A DNA stretch of 64,000 bases from Lysinibacillus sp. B2A1. Its GTDB lineage: Bacteria > Bacillota > Bacilli > Bacillales_A > Planococcaceae. Below the pieces are notes generated by a model. That model searched no databases. It saw only the letters and a list, made by a program, of their open reading frames with translations, and was not told the origin of the DNA. The stretch lies in NCBI GenBank assembly GCA_002973635.1, contig CP027224.1, positions 1,436,501 to 1,500,500 of the forward strand, given 5' to 3'. Position numbers and translations under genes: made by a program. Below, piece by piece: positions 1 through 64,000 of the stretch (within the stretch, counting starts at the first letter, position 1; each line of letters opens with the position of its first letter).

Positions 1-482
1 CACAGGAAATGATTGAGGCATTAGCAACCCAGGGCATTATTAAAGGCTATGAGGATGGTACTTTCCGACCGAATGAATCAATTAGCCGTCAGCATGTTGC
101 CTCATTATTCACACGTGCTTTTGAATTCGAGGGAATCCGCCCAACAGGAGCCTTTTCGGATGTAGCACCAAATCATATGTACTATGATGCGATTATGACC
201 TTACAGCAGGCAGGCATTATTGATGGAGCGGATGGAGCATTTCGTCCAACAGACAATATCACACGGGCACAATTGGCTAAAATTTTAGCAAATACACTAC
301 AGCTCAAATCAGAAGGTACGAGTTCTTTTAAGGATGTAGATAGCAATCATTGGAGTGTTGGCTATATTGCCGCCTTAGAGCGGGCAGAGATTGCATTAGG
401 GGATAATGGCAAGTTCCACCCTGAAGCTTCTGTAACAAGAGCCCAATTGGCGGCCTTTTTATACCGAGCAATGCAGCAATAA
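1..482 (+). CDS. SLH-domain surface protein, C-terminal part (5' end outside window)
   Basis: The reading frame is open from the left edge (codons start at base 3), so only the C-terminus is seen. It holds about three S-layer homology domains with the usual signatures: GYEDGTFRPNESISRQ near the start, then ADGAFRPTDNITRAQ, then GDNGKFHPEASVTRAQ before the terminal FLYRAMQQ. SLH domains anchor exported proteins to pyruvylated secondary cell-wall polymer. The segment is very similar, at protein and DNA level, to the last 160 residues of the protein encoded at 4562-7852, so the two genes are recent paralogs or share a recombining anchor module. The ATG at base 9 is an internal Met of the SLH domain (the paralog has the same QEM context), not a real start. 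Confidence 0.9.
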   Translation, partial: QEMIEALATQGIIKGYEDGTFRPNESISRQHVASLFTRAFEFEGIRPTGAFSDVAPNHMYYDAIMTLQQAGIIDGADGAFRPTDNITRAQLAKILANTLQLKSEGTSSFKDVDSNHWSVGYIAALERAEIALGDNGKFHPEASVTRAQLAAFLYRAMQQ

Positions 483-495
483 AAATGATTTTTTA

Positions 496-524
496 GGCGT
501 GAGGCTATCTAACAGCTTCACGCC
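496..524 (+). terminator. Hairpin after the partial SLH gene
   Basis: GGCGTGAGGCT and AGCTTCACGCC flank a 7-base loop (11-bp stem, one G-U pair), 13 bases after the stop. No clear U tract follows, so termination strength is uncertain. A decayed copy of this region (CCTAACAGCTT) follows the paralogous gene near 7868, showing that the duplication runs past the stop codon. Confidence 0.5.
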
Positions 525-643
525 ATTATACTATGATAGAGTAATATTTTTGTTGAATATTACTTTGTGGTAATATAAAGTAATGAATAGATAGTGAGGG
601 ATAATTCTGATGAATCACTAAATAAAGAAGAAGGAGGGATTAG

Positions 644-2455
644 ATGCAACAACCATTAAAAAAGGGGAAGCTATTGTTAGTCACTAGTGTTGTTATTATT
701 TTATGCAGTTTGGGTTTGTTACCAAGTACTGCAAAGGCAGCAGAAATGACAGCTAATGCTGAGATTTTATCATATATCCAGTACGAAGAAGGTGGATTTG
801 CAGGGATTCTTCATGCATATAGTCCAGATTATTTAACAAGTACTTATTTAGACGTCTATAATATTCCAGCAAATGTGAAATGGGCAACACTTGCTCCTCT
901 GAATCTGTCGTTAGATAATGGTATCGAATTCATATTTAGTCGTGATGGAAAAACTGTAGAAAAACAGTTTATTCATATTACTAATTGGAGTGATATTCCT
1001 TCTGATGTCAAATGGATAACAGTAAGTAATTTTGATGGTGATCTTACAGATGCTAAAAACCCAATAACGAATCAAAAATACCGCTATAGTGTAGATGGTG
1101 TAAATGTTGTAGAAAGTGCAACAGTTCCTGCTAATGCTTTATGGGCTACCTTAAGCTACTATGAAACTATATCAAGCGGAACACCTAAACGATTAAAGTA
1201 TAATAAACATAATTACACATTAAAATTCAATCGTACTCCACCAGTGATCAATTTAACAAAGTCCCCTACAGGATGGACAAATGGTGATGTTACAGTTACG
1301 GCAAATATTAATAGTGAAGGTGATTTAAAGATTCAAAAGTGGGATTATGGAATTCGTAATGAATCATATTTTAATACAGCTGGAAACTTATTGGTAGGTT
1401 CTTTTATTAGTATAGATCAAAATCGAACAATTACGTGGTATGCACGGGATGTTTTATTAAATTCAACTGTTCAAACGATTACTATTGATAATATTGATAA
1501 AGATGTACCAATCATTACAAGTGGCAATATGACCATAACCCCTGATCAAAAAATAGAAGTTCCAATTACCATTACTGATAGTACAAGTGGAGTGAAAACG
1601 AAGAAATGGGCATTTGGAAATCAGAATGAATCTTATTTTTTGACTGGGGGAAATACGTTCACTGAGAATAAAATTGTTGTGGATAATTTTGGGACATATA
1701 CATTGTTTGCGGAAGATCATGCAGGAAATAAGTCAATATCCACCGTGCATTTATATTCAGCGGATTTAGAGGGTTTACAATTAAATGAAGGAACGCTTTC
1801 CCCAGAATTTTCTAAAGAGATACTTTCTTATGATGTCAATGTAATGAACACGGTTTCAACCATTACAGTGATACCAAATGCTAAAGATTCAACTGCAACA
1901 GTTAAGGTTAATGGGAATCTAGTAAGTAGTGGTGCAACATCAGCTACAATTCCCCTTAATGTTGGAAGTAATACAATATTTATAGAAGTAACAGCTGTAA
2001 ATAGCACAAAAAAGACATACCAAGTGAAAGTAACGAGGGCACCATCAAGTAATGCTAATCTAATTAGTCTTACTTTAAACTCAGGAATACTATCTCCTGA
2101 AATTAGCTCAGGAGATAGCAATTATACAGCAAGTGTGGAGAATGCCATTACCAGTTTAACGGTAACACCGACAGCAGCAGATGCTACAGCTAAAATAAAG
2201 GTGAACGGGCATGCCGTAAGCAGTGGTACAGCATCAAATACGATTCCACTGAATGTAGGAGAGAATACAGTAACAATAAAAGTCATAGCAGAAGACCATA
2301 CAACGCAGAGGACCTATACAGTAACGGTAACGAGATTCCCATCGAGCAACGCTAATCTGAGTGATCTCACTCTAAGCTCGGGGTCATTCCTTCCTGTATT
2401 TAGTGGGGGGATTTCACCTATACAGCAAGCGTGGAGAATGCCATTACTAGTTTAA
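644..2455 (+). CDS. Cadherin-like repeat surface protein, N-terminal fragment of a frameshifted gene
   Basis: The start is set by AAGAAGGAGGGATTAG just before ATG 644. Residues 1-33 form a Sec signal peptide (basic MQQPLKKGK, hydrophobic core, AKA-AE cleavage site). An N-terminal region of about 330 residues of unknown fold follows, then cadherin-like beta-sandwich repeats (LSDLTLSSG ... TAEDNTTQRTYTVTVTR). The frame ends in 15 unrelated residues (ISPIQQAWRMPLLV) after a run of six G at 2405-2410. The equivalent run in the repeat at 3295-3301 has seven G. Adding one G joins this ORF to 2431-4485 and gives one protein of about 1280 residues with three C-terminal SLH domains. As written, this fragment would be secreted without a wall anchor. 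Whether the break is natural, phase-variable or a sequencing error cannot be decided here. Confidence 0.8.
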   Translation: MQQPLKKGKLLLVTSVVIILCSLGLLPSTAKAAEMTANAEILSYIQYEEGGFAGILHAYSPDYLTSTYLDVYNIPANVKWATLAPLNLSLDNGIEFIFSRDGKTVEKQFIHITNWSDIPSDVKWITVSNFDGDLTDAKNPITNQKYRYSVDGVNVVESATVPANALWATLSYYETISSGTPKRLKYNKHNYTLKFNRTPPVINLTKSPTGWTNGDVTVTANINSEGDLKIQKWDYGIRNESYFNTAGNLLVGSFISIDQNRTITWYARDVLLNSTVQTITIDNIDKDVPIITSGNMTITPDQKIEVPITITDSTSGVKTKKWAFGNQNESYFLTGGNTFTENKIVVDNFGTYTLFAEDHAGNKSISTVHLYSADLEGLQLNEGTLSPEFSKEILSYDVNVMNTVSTITVIPNAKDSTATVKVNGNLVSSGATSATIPLNVGSNTIFIEVTAVNSTKKTYQVKVTRAPSSNANLISLTLNSGILSPEISSGDSNYTASVENAITSLTVTPTAADATAKIKVNGHAVSSGTASNTIPLNVGENTVTIKVIAEDHTTQRTYTVTVTRFPSSNANLSDLTLSSGSFLPVFSGGISPIQQAWRMPLLV

Positions 2456-3528
2456 CAATAACACCAACAGCAGCAGATGCTACAGCTAAAGTAAAGGTGA
2501 ACGGGCATGCCGTGAACAGTGGTACAGCATCAAATACGATTCCACTGAATGTGGGAGAGAATACAGTAACAATAGAAGTAACAGCAGAAGACAATACAAC
2601 GCAGAGGACCTATACAGTAACGGTAACGAGATTCCCATCGAGCAATGCTAATCTGAGTGATCTCACTCTAAGCTCGGGGTTATTCCTTCCTGTATTTAAT
2701 GGGGGAGATTTCACCTATTCAGCAAGCGTAGAGAATACCATTACTAGTTTAACGGTAACGCCAACAGCAGCAGATGCTACAGCTAAAGTAAAGGTGAATG
2801 GGCATGCCGTGAGTAGTGGCACAGCATCAAATACGATTCCGCTGAATGTAGGAGAGAATACATTAACAATAGAAGTAACAGCAGAAGATAATACAACGCA
2901 GCAGACCTATACAGTAACGGTAACGAGATTCCCATCGAGCAATGCTAATCTGAGTAATCTCACTCTAAGCTCGGGGTCATTCCTTCCTGTATTTAATGGG
3001 GGAGATTTCACCTATTCAGCAAGCGTAGAGAATGCCATTACTAGTTTAACAATAACACCAACAGCAGCAGATGCTACAGCTAAAATAAAGGTGAACGGGC
3101 ATGCGGTGAACAGTGGTACAGCATCAAATACGATTCCACTGAATGTAGGAGAGAATACAGTAACAATAGAAGTCATAGCAGAAGATAATACAACGCAGAG
3201 GACCTATACAGTAACGGTAACGAGATTCCCATCGAGCAATGCTAATCTGAGTGATCTCACTCTAAGCTCGGGGTCATTCCTTCCTGTATTTAGTGGGGGG
3301 GATTTCACCTATACAGCAAGTGTAGAGAATGCCATTACCAGTTTAACGGTAACACCAACAGCAGCAGATGCTACAGCTAAAATAAAGGTGAATGGGCATG
3401 CCGTGAACAGTGGTACAGCATCAAATACGATTCCACTGAATGTAGGAGAGAATATGGTGACAATAGAAGTAACAGCAGAAGATAACACAACGCAGCAGAC
3501 CTATACAGTAACGGTAACGAGATTCCCA
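2045..3528 (+). repeat. Five tandem 297-bp (99-codon) repeats
   Basis: The marker TCRAGYAAYGCWAATCT recurs at 2045, 2342, 2638, 2935, 3232 and 3529. Spacing is 297 bases each time except 2342-2638, which is 296 because of the missing G. The units from 2342 onward are nearly identical in DNA. More diverged copies lie on both sides (about 1755-2044 and 3529-3820). Each unit encodes one cadherin-like domain with an ATAKIKVNGHAV core and a TYTVTVTRFPSS linker. Such identity predicts copy-number change by homologous recombination. Confidence 0.93.
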
Positions 3529-4485
3529 TCGAGTAACGCAAATTTCAAAAGTCTAACGTTGAATTATGGAAAATTGACGCCGTCATTCGATTCTCAAAGA
3601 GAAAAATATTCAGTAAATGTTGATGTAAATGTGAATAGTATAGATTTAACACCAATACTGGATGACAATGATGCAACGCTGATGATTAATGGACTACCAA
3701 GCAGCAGTGGAAAGACAATGACAGTGTCACTAAACTTCGGGGTAAATACTATTATACTAGAAATAACAGCACCAGACGGGGTTACGAAAAGGAAATACAC
3801 AGTTGAAGTATATCGTGGGCAGCCACCAGCACCCGTAGATTCAACACAAATTCCAGGAAACTCAGCGCCTGTAGAGCCAGCAGCACCAACTGTAACGAAA
3901 CCAGCACCAATAGAGCTTCCTCAGCTGGTACCGACTGATCCTATGCAACCACAAGAGCCCATTACAGATATTATCTTTTCAGACGTGCCCGCGCATCATT
4001 GGGCTTACACAATGATTGGTGATTTTGCAAAACGTGGATATATTACAGGGTATGCGGATGGTACTTTTAAACCGAATGATCCGATTTCTCGTCAGCATGT
4101 TGCTTTGATATTTTCACGTATTTTTAAACTAAATCCAATACAGGAAGCACTAACATTTAAGGATATTCCACTAAATCATCCGTATTATGAAACCATCAAG
4201 TTGGTGCAACAAGCTGGTCTTTATCAAGGTATTAACGGATATTTTAAGCCAAATGAAAATATGTCACGTGCTCAATTAGCGAAAGTATTAGCCATAGCGT
4301 TAAACTTATCATCTGCGAGCACACATACATTTAAAGATATTCCATTAACACATTGGGCACATGACTATATTATTGCACTGGCGGCAAATGATATTGCGTT
4401 AGGGGATAACGGTTACTTTAAACCAGAATCTTCAGTAACACGTGCCCAATTTGTAGCATTTTTATACAGAGCCTTACAACAATAA
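2431..4485 (+). CDS. Cadherin-like repeat/SLH surface protein, C-terminal fragment of the frameshifted gene
   Basis: This is the downstream part of the gene beginning at 644. The coherent frame is entered at about 2411, right after the G run. ATG 2431 is an internal codon (VENAITSL becomes MENAITSL) and has no ribosome binding site. Four near-identical 99-residue cadherin-like domains and one diverged domain come first, followed by a Pro-rich linker (about residues 465-510, PAPVDSTQIPGNSAPVEPAA) and three SLH domains (FSDVPAHHWAY, GYADGTFKPNDPISRQH, GDNGYFKPESSVTRAQ). On its own it lacks a signal peptide and would not be exported. Joined to the upstream frame it is a typical stalk-type wall protein. 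Confidence 0.8.
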   Translation: MENAITSLTITPTAADATAKVKVNGHAVNSGTASNTIPLNVGENTVTIEVTAEDNTTQRTYTVTVTRFPSSNANLSDLTLSSGLFLPVFNGGDFTYSASVENTITSLTVTPTAADATAKVKVNGHAVSSGTASNTIPLNVGENTLTIEVTAEDNTTQQTYTVTVTRFPSSNANLSNLTLSSGSFLPVFNGGDFTYSASVENAITSLTITPTAADATAKIKVNGHAVNSGTASNTIPLNVGENTVTIEVIAEDNTTQRTYTVTVTRFPSSNANLSDLTLSSGSFLPVFSGGDFTYTASVENAITSLTVTPTAADATAKIKVNGHAVNSGTASNTIPLNVGENMVTIEVTAEDNTTQQTYTVTVTRFPSSNANFKSLTLNYGKLTPSFDSQREKYSVNVDVNVNSIDLTPILDDNDATLMINGLPSSSGKTMTVSLNFGVNTIILEITAPDGVTKRKYTVEVYRGQPPAPVDSTQIPGNSAPVEPAAPTVTKPAPIELPQLVPTDPMQPQEPITDIIFSDVPAHHWAYTMIGDFAKRGYITGYADGTFKPNDPISRQHVALIFSRIFKLNPIQEALTFKDIPLNHPYYETIKLVQQAGLYQGINGYFKPNENMSRAQLAKVLAIALNLSSASTHTFKDIPLTHWAHDYIIALAANDIALGDNGYFKPESSVTRAQFVAFLYRALQQ

Positions 4486-4561
4486 TAAAATCTCCATCAT
4501 GGTACCGATTTGTATAATTTTGTTAATCAACATGTGTGATTATAAGATAAAGGGGGATGTT

Positions 4562-7500
4562 ATGAGAAGAACATGGCAACAAGGGGTTTCGTTATTTGTC
4601 ATCTGGTTGTTACTTATACAACCTGTATGTGGTAGTGTGACCGTATTTGCAAATATAAATGAGACACTTCAAGTTACAATAACAACAGAAAATGCACCGT
4701 ATATAGAAGGAACTATAGCAACAAACCCTGTAACCGTCCAAGTGACAGCGACTACAGCCGACAGTGCAAATGTACAAGTAGAGCTTTCTAAAGATGAGGG
4801 AAACACATGGACAGCATTTTCGATTTCAGAACTACTTATTGTAAAAGATGAAGGCGACCATGCGATTTGGTTTAGAGTGGTTGGACAGCCTACTATCTAT
4901 AAGCATTTAATTCGCATTGCTGCGCCACAGCCTATCTTATCAGCAAAGGGCAATATTATTTATGTAAATGCCGATGTGACTAGTGGCATTAAGGATGGTA
5001 AAAGTTGGGCAAATGCTTTTGACAATTTGCAATCAGCCTTGGATATCGCACAAAGTGGACAGCAAATTTGGTTAGCGGCAGGCATCTATAAACCATCAAA
5101 AGAAATTGGTGGGGTTGGTGCTCGGTATGCCACATTCCAAATGAAAAACAACGTCGTCATTTATGGAGGCTATAGTGGAACAGAAACGGATGTAACACAG
5201 CGTGACTGGAAAGTGAACAAAACCATTTTAAGTGGAGATATCGGCATTGAAGGTGATAATACTGACAATGCTTACCATGTGTTTTATCATCCAAGTGGCT
5301 TGAATTTAAATGCTACGGCGATTTTAGATGGGGTCACAATTACAGATGGAAATGCCAATAATGGCTATCCAAATAATCATGATATTGGGGGCGGTATGTA
5401 TAATTCACATAGTAGCCCCATGTTAATGAATGTAGAGTTTAGGGCCAACATAGCAGATGTAGATGGAGCCGGTATGTATAATCGGCAAAGTAGCCCGACA
5501 CTAGCGAATATAGTTTTTAGCGCAAATAAAGCGGGGATTTATGGAGGTGGTATGTCGAATTGGATGAGTAACCCAACGCTAACGAATATAACGTTCGATG
5601 CCAATATAGCACGAAGTCAGGGAGGTGGTATGTTCAATGGTAATAGTAGCCCAACTCTAACGAATGTAATGTTCAATGCAAATACAGCAGAGAGTGGAGG
5701 TGGTATGTTCAATGTGTATAGTAGTCCAACCCTAACTAATATAACATTTAGTGAAAATACGGCAGGGAATGGAGGTGGTATGTCTAATGATAACAGTCAA
5801 GGTCCAACCCTAACAAATGTAATTTTCAGTGGGAATATAGCACAAAATCAGGGAGGTGGTATGTTCAATTTTCATAGTAGCCTGAATTTAACGAATATAA
5901 CCATCAGTGGGAATAAGTCAACAGGGAATGTGAAAAGTGCAATTTATGGTGGGAGTGGCTTTGTGCAGAATAGCGTTATTGTTGGTAATCATAATGAACC
6001 AGCATTTTTTGACTATTCTGGCACGATTGAAGATAGTTTATTGGATATGGGCGGCAATATAGCTAGGTTTTACAAGACAACAATGGATATAGATGCTGAT
6101 ACTTATACGCCTGAAGATATATTTATCAATCCAAGTCAGCAGGATTATCGATTAAGAGCAAAGTCTCCAGCGATTGATAAGGGAATGGATAGTTTTAATA
6201 GTACAACAACAGATCTTGCTGGTAATAAACGCATTCAGGGTGGAGTAATTGATTTAGGGGCGTATGAGGCATTTCCTAATAACATGACATATGAGAAAAA
6301 CGGAGCGACAGGTGATGTGCCAGTAGATAAGGAAACCTATGACCAAGGACATTCAGTAACTGTACAAGAAAATAGTGGGAATCTAGTAATGATGGGCCAT
6401 ACATTTGCAGGCTGGAACACTCAAGCAGACGGCAAAGGCACAGCATATATGCCGAATGATACTTTCCAAATGGGTAACACAAAAGCCATGCTCTATGCTC
6501 AGTGGATAGTGAATCCAACCTATACAGTTCTATATGAAGCGAACGGCGCAATAAGCGGAGCTGTGCCACAGGATAACACGCTGTATGAAGAAAAAGAAAA
6601 AGTGACAGTACAAAGCAATAGCGGCAATCTGGTGAAAGCAGGTTATACATTTGCAGGCTGGAACACACAGGCAGACGGTAAAGGCACAGCGTATATGCCG
6701 AATGATACTTTCCAAATGGGTAAAGCAAAGGTTACACTCTATACCCAGTGGACAGTGAATGCAATCTATACAGTTCAATATGATGGGAACGGCGCAACTA
6801 GTGGTACTGTGCCGCAAGATAACACGCTGTATGAAGAAAAAGGAAATGTGACAGTACAAAGCAATAGTGGCAAACTAGTAAAAACAGGGCATACATTTGC
6901 AGGCTGGAACACTCAAGCAGATAGCAAAGGCACACACTATGCGGAAAATGCAACCTTCCTAATGGGCAAAGCAGATATCACATTATATGCTGAGTGGAAA
7001 GCGAGCCCACCAATAACCGGTGATAGTACTACATTGCCAGCAACATCAAACGACAATGATTATTCTCCACCATTACCTGTGAAAGTTACATTTCAAACAA
7101 ATGGTGGCATATCAATAGAACCAATTGAAATTACTTCCAATACAAAAGTTAGTATTCTTCCTGTACCAACAAGAGAAGGCTATCGTTTTGATGGCTGGTA
7201 TCAGGATAAGGCGTTAACGAAACCGTGGGCTAAGGAGATGCTTGTTAAAGAAAATATAACACTCTTTGCGAAATGGGCAGCATTACAAGTAGAAGAAGCG
7301 GAAGCACCTAAAGCAGTACAGCAAAACAAGACATCTGTAGTGACTTTCCAAGATATCGAAAACCATTGGGCGCAGGAAATGATTGAGGCATTAGCAACGC
7401 AGGGCATTATTAAAGGTTTTTCAGATGGTACTTTCCGTCCAAATGAGTCGATTAGTCGTCAGCATGTTGCCGCACTATTTACACGTGCTTTTGACTTCAA

Positions 7501-7852
7501 GGCAACCCGCCCAACAATACCCTTCTCTGATGTATCACCAAATCATATGTACTTTGAAGAAATCACGATTTTACAACAAGCAGGTATTGTTGATGGAGCA
7601 GATGGAGCATTTCGTCCAACAGACAATATCACTCGCGCACAATTCGCTAAAATTTTTGCGAATACATTACAGCTTAAACCAGAAGGCACAGTTTCTTTTG
7701 TAGATGTAGACAGCAGTCATTGGAGCGCAGGCTATATTGCGGCATTAGAAGGAGCAGAGATTGCATTAGGGGATAATGGAAAGTTCCGCCCTGAAGCTTC
7801 TGTGACAAGGGCTCAATTGGCTACCTTTTTATATCGAGCAATTCACCAATAA
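4562..7852 (+). CDS. Large SLH-anchored surface protein with beta-helix and InlB-type repeats
   Basis: I chose ATG 4562 because AAAGGGGGATGTT precedes it and because MRRTWQQGVSLFVIWLLLIQ is a good signal peptide; an upstream in-frame start at 4499 has neither. The product is about 1096 residues. After the signal come a region with a choice-of-anchor look, then a parallel beta-helix (roughly residues 170-500) made of 22-25-residue turns such as GGGMFNGNSSPTLTNVMFNA. Three 82-residue repeats with AGWNTQADGKGT follow, plus a fourth diverged copy (FDGWYQDKALTKPWA); these match Listeria-Bacteroides (InlB B-type) repeats. Three SLH domains close the protein. Such architectures are adhesin-like; a ligand cannot be inferred. 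The SLH block is the near-twin of the partial gene at 1-482. Confidence 0.9.
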   Translation: MRRTWQQGVSLFVIWLLLIQPVCGSVTVFANINETLQVTITTENAPYIEGTIATNPVTVQVTATTADSANVQVELSKDEGNTWTAFSISELLIVKDEGDHAIWFRVVGQPTIYKHLIRIAAPQPILSAKGNIIYVNADVTSGIKDGKSWANAFDNLQSALDIAQSGQQIWLAAGIYKPSKEIGGVGARYATFQMKNNVVIYGGYSGTETDVTQRDWKVNKTILSGDIGIEGDNTDNAYHVFYHPSGLNLNATAILDGVTITDGNANNGYPNNHDIGGGMYNSHSSPMLMNVEFRANIADVDGAGMYNRQSSPTLANIVFSANKAGIYGGGMSNWMSNPTLTNITFDANIARSQGGGMFNGNSSPTLTNVMFNANTAESGGGMFNVYSSPTLTNITFSENTAGNGGGMSNDNSQGPTLTNVIFSGNIAQNQGGGMFNFHSSLNLTNITISGNKSTGNVKSAIYGGSGFVQNSVIVGNHNEPAFFDYSGTIEDSLLDMGGNIARFYKTTMDIDADTYTPEDIFINPSQQDYRLRAKSPAIDKGMDSFNSTTTDLAGNKRIQGGVIDLGAYEAFPNNMTYEKNGATGDVPVDKETYDQGHSVTVQENSGNLVMMGHTFAGWNTQADGKGTAYMPNDTFQMGNTKAMLYAQWIVNPTYTVLYEANGAISGAVPQDNTLYEEKEKVTVQSNSGNLVKAGYTFAGWNTQADGKGTAYMPNDTFQMGKAKVTLYTQWTVNAIYTVQYDGNGATSGTVPQDNTLYEEKGNVTVQSNSGKLVKTGHTFAGWNTQADSKGTHYAENATFLMGKADITLYAEWKASPPITGDSTTLPATSNDNDYSPPLPVKVTFQTNGGISIEPIEITSNTKVSILPVPTREGYRFDGWYQDKALTKPWAKEMLVKENITLFAKWAALQVEEAEAPKAVQQNKTSVVTFQDIENHWAQEMIEALATQGIIKGFSDGTFRPNESISRQHVAALFTRAFDFKATRPTIPFSDVSPNHMYFEEITILQQAGIVDGADGAFRPTDNITRAQFAKIFANTLQLKPEGTVSFVDVDSSHWSAGYIAALEGAEIALGDNGKFRPEASVTRAQLATFLYRAIHQ
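6275..6995 (+). repeat. Three 246-bp InlB/Listeria-Bacteroides-type repeats
   Basis: The block TATACAGTTC at 6521 recurs at 6767, exactly 246 bases (82 codons) later; a third copy begins near 6275. Each encodes a TV.Y..NGA...VP.D..LYEE start, an AGWNTQADGKGT core and a TLY..W end. Identity is lower than in the 297-bp array upstream. Confidence 0.8.
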
Positions 7853-8204
7853 ATGAGATGTGGGCGACCTAACAGCTTAAGCATAAACTTTTAATAAATA
7901 CTCAAGAACACCTAATAAAGGGATGATGGCTTGACATACAATAAGGTTTTGTGAAGTTATATTACTTTTGAATAATATGAATAGTAGAAACAAGGTTACA
8001 GCTCATCTCAAAGAAACAGAACCATTTACTCTGAACAAAGATAACTATACATTTGCAAACTAGTATAAAGATGTGTTGATAAGTGTGTGAGAATCTGGGG
8101 TTCTGGTTTCGAGATGAATCAGCCAAACAATCGGGTATTGAATTAGATATACGGCTAAGAAATGGCAACTCTTGAAGCTATTTCTTTATTTTTTCATTTT
8201 TTAA
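7853..8204. other. Non-coding stretch between the SLH gene and the 109-residue gene
   Basis: I see no convincing gene here. The first 50 bases hold a decayed version of the hairpin found after the first SLH gene. The rest has only short frames with frequent stops and no ribosome binding site. Confidence 0.5.
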
Positions 8205-8209
8205 TATAA

Positions 8210-8242
8210 CAATCCTTCCCCCTGAAATAGGAGGAAGGATTG
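8210..8242 (-). terminator. Terminator of the 109-residue gene
   Basis: CAATCCTTCC (8210-8219) pairs perfectly with GGAAGGATTG (8233-8242). It lies 49 bases beyond the stop of the minus-strand gene. Read on the minus strand it is followed by an AT-rich stretch ending in T/A runs. Confidence 0.65.
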
Positions 8243-8290
8243 ATTATCTAGAATCCTTCAAATTAGATGAAAGGGCTCTATATTCCTAAA

Positions 8291-8620
8291 TTAATAAACA
8301 GCATACACATTCACTTTAAACGAAGAAGTGGCACCTTTTGGATTTGCAATATAAAGGAAGCGAGCAGATTTAACGTCTGTTTCCTTGCCACTAAAAACAT
8401 CTGTAAAGATAGTAGGGTCTATAGCAACAGACTTATCCTGCATCACATTAAATTTTATGGCTTTTGTTTCTGTGTCGCCTTCAATTTCCCAAACCAATTT
8501 TTTTGTTCCATTTGGAATTCCTTCTGTACTAAAGTTTGCGCTTGAGCGGTTTCTTTGGCCTGCATGAGGCTGTTTTTCAGATGTAACACTGCTAATTAAC
8601 TTTCTTGTCACTAATGTCAT
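8291..8620 (-). CDS. Conserved-looking small protein of unknown function, 109 residues
   Basis: I do not recognise this protein. It is supported as a gene by a strong Shine-Dalgarno (TTAGGAGGATTTTT before ATG), a hairpin terminator 49 bases after the stop, and a mono-cistronic position opposite to its neighbours. It begins MTLVTRKLISSVTSEKQP, has no signal peptide or membrane segment, and its second half is beta-rich (LVWEIEGDTETKAIKFNVM, SSFKVNVYAVY). Its composition (many S/T/K/V) would fit a small structural or coat-associated protein, but that is a guess. The AT-rich upstream region (8621-8760) probably holds the promoter. Confidence 0.7.
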   Translation of the reverse strand: MTLVTRKLISSVTSEKQPHAGQRNRSSANFSTEGIPNGTKKLVWEIEGDTETKAIKFNVMQDKSVAIDPTIFTDVFSGKETDVKSARFLYIANPKGATSSFKVNVYAVY

Positions 8621-9046
8621 AAAAATCCTCCTAAGTTTGTTTTATTTTTCTTACATTTATAATTTTACTAGCTAAAGGTTAAAATTAGGTTAAAAAATTC
8701 CAAAAAAATAAAAATTTTACATTTATTTTTTCTATTTAATCGAAATGTTACAAAAGTGCAGTTTAATAACCCTCAGATTATTTGCTTAAATCAATGTGCT
8801 GATATGTGGCGTAATGTTGGCTAGGAATTGTTTCAGCGTTTCTCCGTTTGGGAATTACCTTCTTTCACTTTGGATATCTTAAATTGCTAATAAATTTCTT
8901 CATTTAGTTGACTTTGTAAAGCCTTAATAAAATGACTTTCCTTTAGACTGATGTGCTATAGACCTCCATAAAAATAGCTGGTATCAGTACAGACAATCTT
9001 CATCTGAAAAATGCTACAATAAAAGAAAAAAGAAGAGGCGATGCGC
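8621..9046. other. AT-rich intergenic region, possible decayed gene
   Basis: There is no intact gene. The part next to 8620 is very AT-rich and is likely the promoter region of the minus-strand gene. On the minus strand at about 8895-8990 the frame HISLKESHFIKALQSQLNEEIY looks protein-like but is bounded by stops on both sides and has no start or ribosome binding site, so it may be a remnant of a lost gene. Confidence 0.4.
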
Positions 9047-9418
9047 GTGAGTAACGTCATTGATTTTATTGCAAAGAAAAAAGAACGTGAAGAAAGGCAG
9101 CGTGCTCAAGATTTAGAGCGTTATGTTGCGACACAATGTAATTTTCAGCATCCGGAGAATATTGATACACTTGTTGATGAAAAAACAATCGAAGTAAAAG
9201 ATCATTCGTTATTTCTAGGCTTTCTATCCATTTTAAAGGATGAGCAAATTGATCCTCTTAATATTTTTCAAGATGTGTTTGCTTTCGAGCCTACTCACTT
9301 TGAGACAACCTATAATATGAGATGGTGGTCAGTTGTCCAGCTTGCCTTTACATTTTTAACAATCCTAAAGGAAAATGAGCCACATACATATGCAAATTTT
9401 CTTGGTTTATCTGAATAA
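9047..9418 (+). CDS. Hypothetical protein, about 123 residues
   Basis: I do not recognise the family. The N-terminus SNVIDFIAKKKEREERQRAQ is a charged helix, followed by a mixed region (YVATQCNFQHPENIDTLVDE) and an aromatic C-terminal half (MRWWSVVQLAFTFLTILKE). No signal peptide is evident, and the WW-containing helix is too short to be a clear membrane span. GTG 9047 is preferred because AGAAGAGG ends 8 bases before it; the in-frame ATG at 9041 is only 2 bases from that site. The gene stands alone. The 254 bases after it hold an imperfect inverted repeat (GTGTGCACGT / ACGTGCGCATAC) and then the AT-rich leader of the phosphonate-type operon. Confidence 0.7.
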   Translation: MSNVIDFIAKKKEREERQRAQDLERYVATQCNFQHPENIDTLVDEKTIEVKDHSLFLGFLSILKDEQIDPLNIFQDVFAFEPTHFETTYNMRWWSVVQLAFTFLTILKENEPHTYANFLGLSE

Positions 9419-9672
9419 TTTAGAGTGTGTGCACGTCTTCAAGCGCTATCAAAACGTGCGCATACATCGCCAGATTCCCCCAATAATCTACTCCAATCCA
9501 TTTTAAACTTTACAAATCTACCATTCGCAAAATAAAAATTCATATATTTTATAATTCCTCAATAATTTTTACCGAATATTTTAAAGCCCTCCATACTTGC
9601 TTAATGTTTGTTTTATAACATAACGGTTGTAAGTAAATAAAAATAAACAAAAACAAATGGAGGGTCCAACTC

Positions 9673-10761
9673 ATGGCAATGCGAAAGTTGTGGAAGAAAG
9701 GTCTTATTGGTGCATTAGCAATTTCAATGTTGGCAGCTTGTTCTGATAGTTCATCTAGCTCTAAAGAGGTAAACAGTGATTTATCGCTTGAGGAAATTAC
9801 AAAAAAAGCTCAGGAAGAAGGAACCGTTAATTCAGTTGGTATGCCAGATACATGGGCAAACTGGGTGGAGACCTGGGAAGAGCTTGGTACGGAATATAGC
9901 TTAAAGCATAAGGATACAGATATGTCGAGTGCTGAGGAGCTGGCAAAGTTTGAGGCAGAAAAGGATGATGCAACTGCTGATATTGGTGATGTAGGGATTG
10001 CCTTTGGTCCAATTGCTAAGGACAAGGGCTTAACATTACCATATAAAACATCTTATTGGGATGAAATACCAGACTGGGCAAAGGATGATGATGGACACTG
10101 GATCGTGGGTTATACAGGAACTATTTCATTTTTAACAGATAAAAACAATGTCAAAAACGCTCCTACTTCTTGGGAGGATCTTAAAAACGGCGAATATAAT
10201 GTCAGTATTGGTGATGCACTAACTGCGAACCAAGCCCAGTTTGCTATTTTAGCTGCTGCGATAGCATTTGGTGGCGACGAATCGAATATTCAACCAGGGA
10301 TAGACTTTTTTGCAGACCTAGCAAAGCAGGGGCGCTTACAGGGTGATCCTTCTGTGGCGAATTTAGAAAAAGGCGAAATTAATGTAGCCATCCTATGGGA
10401 TTTTAATGCACTAGGCTATCGACATCAAATTGATGAGCAACGCTTTGATGTAGTTATTCCTTCTGAAGGTTCTGTCACATCAGGCTATGCAACGATTATT
10501 AACAAATACGCTAAAAACCCTCATGCTGCAATGCTAGCGCGTGAATATATTTTATCTGATGCTGGGCAAGAAAATTTAGCAAAAGGATATGCTCGTCCAA
10601 TTCGTGACAAGGTTCAATTATCTGACGATGTGAAGCAGCTGCTACTACCTTCGGATATGTACAAAAATGCACAGCCAGTTAAAGATCAAAAGAAATGGGA
10701 AGAAACAACAAAACAGATTCCACAACTCTATCAGGAGCAGGTATTAATTCATGCAAAATAA
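9673..10761 (+). CDS. ABC transporter substrate-binding lipoprotein (phosphonate/organophosphate-type)
   Basis: Start ATG 9673 follows AATGGAGGGTCCAACTC. A lipoprotein signal ends at LAAC, giving Cys22 as the lipidated residue, with a Ser-rich spacer after it. The body resembles the extracellular solute-binding family that includes iron(III)- and 2-aminoethylphosphonate-binding proteins (TSWEDLKNGEYNVSIGDAL, AKNPHAAMLAREYILSDAGQ). It is the first gene of an operon with 11-base to 4-base overlaps: binding protein, phosphatase-superfamily enzyme, two permeases, ATPase, DeoR regulator, PHP enzyme. The phosphoester-cleaving neighbours point to a phosphorylated ligand. The exact ligand is not visible; iron or polyamine is less likely given the context. 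Confidence 0.85.
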   Translation: MAMRKLWKKGLIGALAISMLAACSDSSSSSKEVNSDLSLEEITKKAQEEGTVNSVGMPDTWANWVETWEELGTEYSLKHKDTDMSSAEELAKFEAEKDDATADIGDVGIAFGPIAKDKGLTLPYKTSYWDEIPDWAKDDDGHWIVGYTGTISFLTDKNNVKNAPTSWEDLKNGEYNVSIGDALTANQAQFAILAAAIAFGGDESNIQPGIDFFADLAKQGRLQGDPSVANLEKGEINVAILWDFNALGYRHQIDEQRFDVVIPSEGSVTSGYATIINKYAKNPHAAMLAREYILSDAGQENLAKGYARPIRDKVQLSDDVKQLLLPSDMYKNAQPVKDQKKWEETTKQIPQLYQEQVLIHAK

Positions 10762-11587
10762 TAAAGTTGTCTTAATTGTCATAGATGCACTTCGCTTTGA
10801 TACAGCCTGTACGCATATGGGATTTATGCATCATTTAGTGGAACGTAAAATTGCCGCACGCTATAAGGTTTGCTCAGAGGTTCCATCATTATCAAGACCC
10901 CTATATGAGACGATTTTAACAGGAACACCACCTATTGTGCATGGTATCACAAGCAATATGACAGTTCGTTTATCCACACAAAATAGCCTATTTCATTTGG
11001 TGAAAGAAAATGGTTTGACAACAGCTGCTGCAGCCTACTATTGGGTCAGTGAGCTTTATAATCGAGCACCATTTATGCATATGGAGGACAGGCTACAAAT
11101 AGATACACAACTACCTATTGAAAACGGCTTGTTCTACTTTGAGGATCATTATCCTGATAGTCATTTATTTGCTGATGCAGCTTGGCTGATGGATCAAAAG
11201 CAGCCCGATTTTCTCTATATTCATCCAATGAATGTAGATGATGACGGCCATAAATTCACAGCGGACTCTGCACAATATCGAAATCGTGTGTTAGCAGTTG
11301 ATGCATTATTATCTCTATTTATTCCAAAATGTTTGGCACAGGGCTATGAGGTAATTGTCACTGCAGATCATGGGATGACAAGTGATGGGAATCATGGAGG
11401 AACAACGGCTGAGGATCGTCATGTACCATTGTTTGTTATATCTAAGCGGGTGAAAGCAGGCATAAAGGATGAGACCGTCTCTCAGCTTCAAATAGCGCCA
11501 CTTTGCTGTTATTTATTGGGGATCGAGCCTTCTGATGAAATGGTTTCATTATTAATTGAGGGCGTACAATCCTTAAAAAAAGTTTAG
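10751..11587 (+). CDS. Alkaline-phosphatase-superfamily hydrolase, cytosolic
   Basis: The 278-residue protein carries the metal-site pattern of the alkaline phosphatase/nucleotide pyrophosphatase superfamily: VIDALR (Asp12), the likely nucleophile region SLSRPLYETILTGTPP (about residues 46-61), MNVDDDGHK (Asp and His ligands), and TADHGMTSDGNHGG (Asp-His plus the last His). It has no signal peptide, so it acts inside the cell on an imported substrate. It overlaps the binding-protein gene by 11 bases and is followed after about 100 bases by the permeases. Known relatives cleave phosphodiesters, phosphomonoesters or phosphonoacetate; the substrate here is unresolved. Confidence 0.85.
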   Translation: MQNNKVVLIVIDALRFDTACTHMGFMHHLVERKIAARYKVCSEVPSLSRPLYETILTGTPPIVHGITSNMTVRLSTQNSLFHLVKENGLTTAAAAYYWVSELYNRAPFMHMEDRLQIDTQLPIENGLFYFEDHYPDSHLFADAAWLMDQKQPDFLYIHPMNVDDDGHKFTADSAQYRNRVLAVDALLSLFIPKCLAQGYEVIVTADHGMTSDGNHGGTTAEDRHVPLFVISKRVKAGIKDETVSQLQIAPLCCYLLGIEPSDEMVSLLIEGVQSLKKV

Positions 11588-11690
11588 TTTTTATAACATA
11601 TTTGCGCCTTCTACAGTGGTAAAAGGGCTTAAAGGCGCGAATATTGCTACAGGAAACAGCCGCGATTAATTTTAGAAAGAAGTGATTGTA

Positions 11691-12524
11691 TTGATATCGA
11701 AGCGGCAATCGATTGCCTGGTTAACTCCCTTTCTAGTACTAATATTGCTATTTTTTTTAGTTCCGTTGCTGTACATGCTTATCACAAGCTTTCAAAATAG
11801 TGATGGCTTTACACTTGCACAATATCAATCCATACTGACGAATGGTTACATTTTACAAGGCTTTAAAAATAGTATTACCTTGTCTGTTATTTCAGCGGTT
11901 ATTGCATTAATCGTTACATTGTTTGCCGTCTATGCAATGATGAGGTTTTCTGCGTCAATGCGGGAAAAGATTTTAATACTGACAAACCTAACATCCAATT
12001 TTTCAGGTATTCCACTGGCGTTTGCCTTTATCGTGCTGCTTGGCAATAGTGGGCTATTTACATTGCTATTCGACAAATGGGGTATCGACGCATTCTCCTC
12101 CTTTTCACTTTATAGCTGGGGTGGCCTGCTACTAATTTATATTTATTTTCAACTACCGTTAGCATTAATGCTGCTATATCCAATTTATGATGGAATTCAA
12201 CAACAATGGAAGGAAGCAGCAGCATTGCTTGGGGCGTCTACCTGGCAGTTTTGGCGAAAGATTGGCATTCCAGTCATGCTTCCTGGGATTGTTGGAACAT
12301 TTAGTGTGCTTTTTGCCAATGCAATGGGTGCATATGCATCAGCCTATGCACTGACAAGCAGTAATTACAATTTAGTGGCCATACGAATTGGTTCGCTAAT
12401 TAAAGGAGATATTTTTGCACAGCCAGAGCTAGCAAGTGCTATTGCCGTTTTACTTGCGGTAACGATGGTGACGGCGATGCTGTTAAGTGAATGGAGTATT
12501 TCAAAAACAAGGAGGAAGCTATAA
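11691..12524 (+). CDS. ABC transporter permease 1 (phosphonate/organophosphate-type)
   Basis: This is a membrane protein of about 277 residues with six likely helices. It has the binding-protein-dependent permease loop (EAAALLGASTWQFWRKIGIPVMLPGI, about residues 175-200) that contacts the ATPase. TTG 11691 is favoured because AAGAAGTGA lies 5 bases upstream; GTG 11682 overlaps that site. The stop TAA shares one base with the next ATG (TAATG), indicating translational coupling. The family is that of iron(III)/spermidine/2-aminoethylphosphonate permeases. Confidence 0.85.
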   Translation: MISKRQSIAWLTPFLVLILLFFLVPLLYMLITSFQNSDGFTLAQYQSILTNGYILQGFKNSITLSVISAVIALIVTLFAVYAMMRFSASMREKILILTNLTSNFSGIPLAFAFIVLLGNSGLFTLLFDKWGIDAFSSFSLYSWGGLLLIYIYFQLPLALMLLYPIYDGIQQQWKEAAALLGASTWQFWRKIGIPVMLPGIVGTFSVLFANAMGAYASAYALTSSNYNLVAIRIGSLIKGDIFAQPELASAIAVLLAVTMVTAMLLSEWSISKTRRKL

Positions 12525-13309
12525 TGAAAAAAAGAGGCTTTGCTGATTTATTTTTCCTCCTGCTCGCACTGTATTTAGTGTTACCAGTTGTAGCGACAAT
12601 GCTTTATGCCTTTGCAACGAAATGGAATAAGACCATTTTGCCTGAAGGGCTAACTTTTAAATGGCTAGCAACATTATTTCAGGATACTGAATTTATGCAG
12701 GCATTTGGGCGCTCTGTTTTATTGTCTTGTGGGGCGGTTTTGATTGCGTTGCTTGTCATTGTTCCAGCTATCTTTGTAATTGTGTTATATTTTCCAAAAT
12801 ATGAGAAGTGGATACAAGTGGCAGTTGTCATGGTCTATTCATTTCCAGGCATTATTTTAGCCGTTGGATTAATCCGTGTTTATAGCAAATTAGGCGTATC
12901 TATGATTTTAGTAGTGTTAGGAGCCTATGTAATCGGCATACTTCCCTACATTTATCAGGGAACACGCAATAGTTTGCGTAATGTAGATGCACGCCAGCTA
13001 TTAGATGTGGCACAGTTATTGGGTGCCTCTAAATTACAGGCATTTACCCAAATATTATTACCAACTGTTTATCCCGGCTTATTTGCAGGTGCGTTATTAT
13101 CGTTTTCCGTACTCTTTGGAGAATTTGTATTAATCAATCTAGTGGTTGGTTCTCGCTTTGAAACCGTACAAATTTATTTAATGAAAAAGCTTAGTACAAG
13201 CGGACATATTGCCAGTGCAGTTGTTTTCATTTATATCGTTCTAATGGGGTTATTAATGTTCGCTATTGCAAGATTAACGAAACAATCGAAAGGTGCTACA
13301 AATGGATGA
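12524..13309 (+). CDS. ABC transporter permease 2 (phosphonate/organophosphate-type)
   Basis: ATG 12524 has AAGGAGGAAGCTATA before it and overlaps the preceding stop by one base; an in-frame frame extension to 12491 is not needed. The product is 261 residues with six predicted helices (first at FFLLLALYLVLPVVATMLYA) and the EAA-type loop DVAQLLGASKLQAFTQILLP. It pairs with the upstream permease. The stop overlaps the ATPase start by 4 bases (ATGA). Confidence 0.88.
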   Translation: MKKRGFADLFFLLLALYLVLPVVATMLYAFATKWNKTILPEGLTFKWLATLFQDTEFMQAFGRSVLLSCGAVLIALLVIVPAIFVIVLYFPKYEKWIQVAVVMVYSFPGIILAVGLIRVYSKLGVSMILVVLGAYVIGILPYIYQGTRNSLRNVDARQLLDVAQLLGASKLQAFTQILLPTVYPGLFAGALLSFSVLFGEFVLINLVVGSRFETVQIYLMKKLSTSGHIASAVVFIYIVLMGLLMFAIARLTKQSKGATNG

Positions 13310-14307
13310 GTTATATTGTCATTGAAGGACTTCATAAAAAATATGGACAAGCCACTGTTTTAACAAATATTGAGATGAGTATCGAAAAGGGCGAGTTTAT
13401 CACGCTTTTAGGTCCTAGCGGCTGTGGAAAAAGTACCATTTTACGAATAGTAGCAGGCTTAACCGATGCATCTGCAGGGAAAATCCTTATTGAGGGAAAG
13501 GATATGCTTGGTGTTCAACCAAAGGATCGTCAAGTTGGAATGGTGTTTCAATCCTATGCGCTGTTTCCTAATATGACAGTTAAGGAGAATGTCGCCTTTG
13601 GTTTACGTATGCAAAAAGTAAATTCCGCTGAGATTGAACAACGTGTACAAGAAATGCTAGGAATTGTACATTTATCAGAGAAGGCACAGGCTTACCCAAA
13701 GGAATTATCTGGTGGTCAACAGCAACGTGTAGCTTTAGCACGTGCGTTAATTGTTCGACCAAAGGTATTATTACTGGATGAGCCGTTAAGTGCATTAGAC
13801 GCTCAAATTCGCAAGAAACTGCAGGCAGATTTAAGAGATATTCAGCAAAAATTAGGTATTACCATGATTTTAGTCACACACGATCAAGAGGAGGCAATGG
13901 CTGTTTCTGATAGAATTTTTGTGATGAATAATGGGAGGATTGCACAAAGTGGAACACCAACTGCTATCTATACAAGACCAGAAAGTGAGTTTATTGCCAG
14001 CTTTATTGGTCATTACAATGTTTTTACACGCCAGACTTTAGAGAAGATGATAGGCGAGTCGTTACCTAAAGGTTTTTCAAAGTTTGCTATCCGTCCAGAG
14101 GCCATCCATCTAGATATGAGACAGGGGGATGTAAGTATAGCTGGTGTGGCAAAGCAATCATTTATGAGTGGCAATGTGATTCGTACAATATTTGAAGGGA
14201 ATTGCCTCTTTACGATGGAGCAGCTCCATCAGCGAGAGCAACTAATTAAAATAAATGAAAAATATATGTGCTATGTGGCAAGGGAAGATGTGATTGCATT
14301 ATCATGA
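13306..14307 (+). CDS. ABC transporter ATP-binding protein (phosphonate/organophosphate-type)
   Basis: This is a complete nucleotide-binding subunit: Walker A GPSGCGKST (about residues 36-44), Q-loop VFQSYALFPNMTVKENV, signature LSGGQQQRVALARAL, Walker B VLLLDEPLSALD, H-loop VTHDQEEAM. A C-terminal extension of about 100 residues (from IASFIGHYNVF) contains the TOBE-like regulatory part seen in PotA/FbpC/PhnT-type ATPases. It starts inside the permease stop (ATGA) and ends inside the start of the DeoR gene (ATGA). Confidence 0.92.
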   Translation: MSYIVIEGLHKKYGQATVLTNIEMSIEKGEFITLLGPSGCGKSTILRIVAGLTDASAGKILIEGKDMLGVQPKDRQVGMVFQSYALFPNMTVKENVAFGLRMQKVNSAEIEQRVQEMLGIVHLSEKAQAYPKELSGGQQQRVALARALIVRPKVLLLDEPLSALDAQIRKKLQADLRDIQQKLGITMILVTHDQEEAMAVSDRIFVMNNGRIAQSGTPTAIYTRPESEFIASFIGHYNVFTRQTLEKMIGESLPKGFSKFAIRPEAIHLDMRQGDVSIAGVAKQSFMSGNVIRTIFEGNCLFTMEQLHQREQLIKINEKYMCYVAREDVIALS

Positions 14308-15086
14308 CGTATGCAAAAATTGAACGATTCGAATTTATTTTAAAACAATTAGAGACAGATGGAAAAATTATTGTTGCAAATATTGCAGAAGAGCTACAGG
14401 TGGCGCCAGAAACAGTACGTAGAGATTTTGATGAGCTAGAGCAACAGCATTTATTAACACGCGTCCATGGTGGTGCAATTAAGTATACGAATGTTAGAAA
14501 TGAGCCGGCATTTTTACGCAAGCTACAAATGCAAAAAGAAGCAAAGCGCAATATCGCACGCTTGGCAGCAAGGCGCATCTGTGATGGGGATACCATTGCT
14601 GTTGATACAGGAACTACGACAGTGCATATAGCAGATTTCATCATGGCAGTTGATGATATTACGGTTGTTACGAATTCCATCGCTGCAGCTGTACAGTTTA
14701 ATTTAGCAATCGAAGAACGAAGGATGACAGGGAAAGTCATACTACTAGGAGGTACAACAAATCCAAGACAATCCTCAGTTGCAGGTGCAATGACGCTAGA
14801 ACTGTTAGGGAATATGAACTTTGATAAAGCATTTTTATCCTGTGGCGGCTTAAGTGAAGGTGTTATTTACGATTATGATTTGGATGAATCATTGATTTCT
14901 AAAAAAATGCTTGATCATAGCAAAATGAATTATTTATTAGCGGATGCTTCCAAATTGAATGGTAAATCCTTTTATCAAATTTGTTATATTGAGGAGTGTA
15001 CAGAAATTCTTTGTGATATAGCTTGTCCACTAGAGTGGCAGGCCTATGAGGAAAAATGGACGGTATGCACTGGAGGGAAAAGCTGA
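14304..15086 (+). CDS. DeoR-family transcriptional regulator
   Basis: The protein of 260 residues has an N-terminal DeoR winged helix (MTYAKIERFEFILKQLETDG then VAPETVRRDFDELEQQHLL and the wing VHGGAIKY) and a C-terminal phosphosugar-sensor domain with GDTIAVDTGTTTVHIADFI. ATG 14304 overlaps the ATPase stop. Regulators of this family bind phosphorylated sugars or related phosphate esters as inducers, which fits an organophosphate uptake operon. It probably regulates the operon it belongs to; direct repeats of AAAATAAACAAAAAC just before 9673 are possible sites, not proven. Confidence 0.88.
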   Translation: MTYAKIERFEFILKQLETDGKIIVANIAEELQVAPETVRRDFDELEQQHLLTRVHGGAIKYTNVRNEPAFLRKLQMQKEAKRNIARLAARRICDGDTIAVDTGTTTVHIADFIMAVDDITVVTNSIAAAVQFNLAIEERRMTGKVILLGGTTNPRQSSVAGAMTLELLGNMNFDKAFLSCGGLSEGVIYDYDLDESLISKKMLDHSKMNYLLADASKLNGKSFYQICYIEECTEILCDIACPLEWQAYEEKWTVCTGGKS

Positions 15087-16093
15087 TGATTGATTATCAT
15101 GTACATTTAGAGGAGGGTCCATACTCATTCCGTTGGCTAGAGCGCACTTCTCAAGCAATGGCATTTTTTAATGCTGAGGATGCTGGGAAAGGGTCCAAGG
15201 CATCTATAGAAAAGACCATGCAACAGCTGACAAATCGACTGCAAAGAGGCTGCTATAATGAGCAATGGCTAGATTTATATCTACAGCAGGCTAAGAAGCT
15301 GGGCTTACGAGAGGTGGGCATTGTGGATCATTTATATCGCTTTAAGGAGACACGAGCCTACTTCGAGCGTTATATGCAGCTAGAGAACACTGAGGCAATT
15401 GGAAAGGTGCAGCGTTATTGGTTAAATAATGTGATGACTGAGAGCATGGATGATTTTGTGTCAGCCATTATTCGTGCAAAGGAAAAGTGGTATCAGCATG
15501 GGATTGCTTTAAAACTTGGTATCGAGGCAGATTACTTTGTTGGGGGTGAGGAAGAATTAGCATCATTATTGAATAGATATCCATGGGATTATGTAATTGG
15601 CTCCGTTCATTTTGTGGATGGCTGGGGCTTCGATAACCCACAAACACAATATATATTTGAAGGTATGGATGAGGCTGCCTTACAGCAAAGCTATGAGCGA
15701 TTCTTTGCTGCGGTTGAGAAAATGATCCATGCTAAAATGTTCGATTTTGTAGCGCATTTGGATAATTTTAAAGTGTTTGACTATCAAGTGAAAGATGCGG
15801 CTTTTCTTGATTCTTGGTATGAGCGAATTGCAAAGGCACTTGTGGCAACACAAACTGCGACAGAAATAAATGCTGGTTTATATTATCGCTATCCAGTAAA
15901 GGAAATGTGTCCAGGTCCTCGTTTCTTAGAAGTATTACTTGAGCATGGTGTAGCTTTTACGGTTTCCTCAGATGCACACTTCCCAGATGATTTAGGTAAG
16001 TATACATTTGCCAATACAGATTTACTAAAAAGTTGTGGTGTTCAATCAATTGTTGGGTTTAACCAACGTCACAAACAATATATAGAATTATAA
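15086..16093 (+). CDS. PHP-domain phosphoesterase (HisJ/histidinol-phosphatase-like)
   Basis: The 335-residue protein has the PHP metal-binding motifs: HVH (His5, His7), IVDH, GIEADYF, GSVHF, AHLDNF and SSDAHFPDDLG near the C-terminus. Start ATG 15086 overlaps the DeoR stop by one base, and TGGAGGGAAAAGCTG supplies the ribosome binding site. It is annotated by similarity as a histidinol-phosphatase, but no other his gene is near. Its place after a phosphatase-superfamily enzyme suggests it cleaves a phosphomonoester produced from the imported compound. Confidence 0.85.
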   Translation: MIDYHVHLEEGPYSFRWLERTSQAMAFFNAEDAGKGSKASIEKTMQQLTNRLQRGCYNEQWLDLYLQQAKKLGLREVGIVDHLYRFKETRAYFERYMQLENTEAIGKVQRYWLNNVMTESMDDFVSAIIRAKEKWYQHGIALKLGIEADYFVGGEEELASLLNRYPWDYVIGSVHFVDGWGFDNPQTQYIFEGMDEAALQQSYERFFAAVEKMIHAKMFDFVAHLDNFKVFDYQVKDAAFLDSWYERIAKALVATQTATEINAGLYYRYPVKEMCPGPRFLEVLLEHGVAFTVSSDAHFPDDLGKYTFANTDLLKSCGVQSIVGFNQRHKQYIEL

Positions 16094-16140
16094 TAGAGGT
16101 CGCCGTTGATGATATCATCGGTGATTTTTTGTTTTAATAG
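16094..16140 (+). terminator. Possible terminator after the PHP gene
   Basis: GATGATATCATC is a perfect 12-base palindrome at about 16107-16118, followed by GGTGATTTTTTG. The stem is short and the terminator is only possible. Confidence 0.35.
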
Positions 16141-16270
16141 AATGTAGTGGATAGAAGCGTTAAAGTGACAGATAGAAGCAGTAAATTGGTGGTTAGAATC
16201 ATTAAAGTAATGGATTGAAGTAGCGAACTGATGGATAGCCCCCTTAATCTGACAGAGATATTCATCGAGC
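16141..16270. repeat. Degenerate 21-bp intergenic tandem repeat, about six units
   Basis: Units resemble AGTGACAGATAGAAGCAGTAA, ATTGGTGGTTAGAATCATTAA and AGTAATGGATTGAAGTAGCGAA, with a period near 21. Because the period is a multiple of three, the minus strand reads as heptads (TSIHYFN, DSNHQFT, ASICHFN), but no start or ribosome binding site supports translation. It lies between the PHP gene terminator and miaB. Confidence 0.6.
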
Positions 16271-16400
16271 GAAGCGTAATTAAGTCTAAACCACGACATT
16301 TAGTACGCAAACCTTGTAGGATGTAGCAATTATTCAGTATAATAGTAAAATGGGAATTCAAATGCATGGATTTCGTTTTGAAAGGAGTTACCTGATTGCG

Positions 16401-17945
16401 ATGAATGAGGAACAACGCTTAGCTAATCAACATGTCAATCAACCAAAACAGAAAGACAAGCCTGAAAAGGATTATAGTAAATATTTTGAAACAGTCTTTA
16501 CCGCCCCTTCGTTAAAGGATGCAAAAAAACGTGGGAAAGAAGAGGTAAAGTACCATAAGGACTTTAAAATTGCTCAAGAATTTGCTGGTATGGGTGTTGA
16601 TCGTACCTTCTATATACGTACGTATGGCTGTCAAATGAATGAGCACGATACAGAAGTAATGGCTGGGATTTTTATGCAGCTTGGTTACACGCCAACGGAT
16701 AAGATAGAGGAAGCCGATATCGTGTTATTGAATACGTGTGCAATCCGTGAAAATGCAGAAAACAAAGTATTTGGAGAGCTTGGTTTCCTGCTGAAATATA
16801 AACGTAAAAATCCAGAAATGCTAATTGGTGTTTGTGGCTGTATGTCACAGGAAGAATCCGTTGTCAATAAAATTTTAAGAAGCTATCCACATGTTGATAT
16901 GGTATTTGGTACTCATAATATCCATCGTTTACCAAACATTTTGAAAGAAGCCTACATGTCTAAGGAAATGGTTATTGAAGTTTGGTCAAAAGAAGGCGAT
17001 GTTATTGAAAATCTGCCGAAGAATCGTCTTGGCTCCATCAAGGCCTGGGTAAATATTATGTACGGCTGTGACAAGTTCTGTACATATTGTATCGTACCTT
17101 ATACACGTGGAAAGGAACGTAGCCGCCGTCCAGAGGAAATCATAGCCGAGGTTCGTGAACTAGCGGCAGCAGGCTATAAGGAGATTATGTTGCTTGGACA
17201 AAATGTCAACGCTTACGGCAAGGATTTTGATGATATTGAATACCGATTAGGGGACTTAATGGAAGAAATACGAAAAATCGATATTCCTCGTATTCGCTTT
17301 ACAACGAGTCACCCTCGCGATTTCGATGATCATTTAATTGAAATACTTGCTAAGCGTGGTAATTTAGTAGAGCATATTCACTTACCTGTTCAATCTGGTT
17401 CCAATGACGTTTTAAAAATTATGGCACGTAAGTATACACGTGAGCATTTCCTTGAATTAGTGGCAAAGATTAAAGCAGCTATTCCTGAGGTTACGCTGAC
17501 AACAGATATTATCGTTGGTTATCCAAATGAAACAGAGGAGCAATTTGAGGAAACACTTTCCTTATACCGTGAAGTTGGCTTTGAATCAGCCTTTACGTAC
17601 ATTTATTCTCCTCGTGAGGGTACACCTGCTGCTAAAATGATAGATAATGTACCTGAGGAAGTGAAAAAGCAACGTCTTCAACGCTTAAATGAGGTTGTAG
17701 GAGATTATTCTCGCCAATCATTAGAGGGCTTAAAGGGTGAAATAGTAGAGGTATTGGTTGAAGGGACAAGTAAAAGACGCGAAGATGTATTAGCAGGGTA
17801 TACGCGTAAAAATCGTCTTGTTAACTTTAAAGCACCGGCAAATTTAATTGGTCAATTAGTGAAGGTAAAAATAATAGAGGCTTCTTCATATTCATTAAGT
17901 GGTGAATTTGTTGAAGTTGTAAAAAATGAAAAGGTGGAAATATAA
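16401..17945 (+). CDS. miaB: tRNA-2-methylthio-N6-dimethylallyladenosine synthase MiaB
   Basis: MiaB adds the 2-methylthio group to i6A37 of tRNAs; its substrate is made by MiaA, encoded 10 kb downstream. The N-terminal UPF0004 domain has [11 protein letters not shown], the later Cys of LNTCAIRE, and VCGCMSQ. The radical SAM motif is [16 protein letters not shown] (C-x3-C-x2-C), and a TRAM domain closes the protein ([12 protein letters not shown] onward). The start at ATG 16401 gives 514 residues and an N-terminus (MNEEQRL) like Bacillus MiaB. The ribosome binding site AAAGGAG is 13 bases away, so CTG or ATT codons in between are possible alternatives. Confidence 0.96.
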
Positions 17946-18383
17946 ATGACACAAATTTTATATACAAAAGATGATTTAATTAAGAAGTCTTATGAAATTG
18001 CACATATGATTGCCAATACGCCAGAAGTTGAATTCTTCAAAAAGGCAGAGGCACAAATTAATGAAAACCAGCTAGTACGTGAGCGCATTGCAAGTTTAAA
18101 GAGCTTACAAAAGCAAGCTGTTAACTTCCAGCACTTAGGAAAAGAAAAAGCGCTAAAATTGATTGAAGATAAAATTGCAAAAATTGAGGAAGAAATTAAT
18201 GCAATTCCAGTTGTTCAGCAATTTAAGGAATCTCAAGGCGATGTTAATGATTTGCTACAATTAGTTTCCAACACAATTGCAAACAATGTAACAAATGAGA
18301 TTGTACGTTCAACTGGCGGTGATGTATTGCGTGGAGAAACAGGCTCTCAGGTAGCTAACACAAAGCCAGGCAGCTGCTCATAA
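17946..18383 (+). CDS. ricA: RicA family protein (YmcA)
   Basis: This 145-residue helical protein follows miaB with no gap and has its own AAAAGGTGGAAATATAA. Its sequence (YTKDDLIKKSYEIAHMIANT, EFFKKAEAQIN, QQFKESQGDVNDLLQLV) matches the YlbF/YmcA family. In Bacillus subtilis RicA acts with RicF and RicT and RNase Y in mRNA maturation, and affects biofilm, competence and sporulation. The miaB-ricA-cotE order is the same as in Bacillus (ymcB-ymcA-cotE). Confidence 0.93.
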   Translation: MTQILYTKDDLIKKSYEIAHMIANTPEVEFFKKAEAQINENQLVRERIASLKSLQKQAVNFQHLGKEKALKLIEDKIAKIEEEINAIPVVQQFKESQGDVNDLLQLVSNTIANNVTNEIVRSTGGDVLRGETGSQVANTKPGSCS

Positions 18384-18434
18384 ATAGAACAATCTAGAAA
18401 AGTTCAGAAGGTATTTGTGCTTCAGTTCATAGCA

Positions 18435-18466
18435 TAGCTCGAATGAAATTATTCGGGCTATTTTTT
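18435..18466 (+). terminator. Terminator of miaB-ricA
   Basis: TAGCTCGAAT and ATTCGGGCTA form a 10-bp stem with one G-U pair, followed by six T (18461-18466). Confidence 0.85.
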
Positions 18467-18634
18467 ATGCTTTCTTTCTATGGCAATCCCGTAAATCCCC
18501 AAACTTCAAGTCATTTAGATAAAATTCTATGAAAAAAGAATATGATCTGCAATTTAATTCTATAAAAATATATGTTCACCCAATGGGCGCCACCTGCATA
18601 TGATGGAGTGAAAAGAGTCAAAGGAGGAATTGCG

Positions 18635-19225
18635 CTGAAACGTTTACGACAAATCGTGACGAAAGCAGTAGTTGCCAAGGGGAAGAAGAGAACGGAAGAA
18701 CGTGTAACATTAAGTCCAACGAATAAACCGACAAGTATTCTAGGCTGCTGGGTTATCAACCATACATGCTCAGCAAAAAAAGTTGGTAAATTCGTCGAAG
18801 TATCTGGTAAGTTTGATGTCAATGTATGGTATGCCTATAGTAACCATTCGAAAACGGCCGTATTTTCTGAAACGGTTCACTATAAAGATAAAGTGAAGCT
18901 CCATTTTAGAGAAGGCGAGGTAACGGTTGGCGATGATGTGCGAGTTCGTGTTGTTCAAGAGCCAAACTGCATAGAGGCTATTATTTCTCCATGTGGCACG
19001 AAATTTGAAATCGTTGTTGAGCGTGAAGTAGTAGTAGAGGTTATGGGAGAAACGACAATTTGTATTAGTGTACATCCACTAGATTTTGAAGAAGAATGGA
19101 GCTTTAATGATGAGAGTTCATCCTCTTCTTCCTCTAGCTCCAGTTCTAGCTCATCGTCTAGCTCTAGTGGAGAAGGAAGGTATGTTTTAGAGTCCTCATC
19201 GTTTCCTGATGAAAGACCAAGATAA
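18635..19225 (+). CDS. cotE: Outer spore coat morphogenetic protein CotE
   Basis: CotE directs assembly of the outer spore coat. RQIVTKAVVAKGKK, ILGCWVINHTCSAKKVGKF and FDVNVWYAYSNHSKTAV match Bacillus CotE closely. Homology begins right after the codon CTG 18635, and a perfect AAAGGAGG lies 7 bases before it, so CTG is the likely start codon (about 196 residues). The in-frame ATG 18572 and GTG 18608 lack a good ribosome binding site and would add unrelated residues. The C-terminus is acidic, then a run of about 20 serines encoded by mixed TCN/AGY codons, then GEGRYVLESSSFPDERPR. Bacillus CotE has an acidic tail there; the polyserine run is unusual. Confidence 0.9.
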   Translation: MKRLRQIVTKAVVAKGKKRTEERVTLSPTNKPTSILGCWVINHTCSAKKVGKFVEVSGKFDVNVWYAYSNHSKTAVFSETVHYKDKVKLHFREGEVTVGDDVRVRVVQEPNCIEAIISPCGTKFEIVVEREVVVEVMGETTICISVHPLDFEEEWSFNDESSSSSSSSSSSSSSSSSSGEGRYVLESSSFPDERPR

Positions 19226-19246
19226 TAATCGTAGCGATAAGTTATT

Positions 19247-19308
19247 GATACATGCGAAACGCTAACATCTTAAAAAAGATGAATGAAGCGTTTCGCATGT
19301 ATCTTTTG
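19247..19308 (+). terminator. Terminator of cotE
   Basis: A perfect 17-bp stem (GATACATGCGAAACGCT with its complement at 19287-19303) encloses a second small hairpin (CATCTT/AAGATG) and ends in TTTTGTT. Confidence 0.9.
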
Positions 19309-19353
19309 TTATAATAAAAATATCTATATGGCAAGAGCGAGGGAAAGTTTACT

Positions 19354-21921
19354 ATGACTACATATACACCAATGATGCAACAATATTTGCAGGTAAAAGA
19401 AGATTACAAAGATGCCTTTTTATTTTTTAGATTAGGTGATTTTTATGAGATGTTTTTTGAGGATGCGATTAATGCCTCACAACTGTTAGAAATAACATTA
19501 ACAAGCCGAGATGCAGGTGCAAAGGAACGTATTCCGATGTGCGGCGTGCCACATCATTCAGCAAAAAATTATATTGAAACACTTGTGCAAAAGGGATACA
19601 AGGTTGCTATTTGTGAGCAAACAGAAGATCCAAAGCAAGCAAAAGGTGTAGTGAAGCGAGAAGTTGTACAGCTTATTACACCAGGTACGATCATGGAGGG
19701 GAAATCCCTAGAAGGAAAATCCAATCATTTTATTGGTGCAGCGGAGCAGCTTGATGATACGACATTTGGTTATGCCTATTTAGATCTCTCTACTGGTGAA
19801 GCAGTCGTCTCCTCCATCGAGGGAGATGGTCGGGCACTTTTACTACAAATGCAGGCATATGGAGTGCGTGAACTGATTGTAACGGAAGGTTTACAGCTTT
19901 TATTAGCGGAGCATGCAGTCAATGCTGGAATCGTATTATCTATTGAAACAGATGAAATGGCTATGGATAAAGCTAATAATTATTTAGAAGCTGTACCAAG
20001 TGAATTACAAGTTGCATGCTTACGTTTGATGGCTTATATCGATAAAACACAAATGCGTTCATTATCACATATTCAAGCGTTTACCTATAATGAAATGAAA
20101 AATTACCTACGCATTGATTCTAGTTCAAAGCGTAATTTAGAGCTTATTCAATCAATACGCGGTGGCGATCAAAAAGGTACACTCCTATGGCTATTAGATG
20201 ATACGGTGACAGCCATGGGTGGGCGTAAGCTAAAGCAATGGCTACATCAGCCCCTTGCTACACGTTCAGCTATAGAGGCTAGACTGGACATTGTGTCAGA
20301 TTTATTAGAAGAATATTTTGTTCGAACAGAGCTACAGGCATCCTTAAAACAAGTATATGATCTAGAACGTTTAGCGGGTCGTGTTGCTTTTGGAAACGTA
20401 GGAGGGCGTGATTTAGCACAGCTTCGTGATTCGTTACGTCAGGTGCCTGTCATTCAGCAACAATTACTAAGCGCTAATAAAGAAACCTTACAACAACTTG
20501 GTGCTGCACTGGATACATGCGCAGATGTAGAAACATTATTAGCTCATGCGATTACAGATAACCCTCCGATCACAATTAAAGAGGGTGACGTCATTCGTGA
20601 TGGCTATAATGAACGCTTGGATGAGCTACGCTATGCTTCACGTAATGGCAAGGATTGGATTGCACAGTTAGAGCAAGAGGAGCGGGCGAAAACAGGTATT
20701 AAAAACTTAAAAATTGGCTATAATCGAATCTTTGGTTATTATATTGAAATAACGAAATCGAATATCCATCTGGCTGATTTAACACGCTATGAACGCAAGC
20801 AAACTTTAGCGAATGCAGAACGCTATATTACGCAGGAGTTAAAGGAAAAAGAGGCATTAATTTTAAATGCGGAAGAAGAAAGTTTAACATTAGAGTATAA
20901 CTTGTTTGTGGAAATTCGTGATAAATTAAAAGCATTTATCCCACGAGTACAAGCACTAGCAGCAAGTATTAGTGAGATTGATGTGTTAGTCAGTTTTGCG
21001 AGTGTTTCTGAGAAATATCGCTTTACAAAGCCTGAATTCCATAATGGTCGCTCCTTAGAAATTATAGAAGGTCGTCATCCTGTAGTGGAGAAAATGCTCA
21101 ATAAGCAGATGTATGTGCCTAATGATTGTGTGCTTGAGGAAAATCATAATATGATGCTCATTACAGGCCCGAATATGTCCGGTAAAAGCACCTATATGCG
21201 TCAAGTTGCACTAATTGTGGTTATGGCGCAAATGGGCTGCTATGTGCCTGCTGAAAGAGCGAGATTGCCTATTACAGATCAGATCTTTACACGTATTGGG
21301 GCAGCGGATGATTTAGCGGCAGGGCAATCAACGTTTATGGTAGAGATGCTAGAATCTCAGCATGCCATTATGCACGCTACGAAAAATAGTTTAATGCTGT
21401 TTGATGAAATTGGACGAGGTACTTCCACTTATGATGGCATGAGCCTTGCGCAATCCATGATGGAATATATCCATGATAAAATTGGAGCAAATACGCTTTT
21501 CTCTACTCATTATCATGAATTAACAGCACTTGAGAAGGAATTACCACGTTTACAAAATGTTCATGTTTCAGCCACTGAAAAAAGTGGAACAGTTGTCTTT
21601 TTACACAAGGTCAAAAAGGGTGCAGCTGATAAATCATATGGTATTCATGTAGCACAGCTTGCTCAATTGCCAGAGGAAATTTTATCGAGGGCACGTGTGC
21701 TGCTTGAAAACTTTGAGGCTGGGAAGGAAGTAGCTGCACCTCAGGAAATTAACGAACAGCCCATTCAAATGACGCTATTCTCAGAGGAGGAGCCAATTTC
21801 ATCCGCCGAAGCAGAAGTGCTAAAAAATTTAGAAAATGTAAATATTCTAGGCACTTCACCCATGCAAGCTATGAATATATTATATGAGCTACAGCAGCAG
21901 CTAGTAAATGCTAAAAAATAA
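19354..21921 (+). CDS. mutS: DNA mismatch repair protein MutS
   Basis: MutS recognises mismatches and recruits MutL. The 855 residues are of normal length. The mismatch-binding FYE (Phe30-Glu32) is in FRLGDFYEMF. The ATPase has Walker A GPNMSGKST (about 605-613), the Walker B region LMLFDEIGRGTSTYDG, and FSTHYHELT. The C-terminus contains QMTLF, which resembles the beta-clamp-binding motif. It is followed 14 bases later by mutL, as in Bacillus. Confidence 0.98.
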   Translation: MTTYTPMMQQYLQVKEDYKDAFLFFRLGDFYEMFFEDAINASQLLEITLTSRDAGAKERIPMCGVPHHSAKNYIETLVQKGYKVAICEQTEDPKQAKGVVKREVVQLITPGTIMEGKSLEGKSNHFIGAAEQLDDTTFGYAYLDLSTGEAVVSSIEGDGRALLLQMQAYGVRELIVTEGLQLLLAEHAVNAGIVLSIETDEMAMDKANNYLEAVPSELQVACLRLMAYIDKTQMRSLSHIQAFTYNEMKNYLRIDSSSKRNLELIQSIRGGDQKGTLLWLLDDTVTAMGGRKLKQWLHQPLATRSAIEARLDIVSDLLEEYFVRTELQASLKQVYDLERLAGRVAFGNVGGRDLAQLRDSLRQVPVIQQQLLSANKETLQQLGAALDTCADVETLLAHAITDNPPITIKEGDVIRDGYNERLDELRYASRNGKDWIAQLEQEERAKTGIKNLKIGYNRIFGYYIEITKSNIHLADLTRYERKQTLANAERYITQELKEKEALILNAEEESLTLEYNLFVEIRDKLKAFIPRVQALAASISEIDVLVSFASVSEKYRFTKPEFHNGRSLEIIEGRHPVVEKMLNKQMYVPNDCVLEENHNMMLITGPNMSGKSTYMRQVALIVVMAQMGCYVPAERARLPITDQIFTRIGAADDLAAGQSTFMVEMLESQHAIMHATKNSLMLFDEIGRGTSTYDGMSLAQSMMEYIHDKIGANTLFSTHYHELTALEKELPRLQNVHVSATEKSGTVVFLHKVKKGAADKSYGIHVAQLAQLPEEILSRARVLLENFEAGKEVAAPQEINEQPIQMTLFSEEEPISSAEAEVLKNLENVNILGTSPMQAMNILYELQQQLVNAKK

Positions 21922-21935
21922 AGGAGTGATGCGCA

Positions 21936-23804
21936 ATGGGAAAAATACAAATTATGGACGAATGGCTGTCCAATAAAATCGCTGCAGGGGAAGTAGTTGA
22001 AAGACCAGCCTCTGTTGTGAAAGAGCTTGTGGAAAATGCCATAGATGCAGGTAGTACGTCCATCGATGTTTTTTTACTAGAAGCGGGCCTCACTTCAATT
22101 CAGGTGATTGATAATGGAAGTGGAATGGACGAAGAGGATGCACTAATATCATTCTCACGTCATGCGACAAGTAAAATCCATCAAGAGCATGATTTATTCC
22201 GCATCCGTACTCTCGGCTTTCGAGGTGAAGCATTGGCCTCGATTGCTTCAGTTTCTAAAATGACACTTATTACATCTAATGGGGAATCAGGTACGTATTT
22301 AGAGCTGGAGGGTGGACATGAGGTGACACATAAGCCTGGTCCACTGAGAAAAGGAACAGATCTAACAGTGGCACAGTTATTTTTCAATACACCTGCACGT
22401 TTAAAATATATGAAAACGATACAAACCGAGCTTGGACATACAATCGATTTGGTGAACCGTCTTGCACTTGGAAATCCTCACATTGCGTTTAGATTGCTAC
22501 ATAATGGTCAGCAGTTGCTACAAACAAATGGACGAGGTGACGTGCAACAAGTATTAGCGGCTATTTACGGTGTGCATAATGCCAAGAAAATGGTGCCCTT
22601 TGAGGGAGAGTCACATGATTATAAAGTTTCAGGCTTTGTATCATTACCTGAAGTGACACGTGCCTCGAAAAATTATATGTCTCTCTTTGTCAATGGTCGT
22701 TGGGTCAAGCATTATTTAGTGCAAAAAGCGATTGTCGATGCTTATCATACGTATTTACCGATTGAGCGTTTCCCTATAGTGGCTCTCTTTATAGAGGGTG
22801 ATCCCTATTTAACAGATGTCAATGTTCATCCTGCCAAACATCAAATCCGTTTAAGTAAGGAACCAGAGCTGCTTAAACTCATTGAGGAGACCATTCGGGA
22901 AACGATACGCCATGTTATCAGAGTGCCGCAAATGGAAAAGAAGGAAAAGATAGTGCAGCCTACAACAGAGCAGTTAAATATTTGGAAGCCAGCCCCGAAG
23001 CTAGATGTGGAGAAAATGAATGCCATTGTAGAAAAGCTTTATGATGTGCAAACCGTTCAAGAATCAAGCATGCTAGAGCCAGTAAAATCAATTCCAGAAT
23101 CATCACCCACACCTGTTGAAGAAAGCTTTGAACCTGCACCGCCAATTGAGGAAGAACCCATTCAAAATGTGATAGTTGAGGAAGCCCAGCAAGATCCGAT
23201 TGTTAAGTCTACAAAAGAACCCTTTCCTGCACTGGAAGTAGTGGGGCAAATTCATGGCACATATATTGTTGCACAGATGGAGGATGGCTTTTATTTAATT
23301 GATCAGCACGCAGCTCAGGAACGTATTAAATATGAATTTTTCCGAGAGAAGGTGGGTATGGTGAACCCAAATGAGCGTCAGGCTTTACTGCTACCATTAA
23401 CCTTCCACTATGCCGCTGACGAGGCACTACTATTAAGAGAGAACAAACAAGAATTAGAGGCAGTTGGGGTGTTTTTAGAGGAATTTGGACAGTCATCATT
23501 TGTCGTGAGGGAGCATCCTAGCTGGTTTCCTAAAGGGGAAGAACAGGAAATTATTGAAGATTTAATTGAACAGGTACTGACCACGAAAAAGGCAGACGTT
23601 AAGAAATTACGGGAGGCCGCAGCAATTATGATGAGCTGTAAAAAATCGATTAAGGCCAATCATTTTTTAACTAGGGAGCAAATGGTAACGTTATTGAATG
23701 ATTTACGAAATGCTGATAATCCATTTACATGCCCTCATGGACGTCCGGTGCTCATACATTTTACGACCTATGAAGTGGAAAAAATGTTTAAACGGGTTAT
23801 GTAA
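21936..23804 (+). CDS. mutL: DNA mismatch repair endonuclease MutL
   Basis: The N-terminal GHKL ATPase has ELVENAIDAGS, DNGSGM and TLGFRGEALASI. A variable Pro/Glu-rich linker covers about residues 340-430. The C-terminal domain carries DQHAAQERIKYE (Asp456) and CPHGRP (about 599), the metal-binding motifs of the latent endonuclease found in MutL of organisms without MutH. AAAGGAGTGATGCGCA precedes ATG 21936. The length of 622 is normal. Confidence 0.98.
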   Translation: MGKIQIMDEWLSNKIAAGEVVERPASVVKELVENAIDAGSTSIDVFLLEAGLTSIQVIDNGSGMDEEDALISFSRHATSKIHQEHDLFRIRTLGFRGEALASIASVSKMTLITSNGESGTYLELEGGHEVTHKPGPLRKGTDLTVAQLFFNTPARLKYMKTIQTELGHTIDLVNRLALGNPHIAFRLLHNGQQLLQTNGRGDVQQVLAAIYGVHNAKKMVPFEGESHDYKVSGFVSLPEVTRASKNYMSLFVNGRWVKHYLVQKAIVDAYHTYLPIERFPIVALFIEGDPYLTDVNVHPAKHQIRLSKEPELLKLIEETIRETIRHVIRVPQMEKKEKIVQPTTEQLNIWKPAPKLDVEKMNAIVEKLYDVQTVQESSMLEPVKSIPESSPTPVEESFEPAPPIEEEPIQNVIVEEAQQDPIVKSTKEPFPALEVVGQIHGTYIVAQMEDGFYLIDQHAAQERIKYEFFREKVGMVNPNERQALLLPLTFHYAADEALLLRENKQELEAVGVFLEEFGQSSFVVREHPSWFPKGEEQEIIEDLIEQVLTTKKADVKKLREAAAIMMSCKKSIKANHFLTREQMVTLLNDLRNADNPFTCPHGRPVLIHFTTYEVEKMFKRVM

Positions 23805-23828
23805 ATCTGCATTAAAGGGGGAGAATGA

Positions 23829-25325
<1,497 letters not shown>

Positions 25326-25343
25326 CTGATGGGGGAATAAGAT

Positions 25344-26990
25344 ATGTTTTCATTTGAGCATCGTCCTAAAATTATGCATTTTTTAGAACAATATAGCTTT
25401 GACGTCTTAATCATTGGTGGTGGTATTACAGGTGCAGGCATAGCACTCGATGCTGCATCTAGAGGGTTGTCAGTTGCTTTGATTGAGATGCAGGATTTTT
25501 CTGCTGGCACCTCAAGTCGTTCTACAAAACTTATTCATGGGGGACTTCGATATTTAAAGCAATTTGATGTAAGCGTAGTGGCTGAGGTTGGACGTGAACG
25601 GGAAATTGTATACGATAATGCCGTGCACGTGACAACACCTGAAAAGATGCTTCTACCACTATATAAAAAAGGCTCACTTGGTCCTTTAACTACATCATTA
25701 GCATTGAAGGTCTATGATCGCTTAGCAGGTGTCAAGAAGAATGAGCGTAGAACAATGCTAAGTGCACAGGAAACAGCAGCACTTGAGCCTTTACTCAATC
25801 AAGATGAGCTGGTCGGTGGAGGCTATTATGTTGAATATCGAACAGATGATGCGCGTCTTACTATTGAAGTTCTGAAAAAAGCAGTGGAATATGGTGCATT
25901 ATGCATGAACTATGCCGAGATGACAGAATTTTTATATCATAAGAAAAAGCTTGTAGGTGTACAAGTAAAGGATCATGTATCAGGGAAAACGATAGAAGTG
26001 CATGCTGCGCAAATTGTTAATGCAACAGGACCCTGGGTAGATGCAGTTCGTCAAAAGGATAAAGTGACAGATAAAAAGCAATTACGATTAACGAAAGGTG
26101 TCCATATTGTTCTAGATCAAAAGGATTTTCCACTAAAGCAAGCGGTGTACTTCGATATCATGGATGGTCGAATGGCCTTTGCTATTCCGCGCGATGGCAA
26201 AGCTTATGTAGGTACGACAGATACAGAATACGAGGGGGACCCAGCACATCCTTTTGCGACACAAGAGGATGTTGATTATTTAATTGCTGCAGCAAAAACT
26301 GTTTTTCCAACAGCGAATATCTCAAGAGATACAATTGAATCTTCCTGGGCAGGCATACGTCCACTTATTTTTGAAAAAGGAAAGAATCCATCTGAAATCT
26401 CGCGAAAGGATGAAATATGGACGGCTCCAAGTGGACTCATGACAATTGCTGGTGGAAAATTAACAGGCTATCGCCAAATGGCAGAAACAATTGTTGATAA
26501 AATTGTCAAAACGAATAGATACAAGCATGCAAGTACATGTATAACGCGTGAATTATCACTTTCTGGTGCAAAGGGCATCAATGCGATTAATTTCCCAGAT
26601 TATACAGCCTATAAAGCAAGAGAAGGCGTTCAGTATGGGCTTAACTATGATGAAGCAAAAATGCTTGTTCAAAAATATGGTACAAATGTCGATGCATTGT
26701 TTGATCAAGTGAAATATTTACATGAGCATGGTAGTACGATGCCACTTGCTCTTCATGCAATGCTTCTCTATGGTATTGAGGCAGAGATGGTATACACACC
26801 AAGTGACTTCTTTATTCGTCGTACAGGCTTGTTATACTTTGATATTGATGCAGTCAAACGTTATAAGCAACAGGTTATTCAAGTGATGCAGCAACGCTTA
26901 CATTATACAGAACCACAAAAAAACATGTATATTGCACATCTAGAGCAGGCTATTTTAGATGCAACAAGTTTTGTGGAAGAGGGAGTGTAG
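25344..26990 (+). CDS. glpD: Glycerol-3-phosphate dehydrogenase (FAD)
   Basis: Oxidises glycerol 3-phosphate to dihydroxyacetone phosphate at the membrane and passes electrons to quinone. The N-terminal FAD-binding motif is IIGGGITGAGIALDAASRG, followed by the FAD-contact motif SSRSTKLIHGGLRYLKQFD. The C-terminal domain is present. The length of 548 is normal for the Bacillus type. The ribosome binding site GATGGGGGAATAAGAT is good. Confidence 0.96.
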   Translation: MFSFEHRPKIMHFLEQYSFDVLIIGGGITGAGIALDAASRGLSVALIEMQDFSAGTSSRSTKLIHGGLRYLKQFDVSVVAEVGREREIVYDNAVHVTTPEKMLLPLYKKGSLGPLTTSLALKVYDRLAGVKKNERRTMLSAQETAALEPLLNQDELVGGGYYVEYRTDDARLTIEVLKKAVEYGALCMNYAEMTEFLYHKKKLVGVQVKDHVSGKTIEVHAAQIVNATGPWVDAVRQKDKVTDKKQLRLTKGVHIVLDQKDFPLKQAVYFDIMDGRMAFAIPRDGKAYVGTTDTEYEGDPAHPFATQEDVDYLIAAAKTVFPTANISRDTIESSWAGIRPLIFEKGKNPSEISRKDEIWTAPSGLMTIAGGKLTGYRQMAETIVDKIVKTNRYKHASTCITRELSLSGAKGINAINFPDYTAYKAREGVQYGLNYDEAKMLVQKYGTNVDALFDQVKYLHEHGSTMPLALHAMLLYGIEAEMVYTPSDFFIRRTGLLYFDIDAVKRYKQQVIQVMQQRLHYTEPQKNMYIAHLEQAILDATSFVEEGV

Positions 26991-26994
26991 GGAA

Positions 26995-27912
26995 ATGGAA
27001 CGTTACATTGAAATGTCAGACGGCCATTTTGTCTTTACGCGTACATTACAGCCAAGAGATACATGTATTGGCCATATTCATATTTTACACGGTATGGCGG
27101 AGCATAGTGGGCGCTATATGAAGTTTGCTAGCGCTCTAACGGAAGCTGGGTATGCAGTGACTATGCATGATCATCGAGGGCATGGAGAAACAGCAGGCTA
27201 TAATGGTACACTAGGTTTTTTTGCTGAACAAAATGGATTTGATCGAGTCGTAGCGGATGTTCATGAAGTAGTCACAGTATTACATGAACAGTTTGCAGAT
27301 GTCCCTTTCTTCCTATTTGGTCACAGTATGGGATCGTTTATTACGAGAAGATATATGCAACTGTACAGCTACCATGTTGATAGGGTAATCCTATGTGGAA
27401 CAGGGCATGTGACAACCTTGCATGCAATGGGAAATATGGTAGCACGAGGCTTAGCGAAGCAGCTTGGAAAAGAGACAGAAAGCAAGCTGTTAAATAAGCT
27501 GAGCTTTGGGAGCTTTAATAAGCAGTTCCCAAATTCGAAGACTGCGTATGATTGGTTATGCTCTGTTGAAAACGAAGTGCAAAAATATATAGATGATCCA
27601 TATTGCGGTTTTATCCCGACCAATCAATTTTTTGTAGATTTAACAACAGGTTTTATGACCTTAAATCGAAAAAAAGAAATTGCTAACGTAAGAAAAGATC
27701 TTCCTATTCTTTTGATAAGCGGCAGCAAGGATCCAGTAGGAGATCAAGGACAGGGTATTTATGCTGTTGCTGAGCAATTCGCTGCGGCAGGCTTGCAGGA
27801 TGTGACAGTCTATTTATTTGAGGATAAGCGCCATGAAATTTTAAACGAGGATAACCAGGATGCAGTCTATCAAGTTTTATTACGGTGGTTAGAAAAATAT
27901 GATACAAGATAA
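26995..27912 (+). CDS. Alpha/beta hydrolase, monoacylglycerol lipase/lysophospholipase-like
   Basis: ATG 26995 lies four bases after glpD (GAGTGTAGGGAA supplies the ribosome binding site); a longer frame into glpD is not needed. The 305 residues include [17 protein letters not shown] (oxyanion HG), [11 protein letters not shown], the nucleophile elbow GHSMGS (Ser111), the acid in [10 protein letters not shown] and the His of DKRHEILNE. This is the serine aminopeptidase S33/monoglyceride lipase family. Beside glpK and glpD it suggests release of glycerol from monoacylglycerols for the same pathway. It has no signal peptide, so it is cytosolic. It overlaps miaA by 14 bases. Confidence 0.88.
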
Positions 27913-28801
27913 AATAAGGCAGGCAGAGGTCATCGCAATTGTTGGCCCAACTGCTTCAGGTAAAACAGCATTAAGTATTGAGCTAGCAAAAAAATATAAT
28001 GGTGAAATTATAAACGGTGATTCCATGCAGGTCTATCGAGGCTTAGATATTGGTACGGCTAAAATTACTGTGGAAGAGATGGAGGGTGTGCCACATCATT
28101 TACTTAGCTTTAAGGAGCCACTGGAGGCTTTTTCAGTAGCAGACTATCAAAGCTTGGTGCGATCGAAAATTGCAGAAATTCGAGCACGAGGGAGGCTACC
28201 TATTATTGTAGGAGGCTCTGGTTTATATGTGCAGGCAGTGCTCTATGATTTTCAATTTACAGAGGAGCAGGTAGATGAGGTGGCACGAAAGGCTTATTAT
28301 GATGAGCTGGAAAAATTAGGACCTGAGGCGATGCATGCGAAGCTAAAGAAGCTTGACCCACAAACAGCGGAGTCCATTCATCCCAATAATACACGCCGTG
28401 TGATACGAGCTTTAGAGATGATCGAGCTTAGTGGTGTTTCTAAGGCTTCCGAGGCACAAAATCGTGGTGAGATCCCTCTCTATAATCATGTTATTTTAGG
28501 GCTTGGTCAAAATATGTCTCGGGAAGAGCTATATGATCGAATTAACCACCGTGTTGATGTGATGATGGACAAGGGTCTATTAGAGGAAGTAAAAGGCTTA
28601 TGGCAGCAAAATATTCGAGGTGTACAGTCCATTCAAGCGATTGGCTATAAGGAATTATATGATTATTTGGATGGCAAATGTTCACTCAATGTTGCGCTGG
28701 ACAGTTTAAAACAAAATTCTCGTCGCTATGCCAAAAGACAATTAACTTATTTTCGTAATAAAATGGATATTTATTTTATTTCAAATGGTGAACAAATTTA
28801 A
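27899..28801 (+). CDS. miaA: tRNA dimethylallyltransferase MiaA
   Basis: Transfers the dimethylallyl group to A37 of tRNAs reading UNN codons; MiaB (16401-17945) then thiomethylates it. P-loop GPTASGKT (about residues 16-23), the [15 protein letters not shown] substrate motif, [14 protein letters not shown] and [12 protein letters not shown] are all present, and 300 residues is normal. It is translationally coupled to the hydrolase upstream and followed by hfq after 108 bases. Confidence 0.97.
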
Positions 28802-28843
28802 AACTTCCATATTACAGAATTGGGAATTTCTAAAAATTACTAA

Positions 28844-28872
28844 TTGCTAAAATGGTAGAACATGCTACTATA
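28844..28872 (+). promoter_or_regulatory. Possible sigma-A promoter of hfq
   Basis: TTGCTA (28844-28849) and TACTAT (28866-28871) are spaced by 16 bases, 39 bases before the hfq start. Confidence 0.4.
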
Positions 28873-28909
28873 GGAATGAAGAGGTAGAAAGAGTAGGGAG
28901 GCACATTTG

Positions 28910-29140
28910 ATGAAGTCTATTAATTTGCAAGATACGTTCTTGAACCATCTACGTAAAAACAGTGTATTTGTAACTGTGTTTCTATTAAACGGCTTTCAAT
29001 TAAAAGGAACTGTAAAATCCTATGATAACTTTACAGTGTTGTTAATTGATGCTGAAAGTAAGCAACATCTTATTTACAAACACGCAATTTCTACATTCGT
29101 TCCTGTAAAGCAAGTAGATTTTTTAGAAACAGAGCAATAA
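28910..29140 (+). CDS. hfq: RNA-binding protein Hfq
   Basis: The 76-residue Sm-like protein forms a hexamer that binds small RNAs. [20 protein letters not shown], the Sm1 part ([16 protein letters not shown]) and the Sm2 motif [10 protein letters not shown] are intact. ATG 28910 is chosen because GTAGGGAGG ends 8 bases upstream; the TTG immediately before it is an alternative. The miaA-hfq order is conserved in Bacillus. Confidence 0.97.
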
Positions 29141-29163
29141 AAGCAAGTAAATACGATATAAAA

Positions 29164-29196
29164 ACAGTTAGTGTTCATGACACTAGCTGTTTTTTT
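29164..29196 (+). terminator. Terminator of hfq
   Basis: ACAGTTAGTGT and ACACTAGCTGT form an 11-bp stem with one G-U pair and a 5-base loop, followed by seven T. Confidence 0.9.
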
Positions 29197-29245
29197 GTCT
29201 TCGGGCTATAATGTAATAGGAAATTGATATTTTGGAGGAACTTTT

Positions 29246-29548
29246 ATGAAATCAATGGATACAACGCAATTATTAGAACTATTAGATGCTAATGAAGATC
29301 TTTACATTATTGATGTTCGTGAGGATGATGAGGTAGCGCAAGGTATGATTCCTGGTGCTCAACATATAGCACTTGGAACAATTCCAGAACATTTAGAGGA
29401 CTTAGATGCGACGAAGCCATATATTATTGTTTGCAAGGCTGGTGGTCGTTCAGCAAATGCTTGCTCATACCTAGAAGCTCAGGGCTTTAATGTGACAAAC
29501 CTTGAAGGTGGCATGCTTGCTTATGATGGCGAGTTAGAATTTAAATAA
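29246..29548 (+). CDS. Rhodanese-like domain protein
   Basis: A single rhodanese domain of 100 residues: DVREDDEVAQGMIPGAQHIALG and the catalytic loop CKAGGRS with Cys63, ending in LEGGMLAYDG. Such proteins carry persulfide sulfur to acceptors. TTTTGGAGGAACTTTT precedes ATG. It is monocistronic between two terminators. Confidence 0.93.
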   Translation: MKSMDTTQLLELLDANEDLYIIDVREDDEVAQGMIPGAQHIALGTIPEHLEDLDATKPYIIVCKAGGRSANACSYLEAQGFNVTNLEGGMLAYDGELEFK

Positions 29549-29559
29549 CATTGATTTTG

Positions 29560-29590
29560 AGCCTTCGTGTTGTATGCGAGGGCTTTTTAT
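29560..29590 (+). terminator. Terminator of the rhodanese gene
   Basis: AGCCTTCG and CGAGGGCT form an 8-bp stem (one G-U), followed by TTTTTATTTT. Confidence 0.85.
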
Positions 29591-29723
29591 TTTGGCGAAT
29601 ACAAGTGGAAATTTGTGTTTTGATGGGGGGGTTGCTGAATTGAGGGAAATATGTGCAGGATTAATTAGTATTTATGCTAGATAGAAGGCTGCTTGTGCTT
29701 GATAGCAAGAGAAAAATACATGA

Positions 29724-29753
29724 TTGAACGCAATTCAGTCTAACTGATATGAT
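29724..29753 (+). promoter_or_regulatory. Likely sigma-A promoter of the NERD gene
   Basis: TTGAAC (29724-29729) and TATGAT (29748-29753) are spaced by 18 bases, 25 bases before the TTG start at 29778. Confidence 0.5.
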
Positions 29754-29777
29754 AAGTACAAGAAAGGTGGTGATAAA

Positions 29778-30725
29778 TTGCAAACAATCCAGCGAAAAAA
29801 GCCCCATAAATTATTAAAGCTTGAAGCAATATTACGAAGACTCCCAAAAATATCCCCAAATTATCCGTATTTTCAAGAGCTACATCGAAAATTGAGTGCA
29901 GGTTTTCAAGGTGAGCTCTGAGTTGATCGACTTTTGCAAGAAATGAACTTCGCTTTCCCCTATCATATATTCCATGATTATAGTTTTGTCAATGATTCAG
30001 GCTTTACACATCAAATCGATACGCTATTCGTGACACCACATTTTCTATGCTTAATCGAAATTAAAAATATTTTAGGACGACTTGACTTTGATGATGTAAA
30101 GAGACAATGCATTCGAACAACTTTGGATGGAAAAATAGACAGTATTATCTATCCAGTGGACCAACTATTTCGACATCAGTGTTATTTTCAAATATTGTTA
30201 AAGCAACTAAATATAGAACTTCCAATTGTGAAAGTGATAGTAATTGCAAATCAATCTACCGTAATTGGTCAATTAAGTAAGGAGTGTCCAATTATGCATA
30301 GTGTAGGTTTACCTTATTTCTTAAGACAACAGCAGCAATATTTTGACCAACATTCTTTAGCAACCAGTGATTTTCGAAGGTTGCTAAACCATTTAACAAT
30401 TATACGTCAAGATAAATTATGGGAACAGAAATTAACGAAAGATGAGTGGAGATCTGGGGTTCTATGTCCAATGTGTGCCTATGAGAAGAGCATGCTTTAT
30501 AGACATGGCTCCTGGTTTTGTCGAAGTTGTGGTGTAGAAAATAATGAGGCATTTCTACAATCATTACAGGATTACCGTCTTTTACGGGACAGCTATATTA
30601 CCACAAACACCTTATGCCAAGAATTCAATATACCAAGCAAGTATATTGCCTACCGTATTGTAAAAGCATTGAAGCTTGAAAAGATAGGGAATAACCGCTA
30701 TAGCTATTATAAAATTTCAGATTAG
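29778..30725 (+). pseudogene. NERD-domain nuclease-like gene interrupted by an in-frame TGA
   Basis: AGAAAGGTGGTGATAAA leads to TTG 29778, and the frame reads QTIQRKKPHKLLKLEAILRR ... LHRKLSAGFQGEL, then TGA at 29919-29921, then continues in the same frame as VDRLLQEMNFAFPYHIFHDY. GFQGE(x)xVDRLL is the normal opening of a NERD domain, so the stop sits in the middle of a conserved helix. The rest includes the nuclease core (FVTPHFLCLIEIKNI), a zinc ribbon (CPMCAYEK ... CRSCGVEN) and a C-terminal helix-turn-helix-like part. Without the N-terminal 48 residues, translation could only restart near ATG 29940. It is a recent nonsense mutation or a sequencing error. Confidence 0.8.
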
Positions 30726-30802
30726 AAAGATACACGATGAAAGCGGTCTTCATCGTATATCTTATTAAAATACATAAAAACCAACCATGAGAAGATTGAT
30801 GT

Positions 30803-30855
30803 AAAAAGCAGCTATTTTTTGTGTTTATTTAAAAAATAGCTGCTTTTTAATTTTT
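30803..30855. terminator. Strong terminator after the NERD gene
   Basis: AGCAGCTATTTTTT (30807-30820) and AAAAAATAGCTGCT (30831-30844) pair perfectly. A runs precede and T runs follow, so it can act on both strands. Confidence 0.9.
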
Positions 30856-30920
30856 TGCATTTTTAAAAATAATCAGAATTATGTATATTTTTGTTGTAAT
30901 GAAACGAAGGAGGAATTGAT

Positions 30921-31775
30921 ATGCAAAGTACTGGTAGAGTGAGAATCCCTGAGGGAAAGAAAGTTGCAGTAAATATTGGTGTAGATTTTGATGCAGCATC
31001 TGTATGGTATGGCACGTTTGGTCGAACATCGCCAGCCTATTTAGCAAGAGGTGAGTTTGGAGCTGAGGTTGGTGTGCCAAGATTATTGAATTTATTTGAG
31101 AAATATAATATTACGACAACATTTTGTATTCCAGGACATACGATAGACACACATACAGAAACTGTTAAAAACATTATTAAAGCCGGACATGAAGTATGCC
31201 ATCACGGCTACGCACATGAAAACCCAACAGATATGAGCTATGAACAAGAGGAATCCATAATGTTAAAGGGATTAGAGGCTTTAAAGCGAGTTGGGATTGA
31301 ACCGGTGGGCTATCGTTCACCAGCGTGGGATTACAGCCCAAATACATTAAAACTATTAGAAAAATATAATTTTAAATATGATAGTAGTTTAATGGGGAAT
31401 GATCTACATCCATATCGTCCAAGAGAAGTAAATGTTGATTTTGATAATGGCAATACTTTTGGCCCCCCAAGTCACGTAATTGAAATTCCCGTATCATGGT
31501 ATTTAGATGATTTTCCAACCCAAGAATATGTGATTGGAGGGGGAGAGGGTCTACGCTCAAACACAGAAGTATATGAGCGCTGGAAATCTATCTTCGATTA
31601 TGCAATCGATCATTTAGAGGGGGCCTGTTATATTTTAACCGTTCATCCTCAAACAATAGGACGAGCACATAATATTCAAATGCTAGAAAAGCTAATTCAA
31701 TATATGGAAGAGAAAGGAGCTTGGTTCACAACACTTGAAAATATTTGCTTGGCATATGAAGAAAATATTAATTAA
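30921..31775 (+). CDS. Polysaccharide-deacetylase-fold hydrolase (cyclic imidase/HpPgdA-like)
   Basis: AAGGAGGAATTGAT precedes ATG 30921; 284 residues. The NodB-like fold motifs are NIGVDFDAAS (metal Asp), FCIPGHTIDTH, AGHEVCHHGYAHENP (the two metal His), GYRSPAWDYS, the long middle motif KYDSSLMGNDLHPY, IPVSWYLDDFP and TVHPQTIGR. These longer motifs match the subgroup holding Helicobacter PgdA and Pseudomonas cyclic imidase, related to PuuE allantoinase, rather than classical chitin deacetylases. There is no signal peptide, which argues against a peptidoglycan role and for a cytosolic ring-opening hydrolase. It heads a cluster with an amidase, an importer and dehydrogenases. The substrate is unknown. 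Confidence 0.85.
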   Translation: MQSTGRVRIPEGKKVAVNIGVDFDAASVWYGTFGRTSPAYLARGEFGAEVGVPRLLNLFEKYNITTTFCIPGHTIDTHTETVKNIIKAGHEVCHHGYAHENPTDMSYEQEESIMLKGLEALKRVGIEPVGYRSPAWDYSPNTLKLLEKYNFKYDSSLMGNDLHPYRPREVNVDFDNGNTFGPPSHVIEIPVSWYLDDFPTQEYVIGGGEGLRSNTEVYERWKSIFDYAIDHLEGACYILTVHPQTIGRAHNIQMLEKLIQYMEEKGAWFTTLENICLAYEENIN

Positions 31776-31802
31776 TCGTTTAAAAAAGGAGGAAATACAT
31801 CC

Positions 31803-32663
31803 ATGCAAGTAAAGGTTTCGAATGTTCAATTTAAATTTGAAAGCTATTCATCCTTTGAGGATTTTGCCAATACGGTCCAACGTATTTTTAAAGATATTCC
31901 TTTAGATAGTGATTATGTTTTATTCCCGGAGCTAGTAACGATTGGTCTACTGACAACCTATGAGGACTATCACACATTTACAAGTCAAGATAATAGTAAG
32001 CTTGTTAATTTTTTAAATGATTATATTGAGCTGTTTAATACGTTATCTACAGCTAGAAATCAGGTTATTATTGCTGGCTCCACGCTTGAGCAGGAAGGAC
32101 TGGATACCTATAATACAGCTTATATTTTTGATGGAAAAGGTAATTATGCTAAGCATAGAAAAACGCATATTTTCCCAGCGGAATCGGATTGGGATACAAA
32201 AGAAGGGAATATTCTTGAAACATTTGATATTGGACCAGTAAGGATTGGTGTAGCTATTTGCTATGAAATTGAAATACCTGAAATAGCGACAATTTATAGT
32301 AGACAAGGAGCGGATATTATTTTCTGTCCTTCCTATACATTTACTGAGCATGGTTTTTGGCGTGTTCGTCATTGTGCTGAAGCAAGGTGTATTGAAAATC
32401 AGTTATACGTAATTCATTCCCCTATTATTGGAGAGGTAGATGGTGTCATCGAAACTGGCTTTGGCAATTCTGCCAATTTATCGCCATGTGAGCTTCCATG
32501 GACATCCAACGGAATAATGGAAGAATGTACTACAAGCGATTTTGAGATTATTACCTCTATACTAGAGATAGACACGTTATATGACAAAAGAAAAAGTGGT
32601 GTAGCAACTACTTATTATGATAGGAAACGAAGAAATGATTTATATCAAAACTATAATATGTAA
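31803..32663 (+). CDS. Carbon-nitrogen hydrolase (nitrilase superfamily amidase)
   Basis: The Glu-Lys-Cys triad of the superfamily is visible: FPELV (Glu about 43), KHRKTHIFP, and VAICYEIEIPE (Cys about 155). The 286 residues start at ATG 31803 behind AAAGGAGGAAATACATCC. These enzymes hydrolyse amides, N-carbamoyl groups or nitriles. Placed after an imidase-like enzyme, it would fit as the half-amidase or N-carbamoyl amidase that opens the product of the first step. That pairing is inference. Confidence 0.88.
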   Translation: MQVKVSNVQFKFESYSSFEDFANTVQRIFKDIPLDSDYVLFPELVTIGLLTTYEDYHTFTSQDNSKLVNFLNDYIELFNTLSTARNQVIIAGSTLEQEGLDTYNTAYIFDGKGNYAKHRKTHIFPAESDWDTKEGNILETFDIGPVRIGVAICYEIEIPEIATIYSRQGADIIFCPSYTFTEHGFWRVRHCAEARCIENQLYVIHSPIIGEVDGVIETGFGNSANLSPCELPWTSNGIMEECTTSDFEIITSILEIDTLYDKRKSGVATTYYDRKRRNDLYQNYNM

Positions 32664-32675
32664 GAGGTGTTTTTT

Positions 32676-33689
32676 ATGAAAAAATGGTTAACAGTTTGTT
32701 TGTTCGTTTTTGCTGTTCTTTTGGCAGCATGTAGTAGTACGGATGATTCAGGCAGCTCGGATGACAAGCCATCCTCTGATGATCAGAAAACGGTGGCCTT
32801 TTTCTCTGCAGGTGCCAGCAATAATTATTTACAAACAGGAATTAAAGAAGCAGAAAAAGTAGCAAAAGAATACGGTTGGAAAATAGAAATATTTGATGGC
32901 GGCTTTGATCCGCTTAAACAGCTAAACCAGCTTCAAAATGCAGTAGCACAAAAAAAGTTTGACGCCTTTTTAATAGAGGCGGTGGATGGTAATCAGCTAT
33001 GTGATATGGTTCAAAGCTCAGTTCTTCCAGCGTATATTGCTGTTTCAGCCATTAATATTGAATTGTGTGGAGCAGTGGATGATGCTGCTGAGGGAACACT
33101 TACGTTTGTCGGTGGACAAGGTGTTAATGTTTATCAAGATATTTACAAGGATATTGTTGCAAACAATCCAGATGGCGGGAAGATTGCTATTATTGGTGGT
33201 CCATCCACTGGAACGCCTTATTTATACAATATAAAGGGCATGGAGCTTGAAATAGCCAATAATGATAAATGGCAAATCATTGGTCCCTATTCAACAGATT
33301 ACACGGCCAATCAAGCGTTCCAAGTTACACAAAACGCATTACAGGCTCATCCTGACTTGAAGGTGATTTTTTCAAACTATTCAGGAATGTCAGCAGGGGT
33401 TGTAGAGGCCGTGAATGCTGCAGGTAAAAAAGGAAAAGTGAAAATTTATGATTTTGGTGGGGACGAGTGGTCCTTTGAAGCAGTCCGAAACGGTGATATT
33501 GAACAAACAGTTATTATGCTTCCAAAAGAAGAGGTACAAAAAGGAATGGAAGCGATTAAAAATCATTTTGAAGGGAAGGATTATCAATCCTTTTATGATT
33601 TAACACAAGAGGATATTTTACCAGGTACACCTTATGTAAATAAAAATAATATCGCAGATTTTGAGACAAAAGGGTTACCAGAATATTAG
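32676..33689 (+). CDS. ABC sugar-type substrate-binding lipoprotein (RbsB family)
   Basis: Lipoprotein signal MKKWLTVCLFVFAVLLAAC with lipidated Cys19, then an S/D-rich spacer. The body has the type I periplasmic-binding fold (TVAFFSAGASNNYLQTGIKEAEK, LKQLNQLQNAVAQKKFDAFL, DFGGDEWSFEAVRNGDIEQT). This family binds ribose, other sugars, AI-2 or small polar compounds. ATG 32676 is used; GTG 32667 overlaps the ribosome binding site AAGAGG. It is separated from the ATPase gene by a hairpin. Confidence 0.9.
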   Translation: MKKWLTVCLFVFAVLLAACSSTDDSGSSDDKPSSDDQKTVAFFSAGASNNYLQTGIKEAEKVAKEYGWKIEIFDGGFDPLKQLNQLQNAVAQKKFDAFLIEAVDGNQLCDMVQSSVLPAYIAVSAINIELCGAVDDAAEGTLTFVGGQGVNVYQDIYKDIVANNPDGGKIAIIGGPSTGTPYLYNIKGMELEIANNDKWQIIGPYSTDYTANQAFQVTQNALQAHPDLKVIFSNYSGMSAGVVEAVNAAGKKGKVKIYDFGGDEWSFEAVRNGDIEQTVIMLPKEEVQKGMEAIKNHFEGKDYQSFYDLTQEDILPGTPYVNKNNIADFETKGLPEY

Positions 33690-33712
33690 ATTGAGCCATT
33701 ATAAAAATATAG

Positions 33713-33755
33713 GGCAAGTTCACGGGCATTTTCTATTACCCCGTGTGCTTGCTTT
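33713..33755 (+). terminator. Intercistronic hairpin between binding protein and ATPase genes
   Basis: GCAAGTTCACGGG (33714-33726) pairs with CCCGTGTGCTTGC (33740-33752) with two mismatches; TTTAT follows. A partial terminator here would give more binding protein than transporter, as is common in ABC operons. Confidence 0.55.
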
Positions 33756-33774
33756 ATCAGAGGGGAGTGATTCT

Positions 33775-35301
33775 ATGACAAAGGCAGCACCTATCATCAA
33801 TATCACTAATTTATCAAAAAAATATGGTGAATTTTTTGCTAATCAAAGCATTCATATAACAATATCAAAAGGTCACTGCCACGCTTTTATTGGGCAAAAT
33901 GGCTCTGGTAAATCAACACTTATTGGCATGCTTTCAGGCAGAATTAAGCCAACAGAAGGCAATATTTTTATTGATCAAAATGAATTGCATTATGGCGATC
34001 CTCATAGCTCTAGAGAGGCTGGCATTGCAACAATATTTCAGGAATTAACCATCATACCGAATATGACCGCCTTAGATAATGTATTTCTTGGCTTTAAGGA
34101 AGATAAGTCAATTTTAGTCAATCGAAAAAAACGATTAGAACGATTTTATGAATTGAGCAAACTATTAAATACGCGTATTTCACCGAATTCTTATGCAATT
34201 GATTTATCTGTAGCCGATCAGCAGATTCTTGAAATCATGAGATGTTTAAATTTAGATTCCAAAATTCTAATTTTAGATGAGCCTACGTCCTCCTTAGCAC
34301 AGAATGAGAGGGAGGCTTTATTAGAGGCTTTAACGGAATTGAAAAAAAGAGGAATCACGATTCTTTACGTTAGTCATCATCTGGACGAAATCATGAAGAT
34401 TTGTGATTCATTTACGGTGTTAAAGAATGGTGTAGTTACGGAGCATAGCAGCATAGAGGGATGGACAAAGCAAAAAATTGTACATGCTATGCTTGGAGAA
34501 GAAATCGACAGTGATTTTAAAGAAATTTTAGTGCAGGAGTATCCAAATCAAATTCCTTCAGAGGAAATTATATTAGAGGTTGCAAATTTGGAGAGCTTCC
34601 ACTTTTTAAAAAATATATCCTTTACGTTAAAGCGAGGAGAAATTTTAGGCTTGGGTGGATTAGTGGGCTCGGGCAGAAGCGCAATTGCTAACACGCTTTA
34701 TGGGCTAGGCGAAAATTGTAAAGGAACGATTAAAATACAGGGGGAGTCAGTTAAAATCCCTTTTACACCTAGACAAGCAATTGGAAATGGAATCGTATTA
34801 GCCCCAGAGGACCGGAAAAAAAAGGGACTTCATTTAGGCTTTGAGGTACATGAAAACATTAATCTAATTGATTTAAAGCGTATTGGTTCCTATGGCTTTT
34901 TATCTACTAAAAGATCAAAAAAACTTGCTCAACAATATATACAGGAGTTTAAGCTAACACGACCGATTAACTCCATCGTTAAAAATTTATCAGGGGGAAA
35001 TCAGCAGAAGGTTTTATTGTCAAAGGTTACGAGTGTTAATCCGAAAGTTTTAATAGTAGATGAACCTACTAGAGGAATTGATGTTGGCGTTAAGTTAGAT
35101 GTGTTACGTAAATTAAAGGAGTTAGCGATGCAAGGTATGAGTATCATTATTATTTCCTCAGAGCTAGAAGAGGTAGTTGCTGTCAGCAATCGTGTACTTG
35201 TTATTTCTAAAGGAGAAATTGTTAGTGAACTAAAGGGCAAGGACATTAGTGTCAATAAAATCGTTGAATCAACGTTTTTGGAAGGGAGTCATCAGACATA
35301 A
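33775..35301 (+). CDS. ABC sugar-type ATP-binding protein with two ABC domains (RbsA family)
   Basis: ATG 33775 has GAGGGGAGTGATTCT before it; the longer frame reaching into the hairpin is rejected. The 508 residues hold two ATPase domains: the first with GQNGSGKSTL and ILDEPTSSL, the second with a degenerate P-loop GLVGSGRSAI, then LSGGNQQKVLLSK and VDEPTRGIDVG. The first domain lacks a clear LSGGQ (LSVADQQ), as is usual for RbsA and MglA. It shares one base with the permease start. Confidence 0.93.
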   Translation: MTKAAPIINITNLSKKYGEFFANQSIHITISKGHCHAFIGQNGSGKSTLIGMLSGRIKPTEGNIFIDQNELHYGDPHSSREAGIATIFQELTIIPNMTALDNVFLGFKEDKSILVNRKKRLERFYELSKLLNTRISPNSYAIDLSVADQQILEIMRCLNLDSKILILDEPTSSLAQNEREALLEALTELKKRGITILYVSHHLDEIMKICDSFTVLKNGVVTEHSSIEGWTKQKIVHAMLGEEIDSDFKEILVQEYPNQIPSEEIILEVANLESFHFLKNISFTLKRGEILGLGGLVGSGRSAIANTLYGLGENCKGTIKIQGESVKIPFTPRQAIGNGIVLAPEDRKKKGLHLGFEVHENINLIDLKRIGSYGFLSTKRSKKLAQQYIQEFKLTRPINSIVKNLSGGNQQKVLLSKVTSVNPKVLIVDEPTRGIDVGVKLDVLRKLKELAMQGMSIIIISSELEEVVAVSNRVLVISKGEIVSELKGKDISVNKIVESTFLEGSHQT

Positions 35302-36296
35302 TGAATAAACTATCTGAAGAGCAGAATTTGACTTCTTCTGGAAAACGAAGTCTGAATATTAGTAATATTAAAAATTTTGGGTTTAGATATGGCGTAGTGT
35401 TTGCATTTTTTGTGCTGATTATTATTTCCTCAATTGTTTACAATGGGTTTCTAAATCCTACTAATATATTAAATATGCTAAGTCAATTGGCGATTATTGG
35501 CATAATGGCTGCTGGAATGACCTATGTAATGATAACTGGTGGTTTAGATATGTCTATCGGAGGATTATACGCTGCAACGGCCGTCGTCGCTGCAAGCCTA
35601 GTAGATAACACATCTATTTTTGTAGCAGTAATTGTTGGTTTATCAGTTGGCCTCATTGCAGGTTTATTAAATGGTGTTTTAATCACTTATTTAAAAGTAC
35701 CTCCTTTTGTAGCAACACTGGGAACAGGCTCTATTTTCACTGGCTTTGCATTAGTATATTCGAAGGCACAGCCATTTTTTGTGAAGGACCCAGCCTATAA
35801 ATTTTTCGGTTCTCATTATATAGGACCTATTCCCGTTTCTGTCATTATTCTAGCTGTTATTTTTATTACGCTAGGGACAATTCTCTCTTATACGCTATAT
35901 GGAAAGGCACTATATGCAGTAGGAGGTAACAGTGAGGCTAGTAGATTAGCGGGGTTAAAGACAAATCGACTAGTCATTAGCACCTATATCATCTGTGGTC
36001 TATGTGCATCCATGAGCGGTATCATTTTATCATCTCGACTTGCACAGGGTCAGGCAAATATAGGGGAATCAATTGTTTTAGATGTAATAGCAGCTGTCGT
36101 TATTGGGGGTACCTCACTTTCAGGTGGACAGGGTGCAATTTGGCGAACATTTATTGGTGGAAGTATTTTAATCATGATTTCAAATGTTTTTGATAGTCTT
36201 TCCATCAGTACTTATTGGCAATCCATCTTTAAAGGCGCCATTATAATTGTCGCTGTTATGATCGATTTTTATGGACGTTCGAAGATTCAGAAATAG
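35301..36296 (+). CDS. ABC sugar-type permease (RbsC family)
   Basis: The 331-residue protein has about nine membrane helices and family motifs: AAGMTYVMITGGLDMSIGG, PPFVATLGT, LYAVGGNSEASRLAGL and AAVVIGGTSLSGGQG. ATG overlaps the ATPase stop (TAATG). It completes a binding protein/ATPase/permease importer of the ribose type. Confidence 0.93.
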   Translation: MNKLSEEQNLTSSGKRSLNISNIKNFGFRYGVVFAFFVLIIISSIVYNGFLNPTNILNMLSQLAIIGIMAAGMTYVMITGGLDMSIGGLYAATAVVAASLVDNTSIFVAVIVGLSVGLIAGLLNGVLITYLKVPPFVATLGTGSIFTGFALVYSKAQPFFVKDPAYKFFGSHYIGPIPVSVIILAVIFITLGTILSYTLYGKALYAVGGNSEASRLAGLKTNRLVISTYIICGLCASMSGIILSSRLAQGQANIGESIVLDVIAAVVIGGTSLSGGQGAIWRTFIGGSILIMISNVFDSLSISTYWQSIFKGAIIIVAVMIDFYGRSKIQK

Positions 36297-36310
36297 AGAG
36301 GATGAATAAA

Positions 36311-37057
36311 ATGCGCTTACACAATAAAGTAGCAATTATTACAGGTGCGGGAAATGGACAAGGGCTGGCAGAGGCAGAATTGTTCTTACAAGAGGGAGCG
36401 AAGGTTGTTGCCACAGATATTAATGGAGAGGCATTAGAGCTCTTGAGGAAGCGGCACATAGGAAATGATCATCTTTTCGTGCATAAACATGATGTATCCT
36501 CTGAGACAGAGTGGGAGATCGTTATTCAAAAGACCATTCAATTGTTTGGACGTTTAGATATTTTAGTGAATAATGCAGGCATACCTTCTAGAAGCTCAGT
36601 GATACATGAGGATTTAGAGGGCTGGAATAAGGTTATGAACATTAATGCGACGGGTACTTTTTTAGGCGTTCGAAAATGTGCTGAACACATGATAAAGCAG
36701 AAGGCAGGAAGTATTATAAATATCTCGTCTGTCTATGGAATTATTGGTGAAAAAGGCTATGTTTCCTATCATGCCTCAAAGGGAGCTGTCAGAAGCTTAA
36801 CAAAGGCAGCAGCAATGGATTTAGCCGAATACAATATACGTGTGAATTCTGTGCATCCTGGCATGATTGAAACGGAAATGACACGAGATCTTTTTGAGAA
36901 TAGTGAAAAAGCAAAATGGATGAAGGAAGTAACACTATTGCCATTTCTTGGAAAACCTCAGGATGTAGCCTACGGTGTTTTATATTTAGCGAGTGATGAG
37001 GCAAATTTTGTGACAGGCAGTGAGCTAGTTATTGACGGTGGCTGGATTGCGAAATAA
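36311..37057 (+). CDS. Short-chain dehydrogenase/reductase 1
   Basis: A classical SDR of 248 residues: cofactor motif TGAGNGQG, NNAG, the Ser of NISSVYG and YHASK (Tyr-x3-Lys), and the C-terminal GSELVIDGGW. ATG 36311 is spaced 9 bases from AGAGAGG; ATG 36302 abuts that site. It is probably NAD-linked. The first residues after beta-2 are ATDINGE, an Asp typical of NAD(H) preference. Substrate unknown; it belongs to the catabolic cluster. Confidence 0.9.
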   Translation: MRLHNKVAIITGAGNGQGLAEAELFLQEGAKVVATDINGEALELLRKRHIGNDHLFVHKHDVSSETEWEIVIQKTIQLFGRLDILVNNAGIPSRSSVIHEDLEGWNKVMNINATGTFLGVRKCAEHMIKQKAGSIINISSVYGIIGEKGYVSYHASKGAVRSLTKAAAMDLAEYNIRVNSVHPGMIETEMTRDLFENSEKAKWMKEVTLLPFLGKPQDVAYGVLYLASDEANFVTGSELVIDGGWIAK

Positions 37058-37078
37058 AGATTATTGATGGAGGTATAT

Positions 37079-37837
37079 ATGGCAAAGCGTATTCTAATTA
37101 CAGGAGCAACTGCTGGTATTGGCAGAGCCACTCTCGATAAATTTTATCAGGAGGGCTTTCATATCCTCGCATGTGATATTAATGCAGAGGAAGGCAGCAA
37201 GCTAAGTAGTATTTATGGTGCTCGGGTTGACTTTATAGAATTAGATGTTACAAATGAAAATAACTGGAAATCGTTACAAAGATATATACATGACAAAGAC
37301 TATCAAATTGATGTATTGTTTAATAACGCTGGGATATTTGTCATGAATGATATCGTTACAACCACAGAAAAAGAGTATCAGGCTATGTTTGATATTAATG
37401 TGAAGGGTAGCTTTTTAGCTTTAAAATATATTGCACCTATTATGTATAAACAGGAAACTGGCTCGATTATTCATGCATCCTCCAATGCCGCCTTTTTTGG
37501 TGCAAAAGGTCTAGGGATATACGGAGCAACTAAAGGTGCCATACGAACACTTACAAAAAACGCAGCAATGGAATTTGCACCTTTTGTACGAGTGAATTCC
37601 ATTCATCCTGGATATATTCAAACACAAATGATTGAGTATGCAGCGCAAAAAGCAAATAAAACGCCGCAGGATCAGGCAAAGTATGTACCATTAAAAAGAT
37701 TAGGACGTCCAGAGGAAATTGCATCATTAGTCTATTATTTAGGGAGCGAGGAAGCATCCTATATGACGGGTAGTGAAATAGTTATTGATGGTGGTGTATC
37801 TAGCGGCCAATCGATCTGGGAAGAGGAACAATCCTAG
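37079..37837 (+). CDS. Short-chain dehydrogenase/reductase 2
   Basis: A second classical SDR of 252 residues, with TGATAGIG, ACDINAE (Asp, NAD preference), NNAG, IHASSNAAFFG and YGATK, and GSEIVIDGGV. TGATGGAGGTATAT supports ATG 37079. It is only distantly similar to the neighbour upstream, so the two are unlikely to be a recent duplication and probably act on different steps. Confidence 0.9.
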   Translation: MAKRILITGATAGIGRATLDKFYQEGFHILACDINAEEGSKLSSIYGARVDFIELDVTNENNWKSLQRYIHDKDYQIDVLFNNAGIFVMNDIVTTTEKEYQAMFDINVKGSFLALKYIAPIMYKQETGSIIHASSNAAFFGAKGLGIYGATKGAIRTLTKNAAMEFAPFVRVNSIHPGYIQTQMIEYAAQKANKTPQDQAKYVPLKRLGRPEEIASLVYYLGSEEASYMTGSEIVIDGGVSSGQSIWEEEQS

Positions 37838-37860
37838 GAAACTAGACAGGGGTGAGAATA

Positions 37861-39201
37861 ATGTATTTATCGTTAAAATATAAATATCTTATTCTTACCC
37901 TCATTGTTTTTATATTGCCCTATTTTATGATGACTGTGATTTATATCAATAATGTTGGAGAATATCAAAAGAAGCTACTGATTGAAACAAGACTAGAAGT
38001 ATTGAAAAAAATTCATTATTTTAATTCGTCTTTTGAGAATAATCAAGCAAGCACAAAGGTATATCATGAAGTGTTAAATTCAATTTGGGGAAGCTACTCT
38101 GATTTTCTGTTATTAACAGAGCAAAAGGATATTAGATTTAGCACGAATTCCCATATCTCAGAGCATATGGAGTATTTTCGTAAATTAGAACCCCAGAAAA
38201 CCAATTACTATAAAATTGATTATTTGAATGTAGAACGAATTCTGATGTATTCATTTGATCCTTTTAATAATTGTTATTATGTTGTTATTGCTACGTCTGA
38301 TTCCATTTTTAAAGAGCTGAATAATAAAAAGGAGGATTTAATGGCCTTCGCCATTGCCTCTACTTTACTGCTAACCATTATCACTTTTTTATATTCCAAT
38401 AAAATTAGTACGACTCTGCAAATGCTTATTGAGCGTATTACCTCTTATAGAAAAGCGGTTTATCATATTGAAGATAAAGAGAAGAAGCCTACTTGGATTA
38501 ATGATGAGTTGAATATTGCCAATCAAGAATTAAATCAGACAATTGCATATATGGTAGAAAAGGAAAAAGACTATGTTCGAGAAAATTATGAAGCACAATT
38601 AAATAATTTACAAAGCCAAATTAATCCGCATTTTCTTTACAACACCTTAGACAATATTAATCAATTAGCTATGATTCATGAAGTTGAGGAAATCTCTACT
38701 TTAAGCGTTGGTCTAGCAAAGCTTTTTAGATATAACACGGGCAATAGTGAAAAGGAAACAACAATTGAAAAAGAGCTAGAAATTATTGAAGAATACATTA
38801 ATATTATGAAAATCAGAGTTTCTTATTTAGTATTTGATTTTCAGATAAAAGATAATGATTTATTACAAAGTGCTATTTTAAAATTTACACTTCAGCCAAT
38901 CGTTGAAAATATTTTTAAACATGGTTACAGCTATAAAGAGTCTATATCGATAAATATTGCTATTTATCGAAAAAAAAATGATGTCGTAATTGATATTTAT
39001 AACAATAGCGAATATAAGGACATTGCTCAAATAGCTATGCTAAATGAAAAAATAAATGAAGAAAATCATGAGGGTAGTATTGGATTGAAAAATGTAAATA
39101 GACGATTAAAGATAAAATATGGGGAAGCATATGGTGTTACAGTTCTAGTTAATGAACAAAAATACTTTGTGTCGAGAATTCTATTACCATATAAGAAATA
39201 A
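37861..39201 (+). CDS. Sensor histidine kinase, YesM/LytS-like type
   Basis: The 446-residue protein has a first membrane helix at about 10-28, an extracellular sensor loop of about 140 residues, and a second helix at about 165-183. The kinase part has QSQINPHFLYNTLDNI with the phospho-acceptor His257, then the ATPase N-box LQPIVENIFKHGY and GSIGLKNVNRRL. Kinases of this type with an AraC-type partner usually control nearby carbohydrate ABC importers. ATG 37861 follows AGGGGTGAGAATA. It overlaps the alternative start of the regulator. Confidence 0.92.
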   Translation: MYLSLKYKYLILTLIVFILPYFMMTVIYINNVGEYQKKLLIETRLEVLKKIHYFNSSFENNQASTKVYHEVLNSIWGSYSDFLLLTEQKDIRFSTNSHISEHMEYFRKLEPQKTNYYKIDYLNVERILMYSFDPFNNCYYVVIATSDSIFKELNNKKEDLMAFAIASTLLLTIITFLYSNKISTTLQMLIERITSYRKAVYHIEDKEKKPTWINDELNIANQELNQTIAYMVEKEKDYVRENYEAQLNNLQSQINPHFLYNTLDNINQLAMIHEVEEISTLSVGLAKLFRYNTGNSEKETTIEKELEIIEEYINIMKIRVSYLVFDFQIKDNDLLQSAILKFTLQPIVENIFKHGYSYKESISINIAIYRKKNDVVIDIYNNSEYKDIAQIAMLNEKINEENHEGSIGLKNVNRRLKIKYGEAYGVTVLVNEQKYFVSRILLPYKK

Positions 39202-39227
39202 TGTCTTCTAACAGTGAGGTGAGCTCT

Positions 39228-40532
39228 ATGAATATATTTATAGTAGAGGATGAGAACTTTATTAGAGAGGGACTAAGCTTTTTTATCAACAGAAATTTTA
39301 CTGAATCCCTACATGTCTTTTCTTATGCAACTGGGGAAGACATGTTACTGGCAGCTAAAGATATTTCCCCTGACATCGTTTTATCAGATATTAATTTACC
39401 AGGGATGAGTGGAATAGAGGCTGTATGGGAGCTAAAAAAGTTCCATCAGTTTAAGGTGATTTTTTTATCAGGCTATGATGACTTTCAATATTTGCAAAGT
39501 GCTATTCAAATTGGAGCAGAGGATTATATTTTAAAGCCGATTGATTATAAAAATCTAAAGCTAAAGCTGTCACAAACGATGGAAGCATTGAGCATGAAGA
39601 GACAAGTAGATTATTCCATCAAATATTATCAATTATTAAATTTAATATTGGCCTTTGATCAACAAATGACGGATAGTAATATTTATTCATTTGAATACTT
39701 TGTTGTCAGCATCAATCAAACAAAAAATACAGGAATTCCACACGCTCATGAGCTATTTCATTTTAATATTTTTGGGGAACATATTGAAATTATGAATACT
39801 GATTTTGTTTTGTCGTATAGTCAGGATCATCATATTGTTCTGCAAAGAAAAGACTTACATGATGTAAATCGAGCTGTGCTGGAGTTACTGCTGAAGAAGC
39901 ATCTAAATACAGGCGGCACTGCGCTAAACAAAAGAAAACCCATTTTTGATAATCAAATCTTTACGGATGAATTTAAATTACAAGAATTTATAGCGATTTT
40001 ACAAAATACAAACATTGAATTTCAGCAAAGATTAGAATTTATGATTACGTTCTTACTACAATATAGCATCCATTTCAATTGCTTTGAAACGTATAACAGT
40101 GCCCAAAAAATTATTAGTATTCACCATCAAATGATTAAAGAAGACAATCTATCAACAATAGTAAATAGCTATATCGAGCCGCTCGTAGATAAAATACTTA
40201 ATTTACATGGCAATAGGGATGATTTAGGTAAAAAAATAGTCGATTATATTTATACGCATTTTGATGATCCACAGTTGGATTTAAATTACTTATCAGGCAT
40301 ATTTAATAAAAGCCAAGCAAATTTAAGTATATTAATTAAAAAAAGCATTGATAAAAATTTCATCCACCTATTAAATGAACTACGAATTGATAGGGCAAAG
40401 CAGCTATTAGTTCATAGTAATAAAAGAAATAATGAAATTGCTTCGTTAGTGGGCTATAGTAATGAGGAGTATTTTAGTAAAGTATTTAAAAAATATGTTG
40501 GAATGACACCAGCCAAATATCGATCAATTTAA
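39228..40532 (+). CDS. Response regulator with AraC-type DNA-binding domain (YesN-like)
   Basis: Residues 1-120 are a receiver domain (VEDEN acidic pocket, phospho-acceptor Asp54 in LSDINLPGMSG, Lys in ILKPID). A variable middle of about 200 residues follows, then an AraC helix-turn-helix pair with RAKQLLVHSNKRNNEIASLV and GYSNEEYFSKVFKKYVGMTP. ATG 39228 has GTGAGGTGAGCTCT; ATG 39201 (overlapping the kinase stop) is a possible longer start. It should activate the importer/catabolic genes upstream. Confidence 0.92.
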   Translation: MNIFIVEDENFIREGLSFFINRNFTESLHVFSYATGEDMLLAAKDISPDIVLSDINLPGMSGIEAVWELKKFHQFKVIFLSGYDDFQYLQSAIQIGAEDYILKPIDYKNLKLKLSQTMEALSMKRQVDYSIKYYQLLNLILAFDQQMTDSNIYSFEYFVVSINQTKNTGIPHAHELFHFNIFGEHIEIMNTDFVLSYSQDHHIVLQRKDLHDVNRAVLELLLKKHLNTGGTALNKRKPIFDNQIFTDEFKLQEFIAILQNTNIEFQQRLEFMITFLLQYSIHFNCFETYNSAQKIISIHHQMIKEDNLSTIVNSYIEPLVDKILNLHGNRDDLGKKIVDYIYTHFDDPQLDLNYLSGIFNKSQANLSILIKKSIDKNFIHLLNELRIDRAKQLLVHSNKRNNEIASLVGYSNEEYFSKVFKKYVGMTPAKYRSI

Positions 40533-40624
40533 ATAGCAAGTGGATTTTGATTAAATAAGAATAGAATGATCGAGTGAGCATTTTAAGCTATATTAACCCT
40601 CTTACATCATTGGTTATCACAACG

Positions 40625-40720
40625 ATGAGTAAAAAAATGACTATGCTACAAATAATAGAAGCTATTCTATTACTTAGTGCGACCTTTATTAGTGAAATAG
40701 ATCAGAAAGAACGAAAATAA
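40625..40720 (+). CDS. Possible small hydrophobic peptide (holin-like toxin type)
   Basis: A 31-codon frame reads MSKKMTMLQIIEAILLLSATFISEIDQKERK: one hydrophobic helix and a charged tail. The IEAILLLSATFI..ID.K.RK pattern is like small type I toxin or holin-like peptides of Bacillales. No convincing ribosome binding site is present, but a hairpin (CATCATTG/CAACGATG) covers the start region and a terminator follows 13 bases after the stop. It is a weak call. Confidence 0.3.
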   Translation: MSKKMTMLQIIEAILLLSATFISEIDQKERK

Positions 40721-40732
40721 TGATAATTAACT

Positions 40733-40782
40733 GAGGCTATCTGAAAAATTAGAGGAAATCTGATTTTTCGGATAGCCTCTTT
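40733..40782. terminator. Bidirectional terminator
   Basis: GAGGCTATCTGAAAAAT and ATTTTTCGGATAGCCTC form a 17-bp stem with one G-U pair. It separates the two-component gene or small peptide from the convergent LuxR-type gene. Confidence 0.85.
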
Positions 40783-40806
40783 ACTATGTAATTTGCAATT
40801 ACTCAT

Positions 40807-41352
40807 TCATTTAACATTTAAAAGTCCATGTTTTATGGCAGTAACAACAGCACCAACACGTGAATTTACATCAAATTTTTGAATTATAGACGAAATATGG
40901 TGCTCTACTGTTCTTTTACTTATCCCCATTTCTAGGCTTATTTCACAATTTGTTTTGTCTTCTGCTATATGTAATAGTATTTCTAGTTCTTTCGCAGTTA
41001 ATTTCTTTTCAGAAAAATTAGCCTGAATTTGCGGAAGCATCTTATTCGTTTGATGAATGTATTTCCCCTCATTTAAATTTTCATTTGTCTTATTAGTTTC
41101 TTCCTCTATTCTTACACCAGTATGGTTTTTAATTAGAATAGGGGGATGATTAGGCATATTCTTTAGTAGATGGTTGAATAAATGAAGACCGTTAAAGGAT
41201 TTTATAGAAATATCCAAGACTATCTTGGATGGATAAATATCTGTAAATAACAAGGAAGGGTCTGGGATTCCCTTAACAGTATAATCAAGATTTTCTGTTT
41301 GAGTTTCTAGTAGCTCTGTTTTTTCTACAAATAACACATTAATGTTCATCAT
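40807..41352 (-). CDS. LuxR-type regulator with degenerate receiver domain
   Basis: The 181-residue protein ends in a LuxR helix-turn-helix (LTAKELEILLHIAEDKTNCE, ISLEMGISKRTVEHHISSII, VNSRVGAVVTAIKHGLL). The N-terminal half resembles a receiver, but the acidic pocket is VLFVEKTEL and only one Asp (KIVLDISI) remains near the phosphorylation site, so phosphorylation is doubtful. No kinase is adjacent. It is transcribed away from the peptide/radical SAM cluster, which begins 390 bases away, and is the best candidate for its regulator. GTG 41358, ATG 41352 and ATG 41349 are all possible starts behind ACGGAG. Confidence 0.85.
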   Translation of the reverse strand: MMNINVLFVEKTELLETQTENLDYTVKGIPDPSLLFTDIYPSKIVLDISIKSFNGLHLFNHLLKNMPNHPPILIKNHTGVRIEEETNKTNENLNEGKYIHQTNKMLPQIQANFSEKKLTAKELEILLHIAEDKTNCEISLEMGISKRTVEHHISSIIQKFDVNSRVGAVVTAIKHGLLNVK

Positions 41353-41358
41353 TTCCAC

Positions 41359-41745
41359 TCCGTTCTATAACAAGATGAGATATAGGAGAAAAGATCATAT
41401 GTTTCATCTAGGAAGCTATCGAACAAACTTTAAATGAAATCTGTTCTTTATTATCCATATATTAGCATAAATAGTTTTGCTATTTCTATGTAATTTGTGA
41501 AAAAATATGGAAATTTAAAATGAGTTAAGAACTATGTAAAAATATCTATAGTTTTGAAATTAAAGAAGGGTGACAAATACTCGCGAACCTACATATTTTC
41601 GTGAGTATCTGTGAAAAATTATAGGTGTTTTCCGTATAAATTATTGCGAGATATACCGATTTTTTTTATATGAAACCTGTTAGACTTTAAAAAAAGCAAA
41701 TGACTTTAAGTAGGTCAATTGTTTTGTTAAAGGGGAGGTGACATT
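41359..41745. promoter_or_regulatory. Divergent regulatory region of the RiPP cluster
   Basis: A near-palindrome, ATACTCGCGAA (41577-41587) and TTCGTGAGTAT (41598-41608), with 9-base spacer, is a candidate operator. A possible promoter is TTGCGA (41644-41649), 17 bases, TATATG (41667-41672), 74 bases before the precursor ATG. No other gene is seen in this stretch. Confidence 0.45.
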
Positions 41746-41904
41746 ATGTTAAAACAAATTAATAAGGGATTTAGTTCCGAAGTTAGTCTTTCCAGAACAT
41801 GTATTTTATGTGACAAGCGGGATACTTGTATTCACTGTGACAATTGGGATTGGACGTGTGAGAAGGGTAGTGAATTTTGCATTTTCAGTGATCATGATGG
41901 GTAA
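41746..41904 (+). CDS. Ranthipeptide-type (freyrasin-like) RiPP precursor peptide, 52 residues
   Basis: The gene has a near-perfect ribosome binding site (AAAGGGGAGGTGACATT before ATG 41746) and encodes MLKQINKGFSSEVSLSR as leader, then a Cys-rich core from Thr18. The cysteines are at 19, 22, 28, 31, 38 and 45. Residue +4 is Asp for Cys19 (D23), Cys22 (D26), Cys28 (D32), Cys31 (D35) and Cys45 (D49); for Cys38 it is Ser42, with Glu43 next. C-X3-D is the motif in freyrasin (PapA), where the maturase PapB links Cys sulfur to the beta-carbon of Asp. A radical SAM/SPASM gene follows 110 bases later. Tandem Cys pairs imply interleaved rings. No protease gene is visible in the cluster, so leader removal may need another enzyme. 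Confidence 0.88.
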   Translation: MLKQINKGFSSEVSLSRTCILCDKRDTCIHCDNWDWTCEKGSEFCIFSDHDG

Positions 41905-41929
41905 TGTTTATAGAAACTTATGAAATGGT

Positions 41930-41970
41930 GTGGAGTAAATGCATTTAAATGACACATGTATTTGCTCCAC
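41930..41970 (+). terminator. Intercistronic hairpin between precursor and maturase genes
   Basis: GTGGAGTAAAT (41930-41940) pairs with ATTTGCTCCAC (41960-41970), 11 bp with one G-U. No T run follows, so it is more likely a stabilising or attenuating hairpin that raises precursor mRNA over maturase mRNA than a full terminator. Confidence 0.6.
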
Positions 41971-42014
41971 ATTGCATATTGTAAACTTATTATGAATACG
42001 AGGGGAATTCATTT

Positions 42015-43436
42015 ATGTCTATCAATATTTTAAATACTACGAAAACAATTGCAGTTTCTAATATAAAAATAGTACGAGAGAATAAAAAAAACTATGTGTA
42101 TGTTCCTGTTTCAAATGCATTATTTGAAATTGATGATACTATTCATTTTATCTTGACAAGCAAACTAAAAAGTACGACAGAAATCTATAACCAGTTGAAG
42201 AATAAAATCAATGAAATTGAATTTAAAAACATAATAGATGCTTTAATTGAAAATAAGCTAATAAATTATGTAGAAGAAAAAACACTTATATCTCCTGAAA
42301 AATTTAAAAATATTAGTGCAATCACATTAATGATGGTACAGGAGTGTAATTTGCGCTGTAAATATTGTTATGCTGGCGATGGTGAATACAATGAAAAGGG
42401 CAGAATGTCATTAAAAACGGCAATTGCAGCAGTTGATTTTTTGATAGCACAATCAGGGAATAGAAATAATCTGTCAATTGTATTTTTTGGTGGGGAGCCA
42501 TTGCTGAATTTCGATGTGCTTAAGAAAATTGTCGAGTATGCAAACGCGCAATCAGAACTATACAATAAAAATATTAGTTATAGTATGACCTGTAATGGAA
42601 CATTAATAAATAAGGATATTACAAAGTTTATAGTTGAGAATAAAATTGCTGTTCAAGTGAGTGTTGATGGGAATGAAAATGCCCATGATATAAATCGATT
42701 TTATGGAAATAAAAAAGGTAGTTATGAGGTTATTATAAAACGAACAGAAGAACTAAGAAATAAAAGAAAGCTAGGAGTTAGATCTACAATTACTCCTGAG
42801 AATACAGATTTAGTTGAAATTTATAATCATTTATTTGATTTAAATTTCAGAAGCATTTATGCTGCACCTGCTATTCAAATGTTTACAGAGGAGCAATTTA
42901 TTGAACTTAATGAAAGCTATAATAGTTTGATACAATATTTCGAAGAATTAGTAGAAAACGAAGAATTTCATAAGGCTGTTAAAATCAATAATATTATGAA
43001 AAATTTAGAACGCATTCATGCTGGTTATGAATCTACATATTCATGCGGAGCTGAAGTGAATTTTTTAGCTGTAGACATTAATGGTGATTTTTATCCCTGT
43101 CATCGATTTGTAAACAATAAGGAATATAAGCAAGGAGATATTTTTGAAGGTGTAAATGAAGTTTCGAAAACAGATTTTCTAATGGAAGCGCATGTTTCAA
43201 ACAGGTTAAATTGTAATAGTTGCTGGGCTAAAAATCTTTGTGGTGGTGGATGTCATCATGAGAACTTAGAAATGACAGGAAAAGTAACTAATCCACCTAA
43301 ACAGTATTGTACTTTAACAAGAAAACAATTAGAAGGCTGTTTACATCTATATTTGCGTTTAACAGAAGAACAAAAAGAAATACTTTTAGAAAAGAATAAA
43401 GAGAAAGAGTTTGTTCGAAATGGAAATCAAAATTAA
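42015..43436 (+). CDS. Radical SAM/SPASM peptide maturase (thioether-forming, PapB-like)
   Basis: The protein has 473 residues. Residues 1-95 look like a PqqD-type leader-recognition element (VPVSNALFEIDDTIHFIL, then a helical EFKNIIDALIENKLI). The radical SAM core has Cys111-x3-Cys115-x2-Cys118 (ECNLRCKYCYAG) and VFFGGEPLL. The SPASM region has Cys344, Cys362, then C-x2-C-x5-C-x3-C (Cys400, 403, 409, 413) and Cys432/442, enough for two auxiliary clusters. CWAKNLCGGGCHHE is typical of maturases that form Cys-to-carbon thioethers. With the C-X3-D precursor upstream, the expected product is a peptide with Cys-Asp thioethers. GAGGGGAATTCATTT precedes ATG. Confidence 0.93.
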   Translation: MSINILNTTKTIAVSNIKIVRENKKNYVYVPVSNALFEIDDTIHFILTSKLKSTTEIYNQLKNKINEIEFKNIIDALIENKLINYVEEKTLISPEKFKNISAITLMMVQECNLRCKYCYAGDGEYNEKGRMSLKTAIAAVDFLIAQSGNRNNLSIVFFGGEPLLNFDVLKKIVEYANAQSELYNKNISYSMTCNGTLINKDITKFIVENKIAVQVSVDGNENAHDINRFYGNKKGSYEVIIKRTEELRNKRKLGVRSTITPENTDLVEIYNHLFDLNFRSIYAAPAIQMFTEEQFIELNESYNSLIQYFEELVENEEFHKAVKINNIMKNLERIHAGYESTYSCGAEVNFLAVDINGDFYPCHRFVNNKEYKQGDIFEGVNEVSKTDFLMEAHVSNRLNCNSCWAKNLCGGGCHHENLEMTGKVTNPPKQYCTLTRKQLEGCLHLYLRLTEEQKEILLEKNKEKEFVRNGNQN

Positions 43437-44292
43437 AAATCTAACGAAAAGCTATAAGAGTATCCGTGTTCTAGAAAATATTTCACTGGAAATCAATATG
43501 GGCGTTTTTGGATTGCTTGGCGAAAATGGTGCAGGAAAAACAACGTTAATGGAAATCATCTCTACTTTAATTCCTTTCAATCAGGGTGAAATAGAAGTAG
43601 CCGGAATTAACTTAAAAGACAATCCTCATGAGGTTCGTAAAATGTTAGGGTACTTACCGCAAAAATTTGATTTTTTTCCAAACGTAACTGTCGAAGAAAC
43701 TTTAGATTATCTATGTAGGCTAAAAGGTATACATAGAAAGGATGTACGCTCACAAGAGATTAATTTAAGACTTCAAGAGGTTAGCTTATTCAACGAACGA
43801 AAGAAAAAGGTTCAGGAACTTTCAGGTGGTATGAAGCAACGACTTGGCATTGCACAAGCATTAATAGGTGATCCTAAAATAATACTAATTGATGAACCAA
43901 CTGTCGGCCTGGATCCTCATGAACGTGTATCGTTTCGAAATTTAATTAACAGTATAAGTCGAAATAAAATTATTTTACTGTCTACACATATTGTGCAGGA
44001 TATCTCCTCAACCTGTAAGAGACTTATGATTCTCCAAAAAGGAAAAATCAATTATATAGGTGATACAGCTCAACTTATTCAACAGGTTCAGGGGAAGGTT
44101 TGGCTTCATCGCACAAAAAGTAGCCCTGATGAAATTATTCAATCCAAGTTGTTTGTATCCCTGCAAGAAAGAGAGCACGATATTGAAATACGATATATTG
44201 CAGATGAACCTATTCCAGGAAGTGCTGTAACAGCTCCTACATTAGAGGATGCGTATATTTTTATCAATAGAAAAGAGCAAACGATGCTATGA
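43420..44292 (+). CDS. ABC transporter ATP-binding protein (RiPP cluster)
   Basis: ATG 43420 overlaps the maturase stop by 17 bases, so the two are co-translated. The 290 residues have Walker A GENGAGKTT, signature LSGGMKQRLGIAQAL, Walker B IILIDEPTVGLD and STHIVQD. It resembles the ATPases of ABC-2/immunity-type transporters (BcrA/NatA-like). Two membrane subunits follow directly, so it probably forms an efflux or self-protection pump for the modified peptide. Confidence 0.9.
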   Translation: MEIKIKNLTKSYKSIRVLENISLEINMGVFGLLGENGAGKTTLMEIISTLIPFNQGEIEVAGINLKDNPHEVRKMLGYLPQKFDFFPNVTVEETLDYLCRLKGIHRKDVRSQEINLRLQEVSLFNERKKKVQELSGGMKQRLGIAQALIGDPKIILIDEPTVGLDPHERVSFRNLINSISRNKIILLSTHIVQDISSTCKRLMILQKGKINYIGDTAQLIQQVQGKVWLHRTKSSPDEIIQSKLFVSLQEREHDIEIRYIADEPIPGSAVTAPTLEDAYIFINRKEQTML

Positions 44293-44975
44293 ATGAACTA
44301 ATCGTATTATTAAATTTTGAGTTTAATAGACTAATAAAAAGTCTAGCAATCATTATTAGTTTAGTAATTTTTATATTTGTAGTACCTATAATGGTTATAT
44401 ATTTAAATTCGTTGGATGAAGTTCAAGGGAATTGGTACGCAGCTCTTCAAATACAAATGATTTTTCTTATTATACTTATTCCAAGCGTAGTTTCATATGT
44501 ATGGAAAGGTTACTTACATACATTTGAGCGAAATGTTATTTTGCTTAAACTAAACAAAAAGCCTATGTATATATTAGCCAAAATGATGGCCATCATATTG
44601 TTAATTTATATTGTGATTTTAATTTTTTATATTGTTTTATTTGGCTATTTTAAAGGAATGATTTCAATAACATTAATGTTCATTACTCTTTTTCAAGTAA
44701 TGAGTACTGTTTTATACTGTGTAGCATTTAATTTTTTAATCGCCTTTTTTTTAAAGCGCACAATCTATCTTCACATTATAACAATATTGTATTTATTACT
44801 TAGTATACAATTTATTAATTCACCCTTTTTATCTATCTGGTTTAATCCAGATTTACTTGAGACACAGTTGGTAAACCTTGTGTTTAATTTAAAAAGAATA
44901 GTTTTTTTATGTCTGGGAGTTTTTTTTATCGTTTTTAGCGTCTATCTTTTTGACAGAAGGATGAAAGAAATATGA
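44289..44975 (+). CDS. ABC-2-type membrane subunit 1 (RiPP cluster)
   Basis: The 228-residue hydrophobic protein has about six membrane helices, the first being LAIIISLVIFIFVVPIMVIYL. It begins inside the ATPase stop (ATGA-type overlap) and overlaps the next gene by 4 bases. No family signature is certain, so the role comes from position and topology. Confidence 0.8.
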   Translation: MNELIVLLNFEFNRLIKSLAIIISLVIFIFVVPIMVIYLNSLDEVQGNWYAALQIQMIFLIILIPSVVSYVWKGYLHTFERNVILLKLNKKPMYILAKMMAIILLIYIVILIFYIVLFGYFKGMISITLMFITLFQVMSTVLYCVAFNFLIAFFLKRTIYLHIITILYLLLSIQFINSPFLSIWFNPDLLETQLVNLVFNLKRIVFLCLGVFFIVFSVYLFDRRMKEI

Positions 44976-46240
44976 AAGATATAAGCTTATTTTGGTCTAA
45001 GGTTATCGTTCGTAATGATTATCTCTTCACTTATTATGCGTTAGTACTAGCCTTGTTCATTTCACAATTTTTCTTTACTGTAAATGATGCACAAGCGATG
45101 ATTCCTTTATATGGTATTTTTTCAGCCGTAATGACAATACAAATTATTTCATTGCATCAGCGTTATCAAATGGACAAAATCTTTTTAATTTCAATATTTA
45201 CTACAAGAAAAATAATTTTGTGGCAATGGGTATTAGGTTTTGTACTGACTTCACCGGCATTTATATTACTTGGATTTTTCGAGAAATATGTTTATGTTGA
45301 TACCCCTATTATTAATATTTTAGTTGTAATTATTATATTTCATATATTTACAATATCTATTCCATTTTTAGTAGCTACATTCTTTTCAAATCAATATACC
45401 TCTATTTTAATACTTGTTGTGATTTATTTTGTATTAATGTTAATGCATGGCTATAAATTGGAGATAATTCAATATATTGCACCTACGCTTAACTTTATGT
45501 ATCCAGATAATCTACATTATTTAAATTTTGTGGGTGTTTTATTTCTTTGTATTTGCTCTATGGCAGCGGCGGTTTGTTTTAGTAAAAGGCCAACATTAAA
45601 AAAAGACAAGTATTTCTTTGCTAGCTTAGCCAGTTGTTCAATTTTAGCAATAATTTGTTTACATCTGTATGAAGAATTCAAAGAGAACGAGCTAATGAGT
45701 CAGCCCTATGAAAGTTATGTATTCAATGAAATTACTGTTCAATATAAAGGAGTAAGTCAAAAACGAGCTGATCGATTTTCTGCTATCTATTCAGACCTTA
45801 CCCAACAAATGGCACAGTTCGGAATAAAAAATCCTTATCAAAAAATTAGTATTACTAAAGACTTTAATTTACCAATTAATAGAGAAGTCGGAAATATTAT
45901 AAGCATTAATGGAAAGACAATTGAAATACGTCCATATTCTAATAAATTTTTTGAATTTAATTATGGCTATAATATTATAGAAGATTTACTAAATATTTTA
46001 ATGAACGAAACTTGGAAGACAGAGAAACAGACGGTATGTTATGAGTTGTTAAAAAAAATTATTGAACAGAAAGTTATTCTAAATAATAACAGTGATTTAT
46101 TTAGTGAAGCAAAGCTGAAAACAATGAAAAATGAACAATTTCATACAACTACAGAATCATATATGACAGATTATCTTACTATTTTGAAAGAAAAACCTCA
46201 AGATGCTTATTCGTTTATCATAAAGTTGGAGAATCAATAA
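44972..46240 (+). CDS. ABC-2-type membrane subunit 2 with large C-terminal extracytoplasmic domain
   Basis: The 422 residues begin with six or seven membrane helices (to about residue 230, last at FFASLASCSILAIICLHL). A soluble C-terminal part of about 190 residues follows (ESYVFNEITVQYKGVSQKRA ... FEFNYGYNIIEDLLNILMNE). Some ABC permeases carry a peptidase M1 domain at this place, but no HExxH zinc motif is present here, so a degenerate relative or a peptide-binding module is possible. ATG 44972 overlaps the upstream gene by 4 bases. Confidence 0.75.
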   Translation: MKDISLFWSKVIVRNDYLFTYYALVLALFISQFFFTVNDAQAMIPLYGIFSAVMTIQIISLHQRYQMDKIFLISIFTTRKIILWQWVLGFVLTSPAFILLGFFEKYVYVDTPIINILVVIIIFHIFTISIPFLVATFFSNQYTSILILVVIYFVLMLMHGYKLEIIQYIAPTLNFMYPDNLHYLNFVGVLFLCICSMAAAVCFSKRPTLKKDKYFFASLASCSILAIICLHLYEEFKENELMSQPYESYVFNEITVQYKGVSQKRADRFSAIYSDLTQQMAQFGIKNPYQKISITKDFNLPINREVGNIISINGKTIEIRPYSNKFFEFNYGYNIIEDLLNILMNETWKTEKQTVCYELLKKIIEQKVILNNNSDLFSEAKLKTMKNEQFHTTTESYMTDYLTILKEKPQDAYSFIIKLENQ

Positions 46241-46276
46241 ATTGATAAGAAGATTAGGAGGCAAATAACATAATAC

Positions 46277-47971
46277 ATGAAGGTATTACTGGAGGTATTT
46301 AAATATACAGGTCCATATAACAGGAAATTAGTATTTATAAATACAATAATGTGCGTTTCGATGGGTTTAAACATAATACATCCTTTAATATTTGGTAGGT
46401 TTATAGATTATGTAACAAATAAGGAAGTAAGTAACGCATTAAAAATCATCCTATTTATTGCAATATTATTTTTAATTAATTTAGGCATTAAATTTATTCA
46501 GAAATATTATTTAGCGAAATTAATTGCTAACATTCAAATAGATGTTAAATTGAAAATGGTTAAACGAATTATGGCTAAGGATATGGATGATTATCAATTA
46601 ATTCCTAAAGGCGAAATGATGAATAAAATTGAAAACGATACAAAAGCTTTTTCAAATGTTCTTTCAGAGTTACTAAATATTTTCATCGATTGTATTAGTA
46701 TTCTAGTTGTGTTTATAATTTTACTAAATATCAATTTATTGTTAGTTTCGATTCTATTTATCACATGTCCATTAACATTATTTATCTTTAAATTTTATGG
46801 CAAAAAAATACGGAAAAAGGACATTAGTGTAAAGCAAAGTTTAGATCATTATCTAACATACTTAGGAGAGTTACTGTCATCTTTTAAATTGTTTAAATTA
46901 TTAAATAATGAAGCTGAGGGAGTAAATAGATATTCTCAAAAAAATGATTTAGTCTATAAACTATCGCTTGAAAAAATGTTGTTAAATATTAAATCCGGGA
47001 CAATAATAGAATTCATAAATTATATAAGCTATTTGTTGATTCTTATTTTAGGCGTCTATCTTATTTATAAAGAAGATTTGACTATAGGTATTTTAATTGC
47101 CTTTACTTCTTATTCAAATAATTTTAACCAGTCATTTTTAAGATTTGGACAACTAAATACCTTTTTTCAAGAAGCCATAGTATCCATAAATAGAGTTAAA
47201 AATCTACTAGATGTGCCTGCTGAAACAAAATGTGATGTAAACAATATGTCTAGTCATATGACGATACCTTCATTTGAGGAAGGTAGGATGGTGTTACGTA
47301 ACGTATGTTATGAATATTCTAATGAATTTTCACCAATTTTTAAAAATATTAATATTGCAATACCTTTAAAAAAAATCGTTCTTTTTAAAGGTGTGAGCGG
47401 ATCAGGAAAGACAACTTTGTTAAACATACTTTCAGGGTTATATGTAGGTTACACAGGGGAAATATTAATAAATCAATATAATGTGAAAAATATTCCTCAC
47501 CATATCTATAAGAAAAAAATATGTCTAGTCTCTCAAAATCATTTTTTACTATCTGGAACTATCAAAGAGAATTTACTTTTAGCAAATCCAGATGCTACTA
47601 ATGAAGATTTAATAAAAGTATGCAAGCTAGTAAATATATATGATTTTATAACGTCTTTGGAGAATAATTTTGATACATTAATTGGACATAATGGACTTGA
47701 TCTTTCTACTGGACAACAGCAGAGGCTTTCTATAGCGAGATCACTTTTAAGGGATGCCGAAATATATTTGTTTGATGAAATTACAGCTTCATTAGATAAA
47801 GAAAATCAGAGCATTATAGAATCTCTACTCATATATTTAAACAAAGTAAAGGGAAAAACCATTGTATTGGTGACACACGATTCAATGATAAAAAATGCAG
47901 CTGATTTAACATTTGAAGTTAAGAATGGTCAGATTCACCAAATTCAATCTGGTCTTTTTCCAACTTTCTAG
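46277..47971 (+). CDS. ABC exporter, fused membrane and ATPase domains
   Basis: The 564-residue half-transporter has an N-terminal six-helix type-IV exporter domain (residues 1-300) and a C-terminal ATPase with Walker A GVSGSGKTT (about 372-380), LSTGQQQRLSIARSL, Walker B IYLFDEITASLD and the H-loop VTHD. No peptidase C39 domain precedes it, so it would not cleave a double-Gly leader. It is the last gene of the RiPP operon and likely exports the peptide; lipid or drug export is the alternative. The start is uncertain: GGAGG lies 16 bases upstream of ATG 46277. Confidence 0.88.
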   Translation: MKVLLEVFKYTGPYNRKLVFINTIMCVSMGLNIIHPLIFGRFIDYVTNKEVSNALKIILFIAILFLINLGIKFIQKYYLAKLIANIQIDVKLKMVKRIMAKDMDDYQLIPKGEMMNKIENDTKAFSNVLSELLNIFIDCISILVVFIILLNINLLLVSILFITCPLTLFIFKFYGKKIRKKDISVKQSLDHYLTYLGELLSSFKLFKLLNNEAEGVNRYSQKNDLVYKLSLEKMLLNIKSGTIIEFINYISYLLILILGVYLIYKEDLTIGILIAFTSYSNNFNQSFLRFGQLNTFFQEAIVSINRVKNLLDVPAETKCDVNNMSSHMTIPSFEEGRMVLRNVCYEYSNEFSPIFKNINIAIPLKKIVLFKGVSGSGKTTLLNILSGLYVGYTGEILINQYNVKNIPHHIYKKKICLVSQNHFLLSGTIKENLLLANPDATNEDLIKVCKLVNIYDFITSLENNFDTLIGHNGLDLSTGQQQRLSIARSLLRDAEIYLFDEITASLDKENQSIIESLLIYLNKVKGKTIVLVTHDSMIKNAADLTFEVKNGQIHQIQSGLFPTF

Positions 47972-47995
47972 ATTATTTATCTTTATTCAGCAAAT

Positions 47996-48116
47996 GTTTT
48001 TGTATCGAAAGCATAGCGGCAGATGTTTTATGCGCGTAAGCGTAGCGACAGCGGCAGATACAGAAGACTTCCACCTCTACAGGCGCAAATACGCCAAGGC
48101 GAAATTGATACAAAAG
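47996..48116. repeat. GC-richer element bounded by inverted TTTTGTATC/GATACAAAA
   Basis: The stretch between TTTTGTATC (about 47998) and GATACAAAA (about 48108) is clearly richer in G+C than its neighbours and contains GCGTAAGCGTAGCGACAGC and a small GGCG/CGCC hairpin. It lies between the exporter gene and the cobalamin riboswitch. It has the look of a short repeated palindromic or MITE-like element, but only one copy is in the window. The open frame through it is not supported as a gene. Confidence 0.45.
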
Positions 48117-48184
48117 TGTAATAAAGATAATGCTGTCATATTGACACCCAAAAAACTTTACAGTAAATTAAAAGAAATTGCATA

Positions 48185-48345
48185 ATAGCATTGGGTGCCC
48201 ATTATGGGAGAATAGGGAATAAAGTGTAAGTCTTTAGCGGTCCCACCACTGTAAAAGGGAGTTTCATAGAGTATGCCACTAGCATGGTGCTGGGAAGGTT
48301 CTATGAAATGTTGAAATTGAGCCAGGAGACCTGCCTAATTGCTTC
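48185..48345 (+). promoter_or_regulatory. Cobalamin riboswitch (aptamer)
   Basis: The B12 box AGCCAGGAGACCTGCC (48320-48335) is present, as are the upstream core pieces TTGGGTGCCC (48191-48200), GCGGTCCCACCACTGTAA (48237-48254) and GCCACTAGCATGGTGCTGGG (48275-48294), in the order of the class. A terminator follows and then cobT. Adenosylcobalamin binding should favour the terminator and lower cobT expression. Confidence 0.93.
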
Positions 48346-48365
48346 GATTATATAGACGATGGAAA

Positions 48366-48412
48366 AGTCTGTAGTTTATTTATGATGAATAAACTACAGG
48401 CTTTTTATTTTT
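48366..48412 (+). terminator. Riboswitch expression-platform terminator
   Basis: AGTCTGTAGTTTATT (48366-48380) pairs with AATAAACTACAGGCT (48388-48402), with one G-U, followed by a T-rich run. It lies between the aptamer and cobT. Confidence 0.9.
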
Positions 48413-48451
48413 TCTCTAAAGCTCAATGTAAAATAGAAAGGGGAATGATTC

Positions 48452-49513
48452 ATGCAATTATTACAACAAACCATTGAAAGTATTCAACATGTAGACAGTC
48501 ATATGATGAAGAAAGCGAGAGAGCGTATAGATGCTCTTAGTAAGCCACCTGGAAGTTTGGGAAAACTAGAATCTCTTGCAGTACAATTAGCTGGTATTAC
48601 AGGAGAAATGTTTCCAAAGATAGATAACAAAGCAATTATTGTCTGTGCAGCAGATCACGGTGTTTGTGAGGAGGATGTAACTTCCAATCCACAAAAGGTA
48701 ACCTTTTTACAAACAATGAATTTTCCAAAAGGGCTTACGGGTGTTTGTGCTATCGCCAACATAACCAATGCAAAAATCGTAACAGTTGACGTTGGTGTAA
48801 AAGAAGATTTACCACTTGATGCTGGGGTCATTTTAAAGAAAATTAAATATGGAACAGACAATATGGCAAAGGGTCCAGCTATGTCAAGAGAAGAAGCTAT
48901 TCAATCCATCGAAGTAGGTATTGCAGTTGCAACGAGTGAAATAAGTAACGGAGTCGATATTCTTGGTACTGGAGAAATGGGTATTGGGAATACTACACCA
49001 AGTGCGGCTATCCTATCCGTGCTTCAAGCCTGTCATCCAAATGTAGTAACAGGAATGGGCGCAGGTGTTGGCGCAGGAGGAATTGCGCATAAGGTGGAGG
49101 TTATTCAAAATGCCATTGCATTAAACAAACCAAATCGCCACGATCCTATTGATATTCTTGCAAAAGTTGGTGGCTTAGAAATAGGTGCTATGGCTGGAAT
49201 TGTACTTGCAGCTGCAGCAAATCGCAAGCCTGTTGTTATAGATGGCTTTATTTCTACGATTGCTGCCCTCATTGCCTTTGAGCTTGAGCCAAAAGTAAAG
49301 GACTACATTATTCCTTCACATGCCTCAGAAGAACCAGGTGCTAAAATAGCAGCCAAGTTGTTAGGGATAGAACCAATGCTGCATATGAATATGCGTTTAG
49401 GAGAGGGCTCTGGTGCAGCTTTAGCCTTTCCAATTTTAGATGCAGCATGCTCCATGATGAAAAACATGGCTACACTTGAGGAATCTGTAGTGCTAGTAGA
49501 ATCGAATGAATAG
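48452..49513 (+). CDS. cobT: Nicotinate-nucleotide--dimethylbenzimidazole phosphoribosyltransferase
   Basis: CobT activates 5,6-dimethylbenzimidazole (or another lower base) as its riboside phosphate for the nucleotide loop of cobalamin. SKPPGSLGKLESLAVQLAGI, CAADHGVCEEDVTSNPQKVT, LGTGEMGIGNTTPSAA and GFISTIAALIA are family motifs; 353 residues is normal. GAAAGGGGAATGATTC precedes ATG. It is the only cobalamin gene here and stands alone under the riboswitch, pointing to salvage. Confidence 0.96.
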   Translation: MQLLQQTIESIQHVDSHMMKKARERIDALSKPPGSLGKLESLAVQLAGITGEMFPKIDNKAIIVCAADHGVCEEDVTSNPQKVTFLQTMNFPKGLTGVCAIANITNAKIVTVDVGVKEDLPLDAGVILKKIKYGTDNMAKGPAMSREEAIQSIEVGIAVATSEISNGVDILGTGEMGIGNTTPSAAILSVLQACHPNVVTGMGAGVGAGGIAHKVEVIQNAIALNKPNRHDPIDILAKVGGLEIGAMAGIVLAAAANRKPVVIDGFISTIAALIAFELEPKVKDYIIPSHASEEPGAKIAAKLLGIEPMLHMNMRLGEGSGAALAFPILDAACSMMKNMATLEESVVLVESNE

Positions 49514-49561
49514 GTGAAAAAATATACGCTTAAGGCATTTCTTTGTAGTACCAAAAAGTAT

Positions 49562-49596
49562 AACAAGCCCATATATTGGAACTATTTGGGCTTGTT
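49562..49596. terminator. Terminator between cobT and the convergent channel gene
   Basis: AACAAGCCCA and TGGGCTTGTT form a perfect 10-bp stem. The T run (ATACTTTTT) is on the minus strand, so it mainly serves the gene at 49613-50218. Confidence 0.8.
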
Positions 49597-49612
49597 ACTA
49601 TTCATAAAATGG

Positions 49613-50218
49613 TTATGCTCGATTCAGCTTTCGTAAAGGCAAACGCCATTTCTTCATATAGGAAAGAATTCTTAGCACTGTAATCATACCAAATAATCCA
49701 TATAAAAAGAGGTCGCCTGTTAATACTTCTAGACCAATTACGAGTCCTGCTAGAGCTGCCCAAACACCATAAATTTCATCACGTAATACAAGGGGCTTGC
49801 GTCTTGCTAATAGATCTCGAACAATCCCACCTCCTGAACCAGTTAAGACAGCAGCTACAATAACTGCACTAATTGGCATGTCGAGCTTTACAGCATAGAG
49901 TGCGCCCTGAATAGCGAATGCAGATAAGCCAATTGCATCTGTGAAGTTTCCCCAGCGATGCCAATGCTGAATTAGATGATGTGGAAAAATAAAAAATATA
50001 GTAATCGCCGCAAGCGCAATTTGGAACATCATATCCTGTCCCCATAACGTTGTAACAGGTAAGCCAATAAGCAAGTTACGAATTGCTCCACCCCCAAAGG
50101 CAGTGACAATACCGAGTATATAAACACCGAATAAATCGTATTCTTCCTCCATTGCGATAATTGCTCCAGAAATAGCAAAGGCAATTGTTCCAATAATACT
50201 AAAAACCTCCCAAGCCAT
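49613..50218 (-). CDS. Trimeric intracellular cation channel family protein (UPF0126)
   Basis: The 201-residue membrane protein has six to seven helices and two GGG-containing repeats: ISGAIIAMEEEYDLFGVYIL with FGGGAIRNLLIG, and FAIQGALYAVK with GSGGGIVRDLL. This is the two-repeat pattern of the bacterial TRIC (YvgT/YadS) family, reported as potassium-permeable channels and in some cases named glycine transporters. AGGGGTGAAAAGG precedes ATG on the minus strand. Confidence 0.9.
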   Translation of the reverse strand: MAWEVFSIIGTIAFAISGAIIAMEEEYDLFGVYILGIVTAFGGGAIRNLLIGLPVTTLWGQDMMFQIALAAITIFFIFPHHLIQHWHRWGNFTDAIGLSAFAIQGALYAVKLDMPISAVIVAAVLTGSGGGIVRDLLARRKPLVLRDEIYGVWAALAGLVIGLEVLTGDLFLYGLFGMITVLRILSYMKKWRLPLRKLNRA

Positions 50219-50488
50219 CCCTTTTCACCCCTTCAGAAAATTAATGTACTTTCTCATTAAAGTTAAAGAATTCTATTAAATGTAACAGAATCTATGAATT
50301 TTGTAGTCAAAATATCGAAAATAATGAAAGAAGTCCGCACATTAGCTTAGCGCATATTACGAGTAGAAACAATAGGCAAGTTTTGCAGACACATCTACAA
50401 ATTGTTAAGATGAGATAGGAGTAAAGTGAAAACTTCAATTTGTGGGTATGGTGCCCACAATTGAACAAATGTGAATGGAGAAGAATGA
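50219..50488. other. Intergenic region before ynbB
   Basis: It is AT-rich with no gene. It should contain the promoters of the channel gene and of ynbB; no site stands out. Confidence 0.4.
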
Positions 50489-51738
50489 ATGACTTTTACA
50501 ACGAATTTAACAACAGAAACGTTAGCATTAGCTACCGAAATAGAGGAGAAGGTATACCCGTTTCATAGGAAGGTAGACGATATGGCGTTCTTTAATCAAC
50601 AAAAGGTGCTTGCAGCTTTTAGGAAGCATCAAGTTAGTGACTATCATTTACATCCTTCTAATGGATATGGTTATGATGATGAGGGGCGTGACAATTTAGA
50701 GCGTGTTTATGCAGAGGTTTTTGGAGCGGAGGCTGCCATCGTACGTCCACAGATTATTTCGGGGACACATGCCATTACGCTTAGTCTATTCGGAGTGCTG
50801 CGACCAGGTGATGAATTGCTGTATATTTCAGGTCAGCCGTACGATACATTACAATCCATAGTAGATGGCGGTGACAAGGATACTGGCTCATTAAAGGATT
50901 ATAAAATCAGTTATCGTCATGTGGATTTAATGGCTAATCAAAAGATTGATTGGGACGGTGTAGCGGCTGCTATTACAGAGAATACAAAAATGATTGCTAT
51001 TCAACGTTCAAAGGGCTATGCAACACGACCATCCTTTACTATTGCAGAAATTGCTGATATGTGCGTGAAAGTCCGTGAATTAGCCCCGCAGGCTATTATC
51101 TTTGTCGACAATTGCTATGGTGAATTTGTGGAGGATCAGGAACCGACAGAGGTAGGGGCAGATTTAATGGCAGGCTCTCTGATTAAAAACCCAGGGGAGG
51201 ATTGGCGAAAATTGGAGGCTATATTGCTGGTCGCGCTGATTTAGTTGAAAAATGTGCCTTTCGTATGACGTCACCTGGTATTGGCGCTGAAGCAGGTGCA
51301 ACATTAAATACGCTGGGCGATTTTTATCAGGGCTTTTTCTTAGCGCCACACGTTGTAGCACAAGCATTAAAAGGCGCCATTTTCACAGCTGCAATGCTAG
51401 AAGAAATTGGTATGTCTACGACACCAAGCTATGATGCGAAACGAACAGATTTAATTCAATCTGTTTCATTCCAAACAGCTGAACAAATGATTGCCTTTTG
51501 TCGTGAAATTCAAGCAAACTCACCGATTAATGCCCATTACGCACCAGAGCCAGCCTATATGCCAGGCTATGAGGATGATGTCATAATGGCAGCAGGTACT
51601 TTTATTCAAGGTTCGAGTATTGAGCTTACAGCAGACGGTCCTATTCGTCCGCCATATACAGCATTTATTCAAGGCGGCCTCACATATGAGCATGTAAAAT
51701 TCGCCATTTGCAGTGCTGTTCAAAAAATTCAGAAATAA
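50489..51738 (+). pseudogene. ynbB: Methionine gamma-lyase/aluminium-resistance family protein (YnbB-like), frameshifted
   Basis: Two frames make one PLP-dependent protein. The first (50489-51244) reads normally to LMAGSLIKNPG, whose Lys is the expected PLP-binding residue, then shifts. The second (through 51738) continues with GYIAGRADLVEKCAFRMTSP. Adding one G to the run GGGG at 51194-51197 restores NPGGGLAKIGGYIAGRAD and a protein of about 416 residues, close to Bacillus YnbB. The place before glnR-glnA is the same as in Bacillus. It is a recent mutation or, quite likely, a homopolymer sequencing error. Confidence 0.85.
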
Positions 51739-51744
51739 ATAGGT

Positions 51745-51781
51745 AAAAAACTATTCAAATCATGATTCTGAATAGTTTTTT
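51745..51781 (+). terminator. Terminator of ynbB
   Basis: AAAAAACTATTCA (51745-51757) pairs with TGAATAGTTTTTT (51769-51781), giving a strong stem ending in T. Confidence 0.85.
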
Positions 51782-51819
51782 ACAATTTTGTAGCAGTCGA
51801 AAAAAATATTAAAAATCGA

Positions 51820-51871
51820 TGTTAGGAAACCTTACATCTTTGTTGACAGTGTAAAAATTTCGTTATATGAT
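51820..51871 (+). promoter_or_regulatory. GlnR box and sigma-A promoter of glnR-glnA
   Basis: TGTTAGGAAACCTTACA (51820-51836) fits the TnrA/GlnR consensus TGTNA-N7-TNACA exactly. TTGACA (51843-51848), 17 bases and TATGAT (51866-51871) form a near-consensus promoter directly downstream. The operator just upstream of the -35 is the autoregulatory arrangement of Bacillus glnRA. A second weaker match is not obvious. Confidence 0.85.
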
Positions 51872-51895
51872 AAGCGGGTATTGGAGGGGACTTAA

Positions 51896-52270
51896 ATGAG
51901 TCGTGAAATTAGACGAACTATGCCGTTATTATCCATGAGTATCGTGATGCAATTGACCGAGCTTTCGGCACGCCAAATTCGTTATTATGAAGAACACCAT
52001 TTAATTGAGCCGCACCGAACAGATGGCAATCGTCGAATGTTCTCATTAAATGACGTCGATACATTGCTAGAAATAAAGGATTATTTAGAGCAGGGAATGA
52101 ATATGGCAAAGATTAAAAAATTATTTGCTAAAAAGAGTGACCCTGTAACGACAGATGAGCCAGATTTAAGTGACTCAGAATTACGTCGCATAATGCGCGA
52201 GGAAATGCGTCAAGCACAACGCATGCAAAAATCATCCATTCGACGTGGGGATTTATCCCGATTCTATTAA
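51896..52270 (+). CDS. glnR: Nitrogen regulator GlnR (MerR family)
   Basis: Represses glnRA and other genes when nitrogen is in excess, helped by feedback-inhibited glutamine synthetase. The MerR helix-turn-helix covers [21 protein letters not shown] and [19 protein letters not shown]. The C-terminal tail ([23 protein letters not shown]) matches Bacillus GlnR and is the part that contacts GlnA. TTGGAGGGGACTTAA precedes ATG; 124 residues is slightly shorter than usual. Confidence 0.95.
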
Positions 52271-52331
52271 AAGCCTTTAATAGGGTAGGGTAAAGATAAA
52301 AGCTAGACAAATTATAGGAGTGTGGAAAACT

Positions 52332-53666
52332 GTGGGTAAATACACAAAAGAGGACATTAAACGTCTAATCGAAGAAAAAAACGTAAGCTTTATTCGTTTA
52401 CAATTTACGGATATACTTGGCACAATCAAAAACGTTGAGATTCCTGTAAGCCAATTAGACAAAGCGCTAGAAAATAAAATGATGTTTGATGGTTCATCTA
52501 TTGAAGGTTTCGTTCGTATCGAAGAATCAGATATGTATTTATATCCTGATTTAGATTCGTTTGTAGTATTCCCTTGGACTTCTGAAAAAGGGAAAGTAGC
52601 ACGCTTCATTTGCGATGTCTACACTGCTAAAGGCGAACCGTTTGCTGGTGACCCACGTAATAACCTAAAACGTATCCTAAAGAAAATGGAAGATATGGGC
52701 TTCACAAGCTTCAACTTAGGGCCTGAACCAGAGTTCTTCCTATTCAAATTAGATGCAAAAGGCGAACCAACACTAGAAGTAAATGACCACGGTGGTTACT
52801 TCGATTTAGCGCCAACTGATCTTGGTGAAAATTGCCGTCGTGATATCGTATTAGAGCTAGAAGAGATGGGCTTTGAAATCGAAGCTTCTCACCATGAGGT
52901 AGCTCCTGGACAACACGAAATCGACTTTAAATATGCAGATGCTATTACAGCTTGTGATAATATCCAAACGTTCAAATTAGTTGTAAAAACAATTGCTCGT
53001 AAACATGGCTTACACGCTACTTTCATGCCAAAACCATTATACGGTGAAGCTGGCTCTGGGATGCACTTCAATGTTTCGTTGTTTAAAGGGAAAGAAAATG
53101 CATTCTACGATGAATCGACTGAACTAGGTCTTTCTGAAACAGCTATGCAATTCATGGCAGGAGTTCTTGCGCATGTTCAAGGCTTCACAGCTGTAACAAA
53201 CCCTACAGTTAACTCTTATAAACGTCTTGTTCCTGGTTACGAAGCACCTTGTTATGTTGCATGGTCAGCACAAAATCGTTCACCACTAATTCGTATTCCA
53301 TCAGCTCGTGGTCTGTCAACACGTGTAGAGGTACGTTCTGTGGACCCAGCCGCTAATCCATATTTAGCAATGGCTGTTATTTTAGAAGCGGGTCTAGAAG
53401 GGATTCGTCAAAATCTAACACCACCAGCTGCAATTAACCGTAACATTTATGTGATGTCTGAAGAAGAACGTAAAGCAAATGGAATTGAAAACTTACCACC
53501 AGCTCTTGATGACGCGTTAACATTACTAGCTAAAGACAAAGTAGCTCAAGAAGCGTTAGGTGAGCATATCTATGCAAACTTCAAAGAAGCAAAAGAAATC
53601 GAGTTTGATATGTATCGCACTACTGTTCATCAATGGGAACGTGACCAATATTTAAAAATGTACTAA
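52332..53666 (+). CDS. glnA: Glutamine synthetase, type I
   Basis: Makes glutamine from glutamate, ammonia and ATP. GTG 52332 gives [17 protein letters not shown], which aligns with Bacillus GlnA, and a length of exactly 444 residues; the GTG at 52320 would add four residues. [36 protein letters not shown] and [13 protein letters not shown] are family motifs. The I-alpha form of Bacillus is feedback inhibited, not adenylylated. Directly downstream of glnR under the GlnR box. Confidence 0.97.
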
Positions 53667-53667
53667 T

Positions 53668-53704
53668 AAAAAGCGTTGGATCTGTATGGGTCCAACGCTT
53701 TTTT
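53668..53704 (+). terminator. Terminator of glnRA
   Basis: AAAAAGCGTTGGA pairs with TCCAACGCTTTTT, followed by T. Confidence 0.92.
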
Positions 53705-53799
53705 CTGCAACTAATGGGGGGAGGCTAGTTCAAAAAGGGTTTACTTAAATACTTGTATAAGTTTTTACCTAATATTATTTGCTGGAAGGGGTTTTTTAG

Positions 53800-54495
53800 A
53801 TGAGACAAATAATTGCACTTGGTGGTGGCGGTTTTTCAATGGAACCAGGTAATCCATTATTAGATTTATATATATTGAACCAAGTTGAGAAATTTGAGCC
53901 TAACATTTGCTTTTATCCCTACCGCAAGTGGAGATGCCGATAATTACATATTAAGGTATTATAATTTTTTTAATCACCAAAATTGTGATCCATCCCATCT
54001 TTCACTATTTAATCCCCCAACCAGAGATCTTGAAAGTTTTATATTAGAAAAAGATATTGTTTATGTTGGTGGAGGAAACACTAAAAATCTTTTAGCTTTG
54101 TGGGCAGAATGGGGATTAGATCATGTTTTAAGAAAAGCGTGGAACCAAGTAGTGATTTTTGCTGGGGTGAGTGCAGGCTCCAGTTGTTGGTTTGAAGAAG
54201 GAGTTACCGATTCCTTTGGAGATGGACTTGAATCAATAGAATGTCTAGGTCTCCTAAAGGGAAGTAATTGTCCGCATTACGATGGTGAAATAGATAGAAA
54301 ACCTGCATATCACAACTTATTGAATCTGGAAAAATACAATCAGGAATTGCGACAGATGATGGGGTTGCTATTCATTACAAGGAACAAGAAATCAGTAAAA
54401 TAGTTAGCTCAAGACCAGATGCTAAGGCATATAAAGTTTCTTTCGAAAAGAAAGTAATAGATACAGAACTTCAAACAGAATTTTTAGGTTCTTAA
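53800..54495 (+). pseudogene. Peptidase E-like (S51 family) gene with two frameshifts
   Basis: AAGGGGTTTTTTAG leads to ATG 53800: MRQIIALGGGGFSMEPGNPL, typical of S51. The frame is lost at the T run 53911-53914 (one extra T; removing it gives FIPTASGDADNYI). The middle has YVGGGNTKNLLALW, the nucleophile region GVSAGSS and NCPHYDGE. A second break near GG 54343-54344 (one G missing) restores GIATDDGVAIHYKEQEISKI through the stop at 54493. Corrected, the protein is about 231 residues. These enzymes cleave Asp-X dipeptides. Two independent indels make it a true pseudogene or show poor local sequence. Confidence 0.8.
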
Positions 54496-54497
54496 TG

Positions 54498-54518
54498 AAC
54501 TAACGTTGCAGGTTAGTT
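54498..54518. repeat. Small inverted-repeat element, copy 1
   Basis: AACTAAC-GTTGCAG-GTTAGTT: two 7-base arms around a 7-base spacer, directly after the pepE-like stop. Similar copies occur at 55034 and 55761. Confidence 0.65.
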
Positions 54519-54584
54519 TTAGAAGGACATTATATCAATAAAAAGAATAATAAAATATAAGAGCTATGTTCTAAGGAGGAAAAA

Positions 54585-54968
54585 ATGAAAAAAATATTGA
54601 TCATTTTTAGTATAGTTTTATTTATACTTTTAACCGCCTGTAATTCCTCTTCAAAAGTAGTTGATGACTATGATAACAGCCAATTAAGTGCTGATTTTGG
54701 TGACGATGAAGCTTATGAAATAGGAGCTAATGCTAAGGGAATGCCCGTTTTTAAAAACCATAAGAAAGCATTACAGCAAGCTCAAATAGATTATAAAAAA
54801 GGATTTGCTGCCACTGCCAAAGAACATGATTTAAAGCCTATTAGCAATAAAAATTATAAAAATTATATGACCTATTCTTGGCAACTTGAAATTAAAGATG
54901 AAGTCATTGTTCAACAAGGTGTAATGATAGCGAAATTCTTGGATATTTATGAAAATAGTTTTGAATAA
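54585..54968 (+). CDS. Putative lipoprotein, 127 residues
   Basis: I do not recognise the family. The lipobox LTAC gives lipidated Cys19 after a hydrophobic signal (MKKILIIFSIVLFILLTAC). The mature part is acidic (VVDDYDNSQLSADFGDDEAY), then YEIGANAKGMPVFKNHKKALQ, ending EVIVQQGVMIAKFLDIYENSFE. AAGGAGGAAAAA precedes ATG. It lies between two copies of the AACTAAC repeat, so it may be a recently acquired gene. Confidence 0.8.
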   Translation: MKKILIIFSIVLFILLTACNSSSKVVDDYDNSQLSADFGDDEAYEIGANAKGMPVFKNHKKALQQAQIDYKKGFAATAKEHDLKPISNKNYKNYMTYSWQLEIKDEVIVQQGVMIAKFLDIYENSFE

Positions 54969-55033
54969 TTAATTTTTCTAATTGAATTAACTGGGGTTTT
55001 AATTCAATAAGGGGTAGACCATTTTCTTCTTAG

Positions 55034-55052
55034 ACTAACGACGCAGGTTAGT
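55034..55052. repeat. Small inverted-repeat element, copy 2
   Basis: ACTAAC-GACGCAG-GTTAGT, with TTCAAC following; the spacer CGCAGG matches that of copy 1. Confidence 0.6.
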
Positions 55053-55107
55053 TCAACAAGAATATAAGTTATTATTGAGTTAGGTAAACTACAAAGGAAG
55101 TGTACAA

Positions 55108-55737
55108 GTGTTTTATTACTCAAAAAAGAAGAAAATACGAGGTTGGAAAAGACATAAGAGAAAAATTGAAAGATGGAAGCAAAATGCAATAAATTTAGAT
55201 ATGGACAATTTAAGGAATTACCACAGACAATACGAAAAATTATGGATTCATCCCTTTTATGCATGGGTACGAAAAACCCCTCCCAATTGGTATAATCGGC
55301 TTTTACTTGATGCAATGATTGAAGTTTACCTAGAGTGGCATCAAAAAATGATGGATGAAAATGAAGCGTTTTATTTAAAAATCTGGCTGTATGACCCTAA
55401 TTTTATCAATTCACAAATTGTCGTTGCATATAGAGATTGTCTTGATTTCTATAATAAATCCTTCAAAACAAGGGAAGAAAACAAGGAATTCCCTTTCTAT
55501 AAATTTCATTCCTTGAGGGACAAGTTAGAACAATTTCAATGGGATTTGAACATAGAGATTGATTATTACGATGAAAACGACTTGAATGATTGGTTAGAAG
55601 AAGGAAGTTTAACTGAAAAAGAAGTATCAAAAATTAAGGGAAATGCCTACGAAACCATAAAATTTGAAAATGAATTTGGGGGTTTCCTGCAATATAGTCT
55701 CGACAAAGGAGATGTTTGGGTAGGGACTTTAAAGTGA
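55108..55737 (+). CDS. Hypothetical protein, 209 residues
   Basis: I do not recognise this family. GTG 55108 follows AAAGGAAGTGTACAA. The N-terminus is very basic (SKKKKIRGWKRHKRKIERW), the rest is rich in aromatic and acidic residues (LRNYHRQYEKLWIHPFYAWV, IDYYDENDLNDWLEEGSL). It is mainly helical with no signal peptide or membrane span, so it should be cytosolic, perhaps nucleic-acid-binding through its basic start; that is a guess. AACTAAC repeats flank it on both sides. Confidence 0.7.
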   Translation: MFYYSKKKKIRGWKRHKRKIERWKQNAINLDMDNLRNYHRQYEKLWIHPFYAWVRKTPPNWYNRLLLDAMIEVYLEWHQKMMDENEAFYLKIWLYDPNFINSQIVVAYRDCLDFYNKSFKTREENKEFPFYKFHSLRDKLEQFQWDLNIEIDYYDENDLNDWLEEGSLTEKEVSKIKGNAYETIKFENEFGGFLQYSLDKGDVWVGTLK

Positions 55738-55760
55738 GAAAGATAATACAGTAATTGTTG

Positions 55761-55779
55761 AACTAACGAGGTGTTAGTT
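55761..55779. repeat. Small inverted-repeat element, copy 3
   Basis: AACTAAC-GAGGT-GTTAGTT, with GTTG before and GAAC after; a shorter spacer than in copies 1 and 2. Confidence 0.6.
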
Positions 55780-55832
55780 GAACGCATGAAGTTCTATTAT
55801 TGTGGTAAATGAGGTCATTTGTAGTACATAAA

Positions 55833-55880
55833 AGGATAGGTAAAGCAGATATCCTTACTGCTTTCCTATCCTATTTTTTT
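55833..55880 (+). terminator. Terminator after the 209-residue gene
   Basis: AGGATAGG/CCTATCCT and AAAGCAG/CTGCTTT form a long stem with a one-base bulge and a 9-base loop, followed by ATTTTTTT. Confidence 0.9.
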
Positions 55881-55975
55881 ACCCTTTATAATGTGTGACA
55901 TTTGATATATTAAAAGAGGGTTAAATTATTTACTTTACTTTTAATGGAAATTAAATTCTGAGCGTTTTTTTCTTA

Positions 55976-56068
55976 CTATTTATATTTGTTTATCAATTGT
56001 TGAAATACCAAACTTTCAAGTCTCCTCTTTAGTTGATCAGTCGTTAGTGACTCAATATCCTTCTCCAT
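55976..56068 (-). pseudogene. Possible gene remnant, 30 residues
   Basis: The minus-strand frame reads MEKDIESLTTDQLKRRLESL then VFQQLINKYK and a stop: protein-like amphipathic helices, like the C-terminus of a lost gene. There is no ribosome binding site and a stop lies six codons upstream of the Met. Confidence 0.25.
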
Positions 56069-56124
56069 TTGACTTAGTAGTATTCAAAAAGAGTCCCTTG
56101 AACATTTAGTATTTCAACACTATT

Positions 56125-56166
56125 AAGACTGAATCCAATATTGGATTTCAGTCTTAATTTTTCTTA
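56125..56166 (+). terminator. Hairpin terminator in the gene-free stretch
   Basis: AAGACTGAATCCA and TGGATTTCAGTCTT pair with one small bulge, followed by AATTTTTC. No coding gene reads into it from the left except beyond an earlier terminator, so it may end a small RNA. Confidence 0.6.
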
Positions 56167-56241
56167 ATTAAAATGTGCAACCTTTTATGATAATTATAAA
56201 TAAATTTTTAATAAAAAATTATAGCCTCATCGCTTATTTCA

Positions 56242-56592
56242 TTAATAGCCCATATGTTTATGGTGGTACGGCATATGACCGTGGTGAGGTGGCATAGGGC
56301 AGTGATGCTGCGGCATGTGACAAGGATTAGGCGGCATACCGCAAAGTGTATGATTTTCGCAACATTCATTCACGACAGATTCAGTACATGGGAAATAGTA
56401 TTGATGATCAATCATATGTTTATTTACATTTGTAATATGTGTTGGTTGTACATGTGGTACGACAGTATGGATATAATTTGTACGAACATATTGCTCCGGT
56501 GGCATAAATTGTGGTGGATCAAATTGTGTTGGCATTGCTTGTGGTGGACAGCAATGTGGACCTTTCCCATGGTGACGCATACGTTTAAACAT
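56242..56592 (-). CDS. CotD-like inner spore coat protein
   Basis: The 116-residue protein is rich in His, Pro, Met and Cys. Its middle (IHTVVPHVQPTHITNVNKHM then YYFPC) matches the CotD family core, and the C-terminus repeats MPPHHGHMPYHHKHMGY-like units. CAGGAGGTAATAACC places the start at 56592; the longer frame to 56700 is unlikely. CotD is an inner coat component made late in sporulation in the mother cell. The His-rich tail may bind metal, which is inference. Confidence 0.88.
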   Translation of the reverse strand: MFKRMRHHGKGPHCCPPQAMPTQFDPPQFMPPEQYVRTNYIHTVVPHVQPTHITNVNKHMIDHQYYFPCTESVVNECCENHTLCGMPPNPCHMPQHHCPMPPHHGHMPYHHKHMGY

Positions 56593-56895
56593 GGTTATTA
56601 CCTCCTGTTTTAATAAGTTGTGGTTCATTATTAAGATATGAGGGCTATGTCGATAGGGTCTATTTATTTGCCTACTAACTATTAGATAAATCTCACACAT
56701 CAGTGAAAATCAAAACTTATGTAACATATGCCTAATATATCCTTATAGCTTATTTAGATGAGTATATATACCTTTGTTTCAGGTGATTTTCTTTATCAAA
56801 AGAGATTAATTTGTATATTTGTATAATAAGCAGCCAATTAAAAATAAAATATTATTAAAATTATTAAAAAGGTACGTTTTTTATAAAAAAAGATA

Positions 56896-56949
56896 TTGTA
56901 AATACATTTTTTGTACAGTATACTCTTTTAGTGATAATGATTATCATTG
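56896..56949 (+). promoter_or_regulatory. Sigma-A promoter with Fur box for the iron uptake operon
   Basis: TTGTAA (56896-56901), 17 bases, and TATACT (56919-56924) form a promoter. The Fur box TGATAATGATTATCATTG (56932-56949) lies at the start of the transcript, 26 bases before the first gene. The operon should be off when iron is plentiful. Confidence 0.9.
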
Positions 56950-56974
56950 TTGATTATTATTTGGGAGGACATAT

Positions 56975-57976
56975 ATGTCGAAACTTACATTTAACAAAAG
57001 AAATTTTTATTTGCTTTTCACACTATTACTATCATTCGCATTTTTACTAGCTGCTTGCGGGGATAAAACATCGAAAAGTAGTGAACAGGAAAATAAAGCA
57101 TCAGAAGAAGGAAAAACAGAGGAAGCAAGTCGTGAAATTACACATGCGATGGGCACAACAACAGTAAAAGGAACACCTACAAAAATAGTAACGCTTTATC
57201 AAGGTGCTACCGATGTGGCAGTTGCAATGGGTATTAAGCCAGTGGGTGCAGTAGAGTCCTGGGCAGAAGCACCTATCTATAACTATCTTAAAAATGATTT
57301 AGACGGTGTAACAATCGTTGGGCAGGAAACACAGCCAAATTTAGAAGAAATTGCGAAGCTTAAGCCTGATTTAATTATTGCTTCGAAAGTGCGTCATGAG
57401 GAAATTTATGATCAGTTATCTCAAATTGCACCAACAGTTGCCCATGAAACTGTTTTTGATTTCAAAGGAACAGCAGAAATGATGGGTCAAGCAATGAATC
57501 AAGAAGATAAGGTCAAAGAACTATTAGGAAATTGGGATAACCGAGTGGCAGATTTCCAAACAAAAATTAAAGAAAAGCTTGGGGACCAATGGCCACTACA
57601 TGTGTCAGTTGTTAATTTTAGAGCAGATCATGCACGAATTTATGTTACAGGCTTTGCAGGATCGATTTTATCAGAACTTGGCTTCAAGGGACCTAAAAAT
57701 CTAACAGATGATTCATTAGAGATTGTAAAACTAACTGACAAAGAAAGTATTACACAGATGAATGCAGATGTGATTTATATGTTTATGGAAAATGATGAGG
57801 CTGTTAAAAAAGTTTATGAAGAATGGACAAATCATCCATTATGGAAAGAGCTTGATGCAGTCAAAGCAAATCAAGTATATCAGGTTGATGAAATTAATTG
57901 GAATCTAGCTGGTGGTATTCTAAGTGCTAATTTAATGCTTGATGATATTTATGACAAATTTGAAATAGAAAAATAA
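56975..57976 (+). CDS. Siderophore-iron ABC transporter substrate-binding lipoprotein
   Basis: The 333-residue protein has a lipobox LLAAC (Cys28), a Lys/Glu-rich spacer, and the type III binding-protein fold of iron-siderophore receptors: TKIVTLYQGATDVAVAMGIKPVGAVESW, PNLEEIAKLKPDLIIASK and the C-terminal NWNLAGGILSANLMLDDI. GGGAGGACATAT precedes ATG. It resembles the FeuA/YfiY/FhuD group; the siderophore cannot be named. It is separated from the permeases by a hairpin. Confidence 0.92.
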   Translation: MSKLTFNKRNFYLLFTLLLSFAFLLAACGDKTSKSSEQENKASEEGKTEEASREITHAMGTTTVKGTPTKIVTLYQGATDVAVAMGIKPVGAVESWAEAPIYNYLKNDLDGVTIVGQETQPNLEEIAKLKPDLIIASKVRHEEIYDQLSQIAPTVAHETVFDFKGTAEMMGQAMNQEDKVKELLGNWDNRVADFQTKIKEKLGDQWPLHVSVVNFRADHARIYVTGFAGSILSELGFKGPKNLTDDSLEIVKLTDKESITQMNADVIYMFMENDEAVKKVYEEWTNHPLWKELDAVKANQVYQVDEINWNLAGGILSANLMLDDIYDKFEIEK

Positions 57977-57985
57977 TGGCAAGTA

Positions 57986-58016
57986 AGGGCTGTATCTTTA
58001 GTGACAGCCCTCTTCT
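57986..58016 (+). terminator. Attenuating hairpin after the siderophore-binding gene
   Basis: AGGGCTGT and ACAGCCCT pair perfectly (8 bp), followed by CTTCTT. As in other ABC operons it could allow extra binding protein. Confidence 0.75.
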
Positions 58017-58068
58017 TGTAGATAGAAAGCTTTATATTTAAACTGCAAGCTAGTTTTTGAGATAAATT

Positions 58069-59109
58069 GTGGATGAAGAAAGTTGGCATAAAATGAGAAT
58101 TATTCTTTCCAGTACCCCAATGAAAAAAATTTGCTTACTAATAAGCTGTGTATTGCTTTTTTGCACATTTATATTAAGTATTGCACTTGGTCAAACCTCA
58201 ATATCATTAGAGGTTATCTATCAGGCATTTTTTCATTTTAATGATGCAAATACAGAGCATGTCATTATAAGAACTTCTCGTTTGACACGCGCTATTATTG
58301 CTGCGGTAGTTGGTGCCAGCCTTGCCATTGCTGGGGCTTTAATGCGTGCATTAACAAGAAATCCGTTAGCGGCACCTGATATTTTAGGTATTAATGCAGG
58401 AGCTATATTTTTTATTGTCAGCGCGATTACTTTGTTTTCAATAGATTCCTTAATGAGTTATATGTGGATTGCCTTTTTAGGGGCAGGTATTGCAGGAGCA
58501 ATGGTTTTTTTCTTAGGATCATTAGGAAGAGATGGTTTATCACCCATCAAAATAGTATTAGCAGGTGCAGCGATTACAGCCTTATTCGTATCGTTTACAC
58601 AGGGGTTACTTGTGATTGATGAGCAGGGCCTACAAAGTGTTCTTTTTTGGTTAGCAGGGTCAGTGTCAGGACGTAGCATTGATATGCTTTTACCTGTTCT
58701 TCCATTTATTTTAGTTGCAACCATTGTGTCAATAGTTATGGGAAGATCCATTAATGTCTTGCAATCTGGTGATGATATTGCAAAAGGGTTAGGGCAGCGA
58801 ACAATTATCACTAAAATTATGCTAGGAATAATTATTATTGTGCTTGCAGGTAGCTCTGTAGCAGTAGCGGGCTCAATCGGCTTTATTGGACTGATCGTTC
58901 CGCATATAGCAATCGGGCTTGTAGGTTCAGATTTTCGCTGGATTATTCCTTATAGTGCAGTGATTGGGGCTACATTACTGCTGTTGGCTGACATAGCAGC
59001 TAGATTTATAATCATGCCATTGGAAATGCCAATTGGTGTTATGACTGCTTTAATTGGTGCTCCTTTCTTCATTTATATTGCACGAAAGGGGTTAGCGAAA
59101 AATGCCTAA
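58069..59109 (+). CDS. Siderophore-iron ABC transporter permease 1 (FecCD family)
   Basis: A FecCD-type permease of about 340 residues with ten likely helices. RLTRAIIAAVVGASLAIAGA, TRNPLAAPDILGINAGA and GSIGFIGLIVPHIA are the conserved segments. The start is uncertain: GTG 58069, ATG 58093 and ATG 58120 are in frame and none has a strong ribosome binding site. It overlaps the next permease gene by 8 bases. Confidence 0.9.
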   Translation: MDEESWHKMRIILSSTPMKKICLLISCVLLFCTFILSIALGQTSISLEVIYQAFFHFNDANTEHVIIRTSRLTRAIIAAVVGASLAIAGALMRALTRNPLAAPDILGINAGAIFFIVSAITLFSIDSLMSYMWIAFLGAGIAGAMVFFLGSLGRDGLSPIKIVLAGAAITALFVSFTQGLLVIDEQGLQSVLFWLAGSVSGRSIDMLLPVLPFILVATIVSIVMGRSINVLQSGDDIAKGLGQRTIITKIMLGIIIIVLAGSSVAVAGSIGFIGLIVPHIAIGLVGSDFRWIIPYSAVIGATLLLLADIAARFIIMPLEMPIGVMTALIGAPFFIYIARKGLAKNA

Positions 59110-60142
59110 GTACATGACAATACGCTCAAAATCTGATCGTATTTCGTTTCAAATTGCTTTAAAAACATGCTTGATCACTCTAATTCTAAGTCTTTTATTA
59201 GTCCTATTAACGATTCTTGGCTTATCAGCTGGCAGTGACTTTATTCATCCATGGATTGTTATTCAGGAATTGTTTGGCTACGGAAGTGGGGACTATAATT
59301 TTGTTTTACATACATTAAGACTACCTAGAGTATTGATGGCTTTATTAGTCGGTGCAGCACTTGGTGTTGCAGGCTTAATCTTACAAGGAATTATTCGTAA
59401 TCCACTTGCAGCTCCAGATATTATTGGAGTAACGAGTGGAGCATCAGTTGGGGCAATTGTTTTTATCGTGTATTTTATGGGAACAGTCAGTATTCAATTT
59501 TTACCCCTAGCAGCAATAATAGGTGCTTCGATCGTGTCGTTTATCATCTATCTTCTCTCCTGGAAAAAGGGTGTAACTCCTATACGTATGGTGTTGATTG
59601 GTATTGGGATTTCGGCACTAGCAAAAGCGATGGTTACCATGCTGCTCGTTATTAGCAATGTGGCGGCTACCACGAAAGCATATTTATGGTTAACAGGAAG
59701 TTTATATGGGGCTAATATGCAAGATGTTTTTCTATTGCTTCCATGGGTTTTAGTATTATTACCATTGACTTTCGTAATGGCTAGAATTGTAAATGTTAAG
59801 GAATTGGGAGACGATATTGCAATTGGACTAGGTGTAAAAGTTCAGGTCTATCGTTTATTCTTTTTACTGATCAGTGTTATGCTTGCAGGTTCTGCTGTAG
59901 CCTTTGCTGGTGGAATTGCTTTTGTCGGATTAGTGGCACCGCATATGAGTAGAATGCTTGTTGGACGCTCCTTTGCCGCTTTAATTCCAGTAACGGCTAT
60001 TATCGGTGGCATTATTGTTATAGCAGCCGATATTGTGGCTCGAACGGCCTTCTTACCTAAAGATCTACCAACAGGTGTATTTACGGCAGCTATCGGTGCT
60101 CCATTTTTTATATATTTATTGTTTAAAACACGCAATCAATAA
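59102..60142 (+). CDS. Siderophore-iron ABC transporter permease 2 (FecCD family)
   Basis: The second FecCD permease (346 residues) forms the heterodimer with permease 1. It has RLPRVLMALLVGAALGVAGL, IRNPLAAPDIIGVTSGA and GGIAFVGLVAPHMSRMLVG. It is coupled by an 8-base overlap to the preceding gene. Fifty-six bases separate it from the ATPase gene. Confidence 0.92.
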   Translation: MPKYMTIRSKSDRISFQIALKTCLITLILSLLLVLLTILGLSAGSDFIHPWIVIQELFGYGSGDYNFVLHTLRLPRVLMALLVGAALGVAGLILQGIIRNPLAAPDIIGVTSGASVGAIVFIVYFMGTVSIQFLPLAAIIGASIVSFIIYLLSWKKGVTPIRMVLIGIGISALAKAMVTMLLVISNVAATTKAYLWLTGSLYGANMQDVFLLLPWVLVLLPLTFVMARIVNVKELGDDIAIGLGVKVQVYRLFFLLISVMLAGSAVAFAGGIAFVGLVAPHMSRMLVGRSFAALIPVTAIIGGIIVIAADIVARTAFLPKDLPTGVFTAAIGAPFFIYLLFKTRNQ

Positions 60143-60198
60143 ATGCTTTTTAACAACGGCTACAATAGCTAAAGAGTATAAAAGAGGGTGACAGGATT

Positions 60199-61026
60199 TT
60201 GAAAAATGTTTTAAAGGCTCATGATTTAAGCGTATATTATGGGGAGAATAAAATTTTAGAGAATTTAAATTTGCAAATACCTAAAGGAAAAATTACCGTA
60301 TTGGTAGGTGCCAACGGTTGTGGAAAATCCACACTTTTACGAACCTTTGCACGCTTAATAAAACCGAAAGCTGGTCAAATTTTCTTAGAGGATGACGTAA
60401 TCCAAAAAATTCCCACAAAGGATATTGCAAAGCGTTTAGCGATTCTACCACAGGGACCTGTTGCACCAGAAGGATTAACAGTCTTACAATTAATTAAACA
60501 GGGGCGCTATCCTCATCAAAGCTGGTTAAAGCAGTGGTCTAATGAGGATGAAATAATTGTAAATAAAGCGTTAGAAGTAACACAGATGACTGATTTTGTA
60601 GATCGATCAGTAGACGCTTTGTCTGGTGGTCAGAGACAACGTGCTTGGATTGCGATGACCTTAGCACAAAAAACGGATTTAATTTTATTAGATGAACCAA
60701 CTACCTATTTAGATATGGCTCACCAAATAGAAATATTAGATTTATTATTTGATTTGAATGTCGAAGAAAATCGTACAGTTGTTATGGTACTACATGATTT
60801 AAATTTAGCATGTCGTTATGCCCATCATATTGTTGCAGTACGAGATAAACAAATATACGCTCAAGGTAAACCTGAGGAAGTTGTGACAATGGAGATGGTG
60901 CAAAATGTATTTCGAATGAACTGTATGATCATTAAAGATCCAATTTTCGGGACGCCATTATGTGTTCCTCATGGTAAGGGACGCACAGTAGTAGAAGAGG
61001 AAAGTGGGGAGGCAAGCATCGGGTGA
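60199..61026 (+). CDS. Siderophore-iron ABC transporter ATP-binding protein (FhuC/FepC family)
   Basis: TTG 60199 is the start, behind GAGGGTGACAGGATT. The 275 residues include Walker [25 protein letters not shown], Walker [13 protein letters not shown] and VLHDLN. It powers the two permeases upstream. The stop overlaps the reductase start by 4 bases (GTGA). Confidence 0.94.
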
Positions 61027-61790
61027 GTTTAGATCTTACAGCTGATGAAATAGCAGTATTAACGCAAGGGTATAGACTTACAATCGAACAAAATTCAGAT
61101 TTAATTTATTCAATTCCTGCAAAGAATTTACTAGACACAGATTTTTGCCTAACTTATTTACAAGAAATTGCTTCCTTTTTTAATTCTTCTTCTATACTTG
61201 TTACGGCATCGTTATTTGCTAAGCGCTATAGTGTATTGACAATGGCCTCTGCACTTTATGCAATGTCAAGGTTTGAAAAGGGGCTGAATGTTGACATTGA
61301 AAATGCTTGCATTGAATCGAATAATAAGGAAAAGCCGTGGCTTCCCAGCATAAGATTAATAGATTGGTCAACTTCACTCCCCAAACAAAATCGGCTAGCC
61401 TGGCGTGATCAAATTATGCAACATATATTTGCCAATAATCTTGAAAGAGTTTGGCGGATATTAGCGACAACCGCTAAAATTCCTAAAGCGACTCTATGGG
61501 AAAACACAGCCATCTATGTGAATTGGCTCTATGAGACAAAAATAAGAGAAGAAGCCAATCCACTAGAAATAGCTCGTTTAGAGGATGATTATTATTATAT
61601 AGCGTTTCAGGCATCAGGCGATCTATTTGGTGAGAGAAAAAATCCATTAACAAAATATTGTGATCCCAAGGTATTTGTTAAAGATACTGATATGCCTATA
61701 CGATTAAGAAAAACCTGTTGCTTTTATTATTTAAGCTCCGACGAAGCGAATGATTACTGTATAACCTGCCCAAAAATAAAACGAATATAA
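61023..61790 (+). CDS. FhuF-like ferric-siderophore reductase
   Basis: The 255-residue protein ends in C-C-x12-C-x2-C (Cys232, 233, 246, 249), close to the C-C-x10-C-x2-C motif that holds the [2Fe-2S] cluster in FhuF-type reductases; the longer gap is notable. Such enzymes release iron from imported ferric siderophores in the cytosol. GTG 61023 overlaps the ATPase stop, so it is the last gene of the Fur-controlled operon. An IucA/IucC-related N-terminal part is the other similarity in this family. Confidence 0.85.
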
Positions 61791-61986
61791 TTGCCTCTTT
61801 ACTCTCCTAAAAAGTGGATAAGCACCCGAATTTTAACTGTGTGTTTATTCACTTATTTTTTTATCCCACTTACTGTATTAAGTATAAATGTTATGAACGA
61901 AAAAGAACTAAACTTGCATTTTAATATATTTTTCGTTATGGTAAATATTGTATTGAAATGAGTGGTCATAGAAAGGGGGTTAAGCC

Positions 61987-62430
61987 TTGTTAAAAAAAAT
62001 TTTGTTCTTTTTAATGGTTTTAATCATTTTAACTGGGTGTTCCTTAACAGGTGGATACGACTCCACTAAAGCGATTAAAAGAGGGGATATTACAATTTTA
62101 CATAACGGAGTACATAATTTAGAACGATTTGAACAATTTCTTGAGCATCTAGCTAATAATCAAGAGGATACTGTTCGAGTGACTGCATATACAAAAGAGG
62201 GTGATCCCATCTTCGCAGATTTACATTTTGATGGGAATGACATTCAATATACGCATGATAATTCACATGATGCATTTGGAGGGCAGGACAAAGGGCAAGA
62301 GACAGATGTTTGTAAAAATATAATGTCTGGCATTAATGATCAAAATGAAGTGGAGTATGTTTTAGTTGACTGCGCGAATAATGGGGAAATTTCTCTTTTT
62401 CAAGTAAATGAAAAAGAGGCTAAAAAGTAA
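61987..62430 (+). CDS. DUF4362 lipoprotein
   Basis: TTG 61987 follows AGAAAGGGGGTTAAGCC. The lipobox LTGC (Cys18) follows a hydrophobic signal. The mature part (KAIKRGDITILHNGVHNLERF, FLEHLANNQEDTVRVTAYTKEGDP, IQYTHDNSHDAFGG) matches DUF4362 proteins of Bacillales, whose role is unknown. It stands alone after the iron operon; the 190 bases before it hold an imperfect AAGTGGATAA/TTATCCCACTT pair and no gene. Confidence 0.88.
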   Translation: MLKKILFFLMVLIILTGCSLTGGYDSTKAIKRGDITILHNGVHNLERFEQFLEHLANNQEDTVRVTAYTKEGDPIFADLHFDGNDIQYTHDNSHDAFGGQDKGQETDVCKNIMSGINDQNEVEYVLVDCANNGEISLFQVNEKEAKK

Positions 62431-62448
62431 TATCAAACCTCATAAAAA

Positions 62449-62482
62449 GATGCCAAGTCTTCTCGTCAAATGACCTGGCATC
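62449..62482. terminator. Convergent terminator
   Basis: GATGCCAAGTC pairs with GACCTGGCATC (one mismatch). The T run (TTTTTAT) is on the minus strand, so it chiefly ends the minus-strand group from the right. Confidence 0.75.
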
Positions 62483-62496
62483 AGGAGAATATACTA

Positions 62497-63201
62497 TTAG
62501 ATGACTACTTTTTTCTTCACACGCTTCCATAATAGTAGCATATAGACAAAAAGTATAATTATAATCATGTATGCATACAACAAAGAGCTTTCTTCATTGC
62601 CCATAAAGTTAAAGAAATTATTCAAGCCATGGAACAATATTGTTAGAATGATGGATTGACCATCTAAAATTAGTAAAGAAAGTACGAGGCCAACAAGTAG
62701 TGCATAGATTATTTGGATAACTGTATCTTCAAGAGATTGACCACCAAGTAACTGTAGGGTATGTGTGACACTAAATAGGAAACTTGATACCCAAACTGCT
62801 GTAAAAGGCCCTTTTGCTAATAGCATCCGTAGCATGATGCCTCTAAAAACCGTTTCTTCGATAAAAGCTACGACAAACAATTGCATGATCAACATCACGA
62901 TTAAATGACTAAAGGATTCTGTATTCAAGCCTTTTGTACCGATAAGAATGATACATAAAATGAAAATCAGTGGGCTAACGAGTAAAATATTACTTTTATT
63001 AAAAGCTAAAAAGAAGTATTGGTGCCAATTCTTTTTCACCCCAATGTATACAAAGAGCCCTACTGCTAGAGGTACTAGCAGCACAAATTGGAGAAAAGGG
63101 CTTGAAGGTTGTTGAATGGAAACGTAGGCACCATTCAAAACATAGAAAAATATAAGAAGAAGTTCTAAGCCAATTATTTTAATTAACATTTTTTTTGCCA
63201 T
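62497..63201 (-). CDS. CPBP-family intramembrane metalloprotease
   Basis: The 234-residue membrane protein has seven or so helices and the Abi/CPBP motifs EETVFRGIMLR (Glu-Glu and Arg) and SVTHTLQLLGG (His), plus the third motif FHGLNN. Related proteins process prenylated proteins or act in bacteriocin self-immunity. It follows a membrane ABC subunit on the same strand by 23 bases. The start is read from ATG at 63201 with AAGGGATCGGCTAG before it. Confidence 0.88.
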   Translation of the reverse strand: MAKKMLIKIIGLELLLIFFYVLNGAYVSIQQPSSPFLQFVLLVPLAVGLFVYIGVKKNWHQYFFLAFNKSNILLVSPLIFILCIILIGTKGLNTESFSHLIVMLIMQLFVVAFIEETVFRGIMLRMLLAKGPFTAVWVSSFLFSVTHTLQLLGGQSLEDTVIQIIYALLVGLVLSLLILDGQSIILTILFHGLNNFFNFMGNEESSLLYAYMIIIILFVYMLLLWKRVKKKVVI

Positions 63202-63224
63202 CTAGCCGATCCCTTCTTTTTGAA

Positions 63225-63923
63225 TTAAGCAGGATGCACTGAAGCTCTCCGTAAAGCTAGTGTGACGATAAAGTACAGGAGAACACTAAATACGAATAGA
63301 CTGCTTACTATTGTAATAGCTGATAGTTTTGAAAACAGCTCAAACAATGTAGTGTACCACTCGAAAATGACCATAGTAATCGGAATTAAACAAAGTAGCC
63401 CGAAAAAGCTATAACCACCAATCGTTCCTAAACGATAAAAGACAATGTTTAACAATAGCCCGGAAGTTAAAGAGAATAGTAGTAATACCGTGTCCAGTGC
63501 AACTGTGTCGATAAATGCAGTGGAATTTCCGAAAAAGTATATTGGATGTATAATAAGTATTTCTTTGATTTTTAGTAATGCTGAGAAGTAGTTAATGACT
63601 TTATGCGTACAAGTAATGATTACAGCGCCAGCTAGGCTCCAGCAGATAAAAAAGAGACCAACATTGACCATATACTGCGTACGACTTATTCCGAGCTTTA
63701 AAAAATAAGGCAAGGTTTTATTTAACAACTTTGATGCCGTTGTACTGTAAAAGATATAGACTGGAATAGAAATCGTAATGGCGAAAGAAAACAAGTATTG
63801 CCCAAAAAAAGTATCTATGAAAAAAGTCAATAGAACGATAGCGAATAAAATGCACCAAAAAATAATGTTTTGCTTTTTATAGCTTTGAAATAGAATATAA
63901 AAACTACCCTTTATTGTATTCAT
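63225..63923 (-). CDS. Membrane protein, probable ABC transporter permease subunit
   Basis: The 232-residue protein has six predicted helices (first at IIFWCILFAIVLLTFFIDTF) and no clear signature. Its start overlaps by 4 bases (ATGA) the stop of what looks like an ATPase gene that runs off the window. With the CPBP protease next, it resembles small transporter/immunity sets, but the family is unresolved. Confidence 0.75.
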   Translation of the reverse strand: MNTIKGSFYILFQSYKKQNIIFWCILFAIVLLTFFIDTFFGQYLFSFAITISIPVYIFYSTTASKLLNKTLPYFLKLGISRTQYMVNVGLFFICWSLAGAVIITCTHKVINYFSALLKIKEILIIHPIYFFGNSTAFIDTVALDTVLLLFSLTSGLLLNIVFYRLGTIGGYSFFGLLCLIPITMVIFEWYTTLFELFSKLSAITIVSSLFVFSVLLYFIVTLALRRASVHPA

Positions 63924-64000
63924 TTAATAGCCCTCGCTTTCTGCTGCTTACTTAAATACACCAACATATCCTGTAATGAAACACGCTCAAGTTTAATATT
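63920..64000 (-). CDS. Probable ABC transporter ATP-binding protein, last 26 residues (rest outside window)
   Basis: The minus-strand frame is open from the right edge and ends in TGA overlapping the next ATG. The visible end, NIKLERVSLQDMLVYLSKQQ then KARAIK, looks like the C-terminal ...SLEDIFVYL tail common to ABC ATPases. The call rests on that and on the membrane protein that follows. Confidence 0.55.
   Translation of the reverse strand, partial: NIKLERVSLQDMLVYLSKQQKARAIK

Follow-up and report, generated by a model that had tools for sequence, protein, structure and literature searches.

Genes and features of the locus

The window, by which we mean the entire 64,000-nucleotide stretch of Lysinibacillus sp. 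B2A1 DNA that was analysed, carries a short peptide gene with maturation and transport genes on the same strand and a regulator gene divergent from them:

40807..41358, minus strand: divergent LuxR-type regulator, 183 aa; PF00196, DNA-binding end recognised
41746..41904, plus strand: precursor peptide gene; 52 codons, ATG start, six Cys
41926..41974, plus strand: strong stem-loop of 19 pairs, between the precursor and maturase genes
42015..43436, plus strand: PapB-type radical SAM/SPASM ranthipeptide maturase, 473 aa; NF047865 match
43423 (first ATG)..44292, plus strand: ABC transporter ATPase subunit; PF00005, start overlapping the maturase end
44289..44975, plus strand: membrane subunit 1; no family hit
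44972..46240, plus strand: membrane subunit 2; no significant family hit
46277..47971, plus strand: ABC exporter with fused membrane and ATPase domains; PF00664, PF00005

The gene set given in the initial annotation (SPASM maturase, ATPase, two membrane subunits, exporter and divergent LuxR-type regulator) is present in full. In the exporter, PF00664 and PF00005 were the only domains above their cut-offs and a C39 leader-peptidase domain was not reported; no leader protease was recognised within the cluster. Folding of the gap between the precursor and maturase genes (41905-42014) gave a dG of -30.8 and a z of -4.7, with 0/200 dinucleotide shuffles equally stable, and in 12 of the 17 loci with a precursor the z of this gap is at most -3. 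The predicted stem-loop is perhaps a read-through attenuator or stabiliser. Promoter pattern scans performed no better than shuffles (48 against a mean of 45.4).

The precursor peptide

We checked the reading frame at 41746-41904 (+) and found it as first described, with a ribosome binding site (GGAGGTGA) spaced 4 nt from the ATG, a leader over about residues 1-18 (MLKQIN...) and a core over about residues 19-52. Its cysteines lie at positions 19, 22, 28, 31, 38 and 45, and five of them are followed by Asp at +4. The exception, C38, has Ser there and Glu at +5. The arrangement of PapA, the freyrasin precursor, with all six cysteines in Cys-X3-Asp/Glu motifs, is therefore not reproduced here. 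C38 also has a Glu at +1 (E39), which had gone unmentioned; this acid adjoining C38 is not conserved.

The five C-X3-D motifs exceed chance expectation. Shuffles of core residues 18-52 gave at least five at a frequency of 3.5e-5, or 4.8e-4 when any offset from 1 to 8 was allowed, and of the 414 ORFs of 30-120 aa listed mechanically for the window, the precursor alone has at least three. Against the freyrasin family ranthipeptide model NF037957 the peptide scored 21 bits, below the curated cut-off of 30, with an E-value of 0.00024 and a match to residues 14-38 only, consistent with its having been called unannotated. A search with the single sequence returned only the precursor itself. When an alignment of 14 precursors was used, 16 proteins were found at E <= 10, of which 14 fell below 1e-6 and the last two had E-values of 6 and 7.

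The maturase

Given a score of 425.5 bits against the NCBI PapB model NF047865 (curated cut-off 340), the maturase belongs by sequence to the PapB family. Its CX3CX2C motif (C111/115/118) is invariant across the 16 sequences aligned, as are cysteines 344, 362, 400, 403, 409, 413 and 432. The match to the Pfam SPASM model narrowly missed the cut-off (21.1 against 21.5 bits); this and the precursor score of 21 against 30 bits run against the operon reading set out below.

The closest solved relative by sequence is PDB 5WGG, which we take to be CteB, the maturase of the SCIFF peptide thermocellin; radical SAM and SPASM are common to both. The N-terminal extension of the maturase aligns weakly with the 5WGG sequence, starting at residue 29, and no Pfam domain was reported in this part of the protein, where we infer a leader-binding (RRE) function. 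R364 is the equivalent of PapB R372, an arginine found at the same motif in 3/3 Paenibacillus PapB sequences inspected, whereas 5WGG has Gln at the aligned place. Mutation of R372 is reported to abolish cross-linking (PMC9413430), and the acceptor residue of CteB is given as Thr (PMC8172795, PMC8326336). Given this loss of cross-linking and the Gln of a Thr-acceptor enzyme, we count R364 in favour of freyrasin-type chemistry.

Related loci and precursor types

A precursor directly precedes the maturase in 17 of the 18 loci above the PapB-model cut-off. The 17-residue core C-x2-C-D-x2-D-x-C-x2-C-D-x2-D is common to 14/17 precursors, including the Paenibacillus polymyxa PapA type. The initial annotation had set homologs lacking the Asp/Cys spacing against its own reading; the spacing is kept in these 14 and altered only in the remaining three, which are short type-D precursors. 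All 17 leaders fit M[L/F]xx[I/V]N, seven of them once an N-terminal in-frame extension had been trimmed. Maturases cluster by precursor type in the tree.

Loci L089-L091 and L093-L110, which came from the family and class searches and score below the PapB-model cut-off, have other or no Cys-rich precursors nearby, some of them presumably SCIFF-like. They were left out of the locus counts, L093-L110 having been viewed over only about 1.5 kb per side. In a contig scan with the maturase alignment, the best of 80 kept loci was that of Paenibacillus ottowii (L003; 42% identical); the other 79, at 29-36%, were excluded from further analysis.

The two CxxC pairs, C19/C22 and C28/C31, resemble metal ligands, and the precursor might instead be an unmodified zinc-knuckle or rubredoxin-like mini-protein beside a maturase acting on something else. 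We regard this as very improbable, since the core Asp and Cys residues are equally invariant in precursors of types A, B and C, and this core recurs in the P. polymyxa PapA type. The precursor gene, with five of its six cysteines fitting the Cys-X3-Asp motif, also precedes a PapB-type maturase gene by 110 nt, and 16 other family precursors precede theirs by 65-135 nt.

The accompanying genes recur as well. ATPase-subunit homologs occur in the other clusters and exporter homologs in the related ones; homologs of both membrane subunits are found in L088 and the type B and C loci, those of subunit 1 adjoining the ATPase gene. In L088 and L150, an HTH-only relative of the regulator lies divergently from the precursor.

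Within the genus the cluster is rare and patchy: matches at E <= 1e-80 occur in 2/32 genomes, that of the window included, and in a third genome (G018) the same site holds a copy that is visibly broken. This distribution would fit a cluster that is decaying or silent in the strain studied. Decay or silence is nonetheless unlikely, as all genes of the cluster have intact reading frames, most of them with overlapping start and stop codons, and the precursor and maturase retain all key residues.

A probable freyrasin-type operon

With the Cys-Asp rings considered apart from any sixth ring, we are highly confident that the locus is a freyrasin-type ranthipeptide operon, as judged from sequence. 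The description "freyrasin-like ranthipeptide cluster" is supported by the PapB-model match above cut-off, the R372 equivalent, the related precursors and the conserved gene content. We anticipate that the precursor leader docks on the N-terminal part of the maturase. The enzyme would then link the sulfur of every core Cys to the side-chain carbon adjoining a carboxylate, with the help of a SAM-binding iron-sulfur cluster and two auxiliary ones. The predicted products are two nested pairs (C19-D23 with C22-D26; C28-D32 with C31-D35) and an in-line ring, C45-D49; the least sure ring would be C38-E43, a Cys-X4-Glu S-Cgamma link. The stem-loop that follows the precursor gene may hold back read-through and thereby keep the precursor in excess of the enzyme. 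Secretion of the peptide is probably the task of the fused ABC exporter, and the ATPase with its two membrane subunits probably protects the producer or assists export. The family of the maturase, the conservation of motifs and the gene content are read directly from sequence, whereas every chemical bond, as well as export, immunity and biological role, is something we infer.

A new ring topology, which had been proposed from the paired CxxC spacing, was considered and rejected. Paired CxxC with Asp at +4 occurs in the same 14 precursors, the PapA type included, and nested rings are already reported for native PapA (PMC9413430).

The sixth cysteine

What holds of the earlier emphasis on an odd sixth cysteine is narrower than first claimed. 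The residue is conserved in types B and C, always with a Glu before the next Cys, and the predicted ring layout is mostly a known one. In each of the 11 type B and C loci, the stretch from the fifth to the sixth Cys contains a Glu but no Asp; the Glu stands at +5 in the precursor of the window and the other type-C precursors, and at +4 or +3 in type B. In type C, 12/12 predicted ring residues are invariant compared with 4/23 other core positions (Fisher p 2e-6), for residues picked after the alignment was seen and in five sequences that are kin.

These data allow us to hypothesise, at a little short of an even chance, that the maturase of this clade installs, in addition to Cys-X3-Asp rings, a natural Cys-Glu (S-Cgamma) thioether, with the non-canonical spacing Cys-X4-Glu here and a spacing of X2 or X3 in its sister type. 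Alternatively, a substantial but minority possibility competing with the sixth ring only, there may be just five Cys-Asp rings, with C38 a free thiol, in a disulfide or otherwise linked, and the conserved Glu serving leader or target recognition. C38 indeed lacks an Asp at +4, and a review states that PapB did not accept Cys-X4-Asp in PapA (PMC8172795), which argues against a C38-E43 ring if the maturase studied here is equally strict. Against only five rings stand the retention of the fifth Cys and its following Glu in 11/11 loci, the six rings formed from six Cys in PapA according to the same review (PMC8172795), and the reported acceptance of Glu by PapB and its full conversion of Cys-Xn-Asp with n = 1-5 on a minimal substrate (PMC9413430).

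If a Cys-Glu thioether is indeed installed, a single enzyme would handle two kinds of acceptor and rings of several sizes on its native substrate, and work on peptide-stapling enzymes would benefit from a natural Cys-X4-Glu ring. These precursors also offer natural substrates for settling conflicting statements on the spacing strictness of PapB-type enzymes.

Comparison with known systems

We confirm the cluster, which belongs to a known family and has a modest twist at C38. It adds a full freyrasin-kind cluster for Lysinibacillus, and its nested Cys/Asp core is common to most precursors found. The P. polymyxa PapB of the freyrasin system (PapA/PapB; P0018) is 42% identical to the maturase, and the two systems share the leader MLKQIN, two nested C-x2-C-D-x2-D pairs and a C-terminal C-X3-D. 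In the freyrasin cluster, as here, an ABC exporter lies behind the maturase and an ATPase with two small proteins is nearby, although the ATPase and its neighbours are divergent in PapA-type clusters and in the operon in the window. PapB is reported to make both in-line and nested rings (PMC9413430). PapA has an N-terminal in-line C-X3-D ring that is missing from the precursor of the window, where a longer spacer instead holds C38 and the Glu at +5 from it.

Type-C precursors adjoin PapB homologs in another Lysinibacillus species (G002) and in Paenibacillaceae (G790, G814, G824). They have the same 52-residue layout with Glu at +5 of the fifth Cys, and their maturases are 59-71% identical. The three Paenibacillaceae loci place the exporter gene before the ATPase and membrane genes, unlike the window. 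Type B (L128, L129, L134-L137) resembles the window in its nested core, in an extra fifth Cys followed by Glu and, by best match, in gene order, but differs in having the Glu at +3 or +4, a spacer one residue longer and a maturase 38-43% identical.

Anatomy of the window cluster

The initial annotation had proposed a freyrasin-like cluster, and its anatomy was borne out in the positions of the precursor Cys and Asp residues, the maturase, the ATPase, the two membrane proteins, the exporter and the divergent LuxR-type regulator.

40807-41358, - strand: LuxR-type regulator, upstream of the precursor and divergent from it
41746-41904, + strand: precursor ORF, 52 residues, Cys 19, 22, 28, 31, 38 and 45
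42015-43436, + strand: PapB-type maturase

Five of the six precursor Cys have Asp at +4; the exception is C38, with Ser at +4 and Glu at +5 and +1. When the core residues were shuffled, at least five C-X3-D motifs arose by chance in 3.5e-5 of trials, or 4.8e-4 if any offset from 1 to 8 was allowed, and among 414 window ORFs of 30-120 aa the precursor is the sole example with at least three. It scores 21 bits on the freyrasin-family model, under the cut-off of 30, consistent with its lack of annotation. The maturase scores 425.5 bits on the NCBI PapB equivalog model (cut-off 340), and across 16 aligned sequences its CX3CX2C motif and seven more cysteines never vary.

Maturase, ATPase, two membrane proteins and a fused exporter lie downstream of the precursor, all on the + strand and tightly spaced. 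Such gene sets are usually read as serving secretion with self-protection, and the window cluster may do likewise. A domain search reported no C39 peptidase domain in the exporter, so leader removal is probably supplied from elsewhere.

Relatives and precursor types

Whole-genome searches of the window's family (2/261 genomes) and of the Paenibacillaceae, the family of genome G608 (15/394 genomes, 16 loci), gave 18 loci over the PapB-model cut-off in total. A class-wide draw (3/398) and the genus of G608 (4/100) gave hits each already within these 18. In 17 of the 18 loci a gap of 65-135 nt separates the maturase from the end of a Cys-rich precursor upstream, the exception being genome G786, where the maturase is short and no precursor was found within 400 nt. 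All 17 precursors carry the leader pattern M[L/F]xx[I/V]N, although in seven an N-terminal in-frame extension had to be trimmed first. PMC9413430 proposes that binding requires the leader Asn. The pattern C..CD..D.C..CD..D is present in 14/17.

We grouped the precursors into four types.

Type A: P. polymyxa PapA type, with an N-terminal in-line motif, two nested pairs and a C-terminal motif
Type B: loci L128, L129 and L134-L137, without the N-terminal motif and with an extra fifth Cys
Type C: the window and genomes G002, G790, G814 and G824, without the N-terminal motif and with an extra fifth Cys
Type D: loci L126, L127 and L132, short, with altered spacing

A maturase tree of 34 rows, 17 carrying a type label, contained one group per type (A 100/100, B 100/100, C 99/99, D 100/99). 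The equation of type A with PapA rests on database names ('freyrasin family ranthipeptide [Paenibacillus polymyxa]') and on the six-ring description as published. Type-D precursors are 42-44 aa long and some of their Cys-to-Asp distances are not +4 (CDYPKD and CDGGKLD are examples); their loci have maturases over the PapB cut-off plus two exporter-like ABC genes, and their ring pattern may depart further than the window's. Two database proteins without a place in the window, P0135 and P0136, match the G002-type precursor through the leader and the first residues of the core, after which they switch frame; scores this low (E 6-7) point to relatives that are frame-broken or miscalled.

The gene order precursor-maturase-ATPase-two membrane proteins-exporter is identical in G002, another species of the genus. 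By best match type B also has the window order, with membrane proteins and exporter just ~21-32% identical. The Paenibacillaceae type C clusters place the exporter ahead of the ATPase, and in type A clusters the ATPase and two small proteins are divergent.

The RNA of the window's precursor-maturase gap folds at -30.8 kcal/mol (z -4.7), and 0/200 dinucleotide shuffles were equally stable. Among the 17 gaps, longest stems range from 7 to 19 pairs, and z is at or below -3 in 12; with the other five values (L131 -1.9, L134 -2.4, L135 -1.0, L136 -0.5, L137 -2.8), one gap of type A and four of the six of type B do not clearly stand out. Hairpin sequences are not alike between types (13/17 gaps compared). 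A possible role is partial read-through control.

Genomic site

Within the genus, the maturase was found at E <= 1e-80 in 2/32 genomes, the window's own counted, and both clusters are located between genes that, by their protein families, we take to be miaA and cobT.

28801-48452: miaA-cobT stretch
48176-48352, + strand: cobalamin riboswitch (Rfam RF00174, 103.1 bits), upstream of the next gene
48452-49513: cobT-like gene

Twenty further miaA-cobT intervals (L142-L161), out of the 30 other genomes of the genus, were examined. One, in genome G018 (L150), holds a broken copy at the same site, with a prematurely ending precursor and, of the maturase, only residues 374-473 detected. This 44-aa precursor is the same peptide as P0127, 'freyrasin family ranthipeptide' of Lysinibacillus sp. 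FJAT-14745, so the family had previously been named in the genus. Patchy presence at a single site fits loss of an ancestral cluster or repeated exchange.

Most of the maturase gene is gone from the broken copy; the adjacent transporter genes are largely present. Across L142-L161 the stretch is a variable insertion site, with a freyrasin-type cluster in some species; it is short in L152, L159 and L161. L155 lacks the cluster, and within its stretch are proteins with 89-95% identity to the products of four window genes used as queries (30921, 33661, histidine kinase 37852 and regulator 39201). L143 and L147 also have no cluster at this site and encode fuller-length relatives of the window's LuxR-type regulator (38-41%) there: in L143 at 5394-6008 (- strand), beside ABC transporter genes, and in L147 at 3429-4091 (- strand). 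In L088 and L150 just the HTH part of the regulator was found, adjoining the precursor.

Ring topology and comparison with known systems

The suggestion in the initial annotation that ring topology may be new mostly did not hold, as both window CxxC pairs (predicted rings C19-D23 with C22-D26, and C28-D32 with C31-D35) have spacing identical to the published PapA nested unit. Native PapA has both in-line and nested linkages, and the nested peptides of Eastman et al. showed a preference for CX3D over CX0D and CX6D (PMC9413430, section 8).

The deviation lies at the fifth Cys. The stretch from the fifth to the sixth Cys contains a Glu and lacks Asp in each of the 11 loci of types B and C, which represent 8 distinct precursors; this Glu is at +5 for type C, +4 for L128/L129 and +3 for L134-L137. 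The five type C sequences agree at each of the 12 predicted ring residues and at 4/23 other core positions (Fisher p 2e-6, which overstates the case because the sequences are closely related and the 12 positions were picked after alignment). PapB is described as accepting Glu (PMC9413430, PMC8172795). Eastman et al. describe complete conversion of Cys-Xn-Asp, n = 1-5, on a minimal substrate (PMC9413430), whereas a review reports Cys-X4-Asp in PapA as unprocessed (PMC8172795); the native Cys-X4-Glu of the window precursor is a substrate able to decide this conflict. A limited literature search turned up no ranthipeptide with a natural Cys-Glu ring, though one may exist in print; the Cys-Glu links described for QhpD are made in a subunit of an enzyme (PMC11002830).

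In sum, the window cluster is sound and intact and adds a member to the freyrasin/PapB kind; its single conserved deviation merits experiment. The biosynthetic product, sixth ring (candidate C38-E43) and role are what we infer. The closest solved structure to the maturase is PDB 5WGG, which we take to be CteB, the SCIFF (thermocellin) maturase, and which has Gln where R372 of PapB and R364 of the window maturase align. R364 occupies the position of R372 in three Paenibacillus PapB sequences, and mutation of R372 in PapB is reported in the Discussion of PMC9413430 as abolishing cross-linking.
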